From contig JASAND010026749.1 in the NCBI GenBank assembly GCA_030248195.1, positions 1 through 64,000 of the forward strand: 64,000 nucleotides of DNA, given 5' to 3'. This document shows, in pieces, positions 1 through 64,000 of the stretch. A model generated the notes under the pieces. It was not told the origin of the DNA and made no database searches. It saw nothing but the letters and a program-made list of their open reading frames with translations. Source of the DNA: Trissonchulus latispiculum (Eukaryota; Nematoda; Enoplea; Enoplida; Ironidae). Every line of letters starts with the position of its first letter. The stretch's first letter is position 1. Made by a program: the position numbers and the translations under genes.

Positions 1-540
1 GCTGCTGCTTTACGTTTTACAACAGGTGATTAATGTCGTCTAGGCGTAGGAAAGCGGGGATAAAAATATAAAACTTGACACATTTTGCGATTCTGGACGA
101 TTTTACGAAAATGGTTTTTTCGGAACAAAGACCGCAAATTGCTAATTTCATATTGAACTTCAGGAGTATCAAAGTTCAGGGCAGTTTCAACAAAATTGAA
201 TGCTACTTTTAATGAAAAGCTGTCTAATCATCATGATAATTTTAGTGAAGTAGTCAAGAGTCAATCTAGAAGCATAAATTATCACAATTCTTTTCTTGGT
301 AAAATCCTAGTCCAGAATAAACGTTAATACTACGCCAATCAAGCATTCCAACCTTCTCAAAGGACTGCTGCAAGAATCTCACCACCAATAATGGTGTTCA
401 TAAATGAGCTAACTTTGTCTCTGACAGTAGAAAGACCAACTGACTGTAACTAAATAGACTCATAAGTGTGCTCAAACGTAACTTTCATTCAATACTGAAC
501 CGCAAAATATGCTCAATGATGTCAATGGACTGGTAAAGAC
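1..540. other. non-coding stretch, nothing recognised
   Basis: AT-rich sequence with no convincing reading frame, repeat or RNA signal. It ends at the target duplication of the element that starts at 541. Confidence 0.5.
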
Positions 541-891
541 CATAGGATAACGTGGGGGGGGAAATGGGCCCCCAGACCGACAACAAAGACCCCTCAGCAA
601 AAAGGAAAAAAGCGCAGACCCTGTCGTCCAGAAAGGAAGAAAGGGTCGACCCCTCAGCGAGTTTTACCAAAAATAGGTAATTTTTAGCAAATTTTAGCGA
701 TTTTTTCAAAAAATTTCTTAAAAATCGCTAAAAAATGTCATTTTCACTATTTTTTTGTTAAAAACGTTAAAGATTCTCAATTTTTACTAATTTCGGGGAA
801 GACCCCCATAAAATTTTGGATTTTTTCAGGGGTAGACCCTTCGCCAAGGTCGGGGTAGACCCCTCAGAATCGGACCCCGTGTTAATGTATG
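541..891. mobile_element. MITE with CATA...TATG ends, copy 1 (hAT-sized 8-bp target duplication)
   Basis: A 351-bp insert bounded by direct repeats GTAAAGAC (533-540 and 892-899). Its ends are imperfect inverted repeats, CATAGGATAACGTGGGG and the complement of CCCCGTGTTAATGTATG. The interior alternates G-runs and C-runs. A second copy with the same ends lies at 7618-8052. The 8-bp duplication fits hAT-like transposition. No transposase is encoded. Confidence 0.75.
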
Positions 892-1225
892 GTAAAGACC
901 ATAGTGAAATTCATGAATCCATTTTTCCTTTGTGTATATGCATTTCTTGCCTATAATGTCCGGTAATACTGTTTCCAAAATAAGTTAGTTTGGGAAACTA
1001 TCACAAAGATGCGTGATAGCTGAAACACTGTATTCAAATTATGCCATCGAGTGTGCATGTTAAATAAGACAGAAAGTGAGCATGCACGTCGCCGTCTACT
1101 CCAATAACAACGAAGATTCGTCAGTTTAATGTTGTGAAATTAGACTGACAAGAAAACAAATTTATGCAAATTAATTGAGCAGGCGCTCATTGGATTTTCA
1201 GCTTCTGTGTAAATGCCCAGGCTAC
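892..1225. other. non-coding stretch, nothing recognised
   Basis: AT-rich spacer between two elements. No coding or structural signal was seen. Confidence 0.5.
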
Positions 1226-1229
1226 TTAA

Positions 1230-2494
1230 GGGGGGGGGTCCATTTTTGGTCAATTTTTCGACCATCTCCGATTTCGCTCATTTTCACATATAATGATCTT
1301 TGAGTGGGATATTTTAACGAGTTTTAAAATTAAACTCGTATCTCTTACGGTTGCTGAGTTATTTCACCTCAAAGTCGAGGTCCGCATGTGTTAAACATAG
1401 GAAACAGAAAAAGTGGTGATTTTATTCTTGCGCCAAAAAAGATCTCTCGACAAACAGTTGTAATCCTGCATAATTTTATATTTATAATGTAGCTATAATC
1501 ATAAACTGCGGTACGCTGGAAGTAGAATTTTGATTTAGGCCCCTAAAATTTTTAAAAAAATTTTTATTTATCGAAAACATTGGAAAATCGTCAAAATTCA
1601 ACGTTTTTTGCAGCTGAAAAGTGGGGTCTTCGGAAAGAATTGCAAATTACTCTAATTCAGAGGCCTAAATAAAAATTCTAACTCCAGGGTTCCGTAGTAC
1701 GTGAATTGGCGGTTCCACTGATACCAATGGTTTCATTGTATCTTTTCCCAATTTCGAGATCTTTTTGGCGCAAAAATGGGCATTTTTAGCAAAATTGTCA
1801 AAATTTCGGTTTTTTCGAAAATTTGGCTAAATTCTGACAACAGTAAGGTCCAAATCTGTCTATTTTGTATTCCAACTTGTGTATTCATGTCTCTGGATCC
1901 ATTTGCAGCATGAATTATGCTGATAGCTATGTCCAGTACTTCTCAGCGTGCCAAACGGGACCCTCGAACCCCGAATTTCTCAAAACAGCGATTTTTAAAA
2001 TTTTTCAAAATATGGCATATTATACATCAATCGAAAGCTCTCATTGCGGGGATGCATTTTTCTCATAGAACTATGGGTCGGAAAAGCTTCTATTTTAAGT
2101 TAACCGCTGTTAAATGTTTCATCAAATAAGAAGGAACATTAAGAATCATTAAGCCTTGCTTCTCCGAGAAATTTTTTAGAGAAGCTTCTGATCAAGAACA
2201 TCCGGCTGGAAACGGTACTAAAATGTTTTTCTTAATAGTTTTTAAAGGTGTGTAACAAAATAAGCTAAAAACTTTGAGCTGATTTGCGAAAATTTGCCTC
2301 AGTTGGCTGCAGCACCCTTGTGCTCGCTCATATTCAAATTGCACACAGTTGATTGCTCGTAACTTACGGAGAACTGAACGAAACAACTCAAAATTTAAAC
2401 TTGATATGCACGACATATGTGGCTAACTTATGTGTGAAAATGAGCGAAATCCGTCGCCTAAAAGTTTTTCATGATGCACCCCCCCCCCCCCCCC
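1230..2494. mobile_element. TTAA-flanked inverted-repeat element with G-run/C-run ends, copy A
   Basis: TTAA stands on both sides (1226-1229, 2495-2498). The element begins with nine G and ends with a long C-run. Just inside are matching inverted segments, TTTCGCTCATTTTCACAT and TGTGAAAATGAGCGAAA. An internal box, GCATGTGTTAAACATAGG, is shared with the relative at 53102-54347, as are the subterminal segments. A TTAA duplication is typical of piggyBac-type transposition, but no transposase is present and the superfamily is inferred only. Confidence 0.65.
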
Positions 2495-2498
2495 TTAA

Positions 2499-4222
2499 GC
2501 TAACAGTTAGAAGTTTGGAGAAGGCTGGGTTTTTCACTAGCAGTATTGTTTAAGGAGAGTTATGAATTAGCTGGGTTTAGTGATTGTGGGAAGTTTCAGC
2601 TCTATTGTCTTTTGTGGAAGGGCCACTATATTTTTGGTGCTTGCAGGTCTGGTTTGCCAAATTCTATTTTTGATGCTTGTTTAGTATCATTCTAATTTAG
2701 AGTAAATTTCAGTTCATTATTGAGTTTGCCTAAGTTTATCAGTAAATTGTTGCAGTCTTTTACACTTCTTTAGAGGTCAGTGTTCCATTTGTTTCCGACA
2801 TTGCACACCACCGGTATTCACTTGCAGTCTTAAGATATTGACTTTGAAGTAAAGCAGACAACGTAGTTTTATTACTCTCGTATAGTCAAACTTCACAGTG
2901 TTTTAACCATAGTCTAGATCACCAATTCATTAGGTATAATTGATATAGTCTTTAACAAAGCTGTGATTAGAATAGGGCGCGCCAATAGTAATTACTTGCA
3001 GCACATTTGAGAAAATACTGTCCTGGACATTGCCTCTGCTGCATGTATCGAACGTTGCATGTTAATCTAACCCAAAGACCAAAACCAGAGATCGCAAGCA
3101 GTAGTTCTATCTATCATCCATTATTCAGCGTCCCCACAATACCAACATTCTTTTGCTCAAAGAAGACAGCACATAAACAAACGGATACATTAATTTGTAC
3201 AGTCGAAATAATCGACTAACTATTAGGTTATCTCGTCACAAACTCAAATAAAGCAAAATATTTGTTTATCTACTTATTCATGTACGGTGTTGTTTTACTT
3301 GTGAACCACTTGTTGTTCAATTGTGCTTGCTACTTGCGCACATACTCAGACTGAACTGATTTACAAATTTCTTTAACGATGTAGCTAACATAAACTGGTA
3401 TAATTAAATTGCTAATTATATTTTATAATGATCATAATATTACCTTGAATTCTACGTGGAACAGTTTGTTGAACTATGAATTATTGAACGTCAAAGAAAT
3501 GGTTGTAATTGTTTAAAACTCTTTGCTTTTAGGCTTTTGGTCCTGCCAAGCGCTAAAATGGAAACTATTGGATGCCGTGGTTAACAGGTTTTGTATAGAA
3601 ACGTGCTGGACTAGGTTTTAGTAATATTTCGTATTATTTTATCGTTTATTATTTTAATACATTTGTACATTTCTGTACATTTCTGCATGGTGTTTTTTCT
3701 GCACTCTAATGCAAGTTATTCCTGTTCTTTTTAATTAACTAGTTGCTAGGTGGTAGGGTTCAGCTTTACGTGTATATTGAGATTATTTTTAAACGATATA
3801 TAAAGAAATACACTATGGACTCCATACCTTAGTTGAACTAAGGAAGCAACCTCTCCAGTGACGTACCAAGGCTACAAATTGGATACAGTCTGCAACAAAC
3901 GTTTCGTAGCTCGATGTACACCGAAACATAAACTTATGTTTATTCGTAAAGTATCATGTAAGATATGTTTACAGTAGCATTATAATAGCCACAATAGTAA
4001 TAATTTGTTGATTTGTTATTTTTTGTTCTAAAATTCCATAAAAACAAAACCGTTGCGATGCATATTGGCTGCCCCGAGAACAAGAATTCCAAGTCATACT
4101 AGATATGGCTGATAGAGGAGAATGTAACAGTTCCATACCAGTCTAGTACTGGTGACAACTTCCGAACAGAGACAGAAAATGTAAAGGAGATTTGTTCTAA
4201 TTAAGTTGCTAGACAGAAGCAC
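2499..4222. other. intergenic, 3' side of the first receptor gene
   Basis: AT-rich and without a credible gene. On the minus strand an AATAAA reads at 3944-3939, about 280 bases beyond the receptor stop codon, and is a candidate poly(A) signal. Confidence 0.4.
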
Positions 4223-5206
4223 TCAACAGTTGGTGGCTTGCAACTGTCTTATTACGGGTAACTGTATAGCAACAACTTGATTCCCTTCGATGCAGAACAG
4301 ATCCATTATTGACTTTCTAATCTCATGATTGCGAGTAAAATAGATGGCGATGTTGACAGCCGAGTTTAAGTTTAGTATTATCCAATTGGCTGGTACCAGT
4401 ATATCTATTACACTTTTAGAAACCCCAGCGGCCACACTAATCGATACAATAATCATAGGCAGTGCTTGTAGCAAAAACGTGCAAACGATCACAAATACCA
4501 GCATTTTCGTAATCTTGGCCTGTCGCTCCTTATTTTGTCGCAAAACATCAGAAAGAGGTCCGTCCACTTTGTAGTGCAAAATTATCATTGCACTGCTATA
4601 TACAATAACACTACATAGGGAAACAATGACCTGATACCAATTCCATAGTTGATAAAAACCTTCAGTTGTCCCCGAACTGGTCATGCAAATGTAAGACGCC
4701 TCTTTTGTAGGGGGCAAAAAGCCTGTTGTTATCATAGCGATTACCAGTAGAAAAAGTGCAAAACAAAATCCTAAAATGCAGATGACGATCACATGTTGGG
4801 CTGAAATAATGTTGTAATAAAATATACTAGTACAGGCAATTAATCTGTCAAGTGAAATAAGCAGCGTCATTGTGGCTACCCCGAAACCTCCGATTATCAG
4901 ACAGGGTATATGCAGTTTTGTAATGCAAAACCATCGCGTAACCATGAGATATGTTTTTCCTTCCAAAAGAGCGGTGGTTCTGTGAATACCAGCAGACAAC
5001 TGTCCCAGACCCATGAATAAGTCAGCGACTGCAAGTCCAAACGGCAAGCAGTATTCTTTGCGATACAAAGACTTTGTCCGCAGTATTGCCAACAATATCA
5101 AAACATTTCCTAGTACCTGAATGCAACCTTCCCCTATGTACACGCAAAATAGTGCCTGCAGTTCGGCTGTTGTTGCCGATCTCTCATAATTGGTCAAATT
5201 ATTCAT
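4223..5206 (-). CDS. rhodopsin-type seven-helix receptor, Srsx-like, paralogue 1
   Basis: A G-protein-coupled receptor of 327 residues in one uninterrupted exon, expected in the plasma membrane. Visible family marks are GN at 33-34 in helix 1, LAVAD at 58-62 in helix 2, the Cys94/Cys174 pair that normally bridges helix 3 and loop 2, DRL at 120-122 in place of DRY, LP at 249-250 in helix 6, and NSAVNIAIY at 281-289 in the NPxxY position. The frame is open for 25 more codons upstream, but the chosen Met aligns with the start of the paralogue at 8582-9565 and gives the same length. NNLTNYE near the N-terminus offers a possible glycosylation site. The ligand is unknown. Srsx is my reading of the overall pattern; another small rhodopsin subfamily is possible. 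Confidence 0.85.
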   Translation of the reverse strand: MNNLTNYERSATTAELQALFCVYIGEGCIQVLGNVLILLAILRTKSLYRKEYCLPFGLAVADLFMGLGQLSAGIHRTTALLEGKTYLMVTRWFCITKLHIPCLIIGGFGVATMTLLISLDRLIACTSIFYYNIISAQHVIVICILGFCFALFLLVIAMITTGFLPPTKEASYICMTSSGTTEGFYQLWNWYQVIVSLCSVIVYSSAMIILHYKVDGPLSDVLRQNKERQAKITKMLVFVIVCTFLLQALPMIIVSISVAAGVSKSVIDILVPANWIILNLNSAVNIAIYFTRNHEIRKSIMDLFCIEGNQVVAIQLPVIRQLQATNC

Positions 5207-5475
5207 GCTTTTTAAAAATTCCTTGAGTTTGTGAAATAACCAAAGTCCTGCTTTTATAGCAGTATATATGACAATTATCAAATGGCAGGAAACACTCCAG
5301 TTAAAAATAAAGAGGCTGGCGGAGATAATTTATTGAAAGAAATTATTTTAGAAAGTATCTGGGCTATGCTGCCAGCATGGAGTATGAACTTATATTTCAA
5401 TTTTCAAGCAAAGTTTTATATTCTTCTAGCTATCTGAATGCTTAGTGCAACTGGCGCAGATAGCTCCAAATTTTA
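5207..5475 (-). promoter_or_regulatory. 5' flank duplicated together with the receptor gene
   Basis: Segments here recur in order upstream of the second receptor (about 9566-9870). Examples are AGGAAACAC, the box around GGCGGAGATAA (TGACGGAGATAA in the other copy), and TATATTTCAATTTTCA. The duplication therefore included several hundred bases of upstream sequence, probably with the promoter. No TATA box or initiator can be named with confidence. Confidence 0.45.
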
Positions 5476-7609
5476 TTTCAATTAGCTTTTGAAGTTTTCA
5501 AATGTTTCTTTTGCATCCTGAATTTTCGGCATTTTTGAGATTATTTTATTACTCTGACTGCCCGTTTCGGAAATCCAACGGTCGGATCAGCTCCGGCCCT
5601 AATGCAACGACAAATTTAAAGTTGATAGTAAAGTTCCCACGTTATAAGAAACAGAACAGTAATGTAATGTTGTTTAGTTTAAGAATTGTGATTATTTGAT
5701 ATGCGCAAAATGGGCCTGACTTTAGTGAAATTTAATAGGTTGAGCTCAAATTTGGTATGGAAGTCTCAAAAACAGTTCAAATAACTTGAAAATAATATGA
5801 AATGGCAAAGAACAGAAAACATACAGTGACCAGTAAAAACATCCCTGTGCAACAACTCAGTTACAACAATTCCTCCCACAATGCAACCCAAGAAAATTTA
5901 ACGTCCTCGATGCTATTTCAAAGCAACTTTTGCTTTTATGAATTTTCCAAAACAGGGATTATTCAAGCAATGGAAAAGCTTTGCAGGTTTCAAAATGTTA
6001 TCTCCAAGAGCATAATCGGCACAATATAATTGAGCCAATATAACATTTTTGCATTGCTGTCGTTTACTGTTTTATTCAAAATTAACTGGCAATATTCTAT
6101 TTGATCAACCTGGCACTATGGTACTAGAATGCTAGCAGCAGGGTGTCCAGGTATAAGACATAAATACAGCTCACGACGCAACTAAAACCATTTTTATAAA
6201 GTTTCAAACATAATCATACTACGACGTTACTTCAATGTAAAATATGTAGAGGTATTGGTTCTAAAATATTACCGGAATAAGCACAGCTTACATTATCAAT
6301 ATAAAATGCTGAAGCATCAAAATCAACTTATTGACTGACTTACTTTGATTAAATAGTCCAGGTCCAGAACCACAAAAGGAAATAGCCTGGTGCTTTTAAT
6401 AAAACCAATATTTCTTTCACAATAGTATGTGAAACACTATTAGAATTCCTTTCCATAATATCTTTTGTCTATTGTCCTTGTCTACAAAAATTATCCGAAC
6501 ATTAATGTCCTCTAAAAGTTTCCTCCACAGCAAGGCAATATGCAATTTCAATGTGAAGTAGTTTTCCTAACTAACAGTCTAACAGTAGTTGAACACTGTC
6601 AGTTTTATGCAACGAATTCCACCGTTCAGTTCAAATGTTCAACCTTTTGTGCAACGGGGCCCACAACTCTTGCAAAGGAAACCATGCTGATTTTCAAACC
6701 TAAGTTAAGTTTTTGCAAAAATATTTAATAGCCATCAGTTACAAATAAAAGAATGCATTTGCTGCAAAGAATTAAACAGGAACACCGTATTTTAGCTGAG
6801 ATAGATCTCCGATAAATAGATAGATAGATAGATCTTTTTCTAATCATAAACGATAAATTTCAGTGTTTGTCCATTGATGAGGCAGCTCTAAATAACCATA
6901 GCAAGGGTGAAAGCTTCAATTTTTAGACAAAATTGTGTAGTCATCTGCGATAAGAACATGAATATTTCTGCAACAAGTTTATAATAACTTCGCTCTCTTA
7001 GTTGTAGTGGTTCTTCCGAGTTTAAAAGTAATTTGATAATTGTAGGGTTAACAAAAGGCAAGTAAGAAAAGAAACATAAGTTTAATTCTATTCAGTTTAG
7101 ACATGCTAAGAAACCACCTTAAAGATGGATACTCGCCCCTAATTTGTTTTATCGGAAGACTGTACATACATAAACCAACAAACATTTAGTTTGTGGGGCC
7201 GAAATTATCGATCAGCTAAAACATCAAATCCTCACATAATGTATTATATTTGTTTTATTAGAAAACCAATTTTGTCAACTATAAGTGGACTTTTCTTACA
7301 GTTGCGCTTGCAAAATTCAGATATCCTGAGGAAGAAAACATTTGAAAATTCCTATGTTGTCAACAATACAACTAACATCAACTTTTATAATAAATTCTTT
7401 AATGTTTATTGTTTGTTTATTTCACTACTGTTTATTTCTGAATTGTTTATTTCACTACTGAATTGTTGGACCCTATTCGAAATAGTTGCTCTAAACAACC
7501 CTAAGCTATTAAGAGCTTTCTGGCCCAACCTAACGTGAAAGTAGTAAGAAATGGATGCACCGTATCCAGATTTAGAGTTCTGTCTGAACTTTGGTGAGAC
7601 TACATTTGG
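5476..7609. other. intergenic between receptor paralogues
   Basis: AT-rich with no gene recognised. It contains a short GATA microsatellite near 6818-6834. A direct repeat of TTGTTTATTTCACTACTG also lies around 7405-7460. Short open frames look like chance. Confidence 0.45.
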
Positions 7610-7617
7610 GTTCCAAG

Positions 7618-8052
7618 CATACATTAACATAGGGTCGGATCCTGGGGGGAGCTTGTCCCCAAAAAATTTTGAGGGGGCTTGTACCTTGAACAAAAATTTT
7701 CAGGGGGGCTTGTACCTCAAGAAAAAATATATGCAATTTTTCGAAAAATTAACGCTAATTTTATTAAAACTAGCAATTTTTTGTCAAGGTTTGCAAAAAA
7801 TCTTCAATTTTTCGAAAAATTTCAAAATTTTGCCCGATTTTCCAGAAAAATTAAACATTTTAGCTAAAAAATTCCGGCGAAGCCGGAAATTTTTTGAAAT
7901 TTTACTGTAAAAACTAATTTTTTGCGGCTGTTTTTGGTTACCCCTTGGCCATTCTTTCGTTACCCCTTGTCCCCGACAGCAATAGGGCTTGTACCTTGTC
8001 CGGGTTGGGGGGGCTTGGACCCCCCCAGACCCCCCCCCCGCGTTAACCTATG
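7618..8052. mobile_element. MITE with CATA...TATG ends, copy 2
   Basis: A 435-bp insert with direct repeats GTTCCAAG at 7610-7617 and 8053-8060. The ends CATACATTAACATAGGGTC and CCGCGTTAACCTATG match copy 1 (541-891) in reverse orientation. The interior has G-runs and the hairpin TTCCGGCGAAGCCGGAA near 7871. That hairpin recurs in unrelated G/C-tract elements of this window. Confidence 0.75.
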
Positions 8053-8262
8053 GTTCCAAGGTTAATTTAGTATCATCAGCTGTTAATTATTTTCCGAGAC
8101 CTCTGAGAACATATCTGCTTCATGTCTTTTCTGTACTGGGGAGTAACATCGTGTTGGGCTTTTTTAATTAGCAATTTTCAAGCAGGTAATATTTTACTTA
8201 AAGAGGATAGAGATGAGATAATTTGACAAATGAAATAAAATTACGACCGAAAGTACGAAAAT

Positions 8263-8328
8263 CGTATATCAGTTGGTGGCTGGTAACACTATCTTCGTAC
8301 ATCAGTTGGTGGCTGATAACACTATCTT
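8263..8328. repeat. 33-bp tandem duplication
   Basis: Two adjacent 33-bp units with two differences, each containing CAGTTGGTGGCTG and AACACTATCTT. No function is inferred. Confidence 0.8.
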
Positions 8329-8581
8329 CCAGCTTGTGTAATACTACAATTTGAATGCAACGTCCTACAAGTATTCGTAACACAATGCACGCTGGAATTA
8401 TGCAGTTCTCTGTTTGTATTTCGCATAGAAGCAGGTAAGATACAATTCCATTATTAGAGTAAAATTGTAATATTTGTTAATTTGTGCATATCTGATATTA
8501 TATGGTAGCATCTCCGTTTCGAGCCTTATTGGCCAATCCGAAAATAACAAGTTTGTCTATGATATTGCAAATCCAAAAACC

Positions 8582-9565
8582 TCAAAAGCTAGTCGCCTGC
8601 AACTGCCTTATTATGGGCAACTGTATGGCGACAACTTGATTATCTTCGCTACAGAACAAATCCATTATTGACTTTCTGATTTCATGATTGCGAGTAAAAT
8701 AGATTGCAATGTTGACAGCCGAGTTTAAATTCAGTATAATCCAATTGGCTGGAACCAGTATATCTATTGCTCTTTTAGAAACCCCAGCGGCCACACTAAT
8801 CGATACAATTATCATAGGCAGTGCTTGTAGAAAAAACGTGCAGCCGATCACAAATACCAGCATTTTCGTAAGCTTGGCTTGCCTTTCCTTATTTTGTCGT
8901 AGAACTTCGGAAAGGGGTCCGTCAACTTTGTAGTGCAAAATGGTCATTGCACTGCTATAAACAATAGCACTGCATAAGGAAACAATTACCTGATACCAAA
9001 TCCATAGTTGATAAAATCCTTCAGTTGTTCCAGAACTGGTCATACAAATGTAGGAAACTTCTCTGGTTGGAGGCAGATAGCCTGTGGTTATCACTGCAAT
9101 TAGTAGTAGCAAAAGTGCAAAAGAAAATCCCAGCACGCAAATAACAATGATGTGCTTGGCTAAAATAATGTTGTAATAGAATATGCTAGTACAGGCAATT
9201 AATCTGTCAAGTGAAATAAGCAGCGTCATGGTGGGTACCCCGAAGCCACCTATTATTAAACAAGGTATATGCAGTTTACCAATGCAAAACCACCGCGTAA
9301 CCATTAGATTCATTTTTCCTTTTAAAAGAGCGATGGTTCTATGAATACCAGCGGACAACTGTCCCAGTCCCATAAATAAATCAGCGACTGCGAGTCCAAA
9401 GGGCAGACAATACTCTTTACGATGCAAATTCCTCGATCGCAATATTGCCAGCAATATCAAAGCATTTCCCAGCACTTGAATGCATCCTTCACCAATGTAC
9501 ACACTAAAAAACCCCAGTAGTTCATTTGATGTGGCTGCTTTCTCATACTTGGTTGAATTGTTCAT
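8582..9565 (-). CDS. rhodopsin-type seven-helix receptor, Srsx-like, paralogue 2
   Basis: A 327-residue single-exon receptor with the same length and family marks as paralogue 1: GN 33-34, LAVAD 58-62, Cys94 and Cys174, DRL 120-122, LP 249-250 and NSAVNIAIY 281-289. By direct count the two differ at 46 of 327 positions, and none of the marker residues changes. Differences cluster at the N-terminus (residues 4-20), in loop 1 (44-48), in the stretch before helix 3 (82-96) and in helix 4 (135-170). The second intracellular loop start, helix 7 and the C-terminal tail are almost fixed. Both copies therefore look functional and recently duplicated in tandem in the same orientation, about 3.4 kb apart. 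Confidence 0.85.
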   Translation of the reverse strand: MNNSTKYEKAATSNELLGFFSVYIGEGCIQVLGNALILLAILRSRNLHRKEYCLPFGLAVADLFMGLGQLSAGIHRTIALLKGKMNLMVTRWFCIGKLHIPCLIIGGFGVPTMTLLISLDRLIACTSIFYYNIILAKHIIVICVLGFSFALLLLLIAVITTGYLPPTREVSYICMTSSGTTEGFYQLWIWYQVIVSLCSAIVYSSAMTILHYKVDGPLSEVLRQNKERQAKLTKMLVFVIGCTFFLQALPMIIVSISVAAGVSKRAIDILVPANWIILNLNSAVNIAIYFTRNHEIRKSIMDLFCSEDNQVVAIQLPIIRQLQATSF

Positions 9566-10195
9566 GTTTTAAATATCCACGCAGTCGTGAAAATACATTT
9601 ATTCATTTATAGGTGTAAAAACAATTATGAAAATCCAGGAAACACCACAGTCAGAAATAAGGTGCCTGACGGAGATAAGTATTAGAAGTATTAGGTATTA
9701 GATAGAAATCATTTTAATATATATATTTATGCCATGCTAATACTAATACATATTTGTGCTATAATCACGGTACGTAGGGACAGACAGCATCGAAACTAGT
9801 CTATATTTCAATTTTCAGTGAAAGCTTTTATATACAGATAACTCAGTGCAATTGTCACAGAGGAAATCACGAAAGTGGTTAAGAGCAAATTTTTGAGTGA
9901 AACCACAACGTCACGGAGGTTTTTGCTTGATTAACTATGGACCTGGCAGAGGTACGGTTCCGACAGCGTTCGTCCGATAGGTCAAAGTCAATGGTGCCGA
10001 AAGCACGTTCCGAAAGAATATGTAGGAACAGAATACCGTTGCAATCCCATCATGGACATGCCAAGATGATAGCAAATAGAATCCTGATTAGACTATAGCA
10101 TCTGTGCCGAAAGCCAGTGTACCAACGAACAAAGCGTCTGCTGCCGTCGTCTTAGGTAGCCAGTCAAAAACTGAGACCACATGAGCTAGGTTCCT
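9566..10195. other. 5' flank of paralogue 2, then unassigned spacer
   Basis: About the first 300 bases correspond to the upstream flank of paralogue 1 (5207-5475). The remainder shows no gene. Confidence 0.4.
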
Positions 10196-10571
10196 CCAAG
10201 AGCACAATACATAAGAGTATGACCGCAGTCTTTACTCTATGTATTATAAGCGTGACACGTCCTCTGCACACTATCGGCTGACCCCGCCCCCGCAAATTGG
10301 ACCCGTGACCCCCCGTAAATTGGTACTCAGTCGAAACGGGGGTACGCTCACTCGCTCTATGCTCGTGTGTTAAAGCTCGAAAACACAAGCACTACGTGCG
10401 CGAGTTTCGTGTTTGCTTCGAGCTTTGGAACACAAGCATAACGCACAATATTCTTTAAAGTGAAGGGTCCAATTTGCGGGGGGGTCAGCCGTAAGCGTGC
10501 AGAGGATGTGTCACGCTTATAATACATAGAGTACGACTGCTGTCATACTCTTATTTATTATGTACTCTTGG
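10196..10571. mobile_element. fold-back element with CCAAGAG ends, copy 1
   Basis: Both ends run inwards as inverted repeats. CCAAGAG with CATAAGAGTATGAC on the left matches GTCATACTC and CTCTTGG on the right. Further in, GGACC...GGCTGACC pairs with GGGGGTCAGCC. A related copy lies at 20102-20514. There is no coding capacity and no clear target duplication. Confidence 0.7.
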
Positions 10572-12340
10572 TTCCACTTATCATAGAATAAACTGGGACT
10601 GTCTGACCACTTGATGAATTTTCTGCGCCGAGAAAGCCGAGAAAAAACTGCTTGTCAGACGAAAATTTTAGAAACCAAACCAAACAGTAAGCGGCACTAA
10701 GTTTCTGCCAAACGTTTAGATAAACTTGATTTTCAAAAAGCAGTCGCCAGTTTTCTGAAGGCTCAGCTTGGAAATACCAAAGTTTAAAATTCAACAGAAA
10801 CGTTAGTTAAAAGAGACCTCTGGCTGCATTACCACACATGTAAAGCTGACAAGAAATCAATTTCGTCACAACATATTCGTTATAGACTAAACTATATGTA
10901 CAACTACATATTGCATATATTACACACCACGAATGAAAACCTTCTTTAGTTTTTAACAAATATAAAATATAATAGCAATCATAAACAAATACGTAATCAC
11001 AATACTATGTAAACAGACATGATCTTAATAAAGTATACTTAGACTGCGATATGCTACTGTCTCAATACTAATTTCTTAGACACTCAATAAAGCTACAAGC
11101 TTAGCAGCTGCGGAATACGGACTACGGCACGACTTTAGTCTCAGGACAATCCGATATAAACTGACAGGCTTCGAAATCGTGAGACAACCATCACCACCGT
11201 TATCTGTGCAGATGCTCAAAGTTCTCCACGGGGTGAAAACTGATTTCGTCGACCATGGGAGGAATCCAGTTGGGAAACTGGTAGTCACTTGCAGTGCTGC
11301 CCACCAGCTTAGCATATTTATAGGTTAACGACATTCAGAATTTCCATGCCAACAATTTCAATAAGGTTGAGTGAGAACAAGACTGCGAGGGTGCTCGGAC
11401 AGTTGCGCAGCACCTAAGTGACGTCCATGGACTTTATACACATAGTTTTCCAATGTGTCAATCTGATAATTACCGAAACGTTTGTTAAGTTTTCGCATCA
11501 GTCTTCGGGGAATTCCACAACGGTGAATATTTCAAGACTGTGGGGGAGACCGTCAGCATTTCTCATTGCATTGTCATTATCAATATATGCCGCCACTACA
11601 ACCTAAACAACTGAAAGCCACTGAATTGACGTCATCGAGCGAGCTTGGACTTGGTGATTTTGCGTTTGAAATCCCGTTAAAAATTTAGTCTCTGGCGGTC
11701 CGGAGTGGAATTAGTGCATCCACTTGCATGCGCGACTTTAAGCATGAATTACAGTATCGCACTAGATAAGAACCCTCAGGCCTCTAAACAGGCAATTAGA
11801 CCAGTTTGGAGCGAATTGAGCTGCCATAAAGACAATTCCGATTCACTTGCGCTGTCTTTAAGTAAATTTTCAGCCTCACCATGAGTTTAAATAGTTCAGT
11901 GTAATACACTACAATCACCAATCAGAGCTTGCGCTATAATGTTTATAGGACAACAAGAAAGCATACATAATGATGGGAGGAATTATAACAGACATAATAT
12001 ATATTATACATGAAATCCAAAAAGTTCTTAACGCTCCTGTCGCCATACACAACTCTTCTTTCCGAATTTTCAGTTCTATCACTGCCAGATAGCAAAGTAA
12101 CGTAGTAATGCTGGAGTCGGACTATAGCCCCACCTTGAACTTAAAATATTTGCAACAAAATATTTGGAAAAAACTATAAGATAATTTGTAGTATCACACA
12201 TGCTACTTCTTTATAATATCGTTGGCATTCACTTCATGAAATAAAATTGGAGAAAAAATTTCCAAGCACTATAAACCTATAAATGTCATCGTTCGAACTG
12301 ACAAATTAATACATGTGCTACTGTCAAAAATCAGTTTGGA
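10572..12340. other. intergenic, 3' side of the third receptor gene
   Basis: AT-rich sequence with only short chance frames. No repeat or RNA gene was recognised. Confidence 0.45.
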
Positions 12341-13639
12341 CTAATTTCTCAACGTTTTGACTGCCGACGTTGCGACGGACGAAGTTGTTGTATGTGGAAC
12401 AATTGCAAAAAATTCTCGACGAAAAGGTTTTGATACAATGATGTTAATAAAAAGGCTCAATGAACTGTTTAGACCGCTAGCCAGGAGCAATGTGTCTGTA
12501 CTGTGCCGAAGAAATTCATCCATTGCAGTAAAAAAGGACCGATACGTTTCCTGAAATTGTACGTTGTAGTCAGTAAAGTATCTGAGAGTTACGACTAGTG
12601 TATTGGTAGCAACAGTTATCAACCAAGGTATGCAGCATACTATATTCAGCACAACCGTTCCACCTAGTAAGGAACTAAACATTTTTATACTTTGCATCTT
12701 TCTTGGCTCAATTTTCTGCTGATTCTCTCGTGGTTTCATGCGGCTTCGGAAAACAATATAAGCTTTCCTTGAAAACAGTATTTGCAGAATCAGCGCAAAG
12801 AATTGTGAAACTGAGAATAGATTACTAAAAATGTTAATTCGAATAGTATTTATAACTTGAAAAGTGGTTGCCTGTTTGCTTGATTTGAAGATGCTATGCA
12901 AGGGTAGAGAAAAATGGAGCAGTAAGTCAGCAGATTGTGTGACGTAAAATAGTGTGAAGTTAATGCAATGTAATCCCAAAAATGAACAAACAACAGCAAA
13001 GACCACTGATTACAAAGTGTAGCAGATTTCTTTAGAAACTCATCTACGAGAGGAATAGAAAAATATGGGGAACAGTATGGTCCAAATCGCAAAAGAGTGG
13101 TCAAACTCAAAGCATCAATGCAACCTAACACAGCTATAATGATGTCAGTTGCAATTTCCAAACAATGGTATCTTTTGGCGCTGAGCACATTTTTCTCACT
13201 GAAGAACAGTTTTCTCAGCACGAAAACATTAGCTGAATTACTAATTATGGCTAACGGTACAACTGCGAAAATATAAGTGGCTCGCAATACGTAACGTGCA
13301 TACAAGGACTGTAAGGATGATCGTATGGACGATATGGAATTCTGTTTCCACTGGAGATAAGTTTGCAGATAACGGGTCATCAGCAGAATATCTTGCCACC
13401 AGCCTTGAAAAATAAACTGAGTGGAGCAAAATCCTTTCCCAAAATCGCAAGAATATACTTTCTGCAACCGAAAATGCAGCTCTGGAATTGCTTCATAGCG
13501 GGGATTCAAGTCCAACACTAATCCAGGATGCCTGCCTTCGCAAACAGTCTTAATGTTTGTCACATCGATTTCTGTGCTCGCTCCAAACTCTGATAACGCG
13601 CACAAATACAGAGGGCACATTTCGTGGGCTTCGTATTGC
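12341..13639 (-). CDS. peptide-receptor-like GPCR, main exon with a frame break
   Basis: The exon starts after a clear acceptor (TTTTTAG at 13646-13640). It encodes an extracellular N-terminal region and helix 1 (ATYIFAVVPLAIISNSANVF). Helix 2 and an acidic/polar loop follow. From about 13006 a second frame, overlapping the first down to 12850, carries helix 5 with a basic loop, helix 6 with CCIP, and helix 7 with NSSLSLFINIIVSKPFRREF, then a Ser/Thr-rich tail to the stop at 12341. The last motif is typical of peptide receptors of the FMRFamide/myosuppressin type. The helix 3/4 region is unclear: one frame has FWDYIAL, a possible DRY equivalent, and the other a second hydrophobic stretch. This could be a sequencing indel, an unseen intron or a recent pseudogene. 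Confidence 0.6.
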
Positions 13640-14157
13640 CTAAAAACATAATCATAAAATGTTCAAAATAAATTGTGCACAGACATCTCCTTTATGATTC
13701 TGTGAGTGTCATTGAGATTCATTCTAGCATTTAAAATCGCCATGTCGCAATTCAGGTAAAGTCAGTCCTTTTGTAGTCGAGATTTAAAGAGTGGACAAGC
13801 AGAGAATACGTTTAGTGAGCATGCGCTAACAGTAGGTGGGAAGGGGTTATGCATGGCACAGCAGCTGATACCAGAAAGTAGTGTTGTTGCCCGGCCGGTT
13901 TTGTGGCTCGATCAGTCGGACACGTCCGGCCGAGCTTGTGAACCGGGCCGTCTAATAGGGCCGTCCGGTCAAATCAGGTCGGGCGGTACCAAATTTGCCC
14001 TATTGTTCCTGCACTTTGCAAATTTTTTGTACTAATACTGCATCTAGTTACTCCTGGTTATGTATAACGGATAATAGCATGTATTGGCCTGGTTCCGAAG
14101 CCTACCTGCCAGAAGGCCTGCCTGTCGTCATAATCCTAATACTATGCTGTCGCTTAC
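13640..14157 (-). other. phase-2 intron of the third receptor gene
   Basis: A 518-bp intron starting GTAAGC and ending TTTTTAG on the minus strand. The upstream exon ends with two bases of a Val codon (GT) and the downstream exon supplies G, so the frame is kept exactly across the junction. It contains a GC-rich patch around 13890-13990. Confidence 0.6.
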
Positions 14158-14336
14158 ACGTATTCCACAAATGATAAGTTCAGGCCAATTGCTTCTGCAA
14201 GGAGATTCCTTTTCTGTATATTCTCGTCAGAAGAGTTCCGAAATTTTCTGCTGTCGTCAATTGAAGAATTTCTGACACTGCTCACAATCTGATGCTGAAT
14301 TAGATTTATCAATATAAAGCCAACGATCAGCGACAT
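14158..14336 (-). CDS. signal-peptide exon of the third receptor gene
   Basis: Exon of 59 codons plus 2 bases. It begins with a Met followed by a hydrophobic run (MSLIVGFILINLI), which is a plausible signal peptide. A polar Ser/Asn-rich stretch with NSS sites follows. It splices in frame to 13639. A cleaved signal peptide followed by a soluble N-terminal segment suits a peptide receptor with a long extracellular head. There is no transcript evidence; the join rests on splice signals and phase. Confidence 0.55.
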
Positions 14337-16200
14337 TTCATACGGTTTGTTTGAAGACCTGAAATCACTAATTTAAAGGTTAAACGCCGTGACAGTTAAT
14401 TGCGCATTGACACAATCTATAGAATCTGCAATTAATTTGCAGGCATGTTTCTTAGGTTATTGACGCTGAATCTTTTTGAATTTGTATTAGGATATATGCT
14501 TTGTTTGAAATTTTTGAATTGCAATATCTGAGCTCCACTAGTACATTCTATGGCAATCAAAGTAAATCTCATGCAGTAGTTTGGATAGCATTAGTTAGGT
14601 GCGCGCTTAGACAGCCTAAACAGTGCGCGAGTCTCAACAAATTAATACTGGAATGGAATCGTTAATAAGAGTGCTTTGCAGCTAGTTGTTACTGCAGTTG
14701 TGAGATTAAAAAATTCTTTGGGTTTAGGGGCAAACTAATTGGAAGAAACAGGTGCAGGTTCCAAGCCCATTACCCTTGCTGTGTTCCAGTTTCAATAAAT
14801 TATATATTTCCATCCTTATTTTAAAGAACGCTGCTCTGAATTGCGCAGTATGTAGAAATTTGAATCCCTCTAGAATTTATCTCTTTCATCGCAATGTATC
14901 TCATTGTTTTTATAAGAACCAGAAAGCAGGCACTTAGTCCAAATAATTTAATCTCAAGAGAATCAAACATCAAAGATTTTACGCAACTTAGACCTTCATA
15001 GTAAAGACTTAAGCAACTGAATACTGTTAATGATGCTGACAGAAAAATTGATTTTTGCTTTCCTTCTAAGATTTTCATGTTCACAGTTAATTAGTCTAAA
15101 ATATTCATACTACAGAATGAACACTCAATGATATATGTAACAAAGTGGCTGAAATCCAGGGGCTCAAAATTCGTTGTTACACAGAGAGGGAGACAGCGAG
15201 AAGATGCTGGGATCTACTCTTAGGTCTAAGGATCAAGCTAGCCTAGTGTTGGTCTAACCTAACCCAGACGGTCAGCCTGAAGGGTACGTGAGTTCAATTA
15301 GCCTCCTAACAAAGATATGCAGAATATGTTTCTCGTGATACTGTAACCATAACGCCTACTCAGCAGAGATGTCGGTTAGATTTTCTCGACTCGATACTCC
15401 AGAGAAGCTATATACACTATTTATTGAGAACACGAAACAATTAAGGTTACTTTCACTGCAAATACTGAGACACTACAGAAGGTCAGAGAAATGATAGAAA
15501 CGAAACAGAACGGTAACCTGTTTACTAGCCCTAGTTGGTGCTTATAAAATATGCCAAGTTTCAATCACAGTCCGCTACTTTTAGGTCTGTTTGAACGTAG
15601 GTTTGAAGACGAAGTCTTAGTTATTCACAGTCACTGGTCTTGTTGGTGAAATAGTGCGCTTATTAGTAACCGATGACTATTTTGTGCCTCTCCTATTGTG
15701 TATCGTCGTATAGTCTCTACTAGTAAATGCACAAATCCACCCGTCCCAACTTTGGACCTTTTAGAGAGTTTTCGCAAAGCTGCAGGAAAATATGACTGTT
15801 AATAACAGACGTTTTCAATTAATAGAAGAATCGGTACAGTTTCAAAACAAATTTCAGAAGCAATTTGAAAGGTTAATTTGGAAGACTTTGCACAGGAAAA
15901 TCCAACCCTTATTCAGTTCCCTCAGAGATCAAACTAACTGGACGAACCAAGGCTATCCGGATGAGCAGAGACCAAAGCAGCCAGGCGGCTAGAACCAAGG
16001 AAGAAGCCAGGGGTGATCCAAAGAAGCACTCACACTGGAAAGACAGAAGAAGCAGAACCAAAGGGATGGTATCTGATATCCGGAGCTGACACGAGGAGCA
16101 GAGCGGCTGGATCAGAGATTTGCCGCAAGAAACCAAGAGAGATAGCGACGAAATAGATTCGGGAATCGGGATCGGGCGGCCAGGATCAGAGGATTCGCCT
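14337..16200. other. non-coding stretch with one SINE-like fragment
   Basis: No gene recognised. A fragment at 14726-14793 matches the 3' part of the repeat at 18326-18612. A purine-rich section follows from about 15180. A short frame at 15792-15992 has no family signature. Confidence 0.4.
14726..14793 (+). repeat. 3' fragment of a SINE-like repeat
   Basis: AGGGGCAAACTAATTGGAA through GTTCCAGTTTC parallels 18531-18605 in order. The 5' part of the repeat is missing here. Confidence 0.5.
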
Positions 16201-16206
16201 GAGGCC

Positions 16207-17230
16207 GGGCTCGAAGGCAGCCCGCGCTAGAACTGAATCAACTGGGTTAAAACCTTGTCGGTTTTAACCCGGATTCAGCAGTATTAACTGGATTTCGAGA
16301 AGGGGTAGAATTGCACGTATCTTTTAGAATTAGAAATCAAAAACCCAACAATTGCTAGGATTTTTAGATAAAAGTTCTAGACAGGGTTAATTTGAAAATA
16401 ATGGTCTGAATTCCAGGCCCAAGAATCAGCTTTAAAAACACTGGAAAAACTGTCAGAAAACTGGCGGAAAGTGGACTTTCGAGTGATTTTGAAAGAGATT
16501 TTTGTAGAGGGGATTTCCGTCAGAAATCCCTCACCAATGACGTATCCTAGATTTCCTTCCCAGGAAATCTAGGGAAATCCAGCTAATATCTGCCGATATT
16601 AGCATACAAACATGAAAGCAACGATAAAATTGTCAATCAATAGTCTAGGGCGGCGAGAGCCCGATTTTAACGTATTGTTTTCGAAAGAGGGACTCAAGGT
16701 CCAATTAGATCAGTTTAGAAACTCGCACTTACACAAGTTAAAGAAAATCCTAAAGGGAAGCGTCAGCTTGGCCTAGAGGGGGAGATTTGAAAGAGGCTTC
16801 TGAAGCCAACCCATTTTAGGCAAACCATCCCCCCAGGAGTACCCACAATCCCAGACCTAAGGTTCCCAGGAGTGGATAAAAATTTTAAGGGAGGTATCCT
16901 AGAAGGGGTGTCTGTGATTTTCCCCCCATAGCCTCAAACGAGAGCGGCCGTCCGCTAGTACCCCAAAATCACAGACTGACTGGAAACTGGGACTTATTTT
17001 AACTTTATTTGAAGTCATTTTGCAATCATCTTTCGATGATTGGCTGCTTTCATGATCGCGTTTTGTCATTGGCTGGTTTAGAAAGGGAGGACCCAGCCTC
17101 CTTTCGAGTGTTTTCGTTACTTTCTTTTCAATTTGCACCTGAGCAATTTATCATTTTAGTTGCATAACTTTTTAGGGCTTTGGGTCCGATATCAAGAGGC
17201 CCAAAGTACCCTAACAGCCGAGGCCCTAAA
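16207..17230. other. hairpin-rich region of unknown nature
   Basis: At least seven strong inverted repeats stand within about 1 kb. GGGCT/AGCCC is at 16207-16223. GGGTTAAAACC/GGTTTTAACCC, inside CTGAATC/GATTCAG, spans 16233-16278. GGGATTT/AAATCCC is at 16510-16530. CCTAGATTTCCT/AGGAAATCTAGG, 12 bp with a 4-base loop, is at 16546-16573. GCTAATATC/GATATTAGC is at 16582-16603 and CAATCATC/GATGATTG at 17023-17042. A nested pair, TTTAGGGC/GCCCTAAA around CTTTGGG/CCCAAAG, spans 17171-17230. No reading frame explains the region. It may be a structured RNA or the leader of a decayed retroelement. Confidence 0.55.
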
Positions 17231-17901
17231 CTTTTACTGCGTTTTTGTTCTGGCGGACCTTTGTCCTGGAACTGATTTCTATAAACTTGGATTTTATTTG
17301 CCAAACAGATGAGGAAGGAAAATAAATGCCGATGAAAACGAGAAGTATAGAGGAAAATCGTAATAACGGACAGGGGGCCTAGATGCCCAAGATGAAATAA
17401 GCGGTACTTAAAAGAAACTAAACGTCTACGTAGTTTAACAGTTAGCTAGGGCTAGAATGTGCTTGACTTATTAATGTTAATTATTAACTTTCTTATTTCT
17501 TCTTTTAGGGGTGACTTGTGCGTTAAACTATGAAACGGTTCCCCTCTGTTTAGCCTATGCGTGTAATTTCACAGTGAAGGAAGACGAGCGTTACTATAGT
17601 GACGTAGAAAGGCAGATAACCTCACACATACACATGCATAGACACTCAGGCTGGCCTTTCACTCACTCACACAACCTCAAAGGAGGGGAGAAACAGTTAG
17701 GGAGAGAATGTGACCCTCCTTGATTATGTAATGCGTATGTCGTTTTCAGGGGGAGGAAGAAGTTTCCACCTATTTCACAACAAAGAATTTGAAAACAAGA
17801 ACTCAATATAGTAGATTCACAGAATAAGAAAAGTTCTCGCATCCATTAACGCAGTAAAAGAGAGGTGGACTGTGAATGAAACCCCTTTTGAACATTAATA
17901 T

Positions 17902-17980
17902 TATAGTTGAAGTTCAGTGTAGTAAACAGGTCCAAAAAATATATAGTTGAAGTTCAGTGTAGTAAACAGGTCCAAAAAAT
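17902..17980. repeat. 40-bp-period tandem duplication
   Basis: Two exact 39-bp units, each starting TATAGTTGAAG and ending GTCCAAAAAAT, separated by one base. Confidence 0.85.
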
Positions 17981-18325
17981 AATGTTGTATATAGGTTACT
18001 TACGACTACATAATTGATTCATAATGGCATAAACTATACATACACTGCAATCGCAACATTCAAAAAGTGTTCCTTAAGCAATTTTCGTTACATATATAAG
18101 ATACGCTATGATGAAATGTGGACTCGACGGGCCGGTGGTCGGTTTTATGTTGGAGTGATATTCGTGTGTTCATTCATGTTCGTGTCTCAGTGATCCACCT
18201 TTGTCTCCACTGACTACACGGTAGCGACTGACTACCGACAATAAACTTATGCAAATAGACCCTGAAATGAGCATTATTGCAGCAGTGATGTACAGATGAA
18301 TGTATGCAGGAGCAGAATGCCAAAA

Positions 18326-18612
18326 GGTAAAAGGTAAAGTGACCCCTGGAGAGAACTACAACCTGGAGATGGTTATAGGGTGTCGGTGCTTATCTCCGGA
18401 TTCACAGCCAGAAGCTAGACGTGACAACTAAAATGATGACTACATCTGTGGAAGGGGGGCAAGCCTTTCATCAGGCATTACGCCAGAATACAAACACCTG
18501 TTACCTGCCCACTGCAGTGGAATTAACATTAGGGGCAAATAATTGGAAAGATGGAGATGGAGCAGCTTCCAAACCCAGTACGCTGCTGCTTCGTTCCAGT
18601 TTCCGGTGGAAG
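18326..18612 (+). repeat. SINE-like interspersed repeat, long copy
   Basis: Starts GGTAAAAGGTAAAGTGACC. The first ~170 bases match the insertion at 42712-42880, and the 3' part matches 14726-14793. No internal Pol III boxes can be identified with confidence, so 'SINE-like' rests on size, dispersion and the target duplication at the 42.7-kb copy. Confidence 0.6.
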
Positions 18613-20101
18613 TGAAATACCAGAGTGGACGATAGAAGTGTGAAGCAAAAGAGTTGGATTGGAAGACAATGAAAGAAGATTTTAATCAGTTGAATCTTAG
18701 TATAGCTACATACAGTGGAATTTGCTGATTATTCCACGCAATAAGGATGGTGCTACAGTTAAGAATCTGTGGTAAAGCTGGAAGTAAAGAATGACAAAAC
18801 TTTACGGGTGGGGACACTGAGTGCAAGTGGAAACGGAAAAACTTGGAAGGCAAACCGTCTCCTCATTTGTTCGGGGATTTGTCCGATCATTTGAAATCCA
18901 AAGGTTCTGTTGTGCTAAAATTAAGACTTTGGTCTGAGCAACTAAGACCATATTTGTGACTAGTTCTATCTTTTCAAAGAAGCCGTCGCAGAATAGAGCA
19001 GATTTAAAAGTAACTCTTTTCATGAGTGCATGGAATTAATTTTTTATGCACCGTTTTGAAGCATATAATCTGTACATTCACGTGAGCTTATGAAAGTAAC
19101 AAAATTAGCAACAAATGGCACAACGTTTCTGACATACTGACATCTGACAAGGCTTAATATAGACCAAAAATTTTTGAACATCGATTTCTCAAAACTGTAG
19201 AATCGGTCAAAATTTCTTCTTGTGTCATGATATGAAGGACATATGGACCGAGGGACTATTTTTCGAATTTGGCTCAACAGCTCTTAATGCTCCAGAAAAT
19301 CCGCAAAATATGCGGTGACACGAAATTTAGCAACTTTGCATTGAGTTTTCTCGCAACTGGAGATGTTTTAGCTCAAACCAAGAAAAATGAGCCTCCGCAA
19401 TAGTGCGAATTTTCATCCTGCAAAAAATCAAACGATTCCATTGGGTAGTTTTTCGATGTTCAAAGCAAAATAATCGCAGTTTTGTAACAAGCTCCAACTA
19501 GTAAGCATCGATAAAATGTGCAATTAGACTATCTATCGATTGAGTATGAATAAACCAAAATTGTCCGTACGATTTGGCAAGACTTTTTTGAAAAAATTGG
19601 CTTCCTTGAAAATGGCTGGTTTTTGACCCTCAAAATTGTTTTTGGCGTATACTAACTTAACCTATCGCAATTGGCCGTAAGTTGTAAAAGCAAAAATATT
19701 CATTTTGTGCCCTCATTCCAGCCATAACTACCAATCCGGTGCGGCGACTACCTGCTGAGAGTATAATGCCAAAAACCGAAAATTTCTGATCGTTTTGCCT
19801 AACAATGCGGGACTGGTCCTACAACGTTAAAGAGCACCAAAATAAAGCATTTGGAAAGTTTCATTCATTTACTTTCATAAAGAATTGGAGCTATAGGGTC
19901 AAATTTATACAAAAGGAAACCACCTCCTTAAGTTGTTGCACTGTTGTCACAATGCACTGTTGCACTGTTGCAGACGTTTGAATAAAAAATTCAAATAAAT
20001 AGAATGTTAGAAATTAGGTTCCAACAAATTGCGACTGCTGTCTGTCTTGTAGTCAGCGCAGGGTAGCTGTGACAAACTGTTATTGATTATTTCACTGACA
20101 C
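18613..20101. other. non-coding stretch with possible end of a TTAA element
   Basis: AT-rich with no gene. The end near 19920-19935 (ACCACCTCCTTAAG) resembles the ends of the TTAA-flanked family, but no matching opposite end was found. Confidence 0.3.
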
Positions 20102-20514
20102 CAAGAGTACATAATGATAAGAGTATGACAAGCGTCACACTCTATGCAGTGAAGGCCAAAACTATGCTATGCGCGCTATCGGCTGACCCCCCACGAATTG
20201 ACCCCCTCTCACACCGCCCCTATATGGGTACATAGTCCCAAACGGGGGGTCGCTCACTCGCTTATCATGTTTTCTACATACAAATGTTAAGCATACACGC
20301 TTAAACCCCCTCCCCAACTTGGGCCCCTGTTAATTTCAGCGTGTAATTATGCAAAGCAGTGAGCGACCCCCGTTTGGACCACGTGCCCATATAGGGGCGG
20401 TGTGAGATGGGGTCAATTCGTGGGGGGGGTCAGCCAACAGCGCGCAGATCATAGTTTTGGCCTTCACTGTATAGAGTGTGACACTTGTCATACTCTTATC
20501 ATTATGTACTCTTG
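20102..20514. mobile_element. fold-back element with CAAGAG ends, copy 2
   Basis: A near-palindrome of 413 bp with arms of about 180 bp. The left arm reads CAAGAGTACATAATGATAAG and its mirror closes at 20514. Deeper in, TATGGGTACATAG is mirrored by the region around 20385 and CGAATTGACCCC by GGGGTCAATTCG. The central 60-80 bases are unpaired. It has the same family ends as 10196-10571. Confidence 0.8.
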
Positions 20515-20936
20515 CTGATACTAATTGACTTTGTTTAGACTTAGTATAGTTTTGATTTGTGTTCTTTTTCGTTTCTTTTTGCATCGTTTTCTTTGGACCA
20601 ACGAATTAACGTATTATTCACTATAGGAAATTCTGTGATTTCACATGGACCAGGGGGAACTTCAATCCCCCTCCTTATACCTAGAGAACATCCCCCGGAT
20701 CATTAGCAATTTTAGGCGTTTCTGATTTTATGTGTTGGGGAGGGGAGGGGGAGGCGACGGGGACCGCCGTCTCTATCAGTTCCCTCCTAATTTTTAGATT
20801 TTGCTGCCCCTTCCCCGCAAGTTTTGGCTAGAAAGCTGCCAGGATTAGCAAACGCAAGAAAAGTTAGGGTGTTTTTGAATTCATTTTGAATTCAATCAAC
20901 CCCACTTTTAAACGTGTATAAAAAGTCGATTTCTTC
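20515..20936. other. unassigned spacer before the LTR element
   Basis: Contains G-runs around 20735-20760 and no gene. Its last four bases before the LTR, with position 20940, are the AAAG target duplication. Confidence 0.4.
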
Positions 20937-20940
20937 AAAG

Positions 20941-21775
20941 TGTAGCAGACCTAGTAATTAGCTAGTTAGAAAATAAACAAAATTAGATAAAAACTCTTAA
21001 ATTTAGGATTTAGGTAAATCTATAAAATAAAGTTAAATAAGGAATCTTAGGTAACAAATAGTAAAGGTATACGGTAGTTAGCTAGGTACTGTAGGTAACC
21101 AGTTTATGTATTAATTGTTGTATTGTTAGTTAATAATAAAGTAATCTGTAATTGTTCTTGTCTGTAGTTAGTAATTCTGTATTGTCTTGTCCTAGAAGTT
21201 GTGTGTGTTAGCTTTGACCAAGTTAGGTTTTTTCTTGGAATTATTCCTTCTCTTTCTGTCAAAGTTAGAGCTAGAAACTGGCCAAAAGATTTATAGTTCA
21301 GTTAGAATTGGAAATTGGATTTGGGCTCTTTAGTTTATCAACTTGCCAGAAAATAGAAAGTTCTAGAAGCTTGCTTACGTCAATAGAAGGGCCAGAAAAG
21401 AGAAACCAAAAGTTAGATTACCTTAGAGGATTCTAGAAAGAAAATTGGAAACTATTTCTGGATTTGGGATAAATTGCTGGGTATTTCGTAATCGCCAAAG
21501 TCTTACGGTAGCCAGGAAAAGACAACTTTGTAATTCTATTTTGTTAGTTAGTCTCGGTGCTAGTTGCTGAAGAATAAAGTCGTGCTTGTGATTCTGCTCC
21601 GATTCTGTACGCGTAATCCTGTCTTGGTCATTAAAGCATCGTGTTGTGTATTAGTTTGCCTAGTAGCCGAAGACTCAGAAGAGAGTTAGAGCCTGAAGAG
21701 GCATACGAACTTTAACGAACTTTATCCACTGCGTTTTACTCTGCTACGTCGTTGGTCAGCCCACGGCCCGCGACA
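20941..21775 (+). repeat. 5' LTR
   Basis: 835 bp beginning TGTAGCAGACC and ending CGCGACA. AATAAA at 21573-21578 is a candidate polyadenylation signal. It differs from the 3' LTR at four positions that I could find. Confidence 0.9.
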
Positions 21776-21777
21776 TT

Positions 21778-21788
21778 TGGTAGCAGAG
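21778..21788 (+). promoter_or_regulatory. primer-binding site for initiator-methionine tRNA
   Basis: TGGTAGCAGAG, two bases after the LTR, is complementary to the 3' end CUCUGCUACCA of animal initiator tRNA-Met. It would prime minus-strand DNA synthesis. Confidence 0.75.
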
Positions 21789-21849
21789 CGTGGTTTGTCC
21801 GACACGCTCTGTTTACCACGCCATCAGTATTTCTATAATTATTGGAATC

Positions 21850-22345
21850 ATCTGCCGCGCACCGCCTGCGCTATCGCCTACGAACGTCTTTCGAATCATT
21901 GCCGCACAACGTTTGTGCTCCCATCGAACCGAACTTTGAACTTTCTCATCACTTTGGTCTTCCTGTCAGCGCATCTACGAACTCTAAAAACATTTGAACT
22001 TTTACAAGGTTCTTGCCGCGCAACGCTAGCGCAAACCGAACCTTGCTCCTGAACAATCATATATTCAGAACTTTTGCCTTGAAACTTGGGTTCTTGCGGC
22101 GCAACGTCAGCGCAACTGAACCCTTACCAATCAGTGAACTTTAACATTTGAACTTTTATTCCTGGAAGTTGGCTTGCCGCGCAACGTTAGCGCAACTGCC
22201 AACTAATTGACTGAACTTTCTGCCGCGCAACGTCAGCGCATTAGAAAGTTTGCCTGCCTGTGAACTTTGAACTTTTACGTGTCCAGCTACGGTCGGTTGA
22301 CTAGCCGCGCAACGCTCGCGCATCAGTCGACCTCCTACTTCGCCG
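21850..22345 (+). ncRNA. array of co-varying stem-loops in the retrotransposon leader
   Basis: Seven units share the core GCCGCGCAACGnnnGCGCA, and five are flanked by a perfect outer stem whose sequence differs each time. The stems are TTCGA/TCGAA (21890-21928), CAAGGTTC/GAACCTTG (22005-22045), GGGTTC/GAACCC (22088-22123), AGTTGGC/GCCAACT (22167-22204) and AACTTTC/GAAAGTT (22214-22250). A sixth, GGTTGACT/AGTCGACC with one G-U pair, is at 22295-22332. The inner GCGC/GCGC pair becomes GCAC/GTGC in the second unit, which is also compensatory. Units at 21854 and 22341 are degenerate. The spacers repeat TTGAACTTT. A role in packaging, dimerisation or translation is inferred only. Confidence 0.75.
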
Positions 22346-22349
22346 CGAA

Positions 22350-22781
22350 TTGTTAACGCCGTCGACGACGTTTTCCCTCCTTACGACCGTCGCTGTGGAT
22401 CCGTCTTCGTCGATTCCCTCGTACCCTTGGAATCTGCTTTTGCCGAACCGGGAAGCCTATCCTTTGCTGTTCCAGACTCCGCAATCACCTCCGATCGTCT
22501 ATTCTACGCCAATCGGTCCGTCCCTCCTATTTCCTCCTGCCGTGGTATCAGTAGTCAGCAACCCAGTCCTAACCCATTCCATCAGCTCCTTACAGGTTTT
22601 CCCCCCGACGAACTCTGTGATATCACATCAGCCCGTCCTCCCAGCTCCGCCTAGACCATCCACCTCAGTGTCCGCCTCAGATACTCATTGCCACCACTGT
22701 GAGCGGTTGCTCCGCCTGTTCAGAGAGGAACTCCGACACAGACGAATCCGAAGAGAGCCTACTGCTGAGACCAGTCTGTGA
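22350..22781 (+). other. Pro/Ser-rich open frame between leader and gag
   Basis: An open frame of 144 codons without an ATG, opening after a stop inside the last stem-loop. The translation is rich in Pro, Ser and Val and ends in a basic stretch with HCHHC. It matches no family I recognise. It may be a non-AUG leader product or chance; the higher GC content than its surroundings slightly favours something real. Confidence 0.25.
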
Positions 22782-22902
22782 GTATTGAGCCTTTAATTGA
22801 CTGAATTTAACGTATAATCAATCGTCTATGGACGCAGGTTATGAGTTTTGAATTTAATTGAGTAAGCTGGTAACCATTTAACAAACATAACGTGATCTCA
22901 GT

Positions 22903-25069
22903 ATGAGTAATCAAAACGTTAAGGACGAAAGTGATGACGAAGTTTTTGCTAGTGCTAATCCAGATATCGAGCGTTTAGATAGGCATTCGCGTGCTATAAA
23001 ATTACATGCTAAAATGCTAGAGGAATTAAGAAATGATATGAATGAGTTTGAAGACTTTACCTACGTCGCGTGATTTGCAAGAGTATCAAAATTTTCGAGA
23101 TCAATATAACCGGTTTCAAAAACAATATTTCGATAGTAATGGAGGTTTTGACTTAACCGCGGTTTCTATTTGTCCTACTAAAGCAGTTTCGTTACCTCAT
23201 GATACTTTGAGACCGAGCAAAATATTGAGGACTGGTTCAGAATTTTTAAATTAGTCGCGATAGCTCAAAATTGGGATAGCGATCGGCAATTAAAAATTTT
23301 GCCCGCATTTTTGAGAGACTATGCTCTGGATGTTTACACAAATTTACAGCCTTGTGAAAAGGGCAATATTGATACTTTGAACATGAACTTTGGGCGATAA
23401 GACACTTGAAGCCAGCAGAATCTGAACGATTTGCTAGTATGCAGTTGCATAGCAGGGTGCAAAAGCCTAATGAAAGTGTTCAAGACTTTGCGTACGCCAT
23501 TCAGAGGTTGGTTCAAAAAGCTTATCCAGGCATGCAGGAAGCAGCCGCTGCAAACTTGACTTTCAACAGTTTAATCAATGGTTTAAATCCTTATTACAAA
23601 AAGCAGCTCATTTTACAGAATCCACAAGATTTTACTGATGCTGTACAAAAAGCACGACAGTTAGAAGCTCTTGAAGGCTTGAATTCAAATTCGTTTGTAA
23701 ACTCTGCTTATGAAGTTTTTGCCTATGAAGCCACACCTGTGGAACGGCGTATGCAAGCCGCGGAAAATGAAAGCTTGGTTACCGAGTTTGGAAAGTTGGT
23801 TGAAGCAATAAAGCAGCAGCATGCAGAGGCAGTAGCACAGAATAAAAGGCAGGTTGAATTTCAACAAAAGGTAGAATCAAACATGGCAGATCTGCGCCAA
23901 GAAGTTAATAAACTTTCGAGTGCACATGATATTAGCTATGGTAGTGATTATAGAAACATTGCTCGTGAATTGGGATATAGTAATAACGGTAGCAAATTTC
24001 AGAATAGAAACAATGAGCAGGCAGGTTTGGCAACCCTCGAGAAAAAGGAAGGGGTTTTTCACAATCTTTTGGCAATCGATCGTCACGTAGATTTGACAGA
24101 AGACCTGTTTGTTTTTACTGCAATATGCAAGGACATTTGGCTGCGTCATGCCCCCAGCGTGCAGGTACACAGTTTCATGATCGACCTACAGTAAACCATT
24201 CGTTTAGACAGGACTATGGAAGAGTTTCTGCAGCTGTAGTTAACAGAGAGTCAACCATGCCTCCAACAGAAACGGTCTCTGCTTCCCACATACACTCCGA
24301 GCTTTCTGACTTGCGAATGAGTATTAAAGCCTTGCAAGATGCCACTCAGCTAATTGCTAAACAAAAGCAAGATTGCACTCAGTTGCAGAAAGATAATGAA
24401 GCGCTTTTTGAGCAAAATCAACGTTTGGCTCAACGTTTCTTTTCAGATTCTGAAACTGTTCCAAAAGTTCTTATAAATTCTGTGAAAGCAATGCAGTCTG
24501 AAAATGCTATTGCTAGAGTTGAGGTTAGCAGACGGCGCTTCCGTTCTCATGTTTCACATAACTTCCAATTTGGCAGAAAACGTAATGAGCTTATTAATGA
24601 AAGGAAAAAGCGGTGCGATAAAGAAAAGGAAGCGCAGATGACTTTAATACTTGACGACTTCAGTGAATCTTTGAAAAAGAAAGGGCAAAGTTTCCACGAA
24701 AAACGAGATCAGTGGATGAAAGTTTTTATGGACTATTTTAAAGCAACATTATTTAAGTTGGCAGATGTTTCTTCTTTAGGAGCGCGTTTGTTTTTGATTC
24801 TTCTGTGCGCACTAGTCATGCAAGGAAATGTGAGTGCAATACCTATGAAAGAGAAGCAACTAGATCATCAATTTTACAGTGGAAAGCCAATTCGGAAACG
24901 GTTTAATTCTGGTAACCGCCTCGAGCTATTTAAAACTTTTGTTAAGCATGCTATAGACAAGTTGTCTTGCTTACTTTCAACGAAACTTAGTCAATATTGT
25001 TACAACCATAACCACCTTTCCTGCAGTACCAATTTCTGCCTAAAGAGGAGATACAGATCTATTTATTAA
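22903..25069 (+). pseudogene. retrotransposon gag, broken by several frameshifts
   Basis: The likely start is the ATG at 22903, opening an acidic N-terminus. Homology then moves between frames near 23045, 23205, 23370 and 24025. The gag (capsid) signature is visible around 23225-23600: a tryptophan-containing block, then ELWAIRHLKP, then a helical stretch with QRLVQKAYPGM. A CCHC zinc knuckle (CFYCNMQGHLAASC) lies at 24110-24151, preceded by an Arg/Ser-rich linker. The last open frame runs to 25069. After the knuckle it has a long predicted coiled coil, a strongly basic block, and a hydrophobic segment at about 24781-24837 followed by a soluble tail. No pol follows. The intact protein would coat and package element RNA in the cytoplasm. 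Confidence 0.75.
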
Positions 25070-28000
25070 TTTGAATTTTGGTCGTGGATTTCAGAAATCA
25101 ATTTTTGAACAATTTCTAGGAAAGTTCAGAGACTTGTTTTTCTGCTACTCTGCTGCCAGTAAGCTGAATTACTGGGTCCTCGTTAAGATATAAGCCTACT
25201 AACTGAGAAAACTCTTCGGTGAGTGCACCACTGGAGAGCGTCACCAGTAAAAGGCTTTGGTTTTGTAACATGGTTTTTTTTCGTAAGTGAAATGTAGCAG
25301 TGAAACAAGATCATGGTTTCTTAGATATATTTTAAGTGGGTTATACAATGCTGTATTCTCATACATGAGAAGCATGAAAAGCAGCATGAGTTAGTTGAGT
25401 AAGCCCAAAGTTTCGTTTGTTTTAAATCGTTCCGATAAAACGTGTCTAGAGGAATAGATCTAAATTCGGTTTTAATTTTCATTCAGTTTAATTTGACTAG
25501 TAGGCGATACAAGAAACAAGTTTGACTGTTATTTTGACTGCACAGATAATAACCGTTAAACAAAGTTTGGGTTTAAAGTTTTATTTTTGTTAGATTTCGT
25601 TAAGGCTGGCATAAGACCAGTCCAGAGCTTTCAATTTGCGAAAAGTAGTTTTAATGAAGTTCGTGAACTAGTTTTGGCACTAAGACAGTTGCGGCTGGCT
25701 GTCAGACTGAAAAGTAATCTTGAACTACAGGATCAATGATAGTTTAATGGCGAGAGCAATTTTATTAAACCACTTGCGAAAATGTTCCCTAGTTGCAAGT
25801 ATTTCTTACAAAGGATCCAGGATTCAAAGTTCGTTTAGTCAACTAAAGGTTGTGGATTCGATTCCCACCTAGGACTGGAATATTCTGGTCCAGGTGTGGT
25901 AGTGACATATGATCGGTTTGTTCTTTCAGTCCTTTGCTTGGCCCCTTTTCCTTTTTCTGCAGTAAATTAAATCATTTTTCTTTGTCAAATTTCGTCGGAT
26001 TATGTTAGATTAGCTTATTCTGAAAATTTGGAAATACTCTTTCGCAGTCAACTACAGGAATGAAACATTTTTTATTGACAAATCACACTAAGCTCTTACG
26101 TTGACGCACTGGGCTATAACTGCTGGGACGTTGGGCATTGCTTCTTTGTCATTAGCTCAAGAAGATCTGGTCAAAATATAGAGTGATCCCCTGAACTATG
26201 CATACTTTTAACAAATCACCAACCTTGAGAAAGTTATCACCAGAATTTAATACAATCTATAGTAGTCGGTATACTACTGGTCTTCTGGTTTTCCCAAAGG
26301 ATGTTATCTGCCAAGTATTTAGGAACTTTGTGAACCTCTGAGACTCTACGATCATAAACTTCCGAACTTTTAGGGTAACCTGCGGCTTCGGCGAGTCTGA
26401 GTTATTTTTTAAGTATATCTGCGCGCGATCACAACAACCTCAGGAAAATAGCGGGTTTTTCTCAAGTTTACCCCTAGTCTGCTTTTGCTGTAGTATCTTG
26501 CCTTGGTTCTAGTCTGGTACAGCTTGGTACTATGGTACAGCTTTAACATTAAACTGAAATTTTGCAGTGCGGAAACTTAGGTCAAAACACGGATTTCCCT
26601 ATATTCGTGCAAGCAATTAATTAGCAAGCTGCTTTCACAATCATTTTGGGATGATTGCCGAGGTTTCTTTTTGGGGTTTTGAGTTTAGGCATTTTATTAG
26701 TGGGAACAAAGTGCGAAACTTTTGACGAAAATCCGAATCTGATTACATTTTTTTTAAAAATTTGAGCTTGGTTTTTATTGAACAACATGGAAAAGATGGC
26801 CCTGAGGAAGAGGTTTCTTCAAACGCCTAAACGGGTCGTTTTAGTTAGCTTTCTCAGAAACTCTCAGCTTAGAGAAACTTCGAAACTTAGAGAAACGTAT
26901 GTTAAAACTAATTTTTTTTGTTATCTCATGTCAAAGTCGAACAATTCATTGAGACAGCCGTATTCTGCCTAGTTATAGCGCAGGCATTCTCAGTTTTACA
27001 ATAATATAAACATTAATGTTGTGCTTCGAAAATTGAGTACATTACACAACTTCGAATTTCCCTGCGATCACGGGGACCTTAAAGATTTGCGTAATCGGTT
27101 CCCGAAAACTGAAACAAACGAATTTCCGTGATGCTGCCTGCGATGTGATGCTCGTTTTTGTCGAAATTGCAAAATTGACGGATCTGGGTACAGTTTATGT
27201 CTGTCATCTTTCAAACCAAAATAAGCTATCGTATTCAAGTCATTAAAAAAGATTTAAGAAGTGAGCATAGCAACCGCATTGGACCGAACTAGTAGCACAT
27301 TATTGTGAAGCTGAAACTGTGTGAAACTGAAACTTGAATCTGTTCTTCATCATTTCCCAATTTATAGATGATTGCATTTATATATTCTAATTTTTCAGCG
27401 CTGTTTTCTTATTTTCGTGAACCCAAGCATAATCGGAAAGTATTTTGAACTTTATAAGGTGGTTCAAATTTTGCATACAGTTAAAGTTCCCAATTATGAC
27501 ATCTACTTTCTATGCTGCTAAAGAGCTAAATTGGAGTGGAGGTCGCCATCTACTATAGCCCAGCAGTTGGTCCTTTGGTCTGGTCGATGCAGACTTACAC
27601 AAATTTTTAAGTAATTAATTTGTGTAAGTTATTATTTTAAGTAATCTTTAAGTTAAATGAGAACCACATCATTTTGCGGTATGAGAAATAAATCTTACCT
27701 CACTGGTGTCCACAACAGGCAGTGATAAAAACGCTATGTATAGTAATCATAGCCTACTGTACACAACATCAGCAACTAAACTATTTTGGAAAAACGTAGA
27801 ACTTCCACCCACATGCAGTCGCATACTGATTTCAAACTTAAGATTACGGCAACCGCAGTCTTCTTCGAGATAAAATTTCTCTGAAACTCGGCCATTACGA
27901 TTTTAAACTAGAACACAGGGCTACAGAATTGCTCCGATTACATCTACTTTCCACCCATGCTGCGAGTTGGACGTAACCTGCTGTTATAAGTCCGAAATAT

Positions 28001-28310
28001 TTACAGCAATGATTAGACAGACACACTACAACCGCACAAATTCTTTATTTCACAAATTTCAACTTCCAATAGCTAAAGCTTAATAACAAATTAAATAGTA
28101 CAGTACAGGTAAACGAAACGAAGCCTATAATCTATATATAGATATATATCTACGATTTCAGTTTTGCTATCATAGGATAGCTCTTGTTTATCACCGTTGC
28201 TACTATATTATTAACTAGGCACTTGCTGTAGAATAGCATTCTTCACTTGTTATAACTATTTTTGTCCCGCGCCTACGCTTTTCTTTTCAAATTGGAGGAC
28301 CAATTTTCGC
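25070..28310. other. non-coding internal region of the LTR element
   Basis: More than 3 kb without a frame above about 65 codons and without recognisable pol motifs. A hairpin CAATCAT/ATGATTG lies near 26638-26656. A T-arm-like GGATTCGATTCCCAC lies near 25854 but has no tRNA body. Confidence 0.55.
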
Positions 28311-28322
28311 GAAGGGGGGAGA
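28311..28322 (+). promoter_or_regulatory. polypurine tract
   Basis: GAAGGGGGGAGA, two bases before the 3' LTR, at the expected position for the plus-strand primer. Confidence 0.8.
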
Positions 28323-28324
28323 TA

Positions 28325-29159
28325 TGTAGCAGACCTAGCAATTAGCTAGTTAGAAAATAAACAAAATTAGATAAAAACTCTTAAATTTAGGATTTAGGTA
28401 AATCTATAAAATAAAGTTAAATAAGGAATCTTAGGTAACAAATAGTAAAGGTATACGGTAGTTAGCTAGGTACTGTAGGTAACTAGTTTATGTATTAATT
28501 GTTGTATTGTTAGTTAATAATAAAGTAATCTGTAATTGTTCTTGTCTGTAGTTAGTAATTCTGTATTGTCTTGTCCTAGAAGTTGTGTGTGTTAACTTTG
28601 ACCAAGTTAGGTTCTTTCTTGGAATTATTCCTTCTCTTTCTGTCAAAGTTAGAGCTAGAAACTGGCCAAAAGATTTATAGTTCAGTTAGAATTGGAAATT
28701 GGATTTGGGCTCTTTAGTTTATCAACTTGCCAGAAAATAGAAAGTTCTAGAAGCTTGCTTACGTCAATAGAAGGGCCAGAAAAGAGAAACCAAAAGTTAG
28801 ATTACCTTAGAGGATTCTAGAAAGAAAATTGGAAACTATTTCTGGATTTGGGATAAATTGCTGGGTATTTCGTAATCGCCAAAGTCTTACGGTAGCCAGG
28901 AAAAGACAACTTTGTAATTCTATTTTGTTAGTTAGTCTCGGTGCTAGTTGCTGAAGAATAAAGTCGTGCTTGTGATTCTGCTCCGATTCTGTACGCGTAA
29001 TCCTGTCTTGGTCATTAAAGCATCGTGTTGTGTATTAGTTTGCCTAGTAGCCGAAGACTCAGAAGAGAGTTAGAGCCTGAAGAGGCATACGAACTTTAAC
29101 GAACTTTATCCACTGCGTTTTACTCTGCTACGTCGTTGGTCAGCCCACGGCCCGCGACA
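28325..29159 (+). repeat. 3' LTR
   Basis: Same length and ends as the 5' LTR, followed by the AAAG target duplication. Confidence 0.9.
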
Positions 29160-29516
29160 AAAGTTCAGTTTTCCGGGCTGCTCTTGAAAATGTCTGCTCC
29201 GGGTAACCGTAGCTCCACGTCCATTAACTTAACCTCGCCAAGTTCGTAAACAAACGATTAGTTATCATAAAACGTTTGGTCAAGTTTGTTCCACAAGAAA
29301 CTGCCGTTTGTTCACCGCATAATATTGAGAAGTTTGCAAAAAACTAGACCTTAGAGCTATCTTCATTCTAGCCTTCGCCAAATTAGTATTTTTAGAAATT
29401 TTGATACCATTATAAAGCTATCGTTTGATCACACGCCGCATTTATTTGGTCACGCTCATTTCTTTGAGAATTACGAGAAAGTTATTTCTATATTTACAAC
29501 TTTTGTTTTAGGGTGA

Positions 29517-30040
29517 CATACGTGTTCGGGGGAGTCCTACCCATAGGTGTACCAGCGCAGGTGTACCACCATCCCCCCAAATGGAGGGGTCGCCAGCCCA
29601 CCCCCTTAAAAAATTTTGGCTACTCCCTTCGGCCGACCCCCCCCCCAAAAAATTTTCAACTCCCCATCTAAATTTTTGAAAATTTGTAGCCAAAAATTCG
29701 AAATTCTTCAAAAAATTAGAGAAAAATTGCTAAAATTCGCTTAATCCTTAAAAATCGCTGAAAATTGAGAAAAGTTTTCAGTTTTTTATCGAAAAACCGA
29801 TTTTTCGCCTATCCCCTTCGAAAATTTTTGTTACCCCTCCCCCCAAATCGACTTTTTTCGACCCCCCCCACCCCTCCCCCTTTTTTGCAAAACCCCCCTC
29901 TCTACTTTTTTTCAAACCCCCACCCCCACTTTTTTCGCCACACCTATGGTTTGCGGTTTGCCCCCTGCGTGTGAGAGGCCCTCCCAGGTGGAGAAGGCCA
30001 GACCCCCCGTCCCCTCCCCCATACCCGACTTTGACGATTC
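29517..30040. repeat. G/C-homopolymer interspersed repeat
   Basis: Long C-runs and poly-A/T blocks, with CATAGGTGTACC near 29549 and its inverted counterpart ACACCTATGG near 29940. The edges are uncertain. Open frames on both strands here are low-complexity artefacts. Confidence 0.4.
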
Positions 30041-30047
30041 CCATATA

Positions 30048-31043
30048 GGTGTATATGTCGCGTTAAATCAGACGGCCTGTGTAGCCAACTTGTTTTAACG
30101 TTAAATTACGGGCCGCGTGATTTAACATTACACTAAGCGGCCTTTGCATTTTGACCTGTATTGTTGTCATTCATATGATAACTATGTATGTGTGTAAGGG
30201 TTGTCAATTGGTCTCCTGCTGGACAACATTTACGTAGGGGTTTTATTATGCAGTCATTAGTAAATTCACTCTACACTAGATGAAATATATTACGTATGAA
30301 TGACCTTGCAGTCTAATTAAAGATGCATTACAAAGACAAACACTGCTTCAGAACAATTTGTTAAGAAGTGTTCAGTGCCAATATTATGCAATCTTTGTAA
30401 CTATTCTTTATCTTTACTTAATAATTTTTCAGTAGGTAATTTAATACAATAACCACATATATAATTTAGTAAAAAAGCATTAAGAACGAAGATAAGTTAT
30501 AAACCAAAAGATGTACATGCTTAGTGTATATCAATTTTTCTAAATAGACGGTTTTAGATAAATGTTACCAGATTTATTAATTTATTTAATTTAGCTAAGC
30601 TCATCGATTTAAAGTTATTTTAAATATTTTAAATTGATATTGATATCAAATTGCCTACTGAAAAATTATTAAGTAAAGATAAAGAATAGTTACAAAGATT
30701 GCACAATATTGGCACTGAACACTTCTTAACAAATTGTTCTGAAGCAGTGTTTGTCTTTGTAATGCATCTTTAATTAGACAGCAAGGTCATTCATACGTAA
30801 TACATTTCATCTAGTGTAGAGTGAATTTACTAATGACTGCATAATAAAACCCCTACGTAAATGTTGTCCAGCAGGAGACCACTTGACAACCCTTACACAC
30901 ATACATAGTTATCATATGGATGACAACAATAGAGGTCAAAATGCAAAGGCCGCTTAGTGTAGTGTTAAATCACGCGGCCAGTTAATTTAACGTTAAAACA
31001 AGTTGGCTACACAGGCCGTCTGATTTAACGCGACATATATACC
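30048..31043. mobile_element. fold-back element with ~400-bp arms
   Basis: The left arm from GGTGTATATGTCGCGTTAAA is mirrored to 31043. The mirror continues inwards to about 30445/30643, where CAGTAGG...TTTAATA meets CCTACTG. A 200-bp AT-rich spacer lies between the arms. The arms differ only at scattered positions. No target duplication was identified. Confidence 0.8.
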
Positions 31044-31097
31044 ACGTGGACCTGGACGGTTAGGGGAGGGGTAAAAAGTCCAAATCTGGCTTGGTGG

Positions 31098-31796
31098 TAG
31101 GGTTGGGCATCGGAAAAAAGTCCCGGAAAAAACGGTTTTTTCCGTTTTTTTCCTTTTTTTCCGGAGGGTCGGAAAAAAACGGAAAAAAAGTCGGAAAAAT
31201 TTAATCATTCTGGGAAGTTTTAGAAGCGTTCAAATGAAAAATTTTAGTGATTTTTCTCAAATTTTGCTCCTTTTTTCCAAGTTATTGGCTTTGCTTAGAG
31301 TTTGCTCTTATTTTGAAGCCCGGACTTAATTTGCAGTTTTCTTCATTTTTCATAAACTGCTCAGTTTTATGAAGTATTATTGTCAGTTCAACGAGAAACT
31401 CCTTATTATTACGGCCGAGAACAGACAGACAGTCATCTTTTTACTTAACATCTAAAAGCCAAAGTTGTGAAAGAAAAAATTTTGCACACGGAAAAATCAT
31501 TTGAAAGTTGTCACTGCTCCCAGAAACTAAGGTAACTGGGAATTGTGCCCATAGTCTGTTGAAACTTCGTTTGAAATATTTTTTCACAATTGCTTAGTTT
31601 GGATACGTTGAAAAGCTTATAAAAGTGTTCAAATGGCGTTTACATGACGAAATATTCGTTAAGACAGGCAACAAATGTTATAGAAACAATTTTTGAGACG
31701 CTCTGGCATTATTAGGACAGCGGAAAAAAGTCGGAAAAAACCGGAAAAAAGTACTTTTTTTCCGCTCGACTTTTTTTCCGAAAAAAACCAACCCTA
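31098..31796. mobile_element. hAT-like MITE (TAGGGTTGG ends)
   Basis: A 699-bp insert with an exact 8-bp target duplication CTTGGTGG (31090-31097, 31797-31804). The terminal inverted repeats TAGGGTTGG run into GGAAAAAAGTC-type subterminal repeats that occur several times at both ends. The 8-bp duplication and TAGGG end fit the hAT superfamily. There is no transposase. Confidence 0.8.
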
Positions 31797-32925
31797 CTTG
31801 GTGGGTCTCAAAAATCGGAAATTCTTACCAAAATCTGTATATACACCCAAATTTTTTCAGCTATGAACGACCATTTTTCGACAAAAACCCCTATTTTCGA
31901 CATAACTTGATTGAATTTTAAAACCTTTTTTAGCGTTTTTAACTATTTCTAGCCAATTTTTTTAAATTTGCTCATAAACTTTTGAAAAATTGTAAAAATT
32001 TTGCATTTTTTCTCTTGTTTGGACCATAGGTGTAACGGGGATTTGGGTTTGGGATTTGGGGGGCCCCTTCCCCGGAATTTTGGGGGGGGGGGCGTTTTTA
32101 GCCAGTTTCCTTGGGGGGGGGGGGGGAGGTTGGTTTGGGGTGGTATCCCCCCAAAATTTTCGACAAACTTTACCCCCCCCCCAGATTTTTTGACTTATAT
32201 ACCCTCCCCAACTTTCGGCTACCCCCGCGAACCCCCAACGATTTTTGGACCCAAAAAGTTAGCTAATTTTGGCTGAAAATGGTCATTTTTTGAAAAATGT
32301 TTCTTAAATTTTGGCTTAACATCACTTTAAAACGGTGCAAAAACGCCTAAAACGTTAAAAACAAACATTATTTTGAAGAATTTCGATCCGAGCTGCCAAA
32401 ATCGAGTTATAGTAGAATTTTTGAAAAATCGATGAAAATCGATTTTTGCTGGCGAACGATCGATTTTAATGAAATTTCGACTGCAGATTTGGAATCAGCG
32501 GCCCCGAATTACCCTATAGGCGACTTTTCGCAAAAATCGGAGAAAAAATTTTATCGATCGATTTTGATCGATCGATTCTACTGATCGACCGATCAGATCG
32601 ATCTCTCGATTCGATTTGTGAAATCAGCGACCTCGATTTACCCTTAGGGCAACTTGTCAGCCAAATCGGAGACAAAAAATTTTTCGAACCATAAGGGGGG
32701 ACCAAGGCGAAAAGTTGGCCCCCCCATCTAAATAAGTGCCAAAATTTTTTCTATTTTTATGCCAAAAATCGCATTTTCAGCCATTGCTAATGCCGAAAAA
32801 CATGAAATCATTAAGTAATTTTAACATTAGAGTTTAGACAGTGTTTTTAAACTCAAAAACTTGTTTGCCAACATGTTTCTGAGTCCGAATAAGGTCAATA
32901 TTGAGTCATTTATCATCAGAGGTTC
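31797..32925. repeat. non-coding, G/C-homopolymer repeat with a GATC cluster
   Basis: G-runs around 32040-32145 and C-runs around 32170-32240. A degenerate cluster of GATC/CGAT words lies at about 32545-32620, followed by another G/C-tract near 32690-32725. No gene. Confidence 0.4.
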
Positions 32926-33486
32926 GTGGCTGAGTTTACACGGGGCGCCAGTCCGATACACACTTCGCAGAGGAACCGCCAACCACCACGCCGCCGGATA
33001 CCGGAACAGACGCGTATGCGGTGGGTTTCAGGTTTGACTTTTTATCGTGGTTTGTCACCCACTAGTCTCTTGATCGGTTATAGCGCCGATTACCCGCTTT
33101 CTCCCAACACTAAAGAAACAGTCCAGCACTTTGTAGAGACACAGTTCGAGACAGACTGCGCCCCACCAGACTCCTTTAGTGAAGGGGGTGTTTGCGCCCG
33201 CCTACTTCGCCAGACAGCTAGCATTTCCTTGCTAGCTGTCCGCCCACGTTGCTCCACGTGGAGGCATCGGTCGGACGACTTGACCACTGAGGCGCTCGAC
33301 TTATCCGAAATTCCGTTGTCCCAGCACGAGTGCGTGGGGTTCACTGTTCGAATATCAGAGTCCCTCGAGCAATTTTTTACAACCCAGCTAAGCTGCTGTG
33401 CTGTCCTCAGTAGCCTAAGTAGCCTAGTAGACAGTTACTTCTTGCTGGCCCTCTACCGGGATGGAAACGGCTCGTCGGTGGAATAA
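32926..33486 (+). other. unassigned open frame in a GC-richer island
   Basis: An open frame of 186 codons beginning with a GTG, so without a proper start, in sequence clearly richer in GC than its flanks. The translation matches nothing I know. The island contains hairpins (GCTAGC...GCTAGC near 33215 and CCACGT...ACGTGG near 33243). It abuts a LINE tail in another frame and may be part of that element. Confidence 0.25.
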
Positions 33487-33690
33487 GACAAACCTGGCGA
33501 AGAAGAGTCGCGAAGGACACTGAAACAGTTCTCATGCCGCAAAACATCACCGCTACTAAGTGGAATAAAACTTGGATAACAACGTGCCTCGAAATAGCCC
33601 AGTCGCGAGACCAGTGGAGAGCAGCAATCAGAAATACCATCAGAGTCACCGTTGGGCGCTTGCGCCCGGGAAGAAGAAGAAGAAAAATAT
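33440..33690 (+). pseudogene. C-terminal end of a non-LTR retrotransposon reverse transcriptase
   Basis: In the plus frame starting near 33440 the translation contains QTWRRRVAKD and, further on, EIAQSRDQWRAAI. These are the TWRR...KD and A-x-DR-x-x-WR blocks found at the extreme C-terminus of many LINE polymerases. No polymerase core is present, so this is a 5'-truncated or internally deleted copy. AATAAA at about 33739 may mark its 3' end. Confidence 0.5.
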
Positions 33691-34037
33691 TGAGTCTAGA
33701 AGTCCATAAAACCGTTATAAACGTATATTTCTCGCGATAATAAACACGTTAAGCCAAAAATTTGACTTTTTTGGAAAATGTTGGAAAATGTATATACCCC
33801 AAAAATACCCAATGTTTTAATAATTTTCTACTTGTTTTCTAATTGTTTTCTAAAATCAAGGGGCCCACTTTCTAATTGATTTCTAATTCTTTTCTAATTC
33901 TTTTCTAATTATTTTATTATATATTTTCTCACAAAAACGACGATTTTTCTAACATATATTTTCTAATTATTTTCTAAATTATTTCTAATTGTTTTCTATA
34001 TTTTCTAGTTGATTTCTCTTTATAGCAAGTATATATA

Positions 34038-34346
34038 CCTGGCTAACTTCTACCGGGGGGGGGCGGTGGGCCTTCCCCCATTCGGAAGGTTCCGCCCTGA
34101 TTCGAGGAGCCCCCTCCCATAAAAATCCCCACCTATAAATTCCGACCTCCCCCATAACCCAAAAATTGCCAAATTTTACCAGTTTTACCCATAATTGTCA
34201 AAACAATTTTCCGAATTCGCCGGATTTTTAATGAAATTTACAATTATTATTTTTGTTGTAGCTTAAAAACACCTAAAATTAGTTATTTTTAACGATTTGT
34301 AGCAGTTTTTTACACAAAAAACCTAAACACTTATCAAAAAATATAT

Positions 34347-34445
<99 letters not shown>

Positions 34446-34531
34446 CCCCTATCGAGGGGAGGGGGGGCTTCTTCGAGCCCCCCTCTTATCTCCCCCCCCC
34501 CCCGTAAATTTTGGCCTAGAAGTAAGCCAGG
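34038..34531. mobile_element. G/C-tract element with CTGGCTnACTTCTA ends, copy 1
   Basis: The ends CCTGGCTAACTTCTA and TAGAAGTAAGCCAGG are inverted repeats. G-runs follow the left end and C-runs precede the right end. The interior carries an AT microsatellite and GAATTCGCCGGATTTTT, a degenerate form of the conserved hairpin. Confidence 0.65.
34341..34442. repeat. AT dinucleotide microsatellite
   Basis: An almost pure alternating AT tract of about 100 bp inside the preceding element. Confidence 0.95.
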
Positions 34532-34617
34532 TACCAGGCTCGCAATTGTTTCTAACTACTTTAGAGGCCTAGTCTGCTGGAAATCTATGTATATATGTAT
34601 ATACCGTATATACAGCG

Positions 34618-34651
34618 CAGTACAGTACAGTACAGTACAGTACAGTACAGT
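34618..34651. repeat. CAGTA pentanucleotide microsatellite
   Basis: Six and a half uninterrupted CAGTA units between two short AT tracts. Confidence 0.95.
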
Positions 34652-34670
34652 GCATATACATATATATACC

Positions 34671-35052
34671 CTGGCTGATATACTTCTATTGGGGGGTGGG
34701 CGGCCCCCCATTCGGCGACCTCCCCCCCCATTCGAGGAGCCCCCCCCCATACAAAGCCCCCATAACTTCTGACCTCCCCCCCATAACCCCAAAAATTGCC
34801 ATTTTAAACTATTTTTAGCCTAAATTTTCAAACAATTTTCCGGCTTCGCCGGATTTTTACCTAATTTTCCACTATTTTAGCTTAAAAACACCAAAAATTA
34901 CTTATTTTTTTAGCGATTTTTAGCATTTTGTACACAAAAACCTAAAAATTTGTCAAAAAATACGACTCCCCCATTTTAGGTGCGCCCCCCCCATCGATGG
35001 GGGGGCCTCTTCGAGCCCCCCCCCCATAAATTTTGGCCTAGAAGTAAGCCAG
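34671..35052. mobile_element. G/C-tract element, copy 2
   Basis: Ends CTGGCTGATATACTTCTA and TAGAAGTAAGCCAG. The internal CCGGCTTCGCCGG is a perfect hairpin. The layout parallels copy 1, with which it shares long segments (CCCCATTCG, ATAACC...AAAATTGCC). Confidence 0.7.
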
Positions 35053-35055
35053 ATA

Positions 35056-35279
35056 CCTGGGTTTTTTTACTGGGGAGCCCCCCCCCCACACTCGACCTTC
35101 CCCCCCCCCACTTTATTGGGCTTCCCCCCACGCACCCTGAGGTGCCCAGAAATTGCCAAATTTTTAAGATTTTGGGTCGAAATTTTCTAAAATTTTCCTG
35201 CTTCGCCGGAAATTTTTGGTCAAAAATCGTCTGTTTTGATACCAAAACTTAATTTTTAGAGCACTTTTAAGCTTTACAG

Positions 35280-35356
<77 letters not shown>

Positions 35357-35446
35357 CAGAAAACAAGCTTTTGTACTGTATTTTTGGAATTTTTAGCTCA
35401 TTTTATCCCTCCCCCCAATAGTGGGCGGGGGCGTCCCCCCCCAAGA
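35056..35446. repeat. G/C-tract repeat with inverted partner at 45205-45534
   Basis: Begins CCTGGGTTTTTTTACTGG. The text from GGTGCCCAGAAATTGCC through CTCATTTTATCCC reappears in reverse orientation at 45205-45534. A TA microsatellite (35281-35353) interrupts it. Confidence 0.55.
35281..35353. repeat. TA dinucleotide microsatellite
   Basis: Uninterrupted alternating TA of about 73 bp. Confidence 0.95.
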
Positions 35447-35890
35447 GATGCTCCAGGGCCTTACATGGCACCGCCTCACAGGCGGACCCGAGGACCAAGC
35501 TATAGCTTGCCTCCTGTGAAATCCACCACGAGTTGCTTAGTAGTTATATAGTTTGCTTAGGGCCATCGTTTGATGTGAAATGTGTCCACTTTTGGCAAAT
35601 TTTATTTTTGACTCAAAGACCTCAACCTACCCAACCACGCGCTGGGCATGCAGTTCTGTGGAAAAAATTCCTCAGATTACTTAGGGCTTTCATTTCATAC
35701 ATGCGCAAAGTGTGTACTCTGGGTGTACCTGTACCAGTTACACCCTGATTGCTGGGAGGACCGCGCAGTGGCAGCCTTGCCTCTCCACGCCCCCCACCCC
35801 GACTGTGTGTAGGGGAACCGCGCAAAATAATTTCTGGTGCACCCCGTGAAGAGAGACCTACGGATTATATATGTGTATTTGTGCGAAGGG
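35447..35890. other. unassigned stretch
   Basis: No gene. CTCACAGG...CCTGTGA near 35470-35520 forms a loose inverted repeat. Confidence 0.35.
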
Positions 35891-35998
35891 CAGGGTTTTT
35901 TTGAAAATCGGGACTGTGTCAAACTTGTGTCCAGCTAATTTTATTTGTGTCCAGCTAAGAAAAGTTGTGTCCAGAAAAAAATTTCGCGCATCGCAAAT
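35891..35998. mobile_element. single end of a hAT-like element
   Basis: CAGGGTTTTTTTGAAAATCG followed by three copies of GTGTCCAG resembles the end of the MITE at 39066-39819, which has CAGGGTTTTTTTTCAAATTC and repeated GTGTTTTTCTAAG. The other end was not found. The giant fold-back at 35999 may have interrupted it. Confidence 0.4.
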
Positions 35999-36036
35999 AT
36001 ATTATGTAGGGGCGCGATAGCGCCCCTACATAATAT
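35999..36036. repeat. left terminal hairpin of the giant fold-back
   Basis: 17-bp perfect arms around loop GATA, followed directly by the TAATATGGGTG box (36031-36041). Confidence 0.9.
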
Positions 36037-36639
36037 GGGTGTAAAGGCGTCTGCGCGGCCCCCTGGAGACCGTGTTGGCCTGGAGCCAGCTAATTAGAGG
36101 TTCGGGAGGGGTAAAAATGCTACCATCGTAAAGTACTACAAGTATCACCATACTTTTGGTTCGAATTCGAAACTTCAAATTTTTGCACTTGGCAGCAGTT
36201 AGTTTGCGTTTGCTTTTTTTTCTAGGTGAATAACGCTTTTCGGAAGTGCATTTTCTAGCGAAGTGTTGGAACGTTGTGGGCATTTTGGTCCAATACTACT
36301 GTTATATGTTGGTAGACAGTATCCCCCCATGCTACCTTTTTTGGTCATTTTGGCACCTGGCCAATTTTGGCTCTGTGCCAAGGCCCCAAAGTCGGACTTT
36401 CGCTATTTTGGCACTTCGGTTGTGGTGGACTTTTTTTCTCAGGCTAGCAGCTAGATCGGTTTGGTTTATTTTATTTGAATATTTCGGCCAATGCACACAA
36501 AGTAACGAGGGGGATTTTTTAATTTCGCTCTGTAGCTTTCAGGAGATGGGCCCAAACTTTGCATTTTTTGGCCTGTTTGGGCGAAAAGTTTCTAAGTCCC
36601 ACTTTTACTAGAAATGGCCTAAAAGTCACTAAAGATGGC

Positions 36640-37625
36640 TGGGGTGGTGCCCATATATAGTAAATCAGGGTCGCTGAAAACGATGAGCATACTGCCGATA
36701 CCGCCCGAAGTGACCACTGGTCAGCATGGCTCCCGTGGTTCCTCGCCCAGGGTCAAAGTAGGGAAAACTCACTATAAACAGCATTTTTCGGAGTTTTGGT
36801 AAGGGGCATATATAGTAAATCGACTACGCTTGTTTCAATGAGCATATTGCCGAAACCGATGGAAGTGACCACCGGTCACTACGGCCTTGGGGCCCTATTG
36901 ACCACTGGTCAAATGGCCTAAAACAGCGTTTTTCGGCGTTTTGGTAAGGGGCATATGTAGTAAATCGACTATGCTCGCTTCAATGAGCATATTGCCGAAA
37001 CCGATGGAAGTGACCACTGGTCACTACGGCCTTGGGGCCCTATTGACCATTGGTCAAATGGCCTAAAACAGCATTTTTCGGCGTTTTGGTTGTTGGCCTA
37101 TGTAGTAAATCGACTACGCTCGTTTCAATGAGCATATTGCCGAAACCGGTGGAAGTGACCACTGGTCACTACGGCCTTGGGGTCCTATTGACCACTGGTC
37201 AAATGGCCTAAAACAGCGTTTTTCGGCGTTTTGGTTGGGGGCATATGTAGTAAATCGACTACGCTCGTTTCAATGAGCATATTTCCGAAACCGATGGAAC
37301 TGACCACTGGTCACTACGGCCTTGGGGCCCTATTGACCACTGGTCAAATTTCCTAAAACAGCGTTTTTCGGCGATTTGGTTGGGGGCATACGTAGGAAAT
37401 CGACTACGCTCGTTTCAATGATCATATTGCCGAAACCGATGGAAGTGACCACTGGTCACTACGGCCTTGGGGCCCTATTAATTGACCACTGGTCAAATTT
37501 CCGAAAACAGCGTTTTTCGGCGTTTTGGTTGGGGGCATACGAGTAAATCGACTACGCTCGTTTCAATGAGCATATTGCCGAAACCAATGGAAGTGACCAC
37601 TGGTCACTACTGCCTACTGACCACT
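36640..37625. repeat. 145-bp tandem array of twin palindromes
   Basis: About seven units. The word GTGACC recurs at 36710, 36865, 37010, 37155, 37300 (as CTGACC), 37445 and 37593. Most units hold GTGACCACTGGTCAC and, about 38 bases on, TTGACCACTGGTCAA. Both are perfect palindromes sharing GACCACTGGTC. Between units stands TTTTTCGGCGTTTTGG. Confidence 0.9.
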
Positions 37626-37926
37626 GGCAAACCCCCACGAAAAGTGGCCCCATAGTCCTGTATACTGTATGTAAGTACCCTGCGGGATGCTCGGCACCTT
37701 CTTAACGCATTAATCTCACTGGAAACGCATCCATCATTAAGCCGGAAAATCAAGCTATGCCGTCTATTTAAACTATCACTGCAAAATTTAGTACCAAAGG
37801 GGGTCCACTTTTTTGATGGGGAAGTTCGTTCATGGAGGCCTCCCCTTGCGAGCTACGAGCTAATCTTAAGGCCAATGTTTAACAACATTGGAATATTGTG
37901 AGAGAATCTTTAAAGTGCTAAGAGGA

Positions 37927-38716
37927 CAAGAAAGTAAAATGCTCCTCCGGAGCATGGAAAAGTAATATGGGTGGATTGGGTGAGGTTGCGAAATCAAGAG
38001 AGGACTAGCTTTGAAAATGGTTAATATGGGGCTAGGTTCTAAAAGAAAGGAGGACTAGGTTGTGGGCGAACTAATATGGGCACAGCGTAGCCGAACAACC
38101 CATATTCGCGGGCTTGCACGCTTCGCTTCAGCGTTTGTCACATATATATATAGAACGGTCAACACTAGAGTAAAAAATTTTGAATAGGTAATCTGCGAGA
38201 TATAATAGTTGTTTGCCTGGGCAGTTTTAGGCTAGCTATATACCTAATTTAATTGGACTATGACAGAAACATAGGGATGTGGCGGTAAAACTATTGGTTC
38301 AATCCGGCAGGGTTGCAATCAAGGACAATCGCTATAAAATTATTCTTTAAATATGCTGTCTGTATAAATGCATAAAATGAACAGTAGGCTTAGACTTTCT
38401 CGAAGGAAAAGTCTGACTATATAATACATGGAAGTACGAATAGGCGGATATAGATTATCATCTAATTTAGAATCTGGAGCTATAATTTAAAGTCCAGAAA
38501 TTGATATAGATGAATGTATAATATTTACAGCCCGCGAATATGGGTTGTTCGGCGACGCTGTGCCCATATTAGTTCGCCCACAACCTAGTCCTCCTTTCTT
38601 TTAGAACCTAGCCCCATATTAGCATTTTCAAAGCTAGTCCTCTCTTGATTTCGCAACCTCACCCCATCCACCCATATTATTTTTCCATGCTCCGGAGGAG
38701 CATTTTACTTTCTTGT
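37927..38716. mobile_element. AATGCTCC fold-back element, copy 1
   Basis: Ends ACAAGAAAGTAAAATGCTCC and its mirror. Immediately inside is the hairpin ATGCTCC/GGAGCAT with a 3-base loop, then AAAAGTAATATGGGTG. Each arm of about 190 bp carries repeated TAATATGGG boxes spaced by GAGGACTAG and closes with CCCATATTCGCGG. The 400-bp spacer is AT-rich. Confidence 0.8.
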
Positions 38717-38731
38717 AATAGTTTCTAGAAC

Positions 38732-41705
38732 GGGCCAGTATAAAAAGCGGACGCGGACGCGGGGTATAATTTGCGGACGCGGACGCGAGGTATAAAACGC
38801 GGACGCGGAAGTGAAGTATAAAACGCGGACCCAAAACGGACGCTAATATAATCTGCTTGCAGCATAAAGTAATCAGGTTTCATAAATGAGTTTTACATAA
38901 AGAAGCACTTTTAATAGAACTTTAGCCCTAAAACGTTTGGACGACGTCATAAAATAGCTGCAATAATTTACAATTATAAGAAAAATATTTCACTCTCACT
39001 TTGACTCAGGTTTCACATACACTGGGGTTACCCTGAAGTTTTTGGGGTTAGGTTAACCTTCAAAACAGGGTTTTTTTTCAAATTCGGACCCGTGCTTTTC
39101 AGTGTGTTTTTCTAAGAAAAAGTGTGTTTTTCTAAGAAAATGTGTGTTTTTTCTAAAAATTGATTTTTCACGTTTTAAATGCGTTTACGACTATTTTTAC
39201 TACATATAGCCTATTCCTAGTTGGTTTTTGTTGTTCTAGCGATAAAAGTCAATAGATACTGACGTGTATGGTCGATTTGGACGAAGTGAGCGCAATATCA
39301 TGGAAAGAAAAAGAAGAAAAGCTTATTTGCAACGGGGGGTCTGTGGGGCGGAGCCCCACAGAAGCTGAAAAGTTTTTAAAAATCGGTAAAAAACCACAAT
39401 GGAAACAATTGAACCTTTTGATTTTGTAAACCATATTTTCTTTTGAAACGGTGCTAGAGATTTAATGCAGCTTAAAGTAAATAATGTGGTAAACTAATAT
39501 AATAATAAGTATATATGTACGTATATATATACTATATATACTTATACATATACTAGAGGATTACAAAAGAAAAAGGACACAAGCACAGAGGTAGGACGCC
39601 AAAGCTTTGAAAAAATAAATGAAAAGACAAGCGCGCCGCAGGCGCAAAATTTTTTCAAGAAACGGTCTTCTGTAGTTCAAAACTTTTAAAGAAATTAGTA
39701 AAATTTTGCTTCTGAATCTCAAAATTTCGGTGTGTTTTTAAGTGTGTTTTTCTAAGAAAAAGTGTGTTTTTCTAAGAAAAAGTGTGCGAAAACACAGTAA
39801 AAAACACAAAAAAACCATGCTTCAAAACTATAAAATATGAAACTGCGAGCGAAATGTAAAAACTACGAACGAAATCTTGTAGAAATTACAAGTCGCCATC
39901 TTTTCTACATCTACGACTTGTACAAAACCTTTGTTCTATGTATCATCCACAAAAAAGATTCCCCCAGTTTCTGCGAGAAATTGTGAGGAAGTTTTCCCGC
40001 ATTGATTTTAACTAGTTGAAAGAATCAAAATTAACTCAATCCTTTTTGTACAAGGGTAGAAGACTTAACCAGATTATTTCAGTTAACTTGTTTGGTGAAA
40101 CTAGTCAACAATTTCGTTCAACGAGCCCTATTTCGTTAAACATTAAAATGGTACGATTAAGTGATAATTTTAATCTAATCCGTTTAAATCTAAAATCTAA
40201 AATAAAATAAAATAGAATCTAAAATAAATCTTACCTAATCTTTAAAGAAATAGGGCCACAGAAAAATTAAAAATTTTCCATAATCCCTCCTCTCAAATTA
40301 TAGCTGGTTGGCTCGGTGCTGCTTTTATATGAAGGTAGAATGTTAGGAAGGGCACAGTGATATAAAAAAATTAAATTTGAAAATTTGGTTATCGGTTTTC
40401 GCAAAAGGTATTATATAAATACTTCATAAAAATTTTCTAAAATGTTTTTGAATTATTATTTTTTCGTTAGCATCGATGATGCTGGACATTTTTGCTGTTT
40501 GTCAACATCTGATAGTTATGCATTAAAGTTAAAACTTAGTTAAAACTCAGATGTTGACAGACAGCAAAAATGTCCAGCATCATCGATGCTACCGAAAAAA
40601 TAAAAATTCAAAATACATATTTTAAAAAAATAAACATTTTTGAAAATTTTTTATAAAGTATATATATAATACCTTTTTGGAAAACCGATAAACCAATAAT
40701 ATTTTCAAATTTAATTTTTTATATCACTGTGCCCTTCCTAACATTCTACCGTCATATAAAAGCAGCACCGAGCCAACCAGCTATAATTTGAGAGGAGGGA
40801 TTATGGAAAATTTTAAATTTTTCTGTGGCCCTATTTCTTTGAAGATTAGATAAGATTTATTTTAGATTCTATTTTATTTTATTTTAGATTTCAGATTTAA
40901 ACGGATTAGATTAAAATTATCACTAAACGGATTAGATTAAAATTATCACTTAATCGTACCATTTTAATGTTTAACGAAATAGGGCTCGTTGAACGAAATT
41001 GTTGACTAGTTTCACCAAACGAGTTAACTGAAATAATCTGGTTAAGTCTTCTACCCTTGTACAAAAAGGATTGAGTTAATTTTAATTCTTTCAACTAGTT
41101 AAAATCAATGCGGGAAAACTTCCTTACAATTTCTCGCAGAAACTGGGGGAATCTTTTTTGTGGATGATACATACAACAAAGGTTTTGTACAAGTCGTAGA
41201 TGTAGAAAAGATTGCGTCTTGTAATTTCTACAAGATTTCGTTCGTAGTTTTTACATTTCGCTCGCAGTTTCATATTTTATAGTTTTTAAGGTTAACCTAA
41301 CCCCAAAAACTTCAGGGTAACCCCAGAGTATGTGAAACCTGAGCCAAAGTGAGAGTGAAATATTTTCTTATAATCGTAAATTATTGCAGCTATTTTATGA
41401 CGTCGTCCAAACGTTTTAGGGCTAAAGTTCTATTAAAAGTGCTTCTTTGTGTAAAACTCATTTATGAAACCTGATTACATTATGCTGCAAGCAGATTATA
41501 TTAGCGTCCGTTTTGTGTCAGCGTCTTATACCTCACGTCCGCGTTTTATACGTTGCGTCCGCGTCCGTAAATTATACCTTTCGTCCGCGTACTCGGATTA
41601 TACCAAAAAGTGACGTCCGCTTTTTATACCTTACGTCCGCGTCCGCTTCCGCGTTTTATACCCCGAGTCCGCTTCCGCGTCCGCGTCCGCTTTTTATACT
41701 GGCCC
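38732..41705. mobile_element. fold-back element with GGACGC minisatellite ends
   Basis: An exact 8-bp target duplication TCTAGAAC (38724-38731, 41706-41713) and perfect inverted ends GGGCCAGTATAAAAAGCGG. The terminal ~100-190 bp are tandem GCGGACGCG words separated by TATAAAA or TATAATT. Long arms then mirror each other to the centre near 40530, where CAGATGTTGAC faces GTCAACATCTG. An insertion (39066-39819) sits only in the left arm. The 8-bp duplication fits hAT or P. There is no transposase. Confidence 0.85.
39066..39819. mobile_element. hAT-like MITE nested in one arm of a fold-back
   Basis: Begins CAGGGTTTTTTTT and ends AAAAAAACCATG, with target duplication CTTCAAAA at 39058-39065 and 39820-39827. 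The mirror arm at about 41285-41295 shows the pre-insertion site with a single copy. Subterminal GTGTGTTTTTCTAAGAAAA repeats occur at both ends. Confidence 0.85.
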
Positions 41706-41713
41706 TCTAGAAC

Positions 41714-42516
41714 AGTTCTCGAGTACATAGTGGAATAGTTTTCAGACTGAAATTTAGAAGTGAAGTATATAATATATATAGTTGGGTTGTGGTGGAGGAG
41801 CTTAACTGAAATTCTGCAATGAAATTTCTCTGACTAAGACCTGAATTATCGAACGATTGTCCCTTGAAGTCCAACTTTGAATAAATCTAGTAGGCATTAT
41901 TAACACATAAATTGCTTTAAGACTTCGAACACAGCGGAGGGTAAACTTAGTTTTGATTGATATAAGTTTTGCTATGATCATGCAGCATTCCATATCGAGG
42001 AGCGGCTGCATGCGTGGATACACATGCCAAAATAATGATGATTTTGTGCTCGCAGCAGGTCTATATTTACGGTAAATATGGTCACAGTTGTCTCATTTTG
42101 CACAAAGGTCTTGCTTGTTGCCAATAAAAATAACCACGTCAGCCCAGCCCAGCGGATAGCTGGGATTTAGCTTGGCGTGGTTTGGATTAGAGATGCCAGG
42201 GCCTTAAAATTATTCTCAACAAGATTACATATTTTTTCTAGGAAATTCTGACGTTTCTGTATATAATTTTTGCTTGTATATATATACTTTTTGTAAATGT
42301 TCCATCCGTAAATGCATGTTTCTGTTCAGTTCAAGCACGTGTGAAACTGTAAGATTTTCCATAATATTGTAGCTTAACCATGTATTAAAATCCAAAATTT
42401 ATCCTTTTTTATTGTCGAAAATTTTCGAATTTTTTTAAATCTTGGCTCCTATCAGGACTGGGAAATGTCGTTGTAATTTCATTAAAAGTTTTTAAAGTAT
42501 GTATATATATATGTGC
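41714..42516. other. unassigned stretch
   Basis: AT-rich, no gene. A short perfect repeat CAGCCCAGC lies near 42140. Confidence 0.35.
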
Positions 42517-42593
42517 AGGGTATTTTTTAGGGTTTTTTCGGGGGGGGGGGTCCCCGGGTCCGGGGGGGGGAGAAATTTTCGGGGGAGGAAGAT

Positions 42594-43155
42594 CTGGCTT
42601 ATTTTTACTGGGTGGGGGTGCGGGGTGGGGGGCCGCCCCCATTCGGTGACCTCCCCCCATTCGAGGTCCCCCCATGAAAAGCCCCCATAAATTTCGACCT
42701 CCCCCCCATAAGGTAAAAGGTAAAGTGACCCCTGGAGAGAACTCCAACCTACAGAAGGTTATAGGGTGCCGGTGCTTATCTCCGGATTCACAGCCCGAAG
42801 CGACAACTCTAATGTTGAGGGCTCTAATAAGGAGGGCCAGCCCTTCATCAGGCATTACGCCAGAACACAGACTCCTGTTACCCCCCATAACCCCCCGTAA
42901 CCCAAAAAATTGCCAATTTTTATCCCAAATTTACCGGCTTCGCCTGAGTTTTTACGAAATTTTCACTATTTTAGCGTAAAAACACCTAAAATTACGTATA
43001 GTCATTTTTTAGCGATTGTTGGCATTTTTTGCAGAAAAAACGTAAAAAAATTTGCAAAATTTTTCCAAAAATATGCCCCACATTTTTGGTGAGCCATGGG
43101 GGGCGCCCCTCCATAAAGCCCCCCCCCCATAAATTTTGGCCTAAAAATAAGCCAG
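42594..43155. mobile_element. G/C-tract element with CTGGCTTATTTTTA ends, copy 3
   Basis: Perfect 14-bp inverted ends (42594-42607, 43142-43155) and direct repeats AAGAT outside them (42589-42593, 43156-43160). Shares interior text with copies 1 and 2, including a variant of the CCGGCTTCGCC hairpin near 42931. It is itself interrupted by a SINE-like insert. Confidence 0.8.
42712..42880 (+). mobile_element. SINE-like insert, innermost of three nested elements
   Basis: 169 bp starting GGTAAAAGGTAAAGTGACC. It is flanked by exact 10-bp direct repeats CCCCCCATAA (42702-42711, 42881-42890), so it was inserted into the host element's C-run. Related copies are at 18326-18612 and 14726-14793. Confidence 0.75.
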
Positions 43156-43413
43156 AAGATTTCTTGCAAAAATGAGCTAAAAATTGGTATTTTTTTGGCG
43201 TATTTTCACGTAGAAAGGCAAAAAGTTCTCAAAAATGCCAGGATTTAAGAATATTTAAATTTTTTGAAAATTTTCATATTTTTGGCAAACATTTGGGCCC
43301 CCAAAAAATCCCGGCGGGGGAAAGCAAATATCCCGGGGGTGGACGATTTCGGGGGGGGGAGGCATTTTCGGGGTGGGAGGTCAATTGCGGCCCCCCCCGG
43401 TAAAAAATAACCT

Positions 43414-44835
43414 GTACATATATATTTATACGCAACATGATGAATAGATATATATATACGTGTAAACTAACTATATAATACATATACCTATGTATTTGCG
43501 ATATATACTGCATCTGAAGTCCCTCATTCCCAGTCGTACGCACATCTTTACTGCTCGTTATATTCCTTTTTAATGATATCATATTCAACTTCAAACAAGG
43601 TACTATCTACAGATATCTTTGCGGTCAGATTTGAACTCAAACTTTGATGATATTAAAAACTGTTCGTCATATATCGTATGTATATCTGTACATATATATG
43701 CACAATGTGTTGAGAGAAAAGTTTTATTAGTTTTGTGTACAAGTTGCAGTTATTATCAAAAAGTTTCATGTCTCCTGTGCAAGGTTAATTTTTTGTATCT
43801 AATATTGGTTTGAATTGAGGTGAACTATTAACATTAAACATCAAAAGTTTATCAAGGTTGGACCATAGGATTTATCAACTGTTTAAGTTCTTGAGTTGAA
43901 TACATGTTTCTTACTGCATATATACATATTCATACACGTAATAACGTGGTTTTCTTTCTTTTTTGATATCTAGAACATGGTTTATCGTATAAGTGATACA
44001 ATCGATTGATGTTGACAGCGTTTTAGTTCGTGTCTTTCAGATTTCGATAGGGCGATACAAAACAAATTACCCTCAGATACATAGGCTAAATTCAGCAGCT
44101 TATTACTTCTTCAAATAGCTTTCAGTGTTAAAAATGTTATAACGTATTGCACCTTTGATATTGTGTTATATTTTAAAAAATTCGGAAATTTGTCTTGCGT
44201 TTCAAAATGCCACATTTGTGTAGAGCCCTGTGGTTGGCCCCGCTTTGACACAAGTCCTTGCCTGTGTCCTCCCCCCTCTGTGACCATATTTCTTGAAACG
44301 TCACCCACCGATCTGATGGGTTTGATTGGAGGAGGTGCACCCCGGCCCCTTATTTCCTATCGCTCACCGCCCCCCCCATCCCTTTTAGATTTGTCTACGC
44401 CTGTTCAAGTTTGTATCCCTGTAATAATGGATGGTTTTTGATTATATATGCAGAGGTTGCTCTGAGACACGACGATTTAGACAGGACGGCTGTGTAGGAT
44501 TTAAAACATATATATACATACAAATAACACCTGTGTGCATATCAAATCAGTATTTCATATACAATATATACATGCCATATATAAGAGACGCGCATTTCAA
44601 ATATTGAACAGGAAATGAAGCAAATGAGGTCTGACAAGCGGATCTGTGATATCATTGCGAGTATTACTCATGTCTCAGCAACGCTTGTGTTTATATATAT
44701 ATAGGCAGGCATCCCAGTGAATATAGAATATATATAAAAATAAGTGAAAAAAACATACATATATGCCTCGCTTGCAGCTTTGGATGGTTCCCTTATCTTT
44801 TGTACTGGGGAGGGGCCCTGCGTTAATTCTAGGCA
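43414..44835. other. unassigned AT-rich stretch
   Basis: Scattered short TATATA tracts and no gene recognised. A C-rich patch near 44370 and a 92-codon frame at 44163-44441 look non-coding. Confidence 0.35.
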
Positions 44836-45534
44836 AAAATTTATGGGGGGGGGCGCGAGGAATCCCCCATCGATGGGGGCATAAAATTGCGAATTTTCAG
44901 GTGTTTTTGTGTATATAATAACTGCTAAAAATCCCTAAAACTGATCAATTTTAGGTGTTTTTAAGCTAAAATAACAAAATTTCGATGATGTCCAACAAAG
45001 TCCCACAAAGTTGTACACCAGACATATATAGCTCGAGCTCCACTCGGTTTTTTTCGGGGAAAACCCGACTGGTACCAGAAATTTCTGGAAAACTTTCGGG
45101 GAGATGAGATGACTGCAAGTGTTCGTCACGTGCAACAACTTTCCATTAAATCGAATCCAAGTGGATTCACTTTCGGCTTTTCTGATATGTATGTATATAT
45201 CGGGTTTTTTTAGGCAAAATGAGTGGGGGGACGCCCCCCCCCCCACTAGTGGGGCGACTTCCAAAAGTGGGGGGGGGGATAAAATGAGCCAAATAGAATA
45301 AAATGCCGAAAAAATATATATATACAGTTATAAAAGCCTGTTTTCTACATATACTGCTATAACTAAGCTTAAACGTGCTCAAAAATTAAGTTTTGGCAAA
45401 GGCAAAGGCAAAGCCGGAAAATTTTTGAAAATTTTGACCAAAAATCCTAAAAATTTGGCAATTTCTGGGCACCTTGTGGGGGGACCCAAAAGTGGGGGGG
45501 GCGCCCCCCACCCCCCAACATCTAGTAAAACCCA
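44836..45534. repeat. two adjoining G/C-tract repeats in reverse orientation
   Basis: The first begins TTCTAGGCAAAAATTTATGGGG, the complement of the right ends at 34531 and 35052. The second (45205-45534), with ends CGGGTTTTTTTAGGC and CTAGTAAAACCCAG, is the inverted partner of 35056-35446. Confidence 0.5.
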
Positions 45535-45628
45535 GTATATATATATAATATATATATACACAGTAATCGCTGTGACGAGACTTATATACTTGCATGAAGT
45601 TGGCTGTAAGACTTACAAGTATATATAT

Positions 45629-46440
45629 ACAAGAAATAAAAATGCTCCTCTGGAGCATGAAAAAGTAATATGGGTGATGGTGAGGTTGCAAAATCAAGAG
45701 AGGACTAGTCTTTAAAATGCTTAATATGGGGCTAGGTTAAAAAATAGAAGAGGACTAGGTTGTGAGCGAATTAATATGGGCACAGCTTCGCCGAACAACC
45801 CATATTCGCGGTTTGTAAATGTAAATTATTATGCATATCCACGATACATTTGGTGTATAGTTCATAAATAACCTACAGCTACGGTATGTGCTCGAGCTTT
45901 ATTCGAACTTTTATTTTAGCAAACGTTTTCTTCGATAAGTGCTTCATACTAACCAGCGCATTTTACGTATCCATTTATAAGGAAAACTTATTTCAAGAAT
46001 AATTTAGGACTCTCCCACGATCTTCTATTTCCTCCTGACTTGGACCAATAGCTTTAGCATCATATCCTTAGACCTCTCCTAGTAGTTAGAGCCTGCGGTA
46101 GTTCAACACAACAAAATGATGATAATTTACGTATATATTCCTAGCAGCTAGTCTAACAGTACATGCAAACAGCTATATATATTCGATGAGTATTCAACTG
46201 CTTAAATTTTTTATTGACTGACATTGATAGCTCTAAGCTAAGACGAAACGTGAAATCCCGCGAATATGGGTTGTTCGGCGAAGCTGTGCCCATATTAATT
46301 CGCTCACAACCTAGTCCTCTTCTATTTTTTAACCTAGCCCCATATTAAGCATTTTAAAGACTAGTCCTCTCTTGATTTTGCAACCTCACCATCACCCATA
46401 TTACTTTTTCATGCTCCAGAGGAGCATTTTTATTTCTTGT
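45629..46440. mobile_element. AATGCTCC fold-back element, copy 2
   Basis: Same plan as 37927-38716: ACAAGAAATAAAAATGCTCC, hairpin ATGCTCC/GGAGCAT with loop TCT, TAATATGGGTG, then two more TAATATGGG boxes separated by GAGGACTAG, then CCCATATTCGCGG. The right arm mirrors it to 46440. Confidence 0.85.
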
Positions 46441-46529
46441 CCTTCTGTCATTTTAAAGGATCCCTTTCCAGCAATGCGGCAATGGATACAAGGAGCTTGA
46501 ACAGTGCCATGCTCAACGAGCGTAGTTGA

Positions 46530-46985
46530 TTTACAATGTATGCCCCCAACAAAACGCCGAAAAACGCTGTTTTAAGGGGGTTGACCACTGGTCAATAGGC
46601 CCCATAGACCGTAGTGACCATTGGTCACTCCCTCGATTCGATGTCCACTGAAACGAGCGTAGTGGATTTACTATATATGCCCCAGCCAAAACGCCGCAAA
46701 ACGCTGTTTTATGGGGTTCGACCAGTGGTCAATAGGCCCCATAAACCGTAGTGACCACAGGTCGCACGCTTCCCTCAATTTCGGCAATATGCCCATTGAA
46801 ACGAGCGTAGTCGATTTACTATATATGCCCCTACCAAAACGCCGAAAAACGCAGTTTTGGGCCGTTTGACCAGCGGTCAATAGGCCCCATAGGCTGTAGT
46901 GACCAGTGGTCACTTCCGTCGGTTTCGGCGATATGCCCATTGAAACGAGCGTAGTCAATTTACTATATATGCTCCCGATCAAAAC
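46530..46985. repeat. inverted partner of the 145-bp palindrome array
   Basis: About three units with TTGACCACTGGTCAA-type and GTGACCANTGGTCAC-type palindromes, some mutated, spaced as in 36640-37625 and in reverse orientation. Confidence 0.8.
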
Positions 46986-47280
46986 GCAGGCCGCTGGGGC
47001 CATTTTCTGTGGGTGGTATAATGACAAAAGTTGATCGCCTCGCCAAGGGCTTTCATTTGATACCAAACTTGACCACTTTTGAAGACTTTCATTTTTGACC
47101 CACACCGGACCCACTGTGGGTGGGGCACCCACCCACAGGTCGGTGGGGCCACTTTTTGTGGGTGGCATAATGACAAAAGTTGATCGCCTCGCCAAGGGCT
47201 TTCATTTGATACCAAACTTGACCACTTTTGAAGACTTTCATTTTTGACCCACACCGGACCCACTGTGGGTGGGCGCTGTG
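46986..47280. repeat. tandem repeat shared with the second giant fold-back
   Basis: Two units containing GGGCTTTCATTTGATACC and TTGACCACTTTTGAAGAC. The same text stands in the arrays at 56240-56630 and 58640-58990. Confidence 0.75.
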
Positions 47281-47840
47281 GGTCAGGGGTCACATCCACC
47301 GACCTCAGCAGTATGCTCATCGTTTTCAGCGACCCGGATTTACTATATATGGGGACCACCCCGAGGCCGAAAAACGCTATTTTTAGTGACTTTTAGGCCA
47401 TTTCTAGCAAAAGTGGGACTTAGAAACTTTTCGCCCAAACAGGCCAAAAAATGCAAAGTTTGGGCCCATCTCCTGAAAGCTAGGGAGCAAAATTAAAAAA
47501 TCCCCCTCGTTACTTTATGCACCCCTACTGGTAATTTTCAACAAAAGATACTAGACCTCTCCAGCTTCTACCCAGTTCTAGAAAAGTGTGACCAAAATTT
47601 GCGAAAAATAGCGAAAGTCCGACTTTGGGACCTTGGCACAGAGCCAAAATTGGCCAGGTGCCAAAATGACCAAAAAAAGGTAGCATGGGGGGATCCTGTC
47701 TACCAACATATAATAGTAGTATGGTGCCAAAATGCCCACATCGTTCCAACACTTAGCCGTAAAATGCATTTCCAATAAGCGTTATTCACCGAGAAAAAAA
47801 AAACAAACGCACGGTAACTATCGCCTAGTGCAAAAATTCG

Positions 47841-48689
47841 GGTGTGGGTAAAACCCGGCCCCGGCTCCGGCCCCGGCCCCGGCGCACCTGGGTAAAACAC
47901 GGCCCCGGCCCCGGCGCATGCACTTGTTTTAGGTGGGTAAAACACGGCCCCGGCTCCGGCCCCGGCGCAGGGTAAAACCCGGCCCCAATGTTTAGAAAAC
48001 CCGGCGCAATTAAACACGTGCGTATACGTATTATGCATGCAAGTACAGAATACATTGTATTTGCGTATAACTTACGATAATGCAAACAGTACGTACATAT
48101 AATCCCTTGCAACAATGGAAAAGTATATATATATACGCATTGTTTTGTTTTCATTATGATGTTTTCACGGTTACGTAATGCAATTACATTATTATACATT
48201 GCGTTTAATGAAACATTTGCATTTAATAAAATAAATGCATAGCAAAAGTTTTGAATTTATTTTTACCATACATCACGAAGTTTTAAAACAATTCGAAACA
48301 ATATTTAGAAACAATATATATATATATATATACGTAATTAAAAAAGCATTTAAGAAATTTTGCAGACATAGTTACACCAAATAAAGGAAAAGACGATAAA
48401 TTTAAATTTAAATTTTAAAATTCAAAAATTATTAACTTGTAAATTTTACTATGGGGGGATAAGACATACCAAAATTTTCCGGTTCTCCATGATGTCCCCC
48501 TTGGAAAACGTAAGACTTAACATCTCTGTTACACTGCATAAGAATTTACACTATAAAGTGCGCCGGGCTAGTGCGCCGGGTTTTACCCACTTATTAAACT
48601 CTGTGTGCGCCGGACTGGGGCCGGGGCCGGGTTTTACCCATGCGCGCCGGGGCCGGGGCCGGGGCCGGAGCCGGGTTTTACCCAGACCC
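47841..48689. mobile_element. fold-back element with GGGTAAAACCCGGCCCC minisatellite ends
   Basis: Inverted ends GGTGTGGGTAAAACCCGGC (right end one mismatch) continue as tandem GGCCCCGGC and GGGTAAAAC words. The flanks AAAAATTCG (47832-47840) and AAATATTCG (48690-48698) look like a target duplication with one change. The mirror arm of the host structure near 36170-36185 lacks the insert. Confidence 0.75.
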
Positions 48690-48848
48690 AAATATTCGAA
48701 GTTTCGAATTCGAACCAAAAGTATGGTGGTACTTGTAGTACTACTCGAGTTGTTTACGATGGTAACCTTTTTACCACTCCCGGGCCTCTAATTAGCTGGC
48801 ACCAGGCCAACACGGTCTCCAGGGGGCCGCGCAGACGCCTTTATACCC

Positions 48849-48886
48849 ATATTATGTAGGGGCGCTATCGCGCCCCTACATAATAT
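48849..48886. repeat. right terminal hairpin of the giant fold-back
   Basis: 17-bp arms identical to the left hairpin, loop TATC. The inner side reads TAATATGGGTA on the minus strand. Confidence 0.9.
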
Positions 48887-49964
48887 ATATATCTGTAAAA
48901 CTTCTGTATTGTATATATGTACAGCCTACAAGCGTATACGTATACGTTTTACGAATGTAGCTTAATACACTCGTATATCAGATGTGTGTCACAGTTTCAC
49001 TCTCTCTCTTTGTATTGTTGTATAAGAAAGAAATGAGTGTAAGCTAGTGACTGGTTCTGTGTTTTTTCCTATGCTATTGCACTGCAACCGTGCAACTCTT
49101 TCAGCTACGGCATCCCTTCGTACGCTACGCACACACACGCGCACATACCTTGGCTTCCATCAAAACTTTAGGGCTTTCTTATTTTCTTTGCTATCAAAAA
49201 TCGCTTAGAGGTATGACAAAACTTTTTCCTTGCAATTTTGCAATCATAGTTTGGGGGGGAAGCTAAGCTATCTCACTCATGGCTATGCTTCTAGTGGTTG
49301 CCTCAGTCCGGTTTTAGAAGATTTATTTCTGATTTTTAAACTTTCCACTTTTTCAATAGGCTATAGCTTGATTTAACTTGATTGCCGAAAATTAAAGTTG
49401 GCTTAACTGCGGATTTTGCCTTCGTATATATATATACTTGTTTTTGTTTTGGAATGTTGGCGACGCTAATTTTGTTTGTTTCGTTTATTGTTACAGTTCT
49501 TGTCTCTGGTTTCTCTTTTTGTATCGTTAATCTTAGGCTTAATCTTTACTTTTGTCGAAGTTTGCTTGCTGGAAGTCCATCTCATCTTAGGACTTCTTTG
49601 GAGAGAAAAGTTCTGAAGTTTATGTTTATGAATAGTGTTTTAGTGTTGCCAGTTTCCTGAACGAAATGTCACTAAAAGTAGCGCTTTGGGCTCTTCGTAG
49701 CGGCACTTTGATTTGACTAGGGACCCTTCTCAGGACCCACACTTACATAACGATGGACTTTTAGCTTCTTAAGTATTTCCACATTTTATATAGCTTTGTG
49801 TGTTTTGCTTTTAGACACAGCCAACTATACACTTTGCATAACATAACTTGTTACAAGCTGTTTGCTTCATTTATGTGTACGAAGCATTTGCAAATTTAGA
49901 TGTTTCCGAAAGTTTCATGAAAATTTTCGGTTTGGTTTGACGATATATATGATATATATATATA

Positions 49965-50011
<47 letters not shown>

Positions 50012-50192
50012 GCTGTGCTGTCCCCACTGCTGCTTATAGGCGCACAGAACAGCACAGACTTTAGGAAAGCTGCATAGATCAGATTCTACACGCCTGGCTG
50101 AGTGAACCTGCAAGCATAGAGTCTGTTGATTCTTTTCCACAAGTAATATATATATATATGCTGAAAGATAAATGCTCAAGCTTTGAAATAAC
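48887..50192. other. AT-rich spacer with TA microsatellite
   Basis: No convincing gene. A 92-codon frame at 49382-49660 has a hydrophobic run but starts at TTG and is probably chance. TA-rich microsatellite at 49941-50008. Confidence 0.4.
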
Positions 50193-50875
50193 CAGTAGGG
50201 CGTTTCACAAAGGGCTCCTAAATCTAGCTCCTAAGTCCCTCCTATCTTATCTCTTATGAGCAGTTTACGAGCAACTTATGAGCGGCTCCTAAACTGTTTC
50301 ACAAAGCTCCTCTTAAACTGCTCCTAGACATTCGCTCATAACCCCCTCTTAGCGCCTATCTCTTAACTTTCTAAGCACTTTCACGCTGAGAACTTATGAG
50401 GTGTGCTGGAAAAGTTAAGAGACTTACAAGTTAAAATGACTTTATATATTATATTAACCTACTAAATGTGGTAATAAATAGAACATTTAAATAAAAGATT
50501 CTCAAATTTAAACGTAAGGATAAAATTAACTTGTTTCTTATTTTTTGACAAAAGTAATGTCGAAATTCCAAATATTTTTATTATATATTTATACTACAAA
50601 TTCAGCAGATGAAGCTGATAAAATGACTAACAAGCTTTTACAGAACTTTTCTGGAAGAATACAATACATTGCACCTTTATCTTGGCTAAATATTTGAACA
50701 ATTAGCACTTGAAAGTGCGTTATGAGCCCGATTTTGGGCTCCTAATTTTAAGAGCCGACTTAGGAGGTCTCTTAGTTTAAGAGCGCTTCGTGAAACACCA
50801 TTCTCCTAACTTTTCTCATAAGTAGTAAATTTAGGAGCTCTTAACGCTATGAGCCCTTTGTGAAACGCCCCACTG
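50193..50875. mobile_element. inverted-repeat element with CAGTRGGGCG ends
   Basis: The terminal inverted repeats CAGTRGGGCGTTTCACAAAG extend for about 25 bp. Many subterminal copies of CTCCTAA/TTAGGAG and CTCTTAA/TTAAGAG occur at both ends, and the centre is AT-rich. The CAGT-type end suggests hAT, but no clear 8-bp duplication was found. Confidence 0.75.
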
Positions 50876-50924
50876 GTCTGTTTTGTTACAGCATTATAGA
50901 ATTATCTTAATCCAGTGAAAGCTA

Positions 50925-50927
<3 letters not shown>

Positions 50928-50982
<55 letters not shown>
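50928..50982. repeat. AT dinucleotide microsatellite
   Basis: Alternating AT tract. A similar tract follows at 51030-51073. Confidence 0.95.
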
Positions 50983-50987
<5 letters not shown>

Positions 50988-51027
50988 TATATATATGGGT
51001 GTAGGTATTATTCATTGCGGTGAGCTT

Positions 51028-51029
<2 letters not shown>

Positions 51030-51073
<44 letters not shown>
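51030..51073. repeat. AT dinucleotide microsatellite
   Basis: Alternating AT of about 44 bp. Confidence 0.95.
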
Positions 51074-51078
<5 letters not shown>

Positions 51079-51388
51079 TGGATTGTCGGCTTATGTTCAA
51101 GCCTTCTTCTAAGACTGGTTTTTTGTAATCACGCTGTTCACGCCTTAATACATTCTTCGATCCGATATCAGAATTTGAGTCATTCATTCACAATTAAAAT
51201 TTTTGTATCGCTGATGTAGATATGAAGTTTTACAGATTAACAGCATAAAGTTTTGGCTTTGCAGAACAGAACTACATTTATATTTATGTTTTTATGGAGA
51301 GCTTAGATGACTAGTGTAATATATACACATTTTTTACACAGATAATTGAGTTTTTGATGTTTTGATCAGGCTTATATATGCATATATA

Positions 51389-51806
51389 CTGGGCTTATTC
51401 TAGGGATTTTTTCTTGGGGGGGGCTTCTTGGGGGGGGCCCCCCCCCAAAGGTCCGAGGGGCAAGGAATTTTTGGGGGGGGGGGCGAAAATTTTTCGAAAA
51501 ATATGCTAAAAATAGCGCTATTTTTCTGGCATATACTATAAAAGTTGATTTTCATAGCAAAAATAAGCAGATTTAGTGTTGAAAAGGGCAAAAATTGAGT
51601 AAAAATCTCCGGCGAAGCCGGAAAATTTTTGAAAATTTGGCCTTCTGAGCGATTTTTTCAGGGCAAAAGTTGGTACCAAAAGGGGCACCCACTTTTTTGG
51701 GGGGGGGGGGGCGGTTTTTTTTGGGGGGGGGGGGGGGAACGATTTTTGGGGGGGAAGGGTGTTTATGGGGGGGGCCCCATCCCCCCCCCCACTAGAATAA
51801 GCCCAG
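51389..51806. mobile_element. G/C-tract element with CTGGGCTTATTCTAG ends
   Basis: Perfect 15-bp inverted ends inside a TATATA context. G-runs follow on the left and C-runs on the right. The internal CTCCGGCGAAGCCGGA hairpin is near 51608. A mirror copy begins at about 63690 and runs off the window. Confidence 0.8.
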
Positions 51807-52321
51807 TATATATATGTTCGGGCTGCGGCTATATGCTACTGTGCATGTTTTAATTTTTTGGTCTATTAAATTCATATTTATTTGTTTGGACAGCTGTTTT
51901 CGTATTCAGAGTGGAAGAACACATACACGTATATATATAATATGCCGGTGAGAATGTTGCTTTTGTCATCCTCGATGGTTTTTTGATTACTCATTTTTGA
52001 TAGACAGGTTTATAAACTGCTATGATGAATATGGCGCTATGATTACACAGAGGAGATTGTGCTAAGTCCCATATATATATATATGTCACAAAGCTTTACG
52101 TCAGATTATATCATTGTGTTATTGTCACCCGCCGCCAGCTACCTGACTCTACGTATCCGTTCTACTACATAGACTCTGCCTATCTTTCTGCTGCCTATAC
52201 GTTGAGTTTATTTTATTTGATCCGTGTCATTACTTTTTGGTGCTTTACTTCCATTTACTTATTTTCTTTGTGATTTTGTACGACAATTTTTACGAACTAT
52301 TTTTTTACGTATATAGTAATT

Positions 52322-52529
52322 ATGGATGGTCATAATAATTATTATTATGATACGGGCCCTATGCCTACGTCCTCGACATCGAATGGGGGACCGGTCAGTC
52401 CGAACTATTGTCGATATCCTCCGCCGACCGACAACGGGCACTATTCGCCTGCCGGTGTCTCCAGTACCCCTGATCCGCAGGAAACGGAATATTTGACCGT
52501 CTATGAACAGAATCTGGAACGATCAAAAG
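52322..52529 (+). CDS. probable first coding exon of an unidentified gene, left copy
   Basis: Starts at an ATG and ends at a good donor (AAAAG then GTACAC), phase 1, with 69 codons plus one base. The product is rich in Tyr, Pro, Ser and Asn (YYYDTGPMPTSSTSNGG near the start) and ends with a more regular stretch, ETEYLTVYEQNLERSK. It shows no domain I can name; disordered N-termini of this kind are common in transcription regulators, which is only a suggestion. The base composition is clearly richer in GC than the flanks. No second exon was found downstream: the next 5 kb is transposons and then the mirror arm. If transcribed, the gene is truncated or its remainder lies elsewhere. Confidence 0.5.
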
Positions 52530-53101
52530 GTACACATACCTATACACACATACGTATATACCAGTGGCGCAGCCAAGACTTTGTGACGGAGCATGCGGAC
52601 ATAGGCGATATCCAAGGGGGGGGGGGTTGGTTGGAACATCCCATTTTCGTTTGACCCCTCTGGATTTTATGGGGAGATAATAAAAGATTGAGCTCTTTTC
52701 GGATATTTGTTTAGGAGGAGTTTGAAAGTGGAGAGCTTCGCTCCCCTACACGGGAGGAAGTGGGGGATGTACCAAAAATGGGGATGCCAAGCAAGATCAA
52801 GGTACAAATACACATAAATATTCATCCTAAAAGCTAAAATGCGCTAATACAAAGTCTATAAATTAGCTAAAAATTGAGAAACGTTTGAAAATTTGACCTC
52901 GCAAACTTGTTCGACACGTTTGGGCGACAGCAAACATGCTACAAAGTGTACTAAAAACTGCAAGTTTTTAGTGTATTAAACTAAAAATATTTTGTGCCTG
53001 CAGTTCATGTCTGCATCAATTTTATCAGTTTGTTCGAGCCTGCAACGCTCGCGACCCAAAAACGGCTCGCTGCCAAACATGGCCCAAAAATGGACCCCTC
53101 C
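52530..53101. mobile_element. element end CAGTGGCGCAGCCAAGAC and G-tract
   Basis: CAGTGGCGCAGCCAAGAC begins near 52563, right after the exon's donor. The only matching opposite end is its mirror near 62920. GGGGGGGG follows near 52617. No gene. Confidence 0.4.
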
Positions 53102-54347
53102 TTGGGGGTCGGTTTTTGGCCGATTTTTCGACCATCTCCGATTTTGCTCATTTTCACATATTTTGTAGTCCCAATAGATTCTCGAAACAAGACCAGAGCG
53201 TTTTGCGTAATATCGCTTCTATCGTGCTGCAGAGCCCTTCAAAGGTGACCTCGGCATGTGTTAAACATAGGAAAATGAACAAGTTAGATTAAAAAGTTTG
53301 TGGCAGAAATTTTTTTCGCTGCATGCAAGATACGGCGCTACAACCTTTTTGTTCATGTTAGGAACATATCGGAGAGTGCAAATAACCCTTCTGGTTTAAT
53401 TCTGTTGTGTGTAGGATTTTTGGCGATTTTTCAAAGTCAAAGTTTTGTAAAAATGGTGCTTTTTGCACCACGAAAAACAGGACCAGCGAAACATTTTCGC
53501 CTCTCCTACACGATTGGCAAAAGCTACAGAAATCGTTTATAAATAGTTGCACTCTACGCATACACAGAATTCTTATGACAGTAGTTTCAAATTTGTACCA
53601 TTTGTAGTGCTCTCAGAAAACTTGCCACAAAATGTGCTAATTTTGCCAAAAATCATGATTTTTCATAATTTTCATGTTCTTTAATAATTTCTCACTCGTT
53701 ACCCACTCGAAAGTCACCAAAATTGGCACATACAACTCTCAATGCCTGCCGGACACTATGCCTGCCGGACACTATGGTAAAGGCAAATGCTTCAAGGTAG
53801 AACTTTTCTGTCGTGTCGGCCCCTTTGATCTCTTATAGGTCACAAAAGTCAATTTTTCAAATTTCCAAAATATAGACAAATTGGTTATCATTCGATAGCT
53901 ATTAATGAGCTGAACAACTTTTCTAATAGAACTATGTATATATCTGAAATGTAGTATCTGAAAGTTAGAGCAGGTTAAAGTTTGAGGACACAGTGAGCTG
54001 GAAAAGGCTCAGTTCACAATTGAAGAATGCACTGTGAACGAATGGCTGGATATCTCGGAGTGGTTTTAGTATTAAAATATTAGCCAACCCACAGAATTAA
54101 TTTGCCAATTTGCCAATTTAATTAGTTGACCTAAATTTCGCTGCCGTTTTCTCTCATCATGATCTTGGATGGCAAATCACAGTGATTTTCAAGTTTTCCA
54201 ACTTTATAGCTCAATATCTCTTCTCTGCCACAGTTTGAAATCGAACTGTAATGTTTTGTCTTGTTTTTGAGAACATATGTACCTATATTGTGTGTGAAAA
54301 TGAGCGAAATCCGTGACTATCGATTTTGACCCAAAGCGACCCCCCCC
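53102..54347. mobile_element. relative of the TTAA-flanked element, copy B
   Basis: The right end is a C-run followed by TTAA (54348-54351). The left end is CTTGGGGGTCGGTTTTTGG, where TTAA is degraded. Shares TTTTCGACCATCTCCGAT, CATGTGTTAAACATAGG and TGTGAAAATGAGCGAAATCC with copy A (1230-2494). Confidence 0.65.
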
Positions 54348-54575
54348 TTAAGTTTGGAATAGGCGGATAATCGGATATCATCATCCGGATATCCGTTAAC
54401 GCAAATTTCATCGTAATTTGAGCTGCCGACCAACAATACGTACCTGCCCAGAACGAATCACCACCTTACGGAAACTTCATCTAAAATTCCAGCCAAAACT
54501 TTTTCGCAAAATCCCTTTCAAAGAAGCATTTTGAAGATCCTGTTGTTTTGTTTAGGTATTTTACACGCGGTAGCA

Positions 54576-55129
54576 CCGGCGGAGCCAGGATTTCGTGACG
54601 GGGGAGGGGCGGAGCCCCCCAGAAGTTGAAGAAATTTTTTGTTTCTGCATTAAAATCGGTCTTCGGATCTTTAATTCTTTTTATACTGAAGAACTGAACA
54701 ATTTTTTCAAATTCTTGACATTTTTACGCAAAAATGGTAATTTTCTCCGAAAAATCGGATGCATTTCAAGCTTTTTCTTCACAAATGCAATATATAAATA
54801 TGCGGTTAAAAAGTAGAATATTCGCGCCGACGGAGCGAAATGTTTTGGTTTTTTGCCCTTTTTCCTCTTTCTCTTCTTAATTTTTCCTACTTTCGAATCG
54901 CGACGGGGGGCGCCCCCCTGCGCGGTAGGTATATAAGCTTAGGAAATTTTTAAAAATTATGAATTTTGATTAATTTCTGCAGTTTAAATTCAAACTTAGA
55001 CGGCGACGGCGCAAAATTTTTGCTTTTCTTCTTGGTCTGCTTTGTAAAAACTTTTTTCCCTCCGAATCCTGACGGGGCATGCGGCCGCATGCCCCGCATG
55101 CCCCGCATGCCCCCTGGCTGCGCCCCTGG
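54576..55129. mobile_element. inverted-repeat element with GGCGGAGCCAGG ends
   Basis: CCGGCGGAGCCAGGATTT at the left and CCTGGCTGCGCCCCTGG at the right are imperfect inverted repeats of the common GGCGnAGCCAGG type. A 22-bp perfect palindrome at 55074-55095 centred on GCGGCCGC and tandem GCATGCCCC units lie near the right end. The mirror copy is at about 60340-60905. Confidence 0.65.
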
Positions 55130-55144
55130 TATATACATACTTAT

Positions 55145-55180
55145 ATATCATAGGGGTCGCGGCAGCGACCCCTATAATAT
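55145..55180. repeat. terminal hairpin of the second giant fold-back, left
   Basis: ATAGGGGTCGC/GCGACCCCTAT around GGCA, lengthened by AT pairs with one mismatch, then TAATATGTGTG. The mirror at about 60285-60318 is partly degraded. Confidence 0.85.
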
Positions 55181-55839
55181 GTGTGAAAAGTGGCTGGAGA
55201 CAGTGTAAAATAAGCTGCGCAGAAGCTGCACAAAATCCTGCGCAGACCCTGCACAGATTTCATGCGCAAATTGTAGAGCACATCGAGGTTAGTATGTCTG
55301 TGAAGTTTCAGCCCCGTATCACTTACCGTTAAAAAGTTGCGCCCCGGACCGGTTATGGCGGCGATGTTTTTTTTTCCGGTTTCTCCTATTTGATGGTTGT
55401 ATTGTACATAATGTTCGCCGCTTTCACGTGATCTGCAGCGGTGGGCCAACCTAAAGGGCTATGGGGTCTAGTAGTACCCTCTAAAGAATTTAAGAATCAC
55501 AACTTTTTTTGCGCCGCAGCTGCGCCACAGCGCCGCAGTGGCGCGCAAAGTCGGCTCATAGCGAAAAGTGACCATTTTTGTGGTCGTCGCTCAGGTCGAA
55601 CGTTACGAGCTGGAGCTGATTTCTTTTTTATATTCAGAAATTACATTTATTGAACTAACTAACGGTCCAGGTTGCGTTTCTCTATCACTTCCCTAGCGAC
55701 CACAGTGGCCCGTCAAAGATGGCGAAAATTCGAAAAATGAAAAATCGAAATTTCTCGCTATCTATTTAAGTTTGAACGCTCAAATCTTCCATACAATGGT
55801 TTTCTGGCACGGAGAATCGATTCCCGCAGTCAGTTTTAC

Positions 55840-56215
55840 CGTCAGACCCACCCATCTTGCTGGGCTGGTTCCACTTTGCCGTCGGGAGGGTCAAGTCGGA
55901 AACCGCTTCCTGGAGGTCCATAGAAGGCTTTACCTGGCCTCTTAAAACTTTGTCTATAGGGGTTTTCTGGTGCGCCCAGCTCATTCCCGGTGTCCTTTTT
56001 GCCGTAGGACTCATCCATCTTGCTGTGCTGGTTCCACTTTGCCGTCTGGAGGGTCATGTCGGAAACCGCTTCCTGGAGGTCCATAGTAGGCTCTACCTGG
56101 CCTCTCAAAACTTTGTCTATAGGGGTTTTCTGGTGTGCCCAGCTCATTCCAGGTATCCGTTTTGCCGTCCGATGTACCTATTTTGCTGGGCTGGTTCCAC
56201 TTTGCCGTTTGAAGG
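55840..56215. repeat. ~166-bp tandem repeat
   Basis: A little over two units containing CTGGTTCCACTTTGCCGT and CTTTGTCTATAGGGGTTTTC. Mirror array at about 59000-59600 with extra degenerate units. The open frames across it exist only because the unit lacks stops. Confidence 0.8.
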
Positions 56216-56234
56216 GTCAGTCGGGTAGTGGAGG

Positions 56235-56640
56235 GTCAAGTGGTCGAAAATGAAAGTTTTCAAAAGTGGTCAAATTTGGTACCAAATGAAAGCCCTAAGC
56301 GAGCTGAGCAACTTTTGTCATAGAACTGCATGCTCAAAGTGGCTGTAGAGTGCTGTGGTGGGGTGGGGTGGGGACTTAGGCGATTTTCGGTCAAAAATGA
56401 AAGTTTTCAAAAGTGGTCAAATTTGGTACCAAATGAAAGCCCTAAGCGAGCTGAGCAACTTTTGTCATAGAACTGCATGCTCAAAGTGGCTGTAGAGTGC
56501 TGTGGTGGGGTGGGGTGGGGACTTAGGCGATTTTCGGTCAAAAATGAAAGTTTTCAAAAGTGGTCAAATTTGGTATCAAATGAAAGCCCTAAGTGAGCTG
56601 AGCAACTTTTGACATGGAACCATCCACCAATATTTGCTGT
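56235..56640. repeat. ~156-bp tandem repeat
   Basis: About two and a half units containing AAAAGTGGTCAAATTTGGTA and GAGCTGAGCAACTTTTG. Mirror at about 58640-58990. Shares its core with 46986-47280. Confidence 0.85.
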
Positions 56641-56834
56641 GCCAAATAACGTCACGTGCCCATGAAACTTTTGTCTTTACTTCTTCAACCGGAATTTAAA
56701 GGATATATATACCTATTTATATTTATTATATATTTAAAGGATATTTAAAGGATATATATATACGATACAGCCAACACACACATATTATCCTCTTTTGTGC
56801 GGAGCATTTTTGTTACTTGTATATATATATATAT

Positions 56835-58319
56835 ACAAGTAGGAAAAATGCTCCTTGCAGTCGCATGAAAAAGTTAATATGAGCTATGATGGCCAACATT
56901 TAAGCGTGTCAAGGACAAGACTTAAAATGTTTAATATGAGCCAGCATCTAAATATGTAGAGGACAAGATGTAAACGTCTAACATGAGCCGCTACGTTTCT
57001 CTTGGGCTCATATTGACGCTCACTTTGGTTACGCCTGTGGTACGTGTCCTCTAAACAGACATTATTAAACCTAGCCAGCAAAGACTGAATATTAATACTG
57101 GCGTATACGTTTAGCAAAAATCAGAATTGCCAGATTTTTCAACTTCACTTCAAAAAATGTGTTTGTTTTACGACGCTGCTTCAGATCTCACTATACGTAT
57201 GTACATGTATATAAATTATTAACAAAAGCAATCAATATAAACCTGAATAAGGAAATAAAAATTAGAACTGTCACAGACGATATATACTTACCTAGTGAGA
57301 TTTCATCCAGCCTTACCATCCTTGCATATGCAAACCATCCTAACCTTTTGACTATCTGAAGAAAGCCTTTGTATCTACAAAATATGTTAGCCATTTCATT
57401 TGCGTCAATATGAGCCCAAGAGAAACCTAGCGGCTCATGTTAGACGTTTACATCTTGTCCTCTACATATTTAGATGCTGGCTCATATTAAACATTTTAAG
57501 TCTTGTCCTTGACACGCTTAAATGTTGGCCATCATTGCTCATATTGAACTTTTTCATGCGACTTGCAGTCGCATGGGGGGAAAAAGTATAATATGAAGCT
57601 AATGATGATAGGGGGGGATGGCCAACATTTAAGCGTGTCAGAAAGGACAAGACTTAAAATGTTTAATATGAGCCAGCATCTAAATATGTAGAGGACAAGA
57701 TGTAAACGTCTAACATGAGCCGCTACGTTTCTCTTGGGCTCATATTGACGCAAATGAAATGGCTAATATATTTTGTAGATACAAAGGCTTTCTTCAGATA
57801 GTCAAAAGGTTAGGATGGTTTGCATATGCAAGGATGGTAAGGCTGGATGAAATCTCACTAGGTAAGTATATATCGTCTGTGACAGTTCTAATTTTTATTT
57901 CCTTATTCAGGTTTATATTGATTGCTTTTGTTAATAATTTATATACATGTACATACGTATAGTGAGATCTGAAGCAGCGTCGTAAAACAAACACATTTTT
58001 TGAAGTGAAGTTGAAAAATCTGGCAATTCTGATTTTTGCTAAACGTATACGCCAGTATTAATATTCAGTCTTTGCTGGCTAGGTTTAATAATGTCTGTTT
58101 AGAGGACACGTACCACAGGCGTAACCAAAGTGAGCGTCAATATGAGCCCAAGAGAAACGTAGCGGCTCATGTTAGACGTTTACATCTTGTCCTCTACATA
58201 TTTAGATGCTGGCTCATATTAAACATTTTAAGTCTTGTCCTTGACACGCTTAAATGTTGGCCATCATAGCTCATATTAACTTTTTCATGCGACTGCAAGG
58301 AGCATTTTTCCTACTTGTA
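56835..58319. mobile_element. two abutting AATGCTCC-type fold-backs at the palindrome centre
   Basis: Outer ends ACAAGTAGGAAAAATGCTCC and mirror. Each half is itself a fold-back with TTAATATGAGC boxes separated by GAGGACAAG, the same plan as 37927-38716 and 45629-46440. The two halves meet at the hairpin CATGCGACT/AGTCGCATG (57555-57575), which is the exact centre of the giant palindrome. Confidence 0.85.
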
Positions 58320-58639
58320 TATATATATATATATATGCAAGTAAAAAATGCTTCCGCAGCAAAAGCGAGGATATATAAATGTGTGTGTTGCGGACTGGGT
58401 ATCCTGTGAGTATGTATATATCCTGTTAAAATTTCGGGTATCCTTTAAATATATAATAAATCAATTCTGAGTAAATAGCACCATGTATATATCCTTTAAA
58501 TTTCCTTAGATTTAGTTGTGAGAAGTAACAAAAATGCGTGACAAAAGGGACAATATGTTGTCATGGGCAGCGTGTCTGTCGTTTAATCCGGTTGAGAAAG
58601 AAGTATTTCTGGCACAGCAAGTATGGGTGGATGGTTCCA

Positions 58640-59600
58640 TGTCAAAAGTTGCTCAGTTCGACTTAGGGCTTTCATTTGATACCAAATTTGACCACTTTTG
58701 AAAACTTTCATTTTTGACCCAAAATCGCCTAAGTCCCCACCCCCCACAGCACTCTACAGCCACTTTGGGTATGCACTTCTATGACAAAAGTTGCTCAGCT
58801 CGCTGGGAAGCTTCATTTGGTACCAAGATTTGACCACTTTTGAAAAATTTCATTTTTGACCCAAAATCACCGAAGTCCCCACCCCTCCCCGCCATTGCAC
58901 TCTTCAGCCACTTTGGGTACGCCGTTCTATGACAAAAGTTGCTCAGCTCACTTAGGGCTTTCATTTGATACCAGATTTGACCACTTCTGAAAATTTTTAT
59001 TTTCGACCACTTGACCCCCCACCCGACTGACCCTTCAAACGGCAAACTGGAACCAGTGCAGCAAAATAAGTACGTCGGACGGCAAAACGGATACCGGGAA
59101 TGAGCTGGATGCACCAGAAAACCCCTATAGACAAAGTTTTGAGAGGCCAGGCAGAGCCTACTATGGACCTCCAGGAAGCTGTTTCCGGCTTGACCCTCCC
59201 GACGGCAAAGTGGAACCAGCCCAGCAAGATGGATGAGTCCTACGACAAAAAGGACACCGGGAATGAGCTGGGCGCACCAGAAAACCCCTATAGACAAAGT
59301 TTTGAGAGGCTATGCAAAGCCCTATATGGACCTCCAGGAAGTCGGTTTCCGACTTGACCCTCCCGACAGCAAAGTGGAACCAGCCCAGCAAAATGGGAGT
59401 CCTACGGCAAAAAAGGACACGAATGAGGGGGAAGAAACCCCCAGAAAAGGGAGAGGCCAGGTAAAGCCTAGATGGACCCCAGGAAGCGGGCGGCCCGACG
59501 AAAAACGGACACGGAAATGAGGGGGACAGAAAACTCAGGAAAAGGAGAGGCTATATGGCCTATATGGGCGGAAGCGGAGGAGGGCAAAGTGGAACCAGCC
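58640..59600. repeat. mirror copies of the ~156-bp and ~166-bp arrays
   Basis: Same units as 55840-56640 in reverse. The 166-bp array here has additional, decayed units (about 59430-59600). Confidence 0.75.
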
Positions 59601-61130
59601 CAGCCAGATCGGTGGGTCTGACGGCAAAACTGACTGCGGGAATCGATTCGCCGTGCCAGAAAACCATTGTATGGAAGATTTGAGCGTTCAAGCTGAAATA
59701 GATAGCGAGAAATTTCGATTTTTCATTTTTCGAATTTTCGCCATTTTTGACGGGCCACTGTGGTCGCTGGGAAGTGATAGAGAAACGTAACCTAGACCGT
59801 TAGTTAGTTCAATATATGTAATTTCTGAATATAAAAAGAAATCGGCTCCAGCTCGTAACGTTCGACCTGAGCGACGACCACAAAAATGGTCACTTTTCGC
59901 TATGAGCCGACTTTGCGCGCCACTGCGGCGCTGTGGCGCAGCTGCGGCGCAAAAAAAGTTGTGATTCTTAAATGTCTTTAGAGGGTACTACCAGACCCCA
60001 TAGCCCTTTAGGTTGGCCCACCGCTGCAGATCACGTGAAAGCGGCGAACAGTATGTACAATACAACCATCACATCGGAGAAACCGGAACAAAAAACACTT
60101 CGCCGCCCGAGCCGGTCCGGGGCGGAACTGTTGACCGGTACGTGATACGGGGCTGAAACTTCACAGACATACCAAACTCGATGTGCTCTACAATTTGCGC
60201 ATGAAATCTGCGAAGGTCTGCGCAGGATTTTGTGCAGCCTCAGCGCAGCTTATTCTACACTGTCTCCAGCCACTTTTCACACATATTAAATAGGGCGCTG
60301 CCGCGACCCCTATGATATAGCAAGTATGTATATACCAGGGGAGCTGGCTCAGAGGCATGCGAACATCTACAGGCATACGGCCATATACCAAAATCAGGAT
60401 CGGAAGGAAAGAAGTTTTACGAAGCAGACGTGGTAGAAAATGAAAAATTTTTGCAATATCTAAAATCTGAAGTTTGAATTTAAACTGCAGAAATTAATCA
60501 AAATTCATAATTTTTAAAAATTTCCTAAACTTTCACTATACCTACCGCGCAGGGGGGTTTTTCGCCGGGATTCGGGGGGTAGGAAAAATTAAGAGAGAGA
60601 AAGAGGAAAAAGAGCAAAAAACCAAAACATTTCGCTCCGTCGGCGCGAAAGTATTCTACTTTTTAACCGCATATGTATATATTACATTTGTGAAGAAAAA
60701 GCTTGAAATACATCCAATTTTTCGGAGAAAATTACCATTTTTGCGTAAAAATGTCAAAGAATTTGAAAAAAATTGTTCAATTCTTCAGTATAAAAAAAAT
60801 TAAAAAATCGAAGACCGATTTTAATGCAGAAAAACAAAAAATTTCTTCAACTTCTGGGGGCTCCGCCCCTCCCCCGTCACGAAATCCTGGCTCCGCGGGT
60901 GCTACCGCGTGTAAAAATACCTAAACCAAAACAGCAGGATCTTCAACATGCTTCTTTGAAAGGGATTTTGCGAAGAAAGTTATAGCTGGAATTTTAGATG
61001 AAATTTCCGTAAGGTGGTGATTCGTTCTGGGCAGGTACGTATTGTTGGTCGGCAGCTCAAATTACGATGAAATTTGCGTTAACGGATATCCGGATGATGA
61101 TATCCGATTATCCGCCTATTCCAAACTTAA

Positions 61131-62380
61131 GGGGGGGGGGGTCGCTTTGGGTCAAAATCGATTGTCACGGATTTCGCTCATTTTCGCACACAATATAGGT
61201 ACATATGTTCTCAAAAACAAGACAAAACATTACAGTTCGATTTCAAACTGTGGCAGAGAAGAGATATTGAGCTATAAAAGTTGGAAAACTTGAAAATCAC
61301 TGTGATTTGCCATCCAAGATCATGATGAGAGAAAACGGCAGCGAAATTTAGGTCAACTAATTAAATTGGCAAATTGGCAAATTAATTCTGTGGGTTAGCT
61401 AATATTTTAATACTAAAACCACTCCGAGATATCCAGCCATTCGTTCACAGTGCATTCTTCAATTGTGAACTGAGCCTTTTCCAGCTCACTGTGTCCTCAA
61501 ACTTTAACCTGCTCTAACTTTCAGATACTACATTTCAGATATATACATAGTTCTATTAGAAAAGTTGTTCAGCTCATTAATAGCTATCGAATGATAACCA
61601 ATTTGTCTATATTTTGGAAATTTGAAAAATTGACTTTTGTGACCTATAAGAGATCAAAGGGGCCGACACGACAGAAAAAGTTCTACCTTGAAGCATTTGC
61701 CATTACCTTTGTGTCCGGCATGCATAGTGTACGGCAGTCATTGAGAGTTGTATTTTCCAATTTTGGTGACTTTCGAGTGGGTTACGAGTGAGAAATTATT
61801 AAAGAACATGAAAATTATGTAAAATCATGATTTTTGGAAAAATTAGCACATTTTGTGGCAAGTTTTCTGAGAGCACTACAAATGGTACAAATTTGAAACT
61901 ACTGTCATAAGAATTCTGTGTATGCGTAGAGTGCAACTATTTATAAACGATTTCTGTAGCTTTTGCCAATCGTGTAGGAGAGGCGAAAATGTTTCGCTGG
62001 TCCTGTTTTTCGTGGTGCAAAAAGCACCATTTTTACAAAACTTTGACTTTGAAAAATCGCCAAAAATCCTACACACAACAGAATTAAACCAGAAGGGTTA
62101 TTTGCACTCTCCGATATGTTCACAACATGAACAAAAAGGTTGTAGCGCCGTATCTTGCATGCAGCGAAAAAAATTTCTGCCACAAACTTTTTAATCTAAC
62201 TTGTTCATTTTCCTATGTTTAACACATGCCGAGGTCACCTTTGAAGGGCTCTGCAGCACGATAGAAGCGATATTACGCAAAACGCTCTGGACTTGTTTCG
62301 AGAATCTATTGGGACTACAAAATATGTGAAAATGAGCAAAATCGGAGATGGTCAAAAAATCGGCCAAAAACCGACCCCCA
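61131..62380. mobile_element. mirror copy of TTAA-family element B
   Basis: TTAA at 61127-61130 then a G-run. The text mirrors 53102-54347 with scattered differences. Confidence 0.65.
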
Positions 62381-62952
62381 AGGAGGGGTCCATTTTTGGG
62401 CCATGTTTGGCAGCGAGCCGTTTTTGGGTCGCGAGCGTTGCAGGCTCGAACAATTTGATAAAATTGATGCAGACATGAACTGGAGGCACAATATATATAT
62501 TTTTAGTTTCATACACTAAAAACTTGCAGTTTTTAGTACACTTTGCAGCACGTTTGCTGTCGCCCAAACGTGTCGAAAAAGTTTGCGAGGTCAAATTTTC
62601 AAACGTTTCTCAATTTTTAGCTAATTTATAGACTTTGTATTAGCGCATTTTAGCTTTTAGGATGAATATTTATGTGTATTTGTACCTTGATCTTGCTTGG
62701 CCTCCCCCTATTTTTGGTACATCCCCCACTTCCTCCCGTGTAGGGGAGCGAAGCTCTCCACTTTCAAAATCCTAAACAAATATCCTAAAAGAGCTCAATC
62801 TTTTATTATCTCCCCAAAAAATCTAGAGGGGTCAAACGAAAATGGGATATTCCAACCAACCCCCCCCCTTGTATATCGCCTATGTCCGCATGCCCCGTCA
62901 CAGTCTTGGCTGCGCCACTGGTATATACGTATGTGTGTATAGGTATGTGTAC

Positions 62953-63160
62953 CTTTTGATCGTTCCAGATTCTGTTCATAGACGGTCAAATATTCCGTTT
63001 CCTGCGGATCAGGGGTACTGGAGACACCGGCAGGCGAATAGTGCCCGTTGTCGGTCGGCGGAGGATATCGACAATAGTTCGGACTGACCGGTCCCCCATT
63101 CGATGTCGAGGACGTAGGCATAGGGCCCGTATCATAATAATAATTATTATGACCATCCAT
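62953..63160 (-). CDS. probable first coding exon, right copy
   Basis: Mirror of 52322-52529. I see no difference between the two 208-bp copies, including the donor, although the upstream 60 bases already contain a 2-bp indel. In this copy the frame is open for 29 more codons upstream of the ATG and encodes a hydrophobic run. The indel destroys that extension in the left copy, so the shared Met is preferred. No downstream exon is present. Confidence 0.5.
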
Positions 63161-63689
63161 AATTACTATATACGTAAAAAAATAGTTCGTAAAAATTGTC
63201 GTACACAAAATCACAAAGAAAATAAGTAAATGGAAGTAAAGCACCAAAAAGTAATGACACGGATCAAATAAAATAAACTCTACGTATAGGCAGCAGAGAG
63301 ATAGGTACGGGAGCCAATAATAATGAAACGGATACGTAGAGTCAGGTAGCAGGCGGCAAGTGACAATAACACAATATTATAATCTGACGTAAAGCTTTGT
63401 GACAGATATATATATATGGGACTTAACACTATATACCAATCAGTAATCATAGCGCCATATTCATCAAAGCGGTTTATAAACACATCTATCAAAAATGAGT
63501 AATCAAAAAACCATCGAGAATGACAAAAACAACATTCTGCACCGGCATATTATATATATACGTGTATGTGTTCTTCCACACTCTGAATGCGAAAACAGCT
63601 GTCAAGGCAAATAAATATGAATTTAATAGACAAAAAATTAAAACATGCACAAGACCTTTATATAGATACAGCCCGAACATCTGCTGCTC

Positions 63690-64000
63690 TAGGCTTATTC
63701 TAGTGGGGGGGGGGGGGGTGGGGCCCCCCCCCATAAACTTTACCCTTCCCAAAAAATCGTTCCCCCCCCCCTTTTCACCCCCGCCCCCCAAAAAGTGGGT
63801 GCCCCTTTTGGTACCCACAACTTTTGCCCTGAAAAAAATCGCTCAGAAAAATCGGCCAAATTTTCAAAAATTTCCGCTTCGCCAGAAATTTTTTACTCAA
63901 TTTTTTGCCCTTTTCAACACTTTTAAATCTGCTTATTTTTGCTATGAAAATCAACTTTTATAGTATATGCCGGAAAAATAGCTTTTTTTGCATATTTTTC
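63690..64000. mobile_element. mirror copy of the CTGGGCTTATTCTAG element, cut by the window end
   Basis: GGCTTATTCTAG followed by a G-run at 63691-63720, then C-runs and text mirroring 51496-51806. The symmetry is still strong at the last base. Confidence 0.75.

What the first reader, a model, noticed from the sequence alone, without database searches (positions are those of the whole stretch)
21850..22345. Co-varying stem-loop array in a retrotransposon leader
Six units keep a core GCCGCGCAACGnnnGCGCA inside outer stems of five to eight pairs. The stem sequences differ completely between units yet stay complementary: TTCGA/TCGAA, CAAGGTTC/GAACCTTG, GGGTTC/GAACCC, AGTTGGC/GCCAACT, AACTTTC/GAAAGTT and GGTTGACT/AGTCGACC. 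One unit also changes the inner GCGC/GCGC pair to GCAC/GTGC. Covariation between tandem copies in one molecule is strong evidence that RNA structure is selected. It may serve packaging, dimerisation, gag binding or cap-independent translation.
Basis: seen in the sequence. Interest (0 to 1): 0.88.

Follow-up and report, generated by a model that had tools for sequence, protein, structure and literature searches.

The report
Covarying RNA hairpin array in retrotransposon
A virus-like jumping gene in an animal genome carries a row of RNA hairpins whose pairing is kept by evolution although the letters change, sitting just before a small protein-coding stretch that has no normal start signal.

Summary
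Window 20941-29159 is an LTR retrotransposon; its leader has seven copies of a hairpin head (GCCGCGCAACGnnnGCGC). Five (22005-22332) are closed by unrelated but complementary outer stems, far beyond chance: 33 bp against 9.5±2.3 in 5,000 shuffles; 37/37 pairs in register against 7-21 when slid. A sixth claimed stem (21890) is weak. I fetched 44 related loci from the host genome (734 Mb, unnamed). Orthologous stems covary between families A, B and C: C-G>U·G>U-A, G-C>G·U>A-U, A-U>U-A. RNA pairing is therefore under selection. The array is absent from the gag-related families F and G (0 of 19 leaders). It ends just before a conserved leader ORF (ORF0; dN/dS 0.21-0.36) in a stretch of about 1 kb without AUG; family F has a similar ORF with an ordinary AUG (13 of 17). 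Best reading: a multivalent protein-binding (packaging-type) array in a leader scanned by ribosomes, with ORF0 started at a non-AUG codon as in RTBV. Structure and ORF0 coding are shown; the array's function is inferred. Main rival: the array promotes ORF0 translation.

The parts
20941..21775 (+). 5' LTR (TG...CA); flanked by 4-bp target duplication AAAG (20937-20940 and 29160-29163)
28325..29159 (+). 3' LTR, 99.5% identical to the 5' LTR (4 substitutions, no indels)
21778..21818 (+). primer binding site (21778-21795, initiator-Met-like, from recall) inside a 15-bp hairpin whose 3' arm resembles the tRNA 3' end
   Evidence: the region around it is 85-93% identical in most family B copies
21854..21872 (+). 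unit U1: head only, no outer stem
21890..21928 (+). unit U2: head with inner GCAC/GTGC; claimed 5-bp outer stem is weak
22005..22045 (+). hairpin U3 (8-bp outer stem), pair probability 0.97-1.0
   Evidence: covariation across families
22088..22123 (+). hairpin U4 (6-bp outer stem)
22167..22204 (+). hairpin U5 (7-bp outer stem)
22213..22251 (+). hairpin U6 (10-bp outer stem with G·U ends; 5' arm contains one GAACTTT)
22295..22332 (+). hairpin U7 (8-bp outer stem with one U·G)
21931..22275 (+). nine GAACTTT heptamers, eight of them between hairpins and one in the arm of U6; two more in the LTR end (21707, 21717)
22305..22781 (+). ORF0: stop-free frame of 158 codons with no ATG in any frame; conserved protein part from about 22389 (GTCGCTGTGG; candidate GUG start 22395) to TGA at 22779; C-terminus ..THCHHCERLLRLFREELRHRRIRREPTAETSL
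22903..25069 (+). gag remnant in several frames (start ATG 22903; zinc knuckle in the 24017-25069 frame; signal-peptide-like stretch near its end)
   Evidence: a 726-aa open frame in the copy L110
28310..28324 (+). polypurine tract before the 3' LTR

Best explanation
The array is a cis-acting RNA element of the genomic/messenger RNA of a Ty3/gypsy-type LTR retrotransposon: a row of near-identical hairpin heads (asymmetric GCC internal loop, GCGC stem, AACGYYN loop) on stems that are conserved mainly in being paired, spaced by GAACUUU motifs. It most likely works as a multivalent docking site for the element's own RNA-binding protein (the nucleocapsid zinc knuckle of Gag, or the arginine-rich ORF0 protein) and so marks the full-length RNA for assembly into particles, as packaging signals between PBS and gag do. 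The same leader is scanned by ribosomes: it is kept free of AUG, some ribosomes start ORF0 at a non-AUG codon (candidate GUG in GUCGCUGUGG) just after the array, and the rest go on to gag. Shown: the hairpins by sequence, their covariation, their restriction to one clade among the leaders examined, the coding nature of ORF0, and the AUG avoidance. Inferred: the binding protein, packaging, scanning, and the start codon.
For: Structure. In the + strand all five hairpins have mean pair probability 0.97 or more in each of four contexts. In the - strand the centroid keeps three of the five (U3, U4, U6), while U5 and U7 pair with each other; together with G·U pairs on the + strand this favours the + RNA. 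Covariation between orthologous units of families A, B and C: U3 pair 8 C-G>U-A, U3 pair 7 A-U>U-A, U4 pair 1 C-G>U·G>U-A, U5 pair 6 G-C>G·U>A-U, U5 pair 7 A-U>U-A in one copy; one B copy also has U3 pair 6 A-U>G-C. Between A and the C copy L103, 5 left and 5 right changes fall in the same 5 of 21 pairs, P 4.9e-5; between A and L104 4 of 6 changed pairs changed on both sides, P 0.004. Among 17 family A copies and one A2 copy, outer stems vary less (30/1293) and inner stems less still (9/691) than the other spacer positions (136/2922). Place and company: between PBS and gag; Gag with weak CCHC and Ty3_capsid matches below the curated cut-offs and a near-cut-off Retrotrans_gag match; gag A vs B dN/dS 0.17. 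The window copy has gag in pieces and no recognised pol, yet its LTRs are 99.5% identical, so it probably moved in trans with this leader. Scanning and ORF0: 0 AUG in 21776-22777 against 9.5±2.5 expected; 0 against 8.2-14.7 in four further A, B and C leaders; ORF0 dN/dS 0.21-0.36 in frame against about 0.8-2.3 in shifted frames.
Against: No binding or packaging data. Families F and G have gag and PBS but no such array (0 of 19 leaders), so gag of this lineage does not need it in general. A vs B alone shows only 1 double change in 4 changed pairs (P 0.27), B vs C likewise (0.27). Family C rests on three copies, and two of them have a broken pair in U3 or U4; the one D copy scored for U3 is broken too. 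Within family A the stem changes are mostly single breaks (28 of 975 cells unpaired). GAACUUU is only about half unpaired in the predicted fold (0.45-0.79, and 0.03 for the one in U6). The array was gained on the same branch on which ORF0 appears to have lost its AUG, which fits a translation role at least as well. U1 and U2 lack reliable outer stems.
Confidence: 0.42

Rival explanations
1. The array is a translation element: it delays or places ribosomes so that ORF0 starts at a non-AUG codon about 60 nt downstream (internal entry, shunting, or enhanced near-cognate initiation).
For: The array lies directly 5' of ORF0. Array-bearing families lack an ORF0 AUG, whereas 13 of 17 family F copies with a PBS have a similar ORF starting with AUG 41-118 nt after the PBS. 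The 10-mer GTCGCTGTGG at the candidate start is kept in A, B and C. There is precedent for a structured leader with a non-AUG ORF and AUG-less following ORF in RTBV (PMC5902531, passages).
Against: The array itself is AUG-free, which fits scanning through it rather than entry behind it. Structure that helps a weak start codon is expected downstream of the codon, not upstream (PMC5902531, passage). The co-occurrence with loss of the AUG is a single event on one branch, and homology of ORF0 to the family F ORF is only suggestive.
Confidence: 0.28
2. The array is a nuclear export or RNA-fate element (constitutive-transport-like), with repeated internal loops bound by a host factor.
For: Repeated hairpins with a conserved internal loop and free stem sequence are the layout of such elements (recalled); the leader has possible splice signals around 22778-22901 (sequence), so unspliced RNA may need help.
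Against: No known RNA family matched (Rfam: 0 matches in the window); it lies at the 5' end of the RNA; no host factor is known.
Confidence: 0.13
3. The heads are DNA-level binding sites (insulator- or enhancer-like repeats in a 5' leader, as in Drosophila gypsy), and the stems are by-products.
For: Tandem short repeats in retrotransposon leaders can be protein-binding DNA (recalled: Su(Hw) sites of gypsy). The head is partly palindromic.
Against: Does not explain complementary stems of unrelated sequence, nor G·U intermediates on one strand.
Confidence: 0.05
4. The perfect stems arise by template switching that repairs quasi-palindromes during reverse transcription, without selection on RNA.
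For: Reverse transcription and hairpins could create perfect arms (general knowledge, no call).
Against: Stepwise change through G·U (U4 pair 1, U5 pair 6) between families is not what one-step templated repair gives; stems vary less than spacers.
Confidence: 0.05

Closest known systems
Retroviral and Ty3-type 5' leader packaging/dimerisation signals (Psi, DIS)
   Same: Structured RNA between PBS and gag in an LTR element with a CCHC-type Gag; several stem-loops.
   Different: Here a row of near-identical heads in tandem with paired but sequence-free stems and GAACUUU spacers; no binding data; no general loop palindrome, unlike the Ty3 dimer palindrome (PMC11381356, abstract).
RTBV/CaMV leader translation (shunting, non-AUG ORF I, leaky scanning)
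   Same: Long structured leader, first ORF without AUG, AUG-free stretch leading to the next ORF (PMC5902531, passages).
   Different: No short AUG uORF before the structure and no single large stem-loop here; animal Ty3/gypsy-type element, not a plant pararetrovirus. Two short AUG frames lie between ORF0 and gag in the window.
MLV glyco-Gag (CUG-initiated leader ORF)
   Same: Non-AUG coding in the leader upstream of gag AUG (PMC5778647, passages).
   Different: MLV's extends gag in frame; ORF0 ends at its own stop before gag.
TR-GAG (gag-only non-autonomous LTR elements)
   Same: Eleven A and B copies listed have gag frames of 712-742 aa (one with an internal TAG); in the two looked at closely (L108 with a 475-aa frame, L110 with 726 aa) no further frame of 100 aa or more matched Pfam.
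   Different: The ten TR-GAG papers listed are about plants (listing only); here a relative with pol exists in family B (L131).

Membership tests
Ty3/gypsy-type LTR retrotransposon | LTRs TG..CA, short target duplication, PBS, polypurine tract | tested here: met
   tRNA identity of the PBS from recall, the tRNA search did not complete
Ty3/gypsy-type LTR retrotransposon | PR-RT-RH-IN order in pol | tested here: met
   met in the related family B copy L131 (six pieces scanned apart); not in the window copy itself: none of 10 ORF pieces matched Pfam
Retroviral-type packaging signal | RNA structure between PBS and gag | tested here: met
   (prediction and covariation, no probing)
Retroviral-type packaging signal | specific binding by own Gag/nucleocapsid and need for encapsidation | not testable with these tools
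   needs bench work
Kissing-loop dimer site | self-complementary apical loop | tested here: not met
   ACGT in 4 of 7 loops only; loops AACGCTA, AACGCTC and ACCGCCT hold none
Known Rfam RNA family | match to a covariance model at its gathering score | tested here: not met
   0 matches in 64 kb
Protein-coding ORF (ORF0) | purifying selection in one frame | tested here: met
   dN/dS 0.21-0.36 in 5 comparisons, shifted frames about 0.8-2.3
Non-AUG-initiated ORF | no AUG in frame and no splice route to one | tested here: inconclusive
   no ATG between 21106 and 22828; no AG between 22326 and 22454 in the window, so no acceptor just before the conserved part (read); an AG does lie there in most B copies; transcripts not available

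The most novel reading that the evidence does not exclude
A clade of animal Ty3/gypsy-type elements replaced the AUG of a conserved leader protein (ORF0) by a tandem array of structured RNA modules that drives AUG-independent initiation; the number of modules varies between families, and the ORF0 protein, with its CxxC and arginine-rich end, may bind the array in turn and switch the RNA from translation to packaging.
Probability: 0.15. Interest if true: 0.87.

Novelty: new variant of a known kind. Interest (0 to 1): 0.66.

Why it matters
Covariation inside one array and between families gives unusually direct evidence that a retrotransposon RNA structure is selected, without any probing data, and yields a defined module (head, internal loop, spacer motif) that can be tested with short synthetic RNAs. 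It also points to a conserved accessory ORF with no AUG next to it, which annotation by ATG-started ORFs misses, and to a clade in which gain of the array and apparent loss of the AUG fall on the same branch. That makes a question about how retroelement RNAs are divided between translation and packaging testable.

Tried and rejected
Public collections: the core in 2.9 million viral contigs gave 55 stretches with one match each, none in tandem; 54 of them served as a null set. Gag, a neighbouring GPCR and ORF0 found no relative at E 1e-3 in the 5.8-billion protein set, which seems to hold few animal proteins; gag also had no relative in viral contigs. Rfam: nothing. Nine answered paper searches listed no paper whose title or abstract opening speaks of such an array; I saw passages only of PMC5778647, PMC5902531 and PMC5035971, one hit in the reference list of PMC4974528, and the outline with abstract of PMC11381356. 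Dimerisation by palindromic loops: rejected as general (4 of 7 loops). U1, U2 and the degenerate head near 22342 as full members: rejected, no reliable outer stem. Homology of ORF0 to the AUG-started ORF of family F: only suggestive (hhalign score 18.1 against a maximum of 13.3 in 20 column shuffles, 16 columns, probability 1.3%). The putative leader intron 22778-22901 (GTGAGT..AG): I did not see its donor in the family B copy read (L090), so it is not relied on. The ORF0 search of the own genome did not complete. Host species: not identified.

Full report
What the locus is. Window 20941-29159 is an LTR retrotransposon: two 835-nt LTRs with 831 of 835 identical positions, target duplication AAAG, a PBS at 21778 that looks initiator-Met-like (recall), and a purine tract before the 3' LTR. 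Its gag is in pieces (frames between 22891 and 25069), with a zinc knuckle (weak, E 0.013). None of 10 ORF pieces between 25044 and 28080 matched Pfam.

The observation. The head GCCGCGCAACGnnnGCGC occurs seven times on the + strand of the leader. Five units (U3-U7) have outer stems of 6-10 bp, G·U included, that differ in sequence but are complementary. Against dinucleotide shuffles of the flanks the summed Watson-Crick stem of the five is 33 against 9.5±2.3, maximum 20 of 5,000; with G·U 39 against 13.2±3.0, maximum 27. As an outside null, 54 usable chance occurrences of the head in 55 viral contigs do not exceed 3 Watson-Crick pairs in register; with G·U one reaches 5 and one 7. Sliding the partner by 1-3 bases drops pairing from 37 of 37 to 7-21. 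Pair types at each of the six innermost positions number 2 to 4 over the five units. In the + strand each of the five forms with mean probability 0.97-1.0 in four sequence contexts. In the - strand the centroid still holds three of them (U3, U4, U6), while U5 and U7 pair with each other. The 496-nt stretch as a whole is unremarkable (z -1.31). Two of the seven units do not have a reliable outer stem.

Other copies. The leader found 42 matches in its own genome, itself included. The head with up to one mismatch occurs 144 times in the genome, against 1 for the reversed control pattern. A second query with a family B leader gave 41 matches and brought in more distant copies. I fetched 44 loci besides the window and grouped them by similarity and by eye as A (17 loci), A2 (2), B (19), C (3), D (2) and E (1). 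In all 17 loci L064-L080 (16 A, one A2) there is an additional head just 5' of U3, in some with changed letters; in the window a 10-nt deletion has cut it (compare). So the number of units varies.

Covariation between families. From 45 sequences, 39 rows were obtained for U3, 40 for U4 in two layouts and 37 for U5; three rows (two of U4, one of U5) are out of register through an indel or a false match and are not used. A mostly carries U3 CAAGGTTC/GAACCTTG, B CTAGGTTC/GAACCTAG, and C TTAGGTTC/GAACCTAA (two of three; the third has one mismatch). U4 runs GGGTTC/GAACCC (A), GGGTTT/GAACCC with U·G (B), GGGTTT/AAACCC (two of three C copies; the third has U·G and one mismatch). U5 runs AGTTGGC/GCCAACT (A), TGTTGGC/GCCAATT with G·U and a U-U mismatch at the end (most B), TATTGGC/GCCAATC (two C) or ..ATA (one C). 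The one D copy scored for U3 is broken. Between A and C copy L103 all 5 left and 5 right changes fall in the same five of 21 pairs (hypergeometric 4.9e-5), and four of five stay paired. Between A and L104 four of six changed pairs changed on both sides (0.004). A vs B alone and B vs C alone are not significant (0.27). Among 17 family A copies (window included) and one A2 copy, stem changes are mostly single ones, as in dead copies: 947 of 975 cells paired, 51 gap cells set aside. Yet stems vary less than spacers (outer 30/1293, inner 9/691, other spacer 136/2922; all). G·U intermediates on the + strand point to the RNA. A covariance model of the five window units, which match it by construction, found 60 matches in 40 sources at E up to 0.01, all in the window and in array families, and none in the 19 F and G leaders given to it.

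Which clade has it. The gag piece finds 141 places in the genome, a lower bound. I fetched 20 regions outside A-E; 19 of them hold a PBS, and none of the 20 holds the head. In a gag tree A/B/C form a clade (support 0.98); with G they form a fully supported group (1.00) apart from F (midpoint root). The array is thus a derived feature of one clade among the families seen. A family B copy (L131) has a 2640-aa frame with gag, protease, RT, RNase H and integrase, in Ty3/gypsy order (pieces scanned apart), so the clade includes a copy with pol. Eleven A and B copies have gag frames of 712-742 aa. Gag A against B (L110, L108; 440 codons) has dN 0.126 and dS 0.740.

ORF0, a second finding. The leader has no ATG on the + strand between 21106 and 22828, the longest such stretch of the window. 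In 21776-22777 there are 0, against 9.5±2.5 expected, while CAT occurs 16 times. Among 32 array-family leaders where both ends could be placed, 23 have none and 9 have 1-8 (counted). Inside lies a frame open from 22305 to 22781 whose protein is conserved in A, B and C from about VAV (22389) to, in A and B, PTAETS(L/V), including THCHHCERLLRLFREELRRRR (motif found in 37 of 48 sequences examined, three of them repeat fetches of the same copies; in several copies the frame is broken). dN/dS is 0.27, 0.21, 0.31, 0.29 and 0.36 in five comparisons; shifted frames give about 0.8-2.3. B has a stop codon just upstream, so the start must lie in a short interval; the one near-cognate codon that I see shared by A, B and C is GTG in GTCGCTGTGG (22389-22398), with G at -3 and +4. 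There is no AG between 22326 and 22454 in the window, so no splice acceptor lies just before the conserved part there; most B copies do have an AG in that place, so a spliced AUG exon is not excluded. In family F, 13 of 17 leaders with a PBS have a proline-rich ORF with a CxxC motif in the same place that does begin with ATG (a 14th ORF, in L128, does not resemble it). Its homology to ORF0 is only suggestive. Five F leaders tested are also poor in ATG (2-4 against 11-12.7 expected). In the two G leaders I found neither ORF0 nor array, and they keep 10 and 9 ATGs between PBS and gag (counted).

How it most likely works. A conserved head on stems that are free to change is the signature of recognition by a protein or by another RNA, several sites in a row mean multivalency, and the place between PBS and gag is where LTR elements keep packaging and dimerisation signals (PMC5035971, passages; Ty3 dimer palindrome in PMC11381356, abstract). 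The window copy lost gag and pol yet inserted recently, which fits movement in trans with the leader as the kept part. I therefore rate a Gag- or ORF0-binding packaging array first (0.42). The AUG-free leader and ORF0 fit scanning with a non-AUG start and leakage to gag; the closest precedent is RTBV, whose ORF I starts at AUU and whose first ORFs lack internal AUGs (PMC5902531, passages), and MLV glyco-Gag from CUG (PMC5778647, passages). Because the array and the missing AUG fall on the same branch, a direct role of the array in ORF0 translation is the strongest rival (0.28).

Limits. All covariation comes from one genome and rests for family C on three copies. Family borders were drawn by similarity and by eye. 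Start sites of transcription and translation are unknown. The tRNA identity of the PBS, the insulator example and the transport-element comparison are recalled. No paper listed by the nine answered searches describes such an array by title or abstract opening, but the library holds open-licence papers only.

Noticed in passing
L131 (C10583) and L132 (C8813): In a family B relative (L131) one frame of 2640 aa holds gag, then a stretch weakly resembling class III viral fusion glycoproteins (Monjiviricetes_fusion E 3e-4, below its cut-off), then protease, RT, RNase H and integrase. In a family F copy (L132, 2598-aa frame, two pieces scanned) the same family matches at E 2e-8 and BDV_G at 2e-4, and integrase follows later. 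So an envelope-like part seems to lie between gag and pol. Pieces were scanned apart, nothing restored.
   Followed up: partly
21778-21818; L111:1292-1354: The PBS sits in a 15-bp hairpin whose other arm resembles the tRNA 3' end; in the window and in family B copy L090 the arm is downstream of the PBS, in family F copy L111 upstream. A self-priming or primer-gating role is conceivable.
   Followed up: partly
21707-21723 and 21931-22275: GAACTTT occurs 11 times on the + strand of the LTR end and leader (9 of them in 345 nt), against about 17 expected in the whole window on both strands; five copies in the family B leader L090.
   Followed up: partly
L113:1838-1905, L117:1774-1824: Two family F leaders have their own tandem 17-mers (TGTGATTAGTTTGAAC-like) between ORF0 and gag.
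   Followed up: no
51496-64000: Very large inverted repeat: arms of about 4.4 kb, 93% identical, around a palindrome at 56721-58461.
   Followed up: no
30048-31043: Foldback-like inverted repeat with 344-nt arms, 97% complementary.
   Followed up: no
4222-5328 and 8581-9678: Two Srsx-type GPCR genes, each an uninterrupted frame, 83% identical at DNA level, on the - strand.
   Followed up: no
L109:2389-3774: A protein-kinase frame (Pfam Pkinase E 2e-20) lies inside or next to a family B copy on C7089, in the same direction.
   Followed up: no
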